Assembly (NCBI GenBank): GCA_016789645.1
Contig: JAEUQP010000454.1
Coordinates: 1 to 33,563 of the forward strand
DNA: 33,563 nt
Direction: 5' to 3'
Origin: Acidobacteriota bacterium
Lineage (GTDB): Bacteria; Acidobacteriota; Blastocatellia; RBC074
Part shown: positions 1 to 33,563 of the stretch, one piece after another
Layout: each line of letters begins with the position of its first letter
Numbering within the stretch: the stretch's first letter is position 1
Notes under the pieces: generated by a model
Seen by the model: the letters and a program-made list of their open reading frames with translations, nothing else
What the model was told of the DNA's origin: nothing
The model's database searches: none
Position numbers and translations under genes: made by a program

Positions 1-131
1 CAATGCTCGCATTTCATATTGCAGATCGAATTGATGAACAAAATCAGAAACGGCGGACTGGGCACGTCCGGGATTGCCAGGCTCTGCCAATTCAATTTCG
101 CGTGTTTGGCGACTCGGTTCAATAAATCCAT
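1..131 (-). CDS. Radical SAM protein, N-terminal fragment (runs off window)
   Basis: Only the first 43 codons lie in the window; the gene continues past position 1. It starts [18 protein letters not shown], and residues 36-43 read CNMKCEHC, assuming the split last codon is Cys. That is the CX3CX2C motif which binds the [4Fe-4S] cluster in radical SAM enzymes, preceded by the usual hydrophobic beta strand (FLILFINS). The ATG at 131 has a purine-rich GAGGGA upstream and sits 20 bp after the deacetylase stop, so it is probably the next gene of the same envelope-glycan operon. Radical SAM enzymes in such clusters often modify sugars or carrier lipids, but the substrate cannot be told from this fragment. 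The motif makes the family call fairly safe. Confidence 0.75.
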
Positions 132-151
132 GTTGGTTTCCCTCTCAAAAG

Positions 152-898
152 TTAATGCGCGCCCAGCACCTGACGCACGGTTCGCCCCCAACGTCTGATG
201 GTTAGATATCCGTCCAGCTTCCCCTCCACCAGCGATGTCAATTGCGGCGTTGATTGCAAGTAATACATATCCACACGCGGCAACAAATGCAGCGGATCCT
301 CATTCGTTCGCCGCAATTCCGTTGTGCAAGCCGACGCCATCGTTCGCCGCACGACTGCTTCCGCCTGGTGATTTCGATACCCGTACGGATAGGCGAAGTT
401 TTCCACCGGCTGGCCGATGTGGTCGCTGATTTCAGCACAACACCCGGCAATCTCTTCTTCAATGTCCGGTTCGGACAACCGGCGCAAATCAGGATGTGTG
501 CGTGTGTGCGCGCCGATCTCAATTCCCTGTTTGGCCAATTCCTTGACTTGAGGCCAGCTCAACATACGCTGCGAACCCAAGCCCGCAGGCGGAGAATCCC
601 AATCGTTGTTGCCTCCGACATGCCCGCTGATGACAAATACCGTCGCCGTGAAATCGTGTTTCGCCAGTTCCGGCATCGCCGTTTCGTAAAAGTTGGCAAA
701 GCCGTCGTCAAACGTCAGCACGACACACCGTTCCGGCCAATGTCTGTTGGCCTGGCGAAAGGCAAGCGCCTCGTGCAGCGAAATGCCTTGAAAGCCTGCT
801 GCGGCCAACGCTTTCATCTGCTCGGCAAACACGTGCGGCGCGATGGAAACCACCGAACCGCTGTCATCAATCGAGTGATAAGTCAGAATCGCGAGCAT
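152..898 (-). CDS. Polysaccharide deacetylase (NodB-homology, CE4 family)
   Basis: A 248-aa protein with the NodB-fold signatures. LTFDDGF near residues 61-67 carries the catalytic-base and metal Asp pair. HTRTHPDL near 131-138 gives the two metal-binding His. FAYPYGY near 168-174 is the third motif. CE4 enzymes remove N-acetyl (or similar acyl) groups from sugar polymers or lipid-linked sugars using a divalent metal. No signal peptide is visible, so it may act in the cytoplasm on an intermediate, as in several glycolipid pathways. The ATG lies 2 bp after the stop of the preceding glycosyltransferase, indicating translational coupling. The family is secure and the substrate unknown. Confidence 0.88.
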
Positions 899-900
899 CG

Positions 901-1863
901 TTATTCAGACACCTGTGAATTCGTCGCAGCCATCGGCCAATCGTGCTTCAGTTCCGGAGCGCCGTTGACGTATCCGACCAACTCTCCCCAGGCCCAGCCA
1001 ATCAACAAACCGGCAACCAGCGGCAAGGTCATGGCCATCTGGCTCACGGTGCGTCGCTGGCGAAGCATGTGTTTCGCACCGCGCAGCCACAACACGATTG
1101 GCAACAATGGAGTCAAAAGCGTAAACAAGATTCGTTTCGACAAACCAATTGCGGCGACGCGTGTTTCAGCAAACACACGCCCCCATTCCACACGCTCTCG
1201 AAAGGCTTTGCTGAAGGTGATGCCGGGGCGATGCTGATAAACCTTCAGCGCTGGATCGAGCCGCAATTCGATGCCGCGTTCGCGCATTGTCCAATGCACT
1301 GTCGTTTCGTGGTACTCGTCGCACCAGATGTCACGCACGGCTTCCAGAGCCTCGCGTTTGTACGAAACGTTCACGTCGGAAACATACTCCACTTCGCCTT
1401 GCGGCAACGGACTGCCATATCGCCCAAAATCGCAATAATACAATGCCCAGTTCATCGGGCGATCAATTCCGTTTTCAATGGCTCCGCCGATGACACTGAA
1501 CGATTGCCGATGCGCCCACAAAATCTGATTTACCCAATCGGTTGCTGGAACAGCATGGTCTTCGGTCATGGCGATGATTTCGCCGCTGGCCAAGCCAAGC
1601 CCGATGGCGCGGCGCAGGTCGTATAACCTGTGCTGGTGAGCCGGAACGTGAGATGCGACGGAGTTGGCAATCCGATGAAAATTGACTTCCGGAAATTCGG
1701 AGATGAGTTCGCTCACGCCCTGTGACCACTCATCAAATGGCACGATGATTTCGGTGGCGACGTGTTGCATTTGTGGACGCAACGCCAGCAAACAACGCCG
1801 CAGCGCAGATTTGCCACTGACAACGGTAACCAGTATGGAAAGCTTGATCCCTTTATTTGGCAT
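901..1863 (-). CDS. GT2-like glycosyltransferase with membrane-associated C-terminus
   Basis: A 320-aa protein with a GT-A-like N-terminus (KLSILVTVVSGKSALRRCLLAL). At the position where GT2 enzymes carry DXD it has the segment MTEDHAVP, around residues 98-105. Acidic residues near WCDEYHETTVHW may be the catalytic region. Hydrophobic segments occur near residues 245-260 and 275-295, so it probably sits on the inner membrane. The ATG overlaps the end of the upstream GT2 gene by 11 bp, and the deacetylase follows after 2 bp. It likely adds one sugar to the glycan made by this cluster. The atypical DXD could mean a changed metal requirement. Family assignment is good; donor and acceptor are unknown. 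Confidence 0.75.
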   Translation of the reverse strand: MPNKGIKLSILVTVVSGKSALRRCLLALRPQMQHVATEIIVPFDEWSQGVSELISEFPEVNFHRIANSVASHVPAHQHRLYDLRRAIGLGLASGEIIAMTEDHAVPATDWVNQILWAHRQSFSVIGGAIENGIDRPMNWALYYCDFGRYGSPLPQGEVEYVSDVNVSYKREALEAVRDIWCDEYHETTVHWTMRERGIELRLDPALKVYQHRPGITFSKAFRERVEWGRVFAETRVAAIGLSKRILFTLLTPLLPIVLWLRGAKHMLRQRRTVSQMAMTLPLVAGLLIGWAWGELVGYVNGAPELKHDWPMAATNSQVSE

Positions 1864-2947
1864 GAACTTTCGGACGAGCGTTTTCCGCCGTGGCCTGTGC
1901 TGCGCTTTCAGCCTTTTCAGGTTGTTTTTCCAAATGATGAGCCACCGTTCCCCAGATCACGCACAACCCGCAATACCAAAAATACAACCAGTGCATCGGC
2001 AGAACTCTGAGCGTAAACCACACGCCCGAATGCGCGATGAAGTACCGGTAAAAATCAAAGTTCAGCGCCGAAACCAGTGACAACAACAGCAAGGCGATGA
2101 TTCCCGCCACAGGCCACCACCAAACCAACGGCAACAACGCCGAAGCCAGCCAGGTCAATGCCACACAAACGCGTTGCGAAGATTTCGCGTTCAACGTATT
2201 GGCCGCCGCTCCGGCGCGCAACATCAACCGGATCCACGGCACACCGCGATCAAAGATGTCGGTTTTCAGAATGCTCCACAATGTCCAGCGTTTGAGGTGC
2301 GTGGCTTTGACTTGCGGAGCCAGCACAATTTGAAATCCGGCGGCGGAAACCCAGGTTCCCAATTCGATGTCTTCGATGGCCGGTCGCCGATAGCGCTCTT
2401 CATCAAATCCGCCGAATGCCAGAAACAGGTCGCGACGCATCGCCCCACAGCCGCTCCAGAACGTGCTGACCTGTCCGGCGTTGATCTGGTGAACATAATG
2501 ATGAAAGAGGTTTTTGTATTGCGAAAAGAAGCTCGGTTCGGCAGGAGTTTCATCGTACGATCCAACAACGGCGTCAATCATTGAATCCACGGTGAAGACA
2601 TTGGCGAACTGTTTCAACGTATCGCGGTGAACGACCACATCGGCATCAATGAACACCAGATATTTGCCTTTGACGCGAGCCACGCCGCGATTGCGCGCGC
2701 GCGCCGGTCCACCGGGGCCATCAATTCGCATGTACTCAAACCCGTATTGGGCCACGACTGGAGCCACCGGTTCGGTGGAACCATCATCCACCACCAGCAC
2801 GTCGAAATCGTCGAAATCGGATGCAGCCAATGCCGCCAAGCACTTTTTCAAATATTTCGTGGAGTTATACACCGGCACAACCACCGATAACATCGGAGTT
2901 TGGATCGGCGGTTCCGTCACCGATTTGAGTTTGTCGTGATCACACAC
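1853..2947 (-). CDS. Family 2 glycosyltransferase, membrane-anchored
   Basis: A 364-aa GT2 enzyme. From the chosen start it shows PMLSVVVPVYN (nucleotide-binding strand), VVDDGS, FIDADVVV (DXD-type metal and nucleotide-sugar site) and IEDIELG (the ED motif carrying the catalytic base). Hydrophobic segments near the C-terminus suggest inner-membrane attachment. The open frame extends upstream to 3082, but that would overlap the preceding gene, and the extra 45 residues look nothing like a GT2 N-terminus. The GTG at 2947 is preceded by GGAG at ideal spacing, so I chose it. The gene ends 11 bp inside the next glycosyltransferase gene. It probably transfers a sugar onto a lipid-linked or growing glycan. 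Confident in family and domain, not in substrate. Confidence 0.87.
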   Translation of the reverse strand: MCDHDKLKSVTEPPIQTPMLSVVVPVYNSTKYLKKCLAALAASDFDDFDVLVVDDGSTEPVAPVVAQYGFEYMRIDGPGGPARARNRGVARVKGKYLVFIDADVVVHRDTLKQFANVFTVDSMIDAVVGSYDETPAEPSFFSQYKNLFHHYVHQINAGQVSTFWSGCGAMRRDLFLAFGGFDEERYRRPAIEDIELGTWVSAAGFQIVLAPQVKATHLKRWTLWSILKTDIFDRGVPWIRLMLRAGAAANTLNAKSSQRVCVALTWLASALLPLVWWWPVAGIIALLLLSLVSALNFDFYRYFIAHSGVWFTLRVLPMHWLYFWYCGLCVIWGTVAHHLEKQPEKAESAAQATAENARPKVHAK

Positions 2948-2954
2948 TTGAGTT

Positions 2955-2958
2955 CTCC
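2955..2958 (-). promoter_or_regulatory. Shine-Dalgarno deciding the GTG start at 2947
   Basis: On the minus strand GGAG is followed by seven bases (AACTCAA) and then GTG, in frame with the GT2 gene. The longer frame start at 3082 lies inside the upstream gene, so this ribosome binding site supports the shorter 364-aa product. Confidence 0.65.
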
Positions 2959-3036
2959 AATTTGCCAGGTCGTACCGCAACCAATTGTAAGTGCCGCTTG
3001 CAAACCATCGCTCTTCCCCTTCGCTACATTGACGTT

Positions 3037-3768
3037 TCAGCCGTTCCGAAACCGGTAAAACGTTTTCAGCGCAACGAACCAATCTTTGGGCCCGATTTTT
3101 TTTCCCTCTTCTTTACTACGCGGAAAGTAACTGATGGGAACTTCTTTGATCTGGCACCCTTGCGCCAGAACTTTGGCAGAGATTTCGTGATCCAGCTCAA
3201 AACCGCTGGTTTGGAGCGCGAGCGGTTTGATGATTTCGCGGCGAAACAGTTTCAACGCCGTCACCGTGTCGGTCAGATAATTGCCCGTGCAAATCAGCGA
3301 AGCGAAACTCAGGCTTTGACCGCCCAAATAAGCTGGCCAGCTTTGCCGCGCGTGTTTGCCGGTCAGCAAATTCACCAGCTTGCCGCGCGTGGGATGTTTC
3401 AGGTATCGGCTGCCGTACACCGCGCCGGTTCCGTTTGACAACAACGCCGCCAACATTGGCACGTAATCATCCGGATCGTATTCCAGATCAGCATCCTGAA
3501 TGATGAGGTAATCACCGGTTGCTTGCGCAATACCAGCGCGCACCGCGGCGCCTTTGCCTTGATTCGGCCTTTGACTGATCAATGTCACATCGGGAAATTG
3601 CCGGACGATTTCTGCCGTGCGGTCTTTGGAACAGTCATCAATGACGATGACTTCCTTGCCCAGATTGAACTGCGACAAATCCACGGCCAGCACTTTTTCC
3701 AGCAGCGCGCCGATGAACTGTTCTTCGTTATACGCAGGGATGATGACGGAAAGTTTGTTGGTAACCAT
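3037..3768 (-). CDS. Dolichyl-phosphate-mannose-synthase-like GT2 (polyprenyl-phosphate glycosyltransferase)
   Basis: A 243-aa GT2 protein resembling DPM1-type synthases, which move a sugar from a nucleotide donor to polyprenyl phosphate on the cytoplasmic face. Visible motifs are LSVIIPAYNEE at the N-terminus, VIDDCSKDRT, IIQDADLEYDPDD (DXD) and AVYGSRYL; length fits the single-domain family. There is no C-terminal membrane domain. I chose the ATG at 3768; an in-frame TTG at 3786 would add six residues. Either start overlaps the end of the nucleotidyltransferase gene by about 40-60 bp, so the two are translationally coupled. With the GT39 and GT87 enzymes upstream in the operon, which use polyprenyl-phosphate sugars, it probably supplies their donor; that link is inference. 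Confidence 0.85.
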   Translation of the reverse strand: MVTNKLSVIIPAYNEEQFIGALLEKVLAVDLSQFNLGKEVIVIDDCSKDRTAEIVRQFPDVTLISQRPNQGKGAAVRAGIAQATGDYLIIQDADLEYDPDDYVPMLAALLSNGTGAVYGSRYLKHPTRGKLVNLLTGKHARQSWPAYLGGQSLSFASLICTGNYLTDTVTALKLFRREIIKPLALQTSGFELDHEISAKVLAQGCQIKEVPISYFPRSKEEGKKIGPKDWFVALKTFYRFRNG

Positions 3769-4498
3769 TGGCCAGATATTCAGCAATCAATTCCAGATCG
3801 GCTTTGGTGTTGACGCCGACCGATTCCATTTCCGTGTGCGCCGGAAACGTATGTACGTTTGCACCTTGCGCGTTCAGCCAGGGGATGAACGGCAGAAAGT
3901 TTCGCTCCTTTGTCGCTCCGCCAACGACCGCGGTTTCGGAAAAACGCGGCAACAGTTCCAGGTAAGCCGTGCGCGACAAACTGAACAATCCCAAATCGCC
4001 TTCGCCGCGTTCGGGCATGGGATCGCCTTCGCGTCGTTGGCGCAAACCGTTGATGCGGCCTTGCTGGTCACGTTCGAAATGAATGTAAGGGGCAGTTTTG
4101 ACAGTCGTAGGCATGACCAATTCTGCTTCGCCAGCCGTTTCTGCCAATCGCCGAACCGTTCGCGGATGAACGCCGATTTGATCGCACCACGTAATCCAGA
4201 CCTGATCGGGTTGGTAACGCTCCACTCGCTGGCGAGGAATCAGAATCGCGTCCAGCATTCCCGTCGGCGAACCCTGCACGTCGAACTCAACCGGCAATCG
4301 TAACGTCGCGCAATGCCGTTCGACCTGTTCAACCGTCGTCGGATGCAACACCAGCACAAACCGGCTGACGACCGGCGCGTACAGATCGAACAGATAATTC
4401 AACATCGGTCGGCCATTGACCGGATACAGCAACTTCGGTGTTTGTGATCCCAGCCGCGTCCCCAAACCGGCAGCCGGAATGATCAACAGTCGTTTCAT
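3728..4498 (-). CDS. Sugar-1-phosphate nucleotidyltransferase (NTP_transferase fold)
   Basis: A 256-aa protein opening MKRLLIIPAAGLGTRLGSQTP. This is the nucleotide-binding signature (G-X-G-T-R-L) of NTP transferases that join a nucleoside monophosphate to a sugar phosphate, releasing pyrophosphate. The lysine in PKLLYPVNGRPML matches the conserved phosphate-contacting Lys, and WITWCDQIG sits where the metal-binding Asp is expected. The ATG overlaps the HAD stop in an ATGA arrangement, a strong sign of coupled translation. The closely packed HAD phosphatase resembles heptose and related NDP-sugar pathways, where a phosphatase and a nucleotidyltransferase act in sequence. The actual nucleotide and sugar are unknown. 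Confidence 0.85.
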   Translation of the reverse strand: MKRLLIIPAAGLGTRLGSQTPKLLYPVNGRPMLNYLFDLYAPVVSRFVLVLHPTTVEQVERHCATLRLPVEFDVQGSPTGMLDAILIPRQRVERYQPDQVWITWCDQIGVHPRTVRRLAETAGEAELVMPTTVKTAPYIHFERDQQGRINGLRQRREGDPMPERGEGDLGLFSLSRTAYLELLPRFSETAVVGGATKERNFLPFIPWLNAQGANVHTFPAHTEMESVGVNTKADLELIAEYLANGYQQTFRHHPCV

Positions 4499-5148
4499 TG
4501 TTCTGAGTAATTCAGTTTCGCCAGCAGCGTCCGAACATCCGGGAAGCTGCCGAGGAAGCGTTCGTGATCGGCCTGGATGCCGCTTCGCACTGACGCCGTG
4601 TAGGCTCGCGAAGCGACCGCAGCGGTCAACCCGGATTGACTGTCTTCGATAATCAACGTTCGATGCGGCGCAACGCCAGCGCGCTCCATCGCTGAAAGAT
4701 AAACTTCTGGCGCAGGTTTGCCTGCGGCAACATCGTCGCCCGTCACAATCACCGAAAACGCTTCGCCCCAGCCGAACCGCCCCAAAACCATGGCCGTCGT
4801 TTCGCGCGAAGCCCCGGTGCCAATCCCCAGCCGCAAACCGCTGCGTTGTCGTCCCAACCGCCCGATGCATTCCAGACTGTCGTGAAAGACAATTTTTTCC
4901 GTTTTCAAATAATGCCGCGCGCGTTGCTGTTTGAACCCAACCCATTCGGCAACCTGTCCTGTTGTTGGGTTCAACGCCGCTGTCAGTTCGACAACCACCT
5001 CAATGGTTTTTCGTCCGGCAATCTGTTCGTAAGCTCGACCCGCCACGCCCACCAATCGCCATAAATCGTCGTACGCGCGGCGATGGCATTCGGTCGTATC
5101 CACCAGAACGCCGTCCATATCGAAAATCAACAGATCAATATCAGTCAT
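4495..5148 (-). CDS. HAD-superfamily phosphatase / phosphoglucomutase-like hydrolase
   Basis: A 217-aa HAD protein. FDMDGVLVDT near residues 8-17 holds the nucleophile Asp and the acid/base Asp two residues later. GIGTGAS is motif II, KPAPEVYL supplies the motif III Lys, and LIIEDSQSGL is motif IV with the Mg-binding acidic residues. The helical cap between motifs I and II is the beta-phosphoglucomutase/phosphatase type. I chose the ATG at 5148; a GTG one codon earlier (5151) is equally possible. The gene sits 30 bp after the CofD-like fusion gene and overlaps the nucleotidyltransferase by 4 bp. It likely dephosphorylates or isomerises a sugar phosphate for that partner. Chemistry class is certain, substrate unknown. 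Confidence 0.86.
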   Translation of the reverse strand: MTDIDLLIFDMDGVLVDTTECHRRAYDDLWRLVGVAGRAYEQIAGRKTIEVVVELTAALNPTTGQVAEWVGFKQQRARHYLKTEKIVFHDSLECIGRLGRQRSGLRLGIGTGASRETTAMVLGRFGWGEAFSVIVTGDDVAAGKPAPEVYLSAMERAGVAPHRTLIIEDSQSGLTAAVASRAYTASVRSGIQADHERFLGSFPDVRTLLAKLNYSEQ

Positions 5149-5178
5149 CACTTGATACCGAATTCTGCAGGGGAAGCC

Positions 5179-7272
5179 TTAGCGACCTGCCCCACCGCGC
5201 GAAACATATTCAGGAAGGCTCAGGTCGTTCACACGTTCCGTACTGCCTTTACGCCGCCGCGATTTCGCCAATCCGCGCAACACAGTCACCAGCGAGCGCA
5301 TTCCCTCAACCACCGTCGTTCGTTTCACTTTATCCGGCGACAGCGGGAAAAACTGCACGGGCGTTTCGATCACTTCGGCCTGATCTTCCAGCAACAGACA
5401 CAGTAATTTTTGATTGAAGCAGGAATCGTTGATGTCCAATTGTTCGTTGCGCAGATACGAAGCCCGAATGGCTCTGACCGCCGAAAGCGTGTCTGACAGG
5501 TAACGCCCATACCGCAGCAAATACGCCAGGCTGAGCAGATGGCTGCCAACGTAACTGACCGCGCCAAGCACAACGTTGTGCCGGTAACGCAATCGGTAAG
5601 ATTCGTGAATGTCTTTGACCGACAACCGGCGGCTTCCCCACACGGCGTCCAACCGCGGATTGGTCAACAACGAAGCCACGTTGACGATTTCTTCGCCGCG
5701 ATACATTCCGGACGAATCGAACAGCAACACATAATCAAAAGCCTGCCCTGCGATCGTCTGGCGAAACGCTTCCGTGGCCGTCTTGCCAGACGATCGCAGG
5801 TTGAGCGCCTCGAACGGCAGCGATTCGACAAATGCCGGATCGAGCGATTCGCTGCTGGAATACAGCATTGAAACTTTCAGCGGCAGATTGCCAAGCCCGC
5901 CACGCAAGGCTTCCAACATCGTTTGCGCAATCTTGTTCAGCGATTCGGTTTCCAACAACCAGACGGCAACCCGTTGCCCGCCGCCGCGATGCAAAATTCC
6001 GTTGATGAACGGCAGCAGCAACTTTGCCGCGTCATGCGTGCCGGTTGTGCCTTCTTCGTAATTGCCGATGCGAACCAGGCGCGGGTCTTCCAGCGTTTCC
6101 AAACGTCCGAGCGGCACATACGGCTTTTCGTCTTCGGTTTGCAGATGGTCGTTCAACAGGTAATGCGTAATCAGGCAAGGCGTGGCAATCGGTTTGGTGT
6201 TGCGATCTTTCAGGTAATAAACCGCGCGTTCGATGATGTCCACGGCGCTGCTGTCCGGAATCTCGGCGTCTTCCTGCAAATTGGTGATCAGCAATTTGAT
6301 CGCCGTCAGATTGCGCGCGATGGCTTCGCCAAGTCCCGGCGTCAGATACGAAGGAAACAAGCTGGAATGCTGTGTGCCCGGCGAATAGATAATCAAATCC
6401 GCTTCGGCGATTCGATCCAGCAAGCGAGCGTTGATGGCCGGAACTCGCGTTCGCTGACGAATGAACTCTGCCACTTCTTCACTGTTTGCCGACGCCACCC
6501 AGCGTTCTTCTTCAGGCGTCAGCGTGCGGTCAAACAGGTAAATGTCTTTGATGTGGTTGCGGCGATTGGCGCTGACGATTTCGGCTTCGGTGGCCAGCAA
6601 CTGATTTTCCAGGTTCAGCGCCACCAGACAGGCGTTTTGGCCATCGGTCACGTTTTCGATCAAACCTTCGGGCAAACTGAACAACGCGCAATAATCAGCA
6701 ATCGCGGCGTTGAAATCGCGTCCGACTGCCAGAAAACAACCGGCAAAGGCGATGTTTCCCAGCGCGCAATCCGAGAACGAAAAGCTGCGTCTGCCCGTCA
6801 CCAATTCCTGTTCGAAGCGCTGCAACCGCTCGCCGAGTATTCGCCGCGCAGCGTCATCAATTTTATCGAGCGTCGCGCGCAATTCGTTTTGCCAGGCGGT
6901 TGTTGCGGTTACTTCCCGACCGGACAACAAACGCAGCGTCATCAACCCTTCGTCGGCGGTGCATTCCACTGGCAAGCGCACGTCCAGCAGATCAATCAAC
7001 TCCGGCTGACAGGTTTTCAACTCGCGCGCCATACGCGAAGCGTTCTTGCGAAAATCCGACGGCCCCAGACTGTCGCCCAAAAAGCGTCGCACTTCGCCGG
7101 TCGAAGCTCCGTCGTCGTATCCGTTGACGGCCAGTGTCAATTTCACGCGCGGATGATTGATCAATTGCCGCGACAACACGCGCGAGCCTCTGCCGCCGGA
7201 AAACAACACGACTTTGACGATTGACTGGTCGCGTCCGAGCGAAGCAATTTGTTCAGCGACGTTCACAGCCAT
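5179..7272 (-). CDS. CofD/YvcK-like domain fused to a DPM1-like GT2 domain
   Basis: A 697-aa two-domain protein. Residues from about 17 to 420 resemble the CofD/YvcK superfamily: VVLFSGGRGSRVLSR (phosphate-binding loop), YDDGASTGEVRRFLG (the DDG-S-G signature), GPSDFRKN, and IIYSPGTQHSSLFPSYL, which parallels GPGS-TS-P in YvcK. CofD joins a phospho-acid to a deazaflavin; YvcK binds UDP-GlcNAc. The last 230 residues look like a GT2 domain: a DXD-like LLFDSSGMY with a Ser in place of the second Asp, AVWGSRRLS, and a DTLSAVRA segment matching the D-TG-RA motif of DPM1-type enzymes. The ATG at 7272 has a perfect AGGAGG upstream, so the longer frame to 7368 is rejected. Function is unknown; context points to activated sugar or phosphodiester synthesis. 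Confidence 0.75.
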   Translation of the reverse strand: MAVNVAEQIASLGRDQSIVKVVLFSGGRGSRVLSRQLINHPRVKLTLAVNGYDDGASTGEVRRFLGDSLGPSDFRKNASRMARELKTCQPELIDLLDVRLPVECTADEGLMTLRLLSGREVTATTAWQNELRATLDKIDDAARRILGERLQRFEQELVTGRRSFSFSDCALGNIAFAGCFLAVGRDFNAAIADYCALFSLPEGLIENVTDGQNACLVALNLENQLLATEAEIVSANRRNHIKDIYLFDRTLTPEEERWVASANSEEVAEFIRQRTRVPAINARLLDRIAEADLIIYSPGTQHSSLFPSYLTPGLGEAIARNLTAIKLLITNLQEDAEIPDSSAVDIIERAVYYLKDRNTKPIATPCLITHYLLNDHLQTEDEKPYVPLGRLETLEDPRLVRIGNYEEGTTGTHDAAKLLLPFINGILHRGGGQRVAVWLLETESLNKIAQTMLEALRGGLGNLPLKVSMLYSSSESLDPAFVESLPFEALNLRSSGKTATEAFRQTIAGQAFDYVLLFDSSGMYRGEEIVNVASLLTNPRLDAVWGSRRLSVKDIHESYRLRYRHNVVLGAVSYVGSHLLSLAYLLRYGRYLSDTLSAVRAIRASYLRNEQLDINDSCFNQKLLCLLLEDQAEVIETPVQFFPLSPDKVKRTTVVEGMRSLVTVLRGLAKSRRRKGSTERVNDLSLPEYVSRGGAGR

Positions 7273-7274
7273 CG

Positions 7275-8597
7275 TTACCTCCTGACGTTTGCGTGCTCCC
7301 ATTGCGAAGTCAGATAGCTCTGAAAAAGCTCCTGGCGATAACGAACCACAAAAACCAACGTCAGCCACAGCGGACTGCTTTTCAGCAAACCGACGGCGAT
7401 CAGTTCCGGCACCGAATCAAATCTGAAACGCGAGTTCACGACGTTGACCACCACAATGTTTTGAAACAGCGACACGGCGAAAATCTCAACCAGCAACGCC
7501 TTTGCCGAAAAACTGAATTGCCGAACAGAGGCAACCGCGTAAGCCAGCAACAGGAACAGCACAGCCAGGTAATGCTCCCAAACCGTTTGCGAAAACATCA
7601 GGCAGAACGTGACCGCCATCAGAAAATCGAAATGCCGTTGGGCTGCGCGCGACAGGTTTTGCTGGCGACTTTGCCAGTACATCCAACCGAAGATCAGCAC
7701 GATTGCCAATTTCAACAACATCACGGGAAGTGCCAACCAGCGAGTTTCCATCGGCGGCACCGCCAACAACTTCAGGTTTTCCGCCGTCACGTACAGCGAA
7801 CTGTTGTAGAGCCATTCGTAAGCGTTTTTCATCCCCTGCAACATCGTTTGCAGAAATGCCGCGTGAATATCCCACCCCAACAGCAGGATCGAACCCAACC
7901 CGGTCGCCAGTGAAACGAACGCCATCGAACGCACGAAGCGCCAGCCGGAAACCAAGCCCAGCGGCAACATCACGAACAGAAATCCGGGTTTGATTAACAA
8001 GGCCAGCAACAGACAGACGGCTGAAATGTCAAAACGTTCTTTGGTGTAATTCAACAGCGCAATGGTGAACAGCAAAAACACCGTCGGCGTGGTTTGGCCG
8101 CCGACTCTGAACACAGACCAGAACGGTTGGTACAACAAAACCAACCCGGCAAACAGCGCGGCAAATTTCCATTGCTCCGCGGGCGAAGCGTCTGCAAAAC
8201 GACGAGTATGCCGGTACAACAACCACAATGCAGCAAACAGCGCCAGTACGTTTTGCAGTTTGAACACCACCAACGCCCATTCCGCTGAAAATAAACTCAA
8301 CGGAGCGTAGAAGTACGCCGAAATCGGCGCTCCCCAAAACGCCAGTTTGCCTTGTGGCTGAGCGCCCGCGATCAAACGTTCAGGGCGATAAATGTCGGCC
8401 AGTTGTCCGGCGGCGGCTCTGCGACCGGTGTCGTAAAAGTTGGCGAAGTCCCAGCCCAATCCGGCGGGGACGACAATTCCAGCCATTGCCACCAAGGCGA
8501 TGACCGCCAGCAGCAAAAACGTCAACCGGCGATAAAACCGCCCGGCATCGCCGTTTTGCGCCAGCCGTAAATCCAATGTGTTCGGAAAGGATTGCAA
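7275..8597 (-). CDS. GT87-like (DUF2029) polytopic glycosyltransferase
   Basis: A 440-aa, mostly hydrophobic protein with about ten predicted membrane spans. It resembles DUF2029/GT87 mannosyltransferases such as PimE, which take mannose from polyprenyl-phosphate-mannose on the outer face of the membrane. The characteristic first extracytoplasmic loop is present: GWDFANFYDTGRRAAAG followed by IYRPERL, where the Asp is the likely catalytic acid or base. The frame begins at a TTG (8597) with no clear Shine-Dalgarno, so the exact start is uncertain, but later ATGs would cut off the first span. Its end overlaps the ribosome binding site of the CofD-like fusion gene, and it follows the GT39-like gene by 18 bp. 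The family is fairly clear; donor sugar is not. Confidence 0.75.
   Translation of the reverse strand: MQSFPNTLDLRLAQNGDAGRFYRRLTFLLLAVIALVAMAGIVVPAGLGWDFANFYDTGRRAAAGQLADIYRPERLIAGAQPQGKLAFWGAPISAYFYAPLSLFSAEWALVVFKLQNVLALFAALWLLYRHTRRFADASPAEQWKFAALFAGLVLLYQPFWSVFRVGGQTTPTVFLLFTIALLNYTKERFDISAVCLLLALLIKPGFLFVMLPLGLVSGWRFVRSMAFVSLATGLGSILLLGWDIHAAFLQTMLQGMKNAYEWLYNSSLYVTAENLKLLAVPPMETRWLALPVMLLKLAIVLIFGWMYWQSRQQNLSRAAQRHFDFLMAVTFCLMFSQTVWEHYLAVLFLLLAYAVASVRQFSFSAKALLVEIFAVSLFQNIVVVNVVNSRFRFDSVPELIAVGLLKSSPLWLTLVFVVRYRQELFQSYLTSQWEHANVRR
7278..7283 (-). promoter_or_regulatory. Perfect Shine-Dalgarno AGGAGG for the CofD-GT2 fusion gene
   Basis: The minus strand reads AGGAGG, five bases (TAACG), then ATG at 7272. 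The TAA in the spacer is the stop codon of the upstream GT87-like gene. This fixes the start of the fusion gene and shows tight coupling of the two genes. Confidence 0.75.
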
Positions 8598-8615
8598 CAG
8601 AGGTGAATGAGTCGC

Positions 8616-10844
8616 TTATCTCAACAACGCTTGAGCAGACGTTGGGCCTTCGACGATGCGAAAACCGGATTTGGTAATCGAGGGGCCGTTGATGATCCAG
8701 ATGGGGCGATCAGCATATTGCTGCAACAGCTTCGCGCGCAGTTCAGGAGTTTGATCCCAGACATAAACCGGCGCGTCGGCTTGCAAATTGATCGGATTGT
8801 AAATCGCCGCTGAGGCGAAATCGGGGAATTGTTGGCCGCGAATCAGCACCAGGCTTTTGCCGAACTTGTGCTGCTTGGCTAATTGGCGAACGTCGGCCCG
8901 CATTCCCAAATAGTGATGATATTTGTCTATCGCCCGCCAGGGAGTGAAGTTGATCGCTGCCATAAAACAGAGCGCCAACAATCCGACCAGCGCTCTGGTT
9001 TTGGGCAGATGCGGTTGCGGAGATTCGTGTGTCAGGCGGTTGACCAGCACTTGCAACCCGCGCACGGTCAGCACGACAACCGGAACGATCATCAAATACC
9101 AGTACCGTGCAGCGAAATCCGGGCCGCCGCTGAACCAGTAAAAGAAATGCGCCGTGAAAATCCCCGCGATCATCGCCGCCATCAACCAATCGCCCGGTCG
9201 CAGTTTTAACGAAACAGCAAACAACGCGAGCAAAATCAGCGAACCGATGCTCCATCCAAAAAGCTCTGTGTTGATGGTGGTGATGTTCAGGTTGGAATTG
9301 ATGACGCCTTCAATCGGGCTGTGGCCGGGATACGGATCAAGCGGCCATCCGGCTCCGCGATCAGGGCCGAACCCCATCGCGTTCGAATTCAAGCCCATAT
9401 ACTTGTCTGCCCAAGCCATGATCGGAAATCTGGTCGGGCTGCCGGTCAATGTGAAGTTGTAATAGAAAATCGCCGCGCCGACCACCGCGCATCCCAATGC
9501 CCAAGCCGCCATGCCGGAAAATTTCAATGGCTTTTCGCCTTTGCCAATCAGCCGCAACACCAGCGGCGAACACAACACCGCAGCAAAAACCGCGCCTTCC
9601 AGTGGACGAATCATCCCGACCATTCCCGTGGCTGCGCCGCTGAGCAGCGCCCAAAGAACACTGCCATTCTTTTTCGCCCAAAGCATCGCCACTGAGGCCA
9701 ACAGCACAAAGGTCAGCGAAGCCGTGTGCGTCATATAGCTCATTCCGACCAGCGCGTGCCAAGGCGACAAAGCCAGCAAAAATGCCGTCAATCGAGCCGT
9801 GCGCCGGTCGTATAATTCGCGCACCAGCAGAAAGCTCAGGAACACGCACACGCCAGCCAGCAACGGATTCACCAGCCAATCGGCTTTGAAGAAAACTCCA
9901 ATTGCCAACACCAGCGGCCATCCAACCGGCGGACTCGCCCACCAACGGGTCGCGTCGTGGTCGAACAAATCCAGATCGAAGGCTTCCAGCGGCGCAGGCA
10001 CAGGCATGGTCAAAACACCAGTCGCCAGATACCGCGCGTGATACAGATAAGCGATCTCGTCACCCAGATGCGGATGCCGTTCATACGAAAAGACGCTCAG
10101 CGCCCCGGCCAGCACGACCGTGAAAATCGCTGCCGTCATCGCAAACCGATCCACGCGGCGAGCTTCTTCGGTATTCTCGTCAGCCCAACCGGTGATTCGC
10201 TCGATTCGCCAGCGCCATTCATCCAACGTCGAAATCGGAATCGCCCACACCGCCAACACCAGATTCAGCAAATTCACGGTTTGAATGAAAGCCGCCAGAG
10301 GCAATTCCTGCACATACAACCAGACTTCGCGCGAGACGGTGGCAGTGGCAATCCAGAACACCAGCGCCACGCTGACCAATTGCCAGAGTTTGAAGTTGCG
10401 GTTCAACCACGAAACCATCGTCGTCCATCGTCCGCGCAACCCCACCAACACCAGCAACGTTTGCGCCGCCAGCATCGCCACCAACCACGGCGACGAAGCC
10501 AGCAAAATACTCAACGGACGATAATGCTGATACCGAATCGCCTGCCCGGCTTCGATCATTTGCAACGCGACAGCTTGTCCAACCAATGCCAGTGCCATCC
10601 ATGCCGCAGCGCTTCGCCACGCTTTGCCGAGCGCGTACCCCAGCAACCCCAACGCAACAGCGATGGCGATCGGCAAACAAACGCCGCCGCGAACGAAGCC
10701 TTCGCTGTCTCGAAACCGAGAATCGGTCAACGCCCAAACAACAACGCAGACGGCCAGCAACCAGCAGACGAGTTGCTGAAACTTCATTGCGTATCCGGTT
10801 TGGGCTGTCGCGCCATTTACTGGAGAGGTGAGTTCCGAATCCAT
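8616..10844 (-). CDS. GT39/ArnT-like membrane glycosyltransferase with long N-terminal membrane extension
   Basis: A 742-aa integral membrane protein. HLGDEIAYLYHARYLATG near residues 260-280 is the acidic-pair motif of the first external loop in PMT/ArnT (GT39, GT-C fold) enzymes, and SPPVGWPL and ALSPWHALVGMSYMTHT further on fit the family. These enzymes use a polyprenyl-phosphate sugar on the periplasmic face to decorate proteins, lipid A or glycans. In ArnT the DE motif lies near residue 55. Here about 200 extra residues with several membrane spans precede it. ATG at 10844 lacks an obvious Shine-Dalgarno; an alternative ATG is at 10787. The gene precedes the GT87-like gene by 18 bp. Good family call, unknown substrate. 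Confidence 0.77.
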   Translation of the reverse strand: MDSELTSPVNGATAQTGYAMKFQQLVCWLLAVCVVVWALTDSRFRDSEGFVRGGVCLPIAIAVALGLLGYALGKAWRSAAAWMALALVGQAVALQMIEAGQAIRYQHYRPLSILLASSPWLVAMLAAQTLLVLVGLRGRWTTMVSWLNRNFKLWQLVSVALVFWIATATVSREVWLYVQELPLAAFIQTVNLLNLVLAVWAIPISTLDEWRWRIERITGWADENTEEARRVDRFAMTAAIFTVVLAGALSVFSYERHPHLGDEIAYLYHARYLATGVLTMPVPAPLEAFDLDLFDHDATRWWASPPVGWPLVLAIGVFFKADWLVNPLLAGVCVFLSFLLVRELYDRRTARLTAFLLALSPWHALVGMSYMTHTASLTFVLLASVAMLWAKKNGSVLWALLSGAATGMVGMIRPLEGAVFAAVLCSPLVLRLIGKGEKPLKFSGMAAWALGCAVVGAAIFYYNFTLTGSPTRFPIMAWADKYMGLNSNAMGFGPDRGAGWPLDPYPGHSPIEGVINSNLNITTINTELFGWSIGSLILLALFAVSLKLRPGDWLMAAMIAGIFTAHFFYWFSGGPDFAARYWYLMIVPVVVLTVRGLQVLVNRLTHESPQPHLPKTRALVGLLALCFMAAINFTPWRAIDKYHHYLGMRADVRQLAKQHKFGKSLVLIRGQQFPDFASAAIYNPINLQADAPVYVWDQTPELRAKLLQQYADRPIWIINGPSITKSGFRIVEGPTSAQALLR

Positions 10845-10896
10845 TTGGTTGTTTAAGTTTGAGTTTGACGAGCAAACGGGAACGTCCGCGTCCCGG

Positions 10897-11220
10897 TTAT
10901 TTTCTCAATCCGACCACCAGGTTGTAGATCGTCCCGATCACCCAGCCAACAATGCCGCCGGTCAGCGCACCGTAAAACAATCCGATGACACTGCCGCCCC
11001 AACTCACCGAATAACCGATGAAGTAATTGCCCAGCAGTGACAAATGCGGCCCAGCTCCGGGGCCATCTTTCACCACCAACCAGACAGTCATCGAAAATAA
11101 CAGCAACCCACCCAACACCGCGCAAACCATGGCCAACACTCCGGCCTGGATTCGCATAACCTCGCGGCTTATTTCTTCTGTTCGTTTGTTTCCAGCCATA
11201 GTTACACTCTCTGTTGTCAT
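10897..11220 (-). CDS. Small membrane protein, paralogue of the oxidoreductase C-terminal module
   Basis: A 107-aa protein with a short charged N-terminus and two hydrophobic segments, near residues 27-51 and 68-95. I do not recognise a named family. Its second half matches the C-terminal tail of the next protein upstream in the operon: both share K-x-G/D, GP-L-LL-N, Y-V-(S/T)W-G and GL-G-G-x-(W/F) in the same order. The ATG at 11220 has GAGGGA upstream; an earlier in-frame start at 11250 would overlap the oxidoreductase gene. The two genes are 16 bp apart. It may form a membrane complex with the oxidoreductase or with the following glycosyltransferases; that is inference. Confidence 0.7.
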   Translation of the reverse strand: MTTESVTMAGNKRTEEISREVMRIQAGVLAMVCAVLGGLLLFSMTVWLVVKDGPGAGPHLSLLGNYFIGYSVSWGGSVIGLFYGALTGGIVGWVIGTIYNLVVGLRK

Positions 11221-11236
11221 AATTCCCTCGCCAACA

Positions 11237-13075
11237 CTAATCCAAGACATTGCCCGCGGCCTGAGTTTCCGCCCGCCGTTTGAGCAGATGGGCGTACGCC
11301 ATCATTGACCAATTTCGCAGCGACGCGACGAAAAATCCCAACGCAAATCCAATCAGACCGCCTTCGACCAAACCAAGCAAAGCTCCCGGCCAGGTCACCT
11401 CATAACTCGGCAGGAAGTTTCGCAACAAGCCCAACCGAGGCCCGACGAATTCGCCGCCTTTCAACAACAAGATCGCCGTCGCCAAAAACAGTCCCACCCC
11501 AGCAACGACGCCGAAGGCTACGCCCAGAGCCACACTGTCCAATTTGGCGAATGCTGTCTGGATGATTTGTTCTGCTTCGTCCGGCTCGATGGGCATTGGA
11601 ACGGCGCGGTCGCCCATTGTTTTGGTATAGCCCGTGCTGACCGTTTCCGTTTCCGAACTGCGAACCTCTTCGTGGTAATCCTGTTCGGTGTTGACTGCCC
11701 AGACGTCATTCTTTTCGCCAACGATGTTGCGCGCAGCATAAACGCCCGTCAGCATCGAATGATCCTGATTGTTGTACCGATGCAATCCATTGCGTCCGAT
11801 GGTTTGCAGATTCGGCAACGTGTCCAGGTAATTTCGAATAATGTCCACACGTTCCTGATAGTGATGATCGTAAACCGGGTACGCCTTTTTCATGCGAACG
11901 ACGGTTCCGTCTTCGACTTCATCCGGTTCGACCAACCCAATTTGCGCACACTCTTTGATGCCGAGGTCAATCAACCGGTCATTTGACCACGTCCATTCCT
12001 CGTCTTTCTGCCAGAGAAAGTATTCCAGGCCCAGCGAAGAGCGGGACGGGTCCGGAACCATTTCGGGACTCCAGTTTTTGTAATTCTGAATGCGTCCCAT
12101 CTTCACTTCAGGCGAATGAATGTAAATCCAGTTGTCGGGGAAAACGTGTTCGCGTTTGGCCATCAACACGACGGTCAAATAATCGCGATAACGCAGCGAA
12201 TTCGCTGCCGCCAGCACTTCATCCGGCGGTAATGGATCGAGGCTTTGAATCAACCGTCGCAACGGCATCGAAGAGATGAACTGATCGGCATCAAATTCCA
12301 CTCGTTCGCCATTCGAGCGATGGCCGATCACGGATTCAACTCGACCTTTGCGGTGACGAATTTTATCTACCTTGATGCCGTGAATGGTTTCGTTGCCTTT
12401 TTCGGCCAGCAATTCCTTGCAGCATTCCCACATCATTCCCGGCCCCAAACGCGGATAGTGAAATTGTTCGATCAGCGTGGTGATGACTTCGCCGTCGGCG
12501 GATTTGCCTGCCCCCAACAAGGCATTGCGAATGGCTTCTTTCAACGACAGATTCTTGATGCGCTGGGCCGCCCAGTCCGCCGAAATTTCGTTGCAGGGAA
12601 TGCCCCAGACTTTTTCGGTGTAGGTTTTGAAGAAAATTTCGTACAGCCGCTGGCCAAACCGATTGGAAACCCATTGTTCCAGGTTGGTTTCTTCGGAGTG
12701 CGGAAAGAGCTTGGCCTTGGAATAGCTGAGCATCACCAGAAAAGCTTCGATGGGCCCAAGCCCCGCCAGCGCATTGGCGGCTTTCAGCGGGTAATCAAAA
12801 AAATGGCCACGGTAATGAATGCGAGATAATCGCGGACGGAGCAGAAAATCTTCGCTTAGCATTTCGCGCCACAGTTCGTTGATCAGCGGCACTTTGGAAA
12901 AGAACCGGTGGCCGCCGATGTCGAACCGGTACCCTTTGTAATTGACCGTACGCGAAAGACCTCCGACCTGCTCATCAGCTTCGATGATGGTTGAAGAAAC
13001 GCCCAGCTTGGCCAGTTCATAGGCGCTGGTCAATCCAGCCGGGCCTGCACCGATAACTAATGCCCTTGATGACAT
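11237..13075 (-). CDS. FAD-dependent oxidoreductase (UGM/amine-oxidase-like) with C-terminal membrane module
   Basis: A 612-aa flavoprotein. ALVIGAGPAGLTSAYELAKLG at the N-terminus is the dinucleotide-binding GXGXXG fold, IIEADEQVGGLSRT binds FAD ribose and phosphate, and FDIGGHRFFSK is the conserved patch seen in UDP-galactopyranose mutase-like and amine-oxidase-like proteins of glycan clusters. The flavin domain ends near residue 480. Two hydrophobic segments follow (roughly 515-590), an addition not normal in UGM, which averages about 390 aa. The tail resembles the small membrane protein encoded 16 bp downstream. It starts at an ATG with AAGGA upstream and is the first gene of the minus-strand cluster. 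It may rearrange or oxidise a sugar or prenyl intermediate at the membrane. Redox role is sure, reaction unknown. Confidence 0.8.
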   Translation of the reverse strand: MSSRALVIGAGPAGLTSAYELAKLGVSSTIIEADEQVGGLSRTVNYKGYRFDIGGHRFFSKVPLINELWREMLSEDFLLRPRLSRIHYRGHFFDYPLKAANALAGLGPIEAFLVMLSYSKAKLFPHSEETNLEQWVSNRFGQRLYEIFFKTYTEKVWGIPCNEISADWAAQRIKNLSLKEAIRNALLGAGKSADGEVITTLIEQFHYPRLGPGMMWECCKELLAEKGNETIHGIKVDKIRHRKGRVESVIGHRSNGERVEFDADQFISSMPLRRLIQSLDPLPPDEVLAAANSLRYRDYLTVVLMAKREHVFPDNWIYIHSPEVKMGRIQNYKNWSPEMVPDPSRSSLGLEYFLWQKDEEWTWSNDRLIDLGIKECAQIGLVEPDEVEDGTVVRMKKAYPVYDHHYQERVDIIRNYLDTLPNLQTIGRNGLHRYNNQDHSMLTGVYAARNIVGEKNDVWAVNTEQDYHEEVRSSETETVSTGYTKTMGDRAVPMPIEPDEAEQIIQTAFAKLDSVALGVAFGVVAGVGLFLATAILLLKGGEFVGPRLGLLRNFLPSYEVTWPGALLGLVEGGLIGFALGFFVASLRNWSMMAYAHLLKRRAETQAAGNVLD

Positions 13076-14036
13076 ATTGCTTTAATCCTTGTTTGTGGGT
13101 TGATTCGACTGTAACTGGATGGGTTGGGCGATACATTAAAGACACTTCCGCCCAATTCATTCGACCGTATAGGAAACCTCATGCCGAGGCAGCGCTCCAG
13201 TTTTTCACCGCGTAGCTGTCCGCTGACAACCTTTTCAGAATGTATCGCTTCCAGTAATCGCCGACCGCGCTTGGGCAATTGAAAGGCTCTGCTGATCTTG
13301 AGTTTGTGTGGGGCTTAACTGCAGGTGGCTTCTGGCTTTGCTCTGGAAATTATGTCGCTAACACTATCTCCGTTTGCCGTAAATACCACCGGCAATACCA
13401 ACCGTCCCCCTGTTATCTTTTCCAGTGACTTTGTGAGCAAGCATCCGCCATCTCATCAACGGACAAGTAGGATAATACTGACAGCCGAAAACTCTCACAT
13501 CGGAAGTTCCGACAATTTTTTACAACACAAACCGATAGTATCGCCCGGTCAACATATAGGAGCTTCCTCCCATATCCCGACGCAGCGATTCGATTTCCAG
13601 TTCACCTTTTTCGCCCTAACCTTGTTGATTTTCAATAAATTACACTTTCGCCCCTTATTTCCCCCTGTCCATCCGGAAATGGGAGGGAGCGATAAGCCGA
13701 GACTCCGGATTTTGTCCTACAAGCTTCATCTGGGGACGTGCTTTTTCTGTTCGAAAAAATAAGAAAGAAGGAATGGGAAAGGATTTCTTTAGTGGAAAAT
13801 TGCCATCTCTTTGCCAAAGCCTTTCGGTTGGGATTTTCCGGCTGGTCGTGGTCGGAGATCGAAAATCCAATCGGCGAAAAAAGAAGCCGTTGACAATCTT
13901 TCACGTTATTAGTTCACTTGCGCGTCGGATCAAGACCGTGAATTCAGTCGAACAAGTTTTCAAACCTGTTGAACTTCCGGCACACGGTCGGGGAGTCATT
14001 CGCTCCCGGCGATATTCAATCCAGAAAGGTAATCAC
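13076..14036. other. Gene-poor 961-bp region between divergent glycan genes
   Basis: Frames here give no recognisable protein. The stretch must hold the promoter of the minus-strand glycan operon and the leader of the plus-strand epimerase. No convincing -35/-10 pair was found. It contains short inverted repeats: ATCCGG/CCGGAT around 13671-13710, TCGGA-AGT-TCCGA before a T-run near 13500, and GGGAG/CTCCC just before the epimerase start. It is more AT-rich than its neighbours around 13500-13800. It may be regulatory or a decayed gene. Confidence 0.5.
13671..13710. other. Possible structured RNA or operator: ATCCGG/CCGGAT inverted repeat
   Basis: The arms ATCCGG (13671-13676) and CCGGAT (13705-13710) flank 28 bases with a smaller possible GGAG/CTCC pairing. 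The closing arm is followed by TTTT on the plus strand. It lies about 330 bp upstream of the epimerase ATG. It matches no riboswitch consensus I know and could be chance. Confidence 0.2.
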
Positions 14037-15005
14037 ATGAGGGTTTTTATTACGGGAGGAGCCGGATTTATCGGCTCGCATCTGGCGGAGCGGCATCTGC
14101 AACGCGGCGACGAGGTCTACATCATTGACGATCTTTCCACCGGTTCGATGGAAAACATCGAACACATCAAAAGCCATCCGGGCTTTCATTACGTGCTGGA
14201 CACGGTCACCAACCAACAACTGGTTGCCGAACTGGTTGATCTGTGCGATGCGACTTATCACCTGGCCGCCGCAGTCGGGGTCAAACTGATTGTCGAAAGC
14301 CCCGTTCGAACCATTGAAACCAACATTCGCGGAACGGAAATCGTGCTGGCGCACGCAGCCAAAAAGCGTAAGCGGGTGTTGATTACGTCAACGTCGGAAG
14401 TGTACGGAAAAAGGGAAACCATCCCGTTTCGCGAAGATGATGATCTGGTGATGGGCGCGACCAACAAAGGCCGTTGGAGCTACGCCTGTTCGAAAGCGAT
14501 TGATGAGTTTCTGGCCATTGCCTACTGGAAAGAAAAGAAAGTTCCGACGGTCATCGCCCGGCTGTTCAACACAGTCGGGCCTCGGCAAACCGGGCAATAC
14601 GGCATGGTCGTCCCGAATTTCGTTCGCCAGGCCCTGGATGGAAAAGAAATCACTGTTTACGGCAATGGTTCGCAAAGTCGCTGTTTTACCCACGTTTCGG
14701 ATGTGGTAGGCGCGTTGATGAAGCTGATTGAACATCCCCAAGCCACCGGCGAGGTGTATAACATCGGCGGCGATCAGGAAGTCACCATTCTGCAACTGGC
14801 CGAACGGATCAAGGCATTGACCGATTCCCCATCGCCGATCACCTTTTTGCCTTATGACAAAGCCTACGAAGCGGGATTTGAAGACATGCATCGTCGCGTG
14901 CCGGACACCACCAAGCTTCGCAATCTGATTGGCTATGAACCGACCTTTGGGCTGGATGAAATTCTGAACGACGTGATTGCCTTTCAACGCACAAAACGAA
15001 CTTGA
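14037..15005 (+). CDS. NAD-dependent sugar epimerase/dehydratase (extended SDR)
   Basis: A 322-aa extended short-chain dehydrogenase. VFITGGAGFIGSHLAE at the N-terminus is the GXXGXXG NAD-binding loop, DDLSTGSMENI the adenosine-ribose Asp region, TSTSEVYG carries the active-site Ser/Thr, and YACSK near residues 152-156 is the catalytic YXXXK. ARLFNTVGPRQ and the later GDGSQ-like YGNGSQSRCFTHVSD bind the NDP-sugar, as in UDP-glucose 4-epimerases and UDP-glucuronate decarboxylases. It interconverts nucleotide sugars in the cytosol and could supply a donor to the divergent glycosyltransferase cluster. The open frame extends 88 codons upstream, but that part is unlike the family; ATG at 14037 with AAAGG upstream is preferred. 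Exact sugar specificity is uncertain. Confidence 0.87.
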   Translation: MRVFITGGAGFIGSHLAERHLQRGDEVYIIDDLSTGSMENIEHIKSHPGFHYVLDTVTNQQLVAELVDLCDATYHLAAAVGVKLIVESPVRTIETNIRGTEIVLAHAAKKRKRVLITSTSEVYGKRETIPFREDDDLVMGATNKGRWSYACSKAIDEFLAIAYWKEKKVPTVIARLFNTVGPRQTGQYGMVVPNFVRQALDGKEITVYGNGSQSRCFTHVSDVVGALMKLIEHPQATGEVYNIGGDQEVTILQLAERIKALTDSPSPITFLPYDKAYEAGFEDMHRRVPDTTKLRNLIGYEPTFGLDEILNDVIAFQRTKRT

Positions 15006-15091
15006 CGACCTTGCGCGGAGAGTAGGTTTACAGCATCGGTGCCCCGCGCTTGTGCTCGCGCTTTGACCTTTGGGATGCAACAGAGCGCGAG

Positions 15092-15121
15092 AAAAACGGC
15101 GGGTTTCCCACGAACCCGCCG
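15092..15121 (-). terminator. Rho-independent terminator of the cytochrome gene
   Basis: A perfect 9-bp stem (CGGCGGGTT / AACCCGCCG, 15097-15105 with 15113-15121) has a 7-base loop and is followed on the minus strand by TTTTT. It lies between convergent genes and would end minus-strand transcription. The hairpin could also slow plus-strand readthrough, but there is no T-run on that side. Confidence 0.85.
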
Positions 15122-15196
15122 CATTTGAGCTACCTTCGCTTTCTGTTTTTCATTGTTGAGCTGTCATCGCACGAAGCGCTGAGAAGCAAAAGCCAA

Positions 15197-16015
15197 TTAC
15201 AGCCCTTTACGCACCAGCCGATTTTTGACGTTTGTGGCTTCCATGAAAACCTGATCGGCGTGTTGGCGCGAACCTTCCAGATCGAATTCGTGCCATTTGA
15301 CCTTGGCATCCTTCAAAATCAGCGAAAGCTTCTTCAACTCTTCTTCTTCCGCCTTGAGCTGCATGCGGCGTTTGTGGCCTTCGGAAATCAGAAACTGCGA
15401 CCATTCAATAACCTCATCGGCACGATTGAACGCCAGCAAAACGTCCGCAGCCTTCGCCGGAGCTTGCGCGTATCGCGCCGCCGGATTGCCTTCCGCTTTA
15501 TGACAGGCCGCGCATAATTGGCTGGTTTCGGGCGGCCAATAAATCACCGCCGACGCCATGTGATGATGACAGGTTGTGCAACTCGGCCCAACGCCGGAAT
15601 CTTTCAACGCTTGAAAATGTTTGCTCTGCACAAAAGCCGTTACGGTCTCCTGATGACAGGAATTGCAGGTCGCCGGGAGATTTTGCAGATGCAGCCGACT
15701 TTGCGGAAAACTGGACCGCAACACGCCTTTGTGCGCGTCTTCCTTGTCTTTGGCCAGGGCATTCCCTCCATGACACTTTTCACAGCCGACAGCCTTTTCA
15801 GAATGTTTGGAATTCAGCCATTCGTAAAAATGCGCGCTGATCCGTAATGGCTCAGTCAGACTGAGATGGCAAACCACACATTGATTGTCACGATAAGCCC
15901 CCAAACCGTAAGGCGTCGTTTGTTTCTGCGCCAAACTCTTTTGCGGCGAAGCGGAAAATCCAATTGCCATTGCCAAAGCAAACGATACAACCAAAACCCA
16001 TTTGATTCTGACCAT
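15197..16015 (-). CDS. Exported pentaheme cytochrome c
   Basis: A 272-aa protein with a Sec signal peptide (MVRIKWVLVVSFALAMAIGFS, cleavage near SLAQ). It has five CXXCH haem-attachment motifs in order: CVVCH, CEKCH, CNSCH, CTTCH, CAACH, all within about residues 47-185. His-rich stretches such as THHH supply possible distal ligands. The last 80 residues are helical and charged, without haems. Multihaem cytochromes of this kind shuttle electrons in the periplasm, for instance to nitrogen or metal oxidants. ATG at 16015 has GGGGGAG upstream; the frame's longer 79-residue extension is rejected. It is monocistronic, with a terminator about 75 bp downstream, and faces the DksA-like gene. The physiological partner is unknown. 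Confidence 0.88.
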   Translation of the reverse strand: MVRIKWVLVVSFALAMAIGFSASPQKSLAQKQTTPYGLGAYRDNQCVVCHLSLTEPLRISAHFYEWLNSKHSEKAVGCEKCHGGNALAKDKEDAHKGVLRSSFPQSRLHLQNLPATCNSCHQETVTAFVQSKHFQALKDSGVGPSCTTCHHHMASAVIYWPPETSQLCAACHKAEGNPAARYAQAPAKAADVLLAFNRADEVIEWSQFLISEGHKRRMQLKAEEEELKKLSLILKDAKVKWHEFDLEGSRQHADQVFMEATNVKNRLVRKGL

Positions 16016-16174
16016 AACTCCCCCTTTCGATTGATTTCGACTGCAACGCCAATGCCAGTTCAATCGGCCTGTTTTCGGAACCAAATCAGCCTCAACAGCG
16101 GAAACTTCCTCAATTGCTGCGAGAAATCCCGCGGTCATGCCAATGCGATCCCTGACAACACTCAAGTTACAGTC

Positions 16175-16188
16175 GGAACAACAGTTGC
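16175..16188 (+). promoter_or_regulatory. Weak sigma-54-like -24/-12 candidate upstream of the DksA-like gene
   Basis: The plus strand has GG, ten bases, then GC, within GGAACAACAGTTGC; the TTGC half matches -12, the -24 half only the GG. It sits about 40 bp before the DksA-like start. Such a spacing occurs by chance fairly often. Confidence 0.22.
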
Positions 16189-16229
16189 ACTGAGTCTTAA
16201 TGGATTTTTGGCATTTAAGGAGGGGAATC

Positions 16230-16589
16230 ATGATGCAGAAATACAAACCCATTCGTCGCCAACTGGAAGCGCGATTGGCTGATATTCAACAACGACTGGC
16301 CAAGATTTCGCTTGACCGGCGACATGCGAATCAGCCGCTCAATGCTGATTTTGAGGAACAGGCGATTGAATTGGAAAACGATCAGGTGCTGGATGCGCTG
16401 GACGAGCAGATTCGCGCCGAGATGAAGCAGATCGAAAGAACGTTGGCGCAAATGGACGAAGGGATGTATGGCAAATGCGAGGATTGCGGCAAGCCCATCG
16501 CCGCCAAACGGATGGAAGCCTTGCCGCATACCACACGCTGCATTGATTGCGAAGAAAAATTCCAGCAAATGCGTTCGGCCGCAGTTTGA
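16230..16589 (+). CDS. DksA/TraR-family C4 zinc-finger protein
   Basis: A 119-aa protein with a long charged N-terminal coiled-coil region and a C-terminal four-Cys zinc finger, CEDCGKPI followed 21 residues later by CIDCEEKF. GMYGKCEDCG and the LPHTTRCIDC spacing are typical of DksA/TraR/YocK proteins. The classic DksA binds RNA polymerase through the secondary channel and, with ppGpp, adjusts transcription. The residues before the finger (LAQMDEGMYG) match the short-form family. ATG at 16230 is immediately preceded by AGGAGGGG, so the frame's earlier ATG at 16200 is not used. A second ATG follows at once (16233). It stands alone, divergent from the cytochrome gene and convergent with ndh. 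Role in this organism unknown. Confidence 0.87.
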   Translation: MMQKYKPIRRQLEARLADIQQRLAKISLDRRHANQPLNADFEEQAIELENDQVLDALDEQIRAEMKQIERTLAQMDEGMYGKCEDCGKPIAAKRMEALPHTTRCIDCEEKFQQMRSAAV

Positions 16590-16636
16590 TCTGAATCCGG
16601 ATTCTGCAACCGTGGCGATGGAACTCAGAACGTCCG

Positions 16637-17920
16637 TTACAGCCTTGCTTCAGTCGTGCCGCTTCGGACGCTGCCCGTGATCAGCCGAACACCGCGCTGA
16701 TTTGTGAAATATGACCAGAGCCATTCGCGCAGAACCAACCGCCGATGATGCGGATCAATCAACGAAACGACATGCACAAGCATCCACACCAACCACGCGA
16801 CAAAGCCTGAAAACCGCCAGTTGCCGATTTGCGCGATGGCTTTGTGGCGGCCAATTGTCGCCATGCTCCCCTTGTTGACGTACTTGAACGCCTGGCGCGA
16901 TTCCCGTTTCAAATCGCGCAGGATGTTGCGAGCCGCGCACGTTGCCTGTTGCATTGCGGCGGTGGCGACTCCCGGAACAACGCCGTTCTCGTCTTCAAAA
17001 AAGGCCATGTCCCCGATCACGAAAATGTTTTGATGGTTCGGGATGGACAGGTCAGCGCGCACGCGCACTTTGCTCGCACGACCGACCAGTTCCGCGCCGA
17101 GCGCTTTGCCCAACGGCGAAGCGCTGACACCCGTTCCCCACAGCGTCACATCGCATTTGATCCATTCCTCGCCGACTTTGATGCGCCCCGGTTCGATCTC
17201 CTTGACCAGACTGTGGGTGAAAACTTCGACGCCGAGTTCGCGCAAATGCCGTTCGGCTTTTTGCGAAAGGCTTTCCGCAAACGTCGCCAGAACGTTGGGC
17301 GAATGTTCAAACAGCAACACGCGCGCGTTACGCGTGTCTATCAGTTTGAAATCCTCGGCTAGCGTTTCGCGCGCGATCCCAGCGATTGCCCCGGCGAGTT
17401 CCACGCCGGTCGGGCCGCCGCCCACAACAGCGAACACGACCGGCTCCGGCTTCCCAGTGATGACTGCTTTGCGTTCGGCGAGTTCAAACGCCAGCAGCAC
17501 GCGGCGGCGAATTTCCAACGCGTCTTCGATGGTTTTCAGCCCCGGCGCTTCCGCTTCCCATTCGTCGCGCCCGAAATAACAATGCCGCGCGCCCGCCGCC
17601 ACGATCAGATAATCAAACGGAATCTGCGCGCCATCGCTCAGATGCACGTTTTTTTGTTCAAGGTCGAAGCCGGCGACTTCTCCCAACACGACCTCTACGT
17701 TCTTGTAACGGTGCAAGGCGCGGCGAATCGGCAAGGCGATTTCGCCCGGCGACAGCACGGCAGTCGCCACTTGATAGAGCAAGGGTTGAAACGTGTGATG
17801 ATTTTTGCGATCAATCAAAATCACTTCGACATCTTTGTTGCCCAGCGCTTTCGCCGCATTCAATCCGCCAAATCCGCCTCCGATGATGACAACTTTTGGT
17901 TTGTTTGACTGCCGTTTCAT
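16637..17920 (-). CDS. ndh: Type II NADH:quinone oxidoreductase (NDH-2)
   Basis: A 427-aa flavoprotein with two dinucleotide folds: VVIIGGGFGGLNAAKALG binds FAD at the N-terminus and VVGGGPTGVELAGAIA near residue 165 binds NADH. NHHTFQPLLYQVATAVLSPGEIA and VIGDMAFFEDENG with QQA are hallmarks of NDH-2. A hydrophobic C-terminal part (FSGFVAWLVWMLVHVVSLI) attaches it to the membrane. It moves electrons from NADH to quinone without pumping protons. ATG at 17920 has GGAGGA upstream and lies 31 bp after the RND pump stop on the same strand, with no visible terminator between, so it may be the last gene of the efflux operon. Alternative family members act on sulfide, but the CXXC-type residues for that are not obvious. 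Confidence 0.87.
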   Translation of the reverse strand: MKRQSNKPKVVIIGGGFGGLNAAKALGNKDVEVILIDRKNHHTFQPLLYQVATAVLSPGEIALPIRRALHRYKNVEVVLGEVAGFDLEQKNVHLSDGAQIPFDYLIVAAGARHCYFGRDEWEAEAPGLKTIEDALEIRRRVLLAFELAERKAVITGKPEPVVFAVVGGGPTGVELAGAIAGIARETLAEDFKLIDTRNARVLLFEHSPNVLATFAESLSQKAERHLRELGVEVFTHSLVKEIEPGRIKVGEEWIKCDVTLWGTGVSASPLGKALGAELVGRASKVRVRADLSIPNHQNIFVIGDMAFFEDENGVVPGVATAAMQQATCAARNILRDLKRESRQAFKYVNKGSMATIGRHKAIAQIGNWRFSGFVAWLVWMLVHVVSLIDPHHRRLVLREWLWSYFTNQRGVRLITGSVRSGTTEARL

Positions 17921-17951
17921 GCAATGTCCTCCTTCTTCTTCCTTTTTTGGC

Positions 17952-20900
17952 TCAGCGATGAGCCAGTTCTACGGTTTGCGCTGGAATCATTTCGCCACTC
18001 TGCGACGCAATGTCTGCGGAGTTTGAATCCCCTTGTTCAACAGGCCCGTCCCACTTCACCAACTTCAAATCCAGCACGAAGATGGCGTACAGCACAGGTA
18101 CCAACAGCAAGGTGACAACCGTCGCAATGCTCAATCCGCCGATTTGCGCGTAACACATTGGCTCCCACAACGGACCGCCGTGCGCCGCCAACGGAAACAA
18201 CGCAATTACCGTCGCGCCGACCGTAATCAGCACAGGTCGCAGTCGCATAATCCCTGCATCCAGCAAAGCTTCGCGCAAGCTTTCGCCGCGTTCGTGCGCT
18301 TCTTCAATGAAATCAAACAAGACGATGACGTGGCTGACGATGACGCCGACCAAACTGACGCAGCCCAGAAAGGCCATAAAGCCAAAGGGCGTTCCCATTG
18401 CCCACAACGCTGCCAACGCGCCCACCATTCCATAAGGAATCGCCGCGAAGACGATCAACGGTTTGATGGCATGTTTGAATTGGAAGACCAGCGCCAGAAA
18501 GATGGCGATAATGGAAATGACCAGAATGACAGCCAGATTCTTGAAGCCTTTGACCTGCTCTTCCTGTTCGCCGCCAATTTCCATTTTGTAACCGGGAGGC
18601 AAGGCAGCGGCGAACGCATTCAATTGTTCGCGTGTGGCTCCCATTACTTCCGAAGGCAATCTGCCTTCTTTCGGAAAACAGGAAACCGTGATGGTGCGGA
18701 ACTGGTTTCGACGACGCAGCTTTTCGGTTTGCATGTGGTATTCAACCGATGAAACCTGTCCCAACGGCACGCGCCCGGTTCCCTGCGAGGAATAAACGTA
18801 CAAATTGTTGAGGTCTGTCAGTTGCGCGCGCTCTTCCATTCGCAGCCGAGCAACGACGGGAATTTCCTTGTCGCCTTCGCGCAGTTTGGTCACCAGATAT
18901 CCGCTGGTGGCAGTGGCCGAAGCCGCAGCAACGTCGTAATTGGTTACGCCTGCAAGATTGGCGCGATCCGGATCCGTGTGCAGTCCGACGGTGAAGCTTT
19001 CATCGCCCCAATCGTCGCGCACGCGCGTGGCATACGGCGTCGAGCGGAAAATCTCCTTGACCTGCTCGGCTTGCGAGCGCAGCAAGGCCGCGTCTTCGCC
19101 CGAAATCCGAATCTGCACCGGTAAGCCCACGGCCTTGCCCGATTCCAACTGCCGCACGTCCACGCGCGCGCCTGTCACGGCAGCGTTCAACGCTTCCTGC
19201 AACGGTTCGATCAAATGTTCTGTATCGTGTTTGTCTTTGACCTGGATGATGATCTGCGCGTAATTGAGTTGCTGTTGTTCCGGTGCAACGGAAAACCAGA
19301 ATCGCGGGCCGCCTCCGCCGATGAAGGTCGTCAGCGATTGCAGCATTTCGCCTTTTTGATGCTCTTTGCCGTATTCCTGCACGACATCGCGGATCACTTC
19401 TTCGGCGCGATGCGCGGCTTCATTCGTCGCCGTAAGCGGCGCATCTTCCGGCAGCCACACATCCACATAGGACAGGTACGACAAATCTTTCGGGAAAAAT
19501 TGCTGCTTGAGCTGGCTCATGAAAATGCCACCGAGAACCAGAAACACGAGCGAGCCAGCCAGTACTTTCCAACGATGAGTGATCGCGCCGTTGCCGATGC
19601 GGTAATAAAACGCGGCGAAGCCTTTGTTGCGGCGTTCGGCAATCGGCGTTTCCACTTTCGGGCGCAACAGGTAATACCCCAGCAACGGAATGAAGGTCAT
19701 CGAAACCAATCGCGAAGCCACCAGCGAACAGGTCAGCACAACCGGCAGCGAGTACACGAATTCGCCCGTCGCGCCCTGCAAAAACAGGAACGGTAGATAA
19801 GCGACGATGTTTGTCACGGTCGCATACATAATCGCTTTTGCCAGCTTCGTTGGCCCCAACCATGCGGAAATCACAGACGGATGTCCTGTCGCCAGATCGC
19901 GCTTGATGGCATCGCCCGCAACAACCGGATCGTCCACCAACAAACCCAGCGCGATGATCAAGCTGGCGACGGAAACCTGCTGCAAATCAATGCCCACTGC
20001 GTGCATCATTCCGAACGTCATCAACAACGTGATCGGCATGGAAAGCGCCATCAGCGCCGCCGAACGCCATTCCCAGAATCCGATCAAGGAAACGATGACG
20101 ACCAAAAACACGGCTTCGTACAAACTGTTCATAAACAGATTGACGTTTTCGCGCACCTGCAACGGTTGGTCGGAAGTTCGCGCCATTGCCAAATCTTCGG
20201 GCAACCGCGTTTTCAGATCGGCCAATGTTTCGTCAATCGCTGCGCCGAATTTGTCTATCTGTTCGCCGGAGCGCATTTGCACAGCCAAGGTGACGGCGCG
20301 CGTGCGATGCCATTCGCCTTTGCCGTCGCGCCAGTTGTAGTAATTCAGAAAGCGCGCAGGGCTGTCGTAACCGCGCACCACATCTGTCAGATCGCGCAGG
20401 TATACCGGCGCGCCACCCGCCGACGAAGTCACCGTCACATCCCCGATTTCTTTTTCGCTTTTGAATTCGCCGCTGGGATCAATCGAAAGATTTTTTCCTT
20501 CGACCGCAAGCTGCCCGCCCGGCAACGTGATGTTGCGCGCGTTCAAGATGTCCGGCAGCTTCGACGTTTGGATGCCGTAAGCCGCCAGGCGTTCCTGCGA
20601 GTAGTATAGAAACACGCGTTCATCCAGCAGCCCGGAGCGCGAGACTTTGGAAACCATCGGCAAGGTCTTGATGGTCTTTTCGATCAAATCCGTGAACTGA
20701 TCGAGTTCGTGGTAGCTGTATTTGTCGCCCGCTACCGCAGCGAGTTTCGCGCGCGTTTCCTGCGGATCGCGGATCACGACTGGTTGCCAGGCGTCCGGAT
20801 GAAGTTCCGCTGTCTGCAAATGCTCGCGCATAAACTGCCCAGCAGTATTCAGGAACGCTGCGTCGTCCCCATTGAAAACGCCATCCACGCCAATGAATCC

Positions 20901-21680
20901 TGCACCTTCCATCAGCCTGGCTTCGTGCAACAGGTTTTGTTTTTTCAGATATTCGACAAACAAATCGCGGTGTTTGCGCACCGGTTCCAGATTTCCCCCG
21001 ACCAGCGATTGCGGCAGACAAACGATTAATGCAGAGCGGTTGGTAGTACCGCCTTTAGGCGGAACTTGCCCCGGAAGTCGAGCCGTTTGGTTGAGAGCGC
21101 TGCCGCCTGAAGGCGGAACTACAAGCTCATTTTGTGAACGAGACTGTTCGATTGCGGATTTGATCGCTGCGGCGCGCAACTCGACTTCGACCTCACTCAC
21201 CTTGGGACTGGCAACCGTCAACATCAGCGCCGCCGTATCGCCAAAATCTTTGACAAAGTTGATGGGCCCGGCGCCGTCGGGCAGGTCATGAATGCCGTCG
21301 AGCTTCAATTTGATGTCGTCGAGTTCCTTGCCCGTCTCTTTCAGGTTTTCGTCCAAATCCAGGTACACAACCGACAATCCCGTGCGCGAGATAGATTCGA
21401 TCTTCGTTACCTTGGCGTTGGCGGCAATCTGCGTTTCGACTTTTTTGGTAACCAGTTGTTCGATCTTTTCCGCGCTTGCGCCGCGCCACGGTGTCAATGC
21501 AACCGCCGTCCGCACCTGCACTTCCGGGTCTTTGCGCTGCGGCATGCTCATATATCCGTAAATTCCCCACAGACAGGTGGCGACCAGCAGCACCCAGGCG
21601 ATGTGCCGCGTTTCGACAAAGAAGCGTGAGGTGTTGTGCGTTTTCTTGATGATTTCGTCATCAGTGCGATGTTGTGACAT
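17952..21680 (-). CDS. RND efflux pump, inner-membrane permease subunit
   Basis: A 1242-aa RND (AcrB/MexB/CusA-type) transporter. The first span follows residue 20 (FVETRHIAWVLLVATCLWG). GLLVDDPVVAGDAI in TM4 contains the two proton-relay Asp. GATGEFVYSLPVVLTCSLVASRLVSM and FKHAIKPLIVFAAIPYGMVGA are typical, and two large periplasmic loops give the usual 12-span layout, a little longer than the roughly 1050-aa drug exporters. It exports substrates using the proton gradient with its adaptor and TolC-like partner encoded upstream. ATG at 21680 is preceded by AGGAGGGAG. Residues about 184-217 are an in-frame insertion made of palindromic repeat sequence (VVPPSGG and VPPKGGTT), with no counterpart in ordinary family members. 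Substrate (drug, solvent or metal) cannot be told. Confidence 0.9.
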   Translation of the reverse strand: MSQHRTDDEIIKKTHNTSRFFVETRHIAWVLLVATCLWGIYGYMSMPQRKDPEVQVRTAVALTPWRGASAEKIEQLVTKKVETQIAANAKVTKIESISRTGLSVVYLDLDENLKETGKELDDIKLKLDGIHDLPDGAGPINFVKDFGDTAALMLTVASPKVSEVEVELRAAAIKSAIEQSRSQNELVVPPSGGSALNQTARLPGQVPPKGGTTNRSALIVCLPQSLVGGNLEPVRKHRDLFVEYLKKQNLLHEARLMEGAGFIGVDGVFNGDDAAFLNTAGQFMREHLQTAELHPDAWQPVVIRDPQETRAKLAAVAGDKYSYHELDQFTDLIEKTIKTLPMVSKVSRSGLLDERVFLYYSQERLAAYGIQTSKLPDILNARNITLPGGQLAVEGKNLSIDPSGEFKSEKEIGDVTVTSSAGGAPVYLRDLTDVVRGYDSPARFLNYYNWRDGKGEWHRTRAVTLAVQMRSGEQIDKFGAAIDETLADLKTRLPEDLAMARTSDQPLQVRENVNLFMNSLYEAVFLVVIVSLIGFWEWRSAALMALSMPITLLMTFGMMHAVGIDLQQVSVASLIIALGLLVDDPVVAGDAIKRDLATGHPSVISAWLGPTKLAKAIMYATVTNIVAYLPFLFLQGATGEFVYSLPVVLTCSLVASRLVSMTFIPLLGYYLLRPKVETPIAERRNKGFAAFYYRIGNGAITHRWKVLAGSLVFLVLGGIFMSQLKQQFFPKDLSYLSYVDVWLPEDAPLTATNEAAHRAEEVIRDVVQEYGKEHQKGEMLQSLTTFIGGGGPRFWFSVAPEQQQLNYAQIIIQVKDKHDTEHLIEPLQEALNAAVTGARVDVRQLESGKAVGLPVQIRISGEDAALLRSQAEQVKEIFRSTPYATRVRDDWGDESFTVGLHTDPDRANLAGVTNYDVAAASATATSGYLVTKLREGDKEIPVVARLRMEERAQLTDLNNLYVYSSQGTGRVPLGQVSSVEYHMQTEKLRRRNQFRTITVSCFPKEGRLPSEVMGATREQLNAFAAALPPGYKMEIGGEQEEQVKGFKNLAVILVISIIAIFLALVFQFKHAIKPLIVFAAIPYGMVGALAALWAMGTPFGFMAFLGCVSLVGVIVSHVIVLFDFIEEAHERGESLREALLDAGIMRLRPVLITVGATVIALFPLAAHGGPLWEPMCYAQIGGLSIATVVTLLLVPVLYAIFVLDLKLVKWDGPVEQGDSNSADIASQSGEMIPAQTVELAHR
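21049..21120. repeat. Pair of palindromic repeats inserted in frame in the RND gene
   Basis: CCGCCTTTAGGCGGAACT (21049-21066) and CCGCCTGAAGGCGGAACT (21103-21120) share 16 of 18 bases, lie 54 bp apart (18 codons), and each has a CCGCCT-NN-AGGCGG hairpin. They encode VPPKGGT and VPPSGG on the minus strand. The surrounding coding stays open, so this looks like a small palindromic element of the RPE kind captured within a protein. Confidence 0.8.
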
Positions 21681-21698
21681 AAGGTTTCTCCCTCCTGA

Positions 21699-21763
21699 AA
21701 TGTGGCGCGGGTTCTTTACCCGCACTGTGAGAATCAGCGCGGGTAAAGAACCTGCGCCACATT
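21699..21763. repeat. Large near-perfect inverted repeat between adaptor and pump genes
   Basis: Two 25-base arms, 21699-21723 and 21739-21763, are complementary at 24 of 25 positions and enclose a 15-base loop. The core is GCGGGTTCTTTACCCGC-like. It lies in the 90-bp gap between the adaptor stop and the pump ATG, ending next to the pump ribosome binding site. It could be a dispersed palindromic element and may affect mRNA stability or translation of the pump. Confidence 0.85.
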
Positions 21764-21770
21764 CTTTTCG

Positions 21771-23081
21771 CTACGGAATGATCTGAACCGGTTGGCCGTC
21801 TAGCGTCAGCGTCGAACCGGTTGTAATAACGCGTTCGCCGGGGTTGACGCCTTCCAGCACGACAATTGTGTTGCCCAACGCTTCGCCGAGTTTGACGACG
21901 CGGGAACGCGCGATGACGTGGCCGCCCTTTTCTTCAATCACGAAAACGGCGTATTGATCGGGTTGATTTTTGGCGCGCACGATTGCCGAAACGGGCACGA
22001 CCATCAGCGGTTGCGCGGGCGCGGCGGGAGCGATTTCCAGCGAAGCGATCATTCCAACTTTGAGCGCTTGGTTTGAATTGGGAATCGTGACTTCGATTTC
22101 AAAGACGCGGCTTTTCGGGTCAGCCGCCGGAGCAACGCGCGTGATCTGGCCGTGAAATTCGGTTCCCGGCAGCGATTCCGTGCTGACCGTCAGCGCAGTT
22201 CCGAGCTTCAGTTTATTGACGACCAAATCCGGCACGCCAAAGACGGCTTTGACAGAACTTGTATCGGCAACCGTGAATCCCGTTTTGCCCGCCGAAACCA
22301 ACGCGCCAACTTCCACGCTCTTTTGAATAACGACAGCATTCATCGGCGCGCGAAGCGCAGTGTCGCGCAACGGAATCGCCGCTTCGGCAACCACGGCTTG
22401 CGACCCTTTGACTTTGGCGCGCAACATTTCGATTTGCGCCTGTGCGGAAGCCGCTTTGGCTTCGACAACGGCGACTTGTGACCGCGCGGCATCGCGTTTG
22501 GCTTCGGCGGCTTCAAACTGCGTTTTAGCCGCGTCGTAATCCGCCTTGGTCATGCTCTGGCTGGCGAACAAATTTTTCGCCCGCTCGAAATCCAGCCGCG
22601 CTTTTCCGAACGCGGCTTCAGATTCCGCCAACTGCGCTTTGCTGGACGTGATGGAAGATTGCGCTTCGGCAAACTGCGCCTGTCCGGATTCCAACCCCGA
22701 CTTCGCTTCGGCAACTTGCGATTCGGCCTGGTTCACTTTGACGGCGAAATCGCTCTGCCGCACCCGCGCCAATACAGCGCCTTGCGCCACCACATCGCCT
22801 TCCTGAACATCGCGCAAATGACCATCCACACCGCGCGCCTGCATCAATCCTTCGACATAACCGCCGACTTTGAAGGCGAGTTCCACTTGCTTCATCGGTT
22901 CGATATTTGCCGAATACCGCAATCCGTTGCTGACGGAATTCATCTCTACGGTTTTGACTTTGACGGAAACCGGCGCGTGTTCCGCTGTCGCAGTTTTCTC
23001 GTGGCAGCCGGTCAGAAAGACAGCGCAAAACAACGCGCCGAGCATCAGTGCAAAATTCGTTTTTCCAAAATTCGTTTTCAT
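21771..23081 (-). CDS. RND efflux periplasmic adaptor (HlyD/MFP family lipoprotein)
   Basis: A 436-aa membrane fusion protein. The N-terminal signal ends in LTGC near residue 26, a lipobox, so it is probably a lipoprotein. A lipoyl-like half (AFKVGGYVEGL, EGDVVAQGAVLARV) is followed by a long alpha-helical hairpin rich in Ala, Gln and Glu (about 110-250), then the second lipoyl half (RAPMNAVVIQKSVEVGALVSAG), a beta-barrel domain and a membrane-proximal domain. It bridges the pump and the outer-membrane channel. The ATG overlaps the stop of the tolC-like gene as ATGA, with GGAGGGG upstream. Together with the neighbours it makes a complete tripartite system. High confidence in family; substrate unknown. 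Confidence 0.9.
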   Translation of the reverse strand: MKTNFGKTNFALMLGALFCAVFLTGCHEKTATAEHAPVSVKVKTVEMNSVSNGLRYSANIEPMKQVELAFKVGGYVEGLMQARGVDGHLRDVQEGDVVAQGAVLARVRQSDFAVKVNQAESQVAEAKSGLESGQAQFAEAQSSITSSKAQLAESEAAFGKARLDFERAKNLFASQSMTKADYDAAKTQFEAAEAKRDAARSQVAVVEAKAASAQAQIEMLRAKVKGSQAVVAEAAIPLRDTALRAPMNAVVIQKSVEVGALVSAGKTGFTVADTSSVKAVFGVPDLVVNKLKLGTALTVSTESLPGTEFHGQITRVAPAADPKSRVFEIEVTIPNSNQALKVGMIASLEIAPAAPAQPLMVVPVSAIVRAKNQPDQYAVFVIEEKGGHVIARSRVVKLGEALGNTIVVLEGVNPGERVITTGSTLTLDGQPVQIIP

Positions 23082-24424
23082 TGATCCCCTCCAATTGCTT
23101 TTTCAAAATCGGCTCTGGCGGCCCAGAAAGACAGCAGCGCCTGTTGATATTGATGCTTGGCTTCGGCCAGCGAGTTCTGCGCGTTCAACACGTCTTTCAA
23201 TAGCGCAGTCTGCATCGAGTAACGATTGGACGCGACGCGCACCTGTTCCAGCGCGGTATCTTCGGCCAAACGCCCGATGGCCAGCAGTTGATGTGATTGT
23301 TGAAGCTTGCGGAATTTGGCGTTGACTTCCATCAGCACGCCGCTTTCGGTTTCGCGCGCGTTTTGTTCCGCTTGTTCGATGATGTGTATCTTTTCGGCAA
23401 GCTCACGCTTTTTGCGTCCCCAATCGAACGGCTCCCAACTGAGCGAAATGCCGATGGTCGAAATTTGTCGCGGCGCAAAATTGATGTTCTGCGGCGAAGC
23501 GTAGGTAAAGCTAAAACTGACATCGGGAATGTATTCCGACTTTTTGATCTTTTTGTCGTACTGCGCTTGCTTGATTTTCAACCGCGCTTCCTGAATTTCG
23601 GGCCTGTTCTCAATCGCTTTGGCGCGCGCTGAAACAAGATCAACTTCGTAGCGGCTGAACGCTGGCGCAGGGCTGACCGAAAATTCCGTATGAATATCGC
23701 GCCCCATCAACTGATTGAGCTTTTCCTTTTGCGAAGCCAATTGGTCGTTCAATTCCTGCGCTTCGTATTCGGATTTGGCCAACCGCGTTTTGACTTCCAG
23801 GCCTTCGGATTTCAGCGCCACCTGCTGGACGATGTAATCGCCGGTCACGCGATCCAGTTCGCGGTACAACTTGATCGTTTCCGCCGTTGTGCGCAGCGCG
23901 CTTTGCGTTTGCAGGATGGCGTAATATGCCTGCTTCACGTCGTTGATGACGGTTTGTTGCTGCGCGCGAACTTGCTGCTGGGCAAGCTCTCGTCCGGCGT
24001 CGAGCTGTTTCAAATTCAAGCCGATACGATAAAGCTGCGATATAGGCTGGTTGATCTGGCCGACCATCACGAACGTCGGACGGCGCGCTGTGCTGATCAC
24101 CGTATCTGTGGACGGAATCGGCCCGATGCCGGGGTAATTCCCAAACACGCCTTGATCAAACTTGAAATCAATCGAAGACAGTAATTGCGAACCGAGCGCG
24201 CTGAATTTGAACTCTGGCAATCGGTGCGTGCGCGCCGCAGCCAATCGCTCTTCGGATTTGTTGACTTCCAACGCGGCAACTTTGACTTGGCGGTTGTCGC
24301 GCAACGCCAGTTCAATCGCCTGCTCCAACGTCAGCACTTCGGTCGAAGCCTGTTGGGCAAAAACGATGCGCGGGCAAATGAACAAAGCCGCCAGCAGAAC
24401 CAATTGAATTATTCGTTTCGACAT
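23078..24424 (-). CDS. TolC-family outer-membrane efflux protein
   Basis: A 448-aa outer-membrane factor with a Sec signal peptide (MSKRIIQLVLLAALFICPRIVFAQQ). The mature part holds two similar halves typical of the TolC/OEP fold, each with long amphipathic helices, for example LEQAIELALRDNRQVKVAALEVNKSEERL and the later AKAIENRPEIQEARLKIKQAQYDKKIKKSEYIPDVSFS split between them. It forms the trimeric beta-barrel and tunnel that carries pump substrates out of the cell. The ATG has AGGAGGG upstream and follows the STAS gene by 26 bp; its TGA overlaps the adaptor ATG. Length matches the family. The order tolC-adaptor-pump is common in Gram-negative efflux operons. Confidence 0.9.
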   Translation of the reverse strand: MSKRIIQLVLLAALFICPRIVFAQQASTEVLTLEQAIELALRDNRQVKVAALEVNKSEERLAAARTHRLPEFKFSALGSQLLSSIDFKFDQGVFGNYPGIGPIPSTDTVISTARRPTFVMVGQINQPISQLYRIGLNLKQLDAGRELAQQQVRAQQQTVINDVKQAYYAILQTQSALRTTAETIKLYRELDRVTGDYIVQQVALKSEGLEVKTRLAKSEYEAQELNDQLASQKEKLNQLMGRDIHTEFSVSPAPAFSRYEVDLVSARAKAIENRPEIQEARLKIKQAQYDKKIKKSEYIPDVSFSFTYASPQNINFAPRQISTIGISLSWEPFDWGRKKRELAEKIHIIEQAEQNARETESGVLMEVNAKFRKLQQSHQLLAIGRLAEDTALEQVRVASNRYSMQTALLKDVLNAQNSLAEAKHQYQQALLSFWAARADFEKAIGGDQ

Positions 24425-24450
24425 AACGTTCCCTCCTTAGTTTGTCGTGG

Positions 24451-24720
24451 TCAACCAGTGATTTCTTTTATGATTGCTTGCGTCATTAACCCTGCCGCCG
24501 CGAACTGCACGCCGTGGCGGTGCAGTTCGGTCAACAGGATGATTCCTTCGGAATCAATTCGGGTCATCGCGGATAAATCCACCAGCAATGGCAGGCCAGG
24601 ATTAGCGTTTGCGACCTTTTGCCAGCACGTTTTCAACTCTTCCACCGGCGGTCCTGCCAGGCTTCCTTCGACGATGAAACGTGTTGCCATTGCTTCGTGG
24701 TTGATCGTGATTCTGAGCAT
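24451..24720 (-). CDS. STAS-domain protein (anti-sigma-factor-antagonist-like)
   Basis: An 89-aa single-domain protein. Residues 44-62 (PLLVDLSAMTRIDSEGIIL) match the STAS core, a beta strand followed by the D-S-x-G loop where SpoIIAA-type proteins carry the phosphorylated Ser; here Ser is present in IDSEG. STAS proteins act by protein-protein contact, often controlling sigma factors or transporters, and others bind small ligands or lipids (MlaB). It sits 26 bp before tolC-like and 9 bp after the zinc-ribbon gene, so it belongs to the efflux operon. No kinase or phosphatase partner is encoded in the window. The role is unknown; a link to lipid-like substrates or to regulation are both possible. 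Confidence 0.75.
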   Translation of the reverse strand: MLRITINHEAMATRFIVEGSLAGPPVEELKTCWQKVANANPGLPLLVDLSAMTRIDSEGIILLTELHRHGVQFAAAGLMTQAIIKEITG

Positions 24721-24729
24721 ACCGGCGTC

Positions 24730-25128
24730 TCACATCTGTTTGGCGATCAGCTTCGACGCGGCGTACGCATCGAAGGGCGAAAGCAAAATCATCATCAGCC
24801 AGATCGGAATCGTAATCAGAATCATCGTTGCGCGCCGTGCGAACCGATTGCCGTTTGCCGCCAACTCCGTGGTGACGCGTCTGGCCAGCGGCAAAGAAAC
24901 CGGCCAGCGACTGTCCAATTGCCCAAACGGCACGGTTGCATACGGCGACGATTCTCCTCTCAGGTCATTGGTGGTTTTGCGGCGCAGCAAATCGGCAATC
25001 GCCAACAACTCCGTGTACTCGCCAAGCCCCGTGCCGCAATGGCGACAAAACCTGTCGTGTTCGTGAATCGCCGATTGGCACTTCATACAAAGATCGAATG
25101 CAAATGATTTGTCTGGTTGTGAATACAT
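24730..25128 (-). CDS. Zinc-ribbon membrane protein
   Basis: A 132-aa protein with an N-terminal zinc ribbon, CMKCQSAIHEHDRFCRHCG near residues 14-32 (CXXC-x11-CXXC), a middle polar region, and a hydrophobic span near residues 101-119 (MILITIPIWLMMILLSPFD). The topology suggests the ribbon faces the cytoplasm with a C-terminal anchor. I do not recognise a named family beyond generic zinc-ribbon proteins. It lies between the 52-aa membrane protein (37 bp upstream) and the STAS gene (9 bp downstream), so is in the efflux operon. It may sense metal or redox state, or act as scaffold; no direct evidence. The gene has only a weak Shine-Dalgarno. Confidence 0.7.
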   Translation of the reverse strand: MYSQPDKSFAFDLCMKCQSAIHEHDRFCRHCGTGLGEYTELLAIADLLRRKTTNDLRGESSPYATVPFGQLDSRWPVSLPLARRVTTELAANGNRFARRATMILITIPIWLMMILLSPFDAYAASKLIAKQM

Positions 25129-25165
25129 ACTTCGTCTCTTGCGACCTCATTGCGCTGATCCGCTG

Positions 25166-25324
25166 TTACCAGGCGCGTTTCAGGCTCTCGTTTCTGGTTG
25201 GGGCAATGCCGTCCGCGGTGTTGCCCCATCTCCTGCCGAACGAGTCCGAAATCCCCAGCGCCAACATAAATGCGCAGCCTCCAACGAAAATCAGCATGGT
25301 GAAAAGAAAAGCCACGATTGCCAT
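25166..25324 (-). CDS. Small 52-aa single-span membrane protein, first main gene of the efflux operon
   Basis: A short frame starting MAIVAFLFTMLIFVGGCAFM, with one hydrophobic span (residues 2-24), then a charged tail (SDSFGRRWGNTADG) ending at TAA. A GGAGGG sequence lies 5 bases before the ATG. The start shares its A with the stop codon of a 7-codon upstream ORF (TGATG), and the zinc-ribbon gene follows after 37 bp. Small membrane peptides often modulate RND pumps, as AcrZ does; no AcrZ sequence similarity is claimed. Frame position, ribosome site, TM character and operon location support it being real, but the protein has no recognised homologue here. Confidence 0.6.
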   Translation of the reverse strand: MAIVAFLFTMLIFVGGCAFMLALGISDSFGRRWGNTADGIAPTRNESLKRAW

Positions 25325-25347
25325 CAGTGCCCTCCACTCCTTTTCAT
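25324..25347 (-). CDS. Possible leader peptide MKRSGGH
   Basis: A 7-codon ORF with a perfect AAGGAGG four bases before ATG at 25347. Its TGA overlaps the ATG of the 52-aa gene as TGATG. This suggests a translated leader coupled to the first gene. It lies about 125 bp after the predicted sigma-54 start site. It may also be simple chance with the real ribosome site for the next gene. Confidence 0.35.
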   Translation of the reverse strand: MKRSGGH

Positions 25348-25484
25348 CGAGCCTCCTTGCCGGAAGCTCTTCGTTTCACTTGCGGGTGCGTTCTCACTGC
25401 GCCGCATCCAAACTGTGTCCGGCTTTTCGGCAAACCGCTTTTCCTTGCGGTTGCCTTTTTGCCCTTTGACGATCGACGAATAGG

Positions 25485-25499
25485 GCAATCGCTTTGCCA
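25485..25499 (-). promoter_or_regulatory. Sigma-54 (-24/-12) promoter of the efflux operon
   Basis: The minus strand reads TGGCAAAGCGATTGC. It matches the TGGCAC-N5-TTGC consensus with GG and GC ten bases apart, and TTGC at -12 exactly. It lies upstream of the 52-aa gene, predicting transcription start near 25473 and a leader of about 150 nt. The gene next upstream encodes a sigma-54 activator, and half-sites for a DNA-binding protein lie 90-160 bp upstream of it, the usual enhancer distance. Confidence 0.65.
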
Positions 25500-25587
25500 A
25501 AGCGCAACGCAAGCTGTGAAGCGCAATCAAATCGGTGAATGGAAAGAAGTTAGGCTGTAGAAAAGGATTGGGAAGAATTGGCGCCGA

Positions 25588-25643
25588 TGCCGAGTGCCGA
25601 CGCATTTGCCGCCGAAATTTCGGCAATTACCAAAATATCGGCA
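25588..25643. promoter_or_regulatory. Predicted enhancer (UAS) cluster: TGCCGA half-sites
   Basis: TGCCGA occurs at 25588 and 25595, CGCCGA-N4-TCGGCA forms a palindrome at 25610-25625 and TCGGCA recurs at 25638. The cluster lies just after the stop of the activator gene and about 90-160 bp upstream of the sigma-54 promoter. The same half-sites recur before the activator gene itself (27874-27922). They are probable binding sites for the encoded Fis-type HTH activator. Confidence 0.6.
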
Positions 25644-27737
25644 CTATCGTTGGCGGGAAATGCCGAGTTTTTGCATGCGCGCTTGCAGCGTGGTGCGTTT
25701 GACGCCGAGCCGTGTTGCTGCGCCATTGGGGCCGCTGATGACCCAACCGGTTTCCTCCAGCACGCGCAGGATGTGTTCGCGTTCGTTGTCTGCCAGCGTC
25801 GCGTTGGCCGAAGTTGCAGTGCCGTCCGCCGCCTTCTTTGCGGGCTTCATTTCATGGAGTGGTACTTCCAGCGCCGGGCCACGCGAAAGGATGACGGCGC
25901 GTTCGATGACGTTTTCCAGTTCGCGGATATTGCCGGGCCAATGATATTGCGTCAGCGCCGCCATCGTTTCCGCCGGAATCGTTTCCAGTTGTTTGTGCAT
26001 TCGCTGGGCAAATTTCTGCGCAAAAAACCGTGCCAGCAATGGAATGTCTTCGCGACGTTCGCGGAGTGGCGGCAAGAGAATGGGAAAGACATTCAGCCTG
26101 TAAAACAAATCGCCGCGATATTGTTTGTCGGCAACCATTTGTTCCAGGTTGCAATTGGTCGCGGCAACCAACCGCACGTCAACGCGCTGTGTGCGCGTGC
26201 TGCCCAACCGTTCAAATTCCTGTTCCTGCAACACGCGCAGCAGCTTGGGCTGCAATTCCAGCGGGATGTCGCCGACTTCGTCCAAAAACAGCGTGCCTTT
26301 GTTCGCCAGTTCAAATCGTCCGATGCGCTGCGAAATGGCTCCGGTGAACGCGCCTTTTTCGTGGCCGAACAATTCGCTCTCCAGCAAGCCCATCGGAATC
26401 GCTGCGCAGTTGAGTTTGACCAGCGAACGCTCGCGCCGTTCGCTCAGGTTGTGAATTGCGCGCGCGATCAGCTCTTTGCCCGTGCCGGTTTCGCCGCGAA
26501 TCAAAACGGTGGAATCGGTCGGCGCAACGGTTTCGACCTGTTTCAAGATTCGTTGAAGCGAAGCACTGGCGCCGATAATCCGTTCGAAGTTCCATGCGGT
26601 TTGAATCTCTTCTTCCAAATACAGCTTTTCTTCGGCCAGTTTGTTTTTGATCGCTTCAATTTCGCGATAGACCAGCGCGTTATCCACCGCGATGGCGATT
26701 TGTTGCCCGATCTGCATCAACAATTCGGCGTCTTCTTCGGTAAATCCATCCGCGCGAAAACTGAGCACATCCAGCGTGCCCAACACTTTGTCGCGCGTGA
26801 TGAGCGGCACATGGCAACCGGATTTGAACCCGGCAGAAGCCATCAAGCGAACCATTTCCGTGGAATCGGGGTTGGCTTCAAAGCTGCGAATCAAAACCGG
26901 TTTCCGCGAAGTAAACGCCTTGCCGGCGCCGGTTCCCTTGAGCGGAATCAAATCGTTTTTCCCGAATAACTCCTGATTTCGCTGGGAATCCAGAGCCTGC
27001 ACACGCAATTGATTGGCTTCCGCGTCATACAACGCCATCCCTGTAAAATCGTGCGACAACACCCGGCGAAGCCCTGTGGAAATGGCCACCAGCAAATCTG
27101 GCAAGTTCAGGTTGGAGACGACAGCATTATTAATGTCCAGCAGCAATTGCAGCCGTTTGGATTGCCGTTGCGCCTGTTCTTCGGCTGCACGCGCCCGTTC
27201 AAAGTTCATGGCGTTATCCACGGCGACGGCGATCTGACCGGCGATATGCGTAAATAGCTCCGCGTCTTCTTCAGAAAATGCGTTGACCACTTTGCTGACC
27301 ATCGCCAGCGTTCCAATCGCGCGCCCCTGGGAAACCAGCGGCGCAATACAGCCCGATTGCATGCCGCCAGCGGCAACGCTTCGCGCCACCACAGAGGAGG
27401 AATTTTCCAGCATCTGGCGTGACACGATGATGGTTTGCTGCGATTTCATCACACGTTCGGAAGGCGTGCCTTCCATCGGCACCAATTCGCCTTCGCCGGC
27501 AGTCGGATTTCCCTGAAAGATCGGATCGAGCGCGAAAACGCGCAGCTTGCCGGAATCTGTGTCTAATACCGTTACCCAGATTCCATCGCAGTTGATGACT
27601 TGTTGCAGGTAATCGGAAATAACGCTGATCAATTCGCGCAAATTGCGATGCGCGACGATGCTTTTGCCAACGTCCAGCAAAAAAGCTAATCGCCGCAACT
27701 TGTCGTCAACTGGGGATGGTTGCAATCCGGCATCCAT
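25644..27737 (-). CDS. Sigma-54-dependent enhancer-binding activator (GAF-GAF-AAA+-HTH, FhlA-like)
   Basis: A 697-aa transcription activator with two N-terminal GAF sensor domains (about 24-165 and 200-350), a coiled linker, and the AAA+ core at 370-605. The AAA+ core has GETGTGKE (Walker A), KGAFTGA (the GAFTGA sigma-54 contact loop), TLFLDEVGDI (Walker B) and the RYNLRV-like sensor region LFYRLNVFPI. A Fis-type helix-turn-helix ends the protein (WVISGPNGAATRLGVKRTTL). GAF domains bind small ligands or metals, as in FhlA and NorR. It remodels sigma-54 RNA polymerase using ATP. ATG at 27737 has GGAGGAA upstream. It stands upstream of the efflux operon on the same strand and probably controls it and itself. 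Signal unknown. Confidence 0.93.
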   Translation of the reverse strand: MDAGLQPSPVDDKLRRLAFLLDVGKSIVAHRNLRELISVISDYLQQVINCDGIWVTVLDTDSGKLRVFALDPIFQGNPTAGEGELVPMEGTPSERVMKSQQTIIVSRQMLENSSSVVARSVAAGGMQSGCIAPLVSQGRAIGTLAMVSKVVNAFSEEDAELFTHIAGQIAVAVDNAMNFERARAAEEQAQRQSKRLQLLLDINNAVVSNLNLPDLLVAISTGLRRVLSHDFTGMALYDAEANQLRVQALDSQRNQELFGKNDLIPLKGTGAGKAFTSRKPVLIRSFEANPDSTEMVRLMASAGFKSGCHVPLITRDKVLGTLDVLSFRADGFTEEDAELLMQIGQQIAIAVDNALVYREIEAIKNKLAEEKLYLEEEIQTAWNFERIIGASASLQRILKQVETVAPTDSTVLIRGETGTGKELIARAIHNLSERRERSLVKLNCAAIPMGLLESELFGHEKGAFTGAISQRIGRFELANKGTLFLDEVGDIPLELQPKLLRVLQEQEFERLGSTRTQRVDVRLVAATNCNLEQMVADKQYRGDLFYRLNVFPILLPPLRERREDIPLLARFFAQKFAQRMHKQLETIPAETMAALTQYHWPGNIRELENVIERAVILSRGPALEVPLHEMKPAKKAADGTATSANATLADNEREHILRVLEETGWVISGPNGAATRLGVKRTTLQARMQKLGISRQR

Positions 27738-27873
27738 TTCGTTTCCTCCGAATGCTGCGCGGTTTTCAGCCGCTGATTAAGCGCTGTCCGAAAAATGTCA
27801 GCCAAAGGTGTGCGAACTCTATCGTCGCTTCGAGCGCGCATCAAGCTTGTCACAGCTTTGAGAACAGAATTGA

Positions 27874-27922
27874 TGCCGACACTTCGGCATTCGCCAACAT
27901 TTGGGCACTCGGCATTTCGGCA
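27874..27922. promoter_or_regulatory. Predicted autoregulatory half-site cluster upstream of the activator gene
   Basis: A perfect 6-N4-6 palindrome TGCCGA-CACT-TCGGCA lies at 27874-27889, and TCGGCA recurs at 27909 and 27917. The sites lie 137-185 bp upstream of the activator ATG and have the same half-site as the cluster before the efflux promoter. No convincing -24/-12 box was found between the cluster and the gene. Confidence 0.5.
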
Positions 27923-27967
27923 CTTCCGATCGTCAGTTTCAATCCGGCCTGCTTAACTTGTTTCTCT

Positions 27968-28168
27968 TCACAGACTTGATTGCGTCTTCAGAATGATCGG
28001 CCGTTTGGTCTTGAGATTGCTCTTCTTCGCAACGTCGTAAACGAAATGCTGGTTTTTGGTAACGCGTTGGCAGAAGCCAATCCCGATGCCAAATAGCGCG
28101 ATGCTGCCAGTCAGTTTGAAAACCAAATAGATTCGTAACTGCTCAGCCGTCTTCGTCGCGTTAGCCAC
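27968..28168 (-). CDS. Hypothetical small protein with one hydrophobic span (doubtful)
   Basis: A 66-codon frame starting at GTG, with a hydrophobic span near residues 14-31 (IYLVFKLTGSIALFGIGIGF) followed by a basic tail. The start and first dozen codons lie within the left terminal repeat of the adjacent MITE-like element, so the N-terminus may be created by the insertion. There is no clear ribosome site. It may be a fragment of an older gene or not coding. No family recognised. Confidence 0.3.
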   Translation of the reverse strand: MANATKTAEQLRIYLVFKLTGSIALFGIGIGFCQRVTKNQHFVYDVAKKSNLKTKRPIILKTQSSL

Positions 28169-28351
28169 GGTTGAGTTTAGCCGGGCGTTTCAACGCCGGG
28201 TAAGAGAGTGAGAAAGCCTTCGCGTCACGTCAGTGACGCCTGAATTCAATCGTCGCTAACGCGACGAGGGGGCCAAATCTTCCGTCCACCGTGAGTTGAA
28301 CCCCACGGCTAAATTCAGTCGCCGCGAACGCGGCAGAGACTGAGCAGTTAC
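28135..28351. mobile_element. MITE-like element with 12-bp perfect terminal inverted repeats
   Basis: GTAACTGCTCAG (28135-28146) is the exact reverse complement of CTGAGCAGTTAC (28340-28351). Imperfect similarity continues inward over about 28 bases to GTCGCGTTAGC and GCCGCGTTCGC. Inside are further small hairpins, for example GCGTCAC-GTCA-GTGACGC, GTCGC-TAAC-GCGAC and CCGTGAG-TTGAAC-CCCACGG. There is no room for a transposase, so any mobility would need help in trans. No obvious target-site duplication was found. Confidence 0.55.
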
Positions 28352-28381
28352 CTGGATCCATTGAAAGGGAGAAGAGGAATC

Positions 28382-28519
28382 ATGGAATTACTGTTACTGA
28401 TCGTAATGATGGTGTTCAGCAGTTTTTGTCTGCTGATTTTGCTTCTGGCTGTTTTCAGCCTGTATCGCAAAAAGGTGGATGAGCCGCAGGAGCAAAGCAA
28501 TCAAATAAACACGATGTGA
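28382..28519 (+). CDS. Small 45-aa membrane protein
   Basis: A short frame reading MELLLLIVMMVFSSFCLL onward, with one long hydrophobic span (residues 2-27), a basic YRKK stop-transfer signal and a polar tail. AGAGG lies four bases before the ATG. It is not homologous to anything I recognise. The TGA at 28517 is followed by a hairpin and then the DUF4136 gene 62 bp away on the same strand, so they may be co-transcribed. Composition (leucine-rich span, positive inside) supports an expressed small inner-membrane peptide. Confidence 0.55.
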   Translation: MELLLLIVMMVFSSFCLLILLLAVFSLYRKKVDEPQEQSNQINTM

Positions 28520-28522
28520 TTG

Positions 28523-28543
28523 GCCGGAAGATCGCCTTCCGGC
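28523..28543 (+). other. 8-bp intergenic hairpin
   Basis: GCCGGAAG and CTTCCGGC pair perfectly around a 5-base loop, in the gap between the 45-aa gene and the DUF4136 gene. There is no T-run after it, so it is more likely an mRNA stability or processing hairpin or part of a dispersed repeat than a terminator. Confidence 0.45.
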
Positions 28544-28581
28544 ATCGCAAACAACGACTTAACCACGAGGAGAAAGAGGAC

Positions 28582-29139
28582 ATGAAAGACAAACAACAAT
28601 TCAAAGGGAAACCCTTGAAAGCGATTTTAAGCCTGGCGGCAAGCATTTGCCTGCTGCTGGTCGTCACCGGCAGCGCCCTGGCGCAACAAGTGCGCGTGGA
28701 TTTCGACAAGACCACGGACTTTTCAACATACAAAACCTTCGCCTGGATCAATGGCACGCCTGCGCAAAATCCCTTGGTGCATCAGCGAATCGTTTCCGGA
28801 ATCGAAGCCCAGCTTGCGGCAAAAGGAATGCGCAAGGTTGAAAGCAATCCGGATTTCGTCATCACCTACCACGCCGCCACGGACACGCAGGTTTCCATCA
28901 ACACGATGGGCGGAGGACCGTTAGGCGGTTGGCGCTTCGGCGCAGGGACGGCAACCGTGGACAAAATTCCCGTCGGACAATTAATGGTGGACATCGGCGA
29001 TGCGCACGCCAGGAAATTCATCTGGCGCGGCACTGCCAACGGCACCATCAGCAGCAAACCGGAAAAGAACGAAAAGGCGCTCTACAAAGCATTGACGAAG
29101 ATGTTCCAGAACTTCCCGCTGCCGCCGGACAAGAAATAA
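28582..29139 (+). CDS. DUF4136-family exported protein
   Basis: A 185-aa protein with a Sec signal peptide (about residues 1-34, LAASICLLLVVTGSALAQQ). The mature part has the DUF4136 pattern: VRVDFDKTTDFSTYKTFAWI at its start, an IVSGIEAQLAAKGMRKV helix, the NPDFVITYHA strand, and a final GTANGTISSKPEKNEKAL segment. DUF4136 proteins are often small outer-membrane lipoproteins; here no Cys follows the signal, so it may be free in the periplasm. Function unknown. ATG at 28582 has GAAAGAGG upstream, rejecting the longer frame from 28516. It is first of a series of plus-strand exported proteins. Confidence 0.85.
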   Translation: MKDKQQFKGKPLKAILSLAASICLLLVVTGSALAQQVRVDFDKTTDFSTYKTFAWINGTPAQNPLVHQRIVSGIEAQLAAKGMRKVESNPDFVITYHAATDTQVSINTMGGGPLGGWRFGAGTATVDKIPVGQLMVDIGDAHARKFIWRGTANGTISSKPEKNEKALYKALTKMFQNFPLPPDKK

Positions 29140-29165
29140 AACATTTGTTGAATACACAGAAAGAA

Positions 29166-29358
29166 CCACAGAGCGCCAGAGGATTTATGGAGCTCTGTGG
29201 CCTCTGTGGCCAATGTAAACCACGTTGAAATCTGATCGAACTCAGAACAAGCAGAATTGGAACGGGAAAAATAGACAGGATCGAGACGATTGAACAGGAT
29301 GATCGCCAAACCAGTTCAAGTCTTATGTTCATCCTGTGAAACTCTGTCAATCCTGTCT
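29166..29358. repeat. Intergenic dispersed repeat modules (CACAGAG type and ACAGGAT type)
   Basis: Two inverted-repeat units fill the 250-bp gap. CCACAGAG (29166) pairs with CTCTGTGG (29193, and again at 29202). Farther on, 30-base arms at 29273-29302 and 29329-29358 match at 23 of 30 positions, with perfect ends AGACAGGAT and ACAGGATGA. Motifs of this type are scattered intergenically in some soil bacterial genomes. No coding is evident here. Confidence 0.65.
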
Positions 29359-29393
29359 CAAAGTTTTGGGTTTGATTTAGGAGGCTAGGTTTG

Positions 29394-30098
29394 ATGAATA
29401 CAAAGACACATCAGTCAAAGTTCAAAACTTGGGTTCTGTCGGCAATGGCCTTGTTGCTGTTTGGCGCGCTGGCCGTCGAGGCGCAAGACCCCGCGCAACT
29501 TAAAGAAGCGTTTTCGCGCGCGCATCAACAAAACGAACAGGCGTTGAGGCAGTACACCTGGAAGTCGCGGAACGAAGTCAGAAAGAATACCGAAATCAAA
29601 AACACGCAGGTGTTCCAGATGCGTTACGACGCGTTTGGCAATTTGCAGAGAAGTCAGATCGGCGGTTCTGCGCCGCCTCAAATGCCGAAAGGCCCGATCT
29701 TCGGCCACATCGCTCAGAAGAAAAAAGAAGACTTCATCGAGTTGATGGGTGATTTGCGCGAACAGGTGCAGGCCTACAGTCATCTTTCCCCCGCCAAAAT
29801 GCAGGCGTTTTTGGCCAGTGCGACCATTTCCGGCAGATTGGATCAGGGCGTCATTCAAATTCAGGGCGGCAACATTCTGCAAGCGGGCGATGGCATAACC
29901 ATCTGGCTGGACGCGAAAACCCGTCGGCAGCGCCGCGTGGAAATCCTGACCTTCGTGGAAAGAAACCCGGTGAGAGCCGTGATCGAATTTGGCGAACTTC
30001 CGGCAGGCCCAACCTTCATGGCGCGGACCGTCGTGAACTACCAGAAAGAATCGCTGCAATTGATCACGGAAAACTTCGATTACGAACGCATGAGGTAA
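29394..30098 (+). CDS. Exported protein of unknown function
   Basis: A 234-aa protein with a signal peptide (residues 1-31, ending ALAVEAQ). The mature part is charged at first (AFSRAHQQNEQALRQYTW) and continues into predicted beta structure (TISGRLDQGVIQIQGGNILQAG, VEILTFVERNPVRAVIEF). No family recognised. ATG at 29394 has AGGAGG upstream at good spacing. The TAA is 3 bp before the ATG of the 826-aa protein, so the two are almost certainly cotranscribed and may work together in the cell envelope. Possibly a lipid- or protein-binding periplasmic factor, but no evidence. Confidence 0.75.
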   Translation: MNTKTHQSKFKTWVLSAMALLLFGALAVEAQDPAQLKEAFSRAHQQNEQALRQYTWKSRNEVRKNTEIKNTQVFQMRYDAFGNLQRSQIGGSAPPQMPKGPIFGHIAQKKKEDFIELMGDLREQVQAYSHLSPAKMQAFLASATISGRLDQGVIQIQGGNILQAGDGITIWLDAKTRRQRRVEILTFVERNPVRAVIEFGELPAGPTFMARTVVNYQKESLQLITENFDYERMR

Positions 30099-30101
30099 TT
30101 T

Positions 30102-32582
30102 ATGAAGCGGATTTCAAAACAACTTTTTTATGCCTTGTTCGCCGCTTGTTTACTGACGGCGTTTAAGTCAGCAACTGTTGCGCAAACTGCGAGCTATCCA
30201 AACGCCAGACAATCGGCAGCGACGACGGACCAAGGATGGCCGCGTACGGTTGCCAGTGGCGCAACTTCTCTTTCAGTTTATCAACCGCAAATCGAACAGT
30301 GGAAAGACAATCTACTGGAAGCGCGTACCGCCGTTGCAATCACCGCCAATCAAAGCAAACAACCAACGTATGGCGTGATTTGGTTTGCAGCGCGAACGGA
30401 AATTGACAAGGTCAATCGGTTAGTGACGTTGACGGATTTCAACATCACCAAAGTCAGTTTCCCGGCAACGCCGGAGCGAGCAACAACTTATCAAGCCATC
30501 CTGCAGGCACAGGCGCCAAAGGTTAGCCAGACAATCGCGCTCGACCGTTTGTTGGCCGATATGGCAATCACACGCGCCAAGATCACCAGCACGGGTTATC
30601 AACTCAAAAATGATCCACCGGACATTCTGTTCAGCACTCGGCCAGCGATTCTGGTTCTGATTGATGGCGAACCGGCTCTGCGTCCAGTGAGAGACACGCA
30701 GCTTACCCGCGTCATCAACACACGTGTGCTACTCCTGCGGGATGAAGCGAAGAATAAATACTACCTTCACCTGATGGATGGCTGGATGGAATCCGACACC
30801 GCGGTTGGCCCGTGGAGCATTGCCTGGAACGTTCCGCACGCAGTGAATAAAGCTTTGGCAGCGGTGGCACAGACAAGGCAGGTAGATTTGCTGGATGGGG
30901 CGGACGACAAGAAGCCTTCGCTCCGTGAAGCTGCACAGCGAAATGCTTTGCCTGTGATTTATGTCAGCTTGAAACCCGCGGAGTTGCTTCAATCCCAGGG
31001 CGAACCGCAATTCGCGCCAATCGAAGGAACACAACTCCTTTCCATGACCAATACCGAAAACGATATCTTCGTGGATACGCTCACGCAAGATCGGTACGTG
31101 CTGATTTCCGGCCGTTGGTTTCGCGGCAAATCCCTGAATGGACCGTGGGAATATGTGGGTGGTGACTGGCTGCCTTCGGATTTCGGCAGGATTCCGCCGA
31201 CACACGAAAAGGCCAGCGTGCTGGCGTCGGTTTCGGGAACTTCGCAAGCGAATGAAGCTTTGATCGCCAACGAAATTCCGCAGACCGCAACCATTTCGCG
31301 TAACGTGGCGAAGCTGACGGTTGAATACGACGGGCAACCACAGTTTCAACCCATCGAAACTACAACATTGAAGTACGCCGTGAACACTTCGACGCCGGTC
31401 ATCGCCGTTAGCGGCAATTACTACGCGGTCGAAAATGGCGTCTGGTTTGTGGCCAATTCGGCAATGGGGCCTTGGGTCGTTGCCACTTCGGTTCCGACGA
31501 CGATTTACGCCATCCCGCCGAGTTCACCTGTTCACCGCGTAACATACGTCAAAGTGTACGGATCAACACCGGAAGCAGTTTATGTCGGTTACACGCCCGG
31601 TTATTACGGAACGGTCGTTTCCGCCAACAGCGTGGTGGTGTACGGCACAGGCTGGCGCAATCGGCCTTATCTGGGCACGTACTGGTATGGTTCCGCCTAC
31701 ACTTATGGTTACGGCGCGGGGTTTAGCTGGAGCGTTTATGGCGGCTGGAGAGTGGCTTACGGCATCGGCTACGGGTGGAGCAATTATTACTACCCAGCGC
31801 CTTACTACGGCGGGTATTACACGGCGTATGGCTGCTGCGTTTACGGCGGAGCAGCAACGGCAAACGTGTACGGACGTTGGGGAAATGTCGCGTACTCAGG
31901 AACCAGAGCCGCGTGGGCCAATCCCTACACCGGCAATGTTGGCCAGGGGGCGGCATTTTCCGGCGTCAACACCGTCACCGGCACGCGGTACAACGGTCGC
32001 GCCTTCACGAACACCAATATGTATACCGGCACATCGGTTTCGGGTGCGGGCGGCGCAGCTTACAACCCGTACACGGGCAAAGGCGCTGTCGGGCAAGCGG
32101 GTGTGGCAACGAATCCTTACACCGGCAATGCCGCAGCCGGTGCAAGAGGCGTAGACTACAATTCGCGCACGGGTGTGGTCAGTGGTGGCGCAGCGGGCGC
32201 AACCTACAATGCTTCGACCGGCCAGGTTACCGCAGGTGGCAAGGGCTTCGCCTACAACACGCGGACAGACACTGGTGTGGCGATTGGCAACAACAATGTT
32301 TACGCAGGTCACGATGGCGAAGTCTACCGCTACAACAAATCTGATGGTTTGCAGCAGCACACCAATAGCGGCTGGCAATCGGTAACCCGTCCAACAGAAA
32401 TTCAAAACATCCAAAACCAACAAGGGGCGAGAATCACAGGGCAACAGCGGTGGGAGAGTTTCCGTTCGGCTGGGAGTCTCAACGGAAATTCTGGTGTCGT
32501 AGGCCCTCGGTTAGGCTCTGGTGAAGGACCGCGGTTCGGTTCCGGCGGAGGGCTTCGCGGCGGCGGGCGCATTCGGCGCTAA
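30102..32582 (+). CDS. Large exported protein with three GPW repeats and a Gly/Tyr-rich tail
   Basis: An 826-aa protein with a signal peptide ending near residue 28 (SATVAQ). Three similar units start near residues 200, 310 and 422, each with an N-T strand, a YY-type or Y-V segment, a G-W/VWF motif and GPW (SDTAVGPW, KSLNGPW, NSAMGPW). Residues from about 500 to 600 are rich in Tyr, Gly and Trp, then a low-complexity region repeats NPYTGN-like units (607 onward), ending GGGLRGGGRIRR. Proteins of this architecture are annotated as carbohydrate-binding family V/XII or autotransporter-like, but with weak support. It probably sits at the cell surface or in the envelope, possibly adhering to polysaccharide. 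ATG lies 3 bp after the preceding stop. No catalytic motif seen. Confidence 0.75.
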   Translation: MKRISKQLFYALFAACLLTAFKSATVAQTASYPNARQSAATTDQGWPRTVASGATSLSVYQPQIEQWKDNLLEARTAVAITANQSKQPTYGVIWFAARTEIDKVNRLVTLTDFNITKVSFPATPERATTYQAILQAQAPKVSQTIALDRLLADMAITRAKITSTGYQLKNDPPDILFSTRPAILVLIDGEPALRPVRDTQLTRVINTRVLLLRDEAKNKYYLHLMDGWMESDTAVGPWSIAWNVPHAVNKALAAVAQTRQVDLLDGADDKKPSLREAAQRNALPVIYVSLKPAELLQSQGEPQFAPIEGTQLLSMTNTENDIFVDTLTQDRYVLISGRWFRGKSLNGPWEYVGGDWLPSDFGRIPPTHEKASVLASVSGTSQANEALIANEIPQTATISRNVAKLTVEYDGQPQFQPIETTTLKYAVNTSTPVIAVSGNYYAVENGVWFVANSAMGPWVVATSVPTTIYAIPPSSPVHRVTYVKVYGSTPEAVYVGYTPGYYGTVVSANSVVVYGTGWRNRPYLGTYWYGSAYTYGYGAGFSWSVYGGWRVAYGIGYGWSNYYYPAPYYGGYYTAYGCCVYGGAATANVYGRWGNVAYSGTRAAWANPYTGNVGQGAAFSGVNTVTGTRYNGRAFTNTNMYTGTSVSGAGGAAYNPYTGKGAVGQAGVATNPYTGNAAAGARGVDYNSRTGVVSGGAAGATYNASTGQVTAGGKGFAYNTRTDTGVAIGNNNVYAGHDGEVYRYNKSDGLQQHTNSGWQSVTRPTEIQNIQNQQGARITGQQRWESFRSAGSLNGNSGVVGPRLGSGEGPRFGSGGGLRGGGRIRR

Positions 32583-32692
32583 CATCATTGAATCAATTTC
32601 AACGCGTGAGGCAGCGCTTCAATAAGCTTGATGCGACTGCTTCGAAGCAATCAACTGTAGCCGCAAGGCGATTATCAAAGGAGAAGGAAAAT

Positions 32693-33022
32693 ATGAAAAA
32701 CGGGATTCGTACGATTGCGACAACCATTGCGCTGACGCTGGCACTTTCACTGGCCGCTGTCGCGCAAACGCAATCCACAACGGTTAACGGCGGAACCGTC
32801 ACAACCAGCGTGCGGGGCGGTAAGGTGTATCAAAGCCCGAATGGAGGCGTGGTTGCCAGAGGTTCGCGTGGTCGCACCGTCACCAAAGATCGGAATGGCG
32901 CTGTAACAGCAAAAGGCTCGAATGCGGGTGTTGCGGTTGCCCCCAATGGCAACGCGGCGGCTTATGGCCCGAACCGCACCGCTGTTCGCAAAAACGGAAC
33001 CGCGACCGTTCGCCAGCGGTAA
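32693..33022 (+). CDS. Small exported Gly/Asn-rich protein
   Basis: A 109-aa protein with a signal peptide (MKNGIRTIATTIALTLALSLAAVAQT) and a mature part made of short beta-type Gly/Val/Asn-rich units (GGTVTTSVRGGKVYQSPNGGV, RGRTVTKDRNGAVTAKG, AVAPNGNAAAYGPN). This is low-complexity and may be an extracellular or surface repeat protein. ATG at 32693 has AAGGAGAAGG upstream; the longer frame from 32588 is rejected. It lies 110 bp after the 826-aa protein, sharing its compositional bias. No family recognised. Confidence 0.7.
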   Translation: MKNGIRTIATTIALTLALSLAAVAQTQSTTVNGGTVTTSVRGGKVYQSPNGGVVARGSRGRTVTKDRNGAVTAKGSNAGVAVAPNGNAAAYGPNRTAVRKNGTATVRQR

Positions 33023-33030
33023 TTTCGTAT

Positions 33031-33065
33031 GGGTTGCAGGCCAGTTAAGCGCTGACCTGCAATCC
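33031..33065. terminator. Candidate inverted repeat between convergent genes
   Basis: The 10-base arms 33031-33040 and 33056-33065 pair at nine positions (core TTGCAGG/CCTGCAA) with a 15-base loop. They overlap the last codons of the citramalate synthase gene. Neither side has a T-run, so it is at best an imperfect bidirectional terminator. Confidence 0.35.
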
Positions 33066-33563
33066 ATATTCGATGCTTTCCACCAATGCCGCCCACGAAG
33101 CGGCGATGATGTTGCCCGCCACGCCAACCGTGTTCCAGGAACGTTCGCCATCGCTGGTTTCGACGTGAACGCGCGTTTTGGCTGCGGTCGCGTGTTCGCC
33201 GTCCAGAATACGGACTTTGAAATCAATCAGGTGGAAATTGTCAATTTGCGGATAATGCCCGCGCAGGGCTTTCCGCAAGGCCTGATCCAGCGCGTGAACC
33301 GGCCCGTCGCCCAAACTGGCGGTGTGTTCTTCGTGGTCGCCGACTTTCAGTCGAACAATGGCTTCGGGTTCGTTCTGCGATCCCAGCCAAATGCGATATT
33401 CAATCGTTTCAAAAAAATGCTTGCGACGACCGAGCGCGCTCCACGCCAGCAACTTGAACGAAGCTTCCGCGTCTTCGAATGAATACCCCTCAAATTCCAG
33501 CGTCTTCAATTGAGCCAGCAACCGCCGAGCGGCTTCGGGATTTTTCGTGAACTCTTCGCCAAT
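33045..33563 (-). CDS. cimA: Citramalate synthase, C-terminal part (runs off window)
   Basis: The frame is open to the right edge, so only the last 172 residues are present. They read [49 protein letters not shown] and [18 protein letters not shown], which is the regulatory dimerisation domain of LeuA-type enzymes. The combination of the [11 protein letters not shown] segment with SWAAL-SIEYGL is characteristic of the citramalate synthase branch rather than leucine-type isopropylmalate synthase. It makes citramalate from pyruvate and acetyl-CoA for isoleucine synthesis. It converges with the small exported gene 22 bp away. Isopropylmalate synthase is a less likely alternative. Confidence 0.88.

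Follow-up and report, generated by a model that had tools for sequence, protein, structure and literature searches.

Proteins of the CofD/YvcK family serve in processes as different as cofactor synthesis and the control of the cell wall. In F420 synthesis, the NTP transferase CofC works with CofD, which passes the NDP-activated phospho compound on to an acceptor; CofD/FbiA moves phosphoenolpyruvate/phospholactate to Fo from a GDP adduct. YvcK proteins act as UDP-sugar-binding regulators. In FbiA/CofD, two Asp residues hold the metal, and the acceptor hydroxyl is poised to attack the beta-phosphate of the NDP, with the release of GMP (PMC7253369). The D40A/D41A/N198A mutant of Listeria GlmR showed a uridylyltransferase activity ~100-fold lower (PMC10128056).

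Here, we describe a gene that joins a CofD/YvcK domain to a polyprenyl-phosphate sugar transferase fold, a combination undescribed in the literature that we searched. Searches for a CofD-GT fusion or a pseudo-GT precedent returned nothing relevant, in agreement with a sequence-only reading of this DNA, which knew of no characterised protein of the kind.

The fusion gene and its same-strand neighbours

The window analysed is an entire 33.6-kb contig of an Acidobacteriota MAG, in which the fusion gene lies in a run of genes on one strand (Table 1). Its start is the ATG at 7272, with an AGGAGG Shine-Dalgarno sequence just upstream at 7278-7283, and the start site is also backed by the alignment of orthologues. 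The AGGAGG overlaps the 3' end of the upstream GT87-like gene. The sequence-only reading had the open reading frame, strand, coordinates and quoted motifs right, and the glycan-cluster setting that it proposed is supported. The neighbouring HAD phosphatase and nucleotidyltransferase that it named were confirmed by domain matches and invariant residues, including the catalytic Asp/Lys/Asp residues of the HAD protein. No F420 gene was recognised among the annotated cluster genes.

The window also contains, at 17952-24424 (-), an RND efflux operon comprising an AcrB-type pump, a HlyD-type adaptor and an OEP channel. A sigma-54 activator with two GAF domains is encoded upstream of this operon at 25644-27737 (-). 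At 30102-32582 (+), a protein of 826 aa looks secreted; its C-terminal half is rich in Tyr/Gly and repeat-like, and Pfam gave no match.

Table 1. Features of the fusion gene and its same-strand neighbours (residues are those of the fusion protein)
Feature	Position	Strand	Basis
Polysaccharide deacetylase	152-898	-	Same-strand run with fusion
GT2 protein	901-1863	-	Same-strand run with fusion
GT2 protein	1853-3082	-	Same-strand run with fusion
DPM/AglJ-like GT2 with intact DADLEY (partner polyprenyl-phosphate GT)	3037..3786	-	PF00535 E 4.6e-34; PfDPMS 5mlz E 9.6e-20
GlmU-N/MobA-like nucleotidyltransferase	3728..4498	-	PF12804 E 6.3e-18; GlmU closest in PDB
HAD phosphatase / beta-phosphoglucomutase-like protein	4495..5151	-	PF13419 E 4.5e-24; CbbY/beta-PGM closest in PDB
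Fusion gene (CofD and probable pseudo-GT)	5179..7272	-	ORF, 697 aa; orthologues in 4/4 genus genomes
GT-A domain, probable pseudo-glycosyltransferase, residues 431-670	5263..5982	-	hhalign, predicted model, Foldseek
LFDSSGMYRGEE, residues 517-528, conserved motif in place of DXD (partner GT2: DADLEY)	5689..5724	-	Alignment
CofD/YvcK-fold domain, residues 20-377	6142..7215	-	Pfam, NCBIfam and Foldseek matches
SPGTQHSSLFPSYLT, residues 297-311, second conserved CofD-site loop	6340..6384	-	YvcK equivalent is PGSLYTSVLPNLL
GPSDFRKN, residues 70-77	7042..7065	-	Aligns to YvcK P-G-D-x-R-N motif
DDGAST, residues 53-58, Asp pair at putative YvcK/CofD nucleotide/metal site	7099..7116	-	Aligns to YvcK DDGGSSG
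GT87-like membrane protein, ~9 hydrophobic segments	7275..8597	-	PF09594 E 7e-13; hydropathy
PMT_2-like membrane glycosyltransferase, ~13 hydrophobic segments	8616..10844	-	PF13231 at cut-off; hydropathy
Small membrane protein, 117 aa, between oxidoreductase and PMT-like genes	10897-11250	-	No Pfam match
FAD oxidoreductase	11237-13075	-	Same-strand run with fusion

The N-terminal domain has a CofD/YvcK fold

We found that PF01933 matches residues 21-375 of the fusion with 61.3 bits (E 1.1e-16), above the gathering cut-off of 30 bits. Among named models, TIGR04357 (GAK system CofD-like) scored best for this domain at 81 bits (E 1e-22) against a cut-off of 340, and TIGR01826 (YvcK) reached 52.3 bits against a cut-off of 196. 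The top five Foldseek hits of the CofD-domain model were all YvcK BH3568 (2hzb/2o2z; E 5e-10, prob 1.00, TMt ~0.61), indicating a Rossmann-like YvcK/CofD fold in the predicted structure, and a PDB profile search returned YvcK-type proteins only. These matches bear out the CofD/YvcK identity given in the sequence-only reading. Its extent of 420 residues was slightly long: the domain spans about residues 20-377, and a conserved linker continues to residue ~430.

The motifs DDG-STG, GPSD-RKN, F-DC--GN--FAG and PGTQHSSL-PSYLT show no variation among nine homologues with identity down to 32%. Counting from the alignment, GlmR D40, D41 and N198 correspond to D53, D54 and Ser308 of the fusion, so that two of the three catalytic residues are kept and Ser replaces Asn. 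Ser308 is invariant across the fusion family. Since it occupies the position of the catalytic Asn, the chemistry need not be conserved. Our guess for the second metal ligand is D73.

These residues bear on whether the fusion could be an accessory uridylyltransferase, making a UDP-sugar from UTP and sugar-1-phosphate as GlmR does, with the GT half channelling the product. The activity of Listeria GlmR is direct and falls in the triple mutant, and D53/D54 are kept here. However, N198 is replaced by the invariant Ser308, TIGR01826 falls far short of its cut-off, and the activity would be redundant, because a dedicated GlmU-like nucleotidyltransferase always adjoins the fusion. We consider such a role improbable.

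The C-terminal domain is related to polyprenyl-phosphate GT2 enzymes

Pfam GT2 models gave no match to any of the 7 family members, even at E=10. TIGR04182 (AglJ) matched the C-terminal domain weakly (E 2.9e-6). In an hhalign comparison, the seven-member family of C-terminal domains aligned to the family of neighbouring GT2 proteins with E 2.6e-14 and prob 98.3; the score of 98.7 compares with 22.9 for the best of 60 column shuffles and 15.4 for the reversed control. The AlphaFold model of the domain is of moderate confidence (pLDDT 70.6, TM ~0.45). Foldseek of this model was led by ArnC 9asc (E 2.4e-8), with prob 1.00 to ArnC/DPMS, and its top 50 included DPMS, GtrB, MpgS and GpgS. In the G315 homologue (locus L025), the same CofD domain is followed by a clear GT2 (TIGR04182 E 7e-27). 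Folding the domains separately, as the sequence-only reading had advised, thus led to YvcK for one half and to ArnC, DPMS and GtrB for the other, and its GT2-like assignment was upheld.

The controls, the fold search and the GT2-bearing homologue rule out chance motifs with no GT kinship. On this sequence and predicted-fold evidence, the C-terminal domain derives from polyprenyl-phosphate GT2 enzymes of the DPM/AglJ type. The fusion has no TM segments by hydropathy. The full-length model is weak (pLDDT 60.4), too weak to place the domains.

The C-terminal domain is probably a conserved pseudo-glycosyltransferase

In the alignment to intact GT2 neighbours, the PAYNE and VDD-S positions hold unrelated residues in the fusion. 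At the DXD position, [DE]SS[GA]MY is conserved across all close homologues, within the fuller motif [DE]SS[GA]MYxGE[DE]; two more divergent homologues have PGDNEY (G315) and SGDGEY (G525). Both the metal motif (DXD) and the donor motif (VDD-S) of active GT2 enzymes are thus missing from the domain. We mapped PfDPMS positions through the alignment of the partner GT2 to PfDPMS, where the replaced positions are Glu12, the base-binding Asp39 and the metal-binding Asp91/Gln93, and Arg117 is a ligand of the lipid phosphate (PMC5526996). The GT half has no equivalents of Glu12, Asp39, Asp91 and Gln93, and the Arg of its GSR motif, the counterpart of Arg117, is kept. The sequence-only reading had pointed to FDSSG and the lost second Asp of DXD; this was correct, and the loss is wider, taking in Y-N-E and VDD-S.

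From a single pair, the window gene and its G002 orthologue, Nei-Gojobori dN/dS was 0.052 for residues 512-670, against 0.166 for the CofD domain and 0.158 for residues 431-511. The stretch with the altered motif and the would-be acceptor site is therefore the most conserved. A decaying pseudogene domain is ruled out by the dN/dS of 0.05 and the fixed motif. Because donor-base, metal and diphosphate residues are gone while constraint is strong, the sequence suggests that the domain is probably a conserved pseudo-glycosyltransferase. Of the covalent link to a glycosyltransferase in the sequence-only reading, the GT-A fold stands, and the catalytic part probably does not.

The strong constraint on the motif region could also be read as the mark of an active but unusual glycosyltransferase, working by a metal-independent or rearranged mechanism through [DE]SSGMYxGE[DE]. 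The D89A and D91A variants of PfDPMS retain residual activity (PMC5526996), and one Asp of the motif survives in the two distant homologues. But the domain has kept neither the donor-base Asp nor the Y-N-E Glu nor the metal Asp/Gln, and an intact GT2 of the same kind adjoins the fusion. This reading seems very improbable to us.

The fusion is rare and distinct from housekeeping YvcK

The fusion was found in 4/4 genomes of the genus and, by the same search, was absent from 7 other genomes of the family. It occurs in 5/297 genomes of the phylum, in 2/284 genomes of the phylum that holds a 'Deltaproteobacteria' MAG, and in 2/4 genomes of a small phylum, so homologues are sporadic across Acidobacteriota, the 'Deltaproteobacteria' MAG and others. 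The contig scan used two peptide patterns, and the six loci that it found are therefore a lower bound. MAGs and predictions form the evidence base throughout. In G300, a single TGA was reported, yet the ORF is intact at 658 aa. A chimeric assembly or a frameshift artefact is ruled out, since four genomes of the genus and independent MAGs from other lineages carry the fusion.

Other full-scoring CofD-family proteins were present in 11/11 carrier genomes tested. Since separate canonical CofD/YvcK proteins occur in every one of them, the fusion is not the housekeeping YvcK copy.

Stand-alone CofD relatives on proteobacterial plasmids are shorter and have 22-26% identity, mostly over the CofD domain. 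Those examined have NUDIX, inositol monophosphatase, HAD, transporter (ABC) or unrelated genes as neighbours, not glycan genes. At the plasmid loci L046 and L047, from two alphaproteobacteria, a stand-alone GAK/YvcK-type CofD gene lies near genes for a NUDIX hydrolase and an inositol monophosphatase, which suggests a phosphoester pathway.

A dedicated nucleotidyltransferase accompanies the fusion

A search of related genomes for the same fusion and its conserved neighbours, a check put forward in the sequence-only reading, recovered both. Every locus of sufficient length contains the triad of nucleotidyltransferase, fusion and GT2, in varying order: G315 has NTP transferase, fusion, GT2 and SDR, and G525 has GT2, fusion and NTP transferase. 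The GT2 beside the fusion is DPM-like at most loci and less so in G525. HAD and GT87 genes are often also nearby; no HAD gene lies between the cassette genes in L033, G300, G315 and G525. No PF02397-type phosphoglycosyl transferase was found in the cassettes, and all carrier genomes tested have some elsewhere.

The partner nucleotidyltransferase forms its own subfamily, with scores of 334-403 bits; all other matches, presumably GlmU, reached <=101 bits. This subfamily and the fusion co-occur in exactly the same 5/297 genomes. In GlmU, the UTP residues are K25, Q76 and D105 (PMC10128056). The partner keeps them as K24, Q77 and D108, together with N232, in 8/8 members. It had no match to a CofC model in Pfam or NCBIfam.

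The sequence-only reading proposed that the fusion makes an unusual activated phospho-sugar. This is plausible, and it is more likely that the private GlmU-like nucleotidyltransferase makes the activated sugar and that the fusion acts after it or regulates it.

A radical SAM protein is encoded near the cassette in three lineages (G001, L031 and G300), at L040:16908-18065, L031:2426-3562 and L039:9375-10538, with a SPASM domain in L040 and L031. None of these recurrent proteins scores above the cut-off of a named NCBIfam model. In the window, the position where this gene would be expected lies beyond the end of the contig.

Proposed role of the fusion

The retained nucleotidyltransferase residues, the HAD protein and the DPM-like GT2 suggest, as the simplest reading, that the cassette produces an NDP-sugar and charges polyprenyl phosphate with it for GT87/PMT-type enzymes. 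We propose that the fusion protein is soluble and acts, through its two domains, in a pathway building a polyprenyl-phosphate-linked sugar donor: the CofD domain would do phospho-X transfer and the pseudo-GT would hold the acceptor; we give this tentative reading a probability of roughly 0.4. The nucleotidyltransferase would make an NDP-sugar, probably a UDP-sugar given its retained GlmU UTP residues. With a divalent metal, the CofD domain would bind this NDP-sugar and pass the phospho-X moiety on to a hydroxyl or phosphate of an acceptor, with release of NMP. The pseudo-GT domain may hold the acceptor, as its retained Arg and high constraint suggest, or dock onto the catalytic GT2. Loading and use of the lipid-linked sugar would then fall to the GT2 and GT87/PMT enzymes. 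Phospho-X transfer is favoured because the CofD-fold protein is always found with an NTP transferase, like CofC/CofD.

The regulatory role of YvcK proteins fits equally well with the fusion being a YvcK-like UDP-sugar sensor, whose pseudo-GT would heterodimerise with the DPM-like GT2 or the nucleotidyltransferase and tune flux without transferase activity. The GT half seems catalytically dead yet conserved, and polyprenyl-P GT2 enzymes oligomerise, as in the tetramer/octamer structure entries of GtrB. However, the metal-site Asp residues and the PGTQHSSLxPSYLT loop are conserved more strictly than simple sensing seems to need. We infer that a sensor or scaffold role is rather unlikely, and rank phospho-X transfer by the CofD domain ahead of it.

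In a bolder version of phospho-X transfer, the fusion would be a new phosphoglycosyl (or phospho-X) transferase, moving sugar-1-phosphate from the partner's NDP-sugar to polyprenyl phosphate docked at what was once the lipid-phosphate site of the pseudo-GT and giving polyprenyl-PP-sugar and NMP. This is a long shot; if true, polyprenyl-PP-sugar would be formed without a membrane-embedded phosphoglycosyl transferase.

Taken together, the fusion looks like a step in making a lipid-linked sugar donor, without characterised precedent in the literature covered here. Its strict pairing with the nucleotidyltransferase offers a small expressible enzyme set for testing CofD-family function in glycan assembly. 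It also shows clearly how selection can preserve a glycosyltransferase fold that has lost its donor-site residues and that Pfam leaves unflagged.

Comparison with known systems

The N-terminal fold, the motifs and the DD pair are common to the fusion and YvcK/GlmR (UPF0052; B. halodurans BH3568, B. subtilis, L. monocytogenes). YvcK/GlmR proteins are single-domain, whereas the fusion carries a GT half and sits in a glycan cassette; besides Ser308 in place of N198, it has Arg28 in place of the GGTG Thr. As with CofC and CofD (FbiA) of the F420 pathway, a CofD-fold protein with an Asp-metal site goes together with an NTP transferase of the MobA type, but here the partner nucleotidyltransferase is GlmU-like and the fusion has a C-terminal probable pseudo-GT. 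The GAK CofD-like family (TIGR04357) is the closest named model, yet the fusion scores far below the cut-off, and the stand-alone relatives lie outside glycan genes. Compared with PfDPMS, ArnC, GtrB and AglJ, the fusion has lost the donor-base Asp, the Y-N-E Glu, the metal Asp and the Gln/Glu, has no TM segment and is joined to CofD; with these enzymes it shares the GT-A fold, the GSR motif, the conserved Asp of the SDTLS motif and the C-terminal E-x-P.
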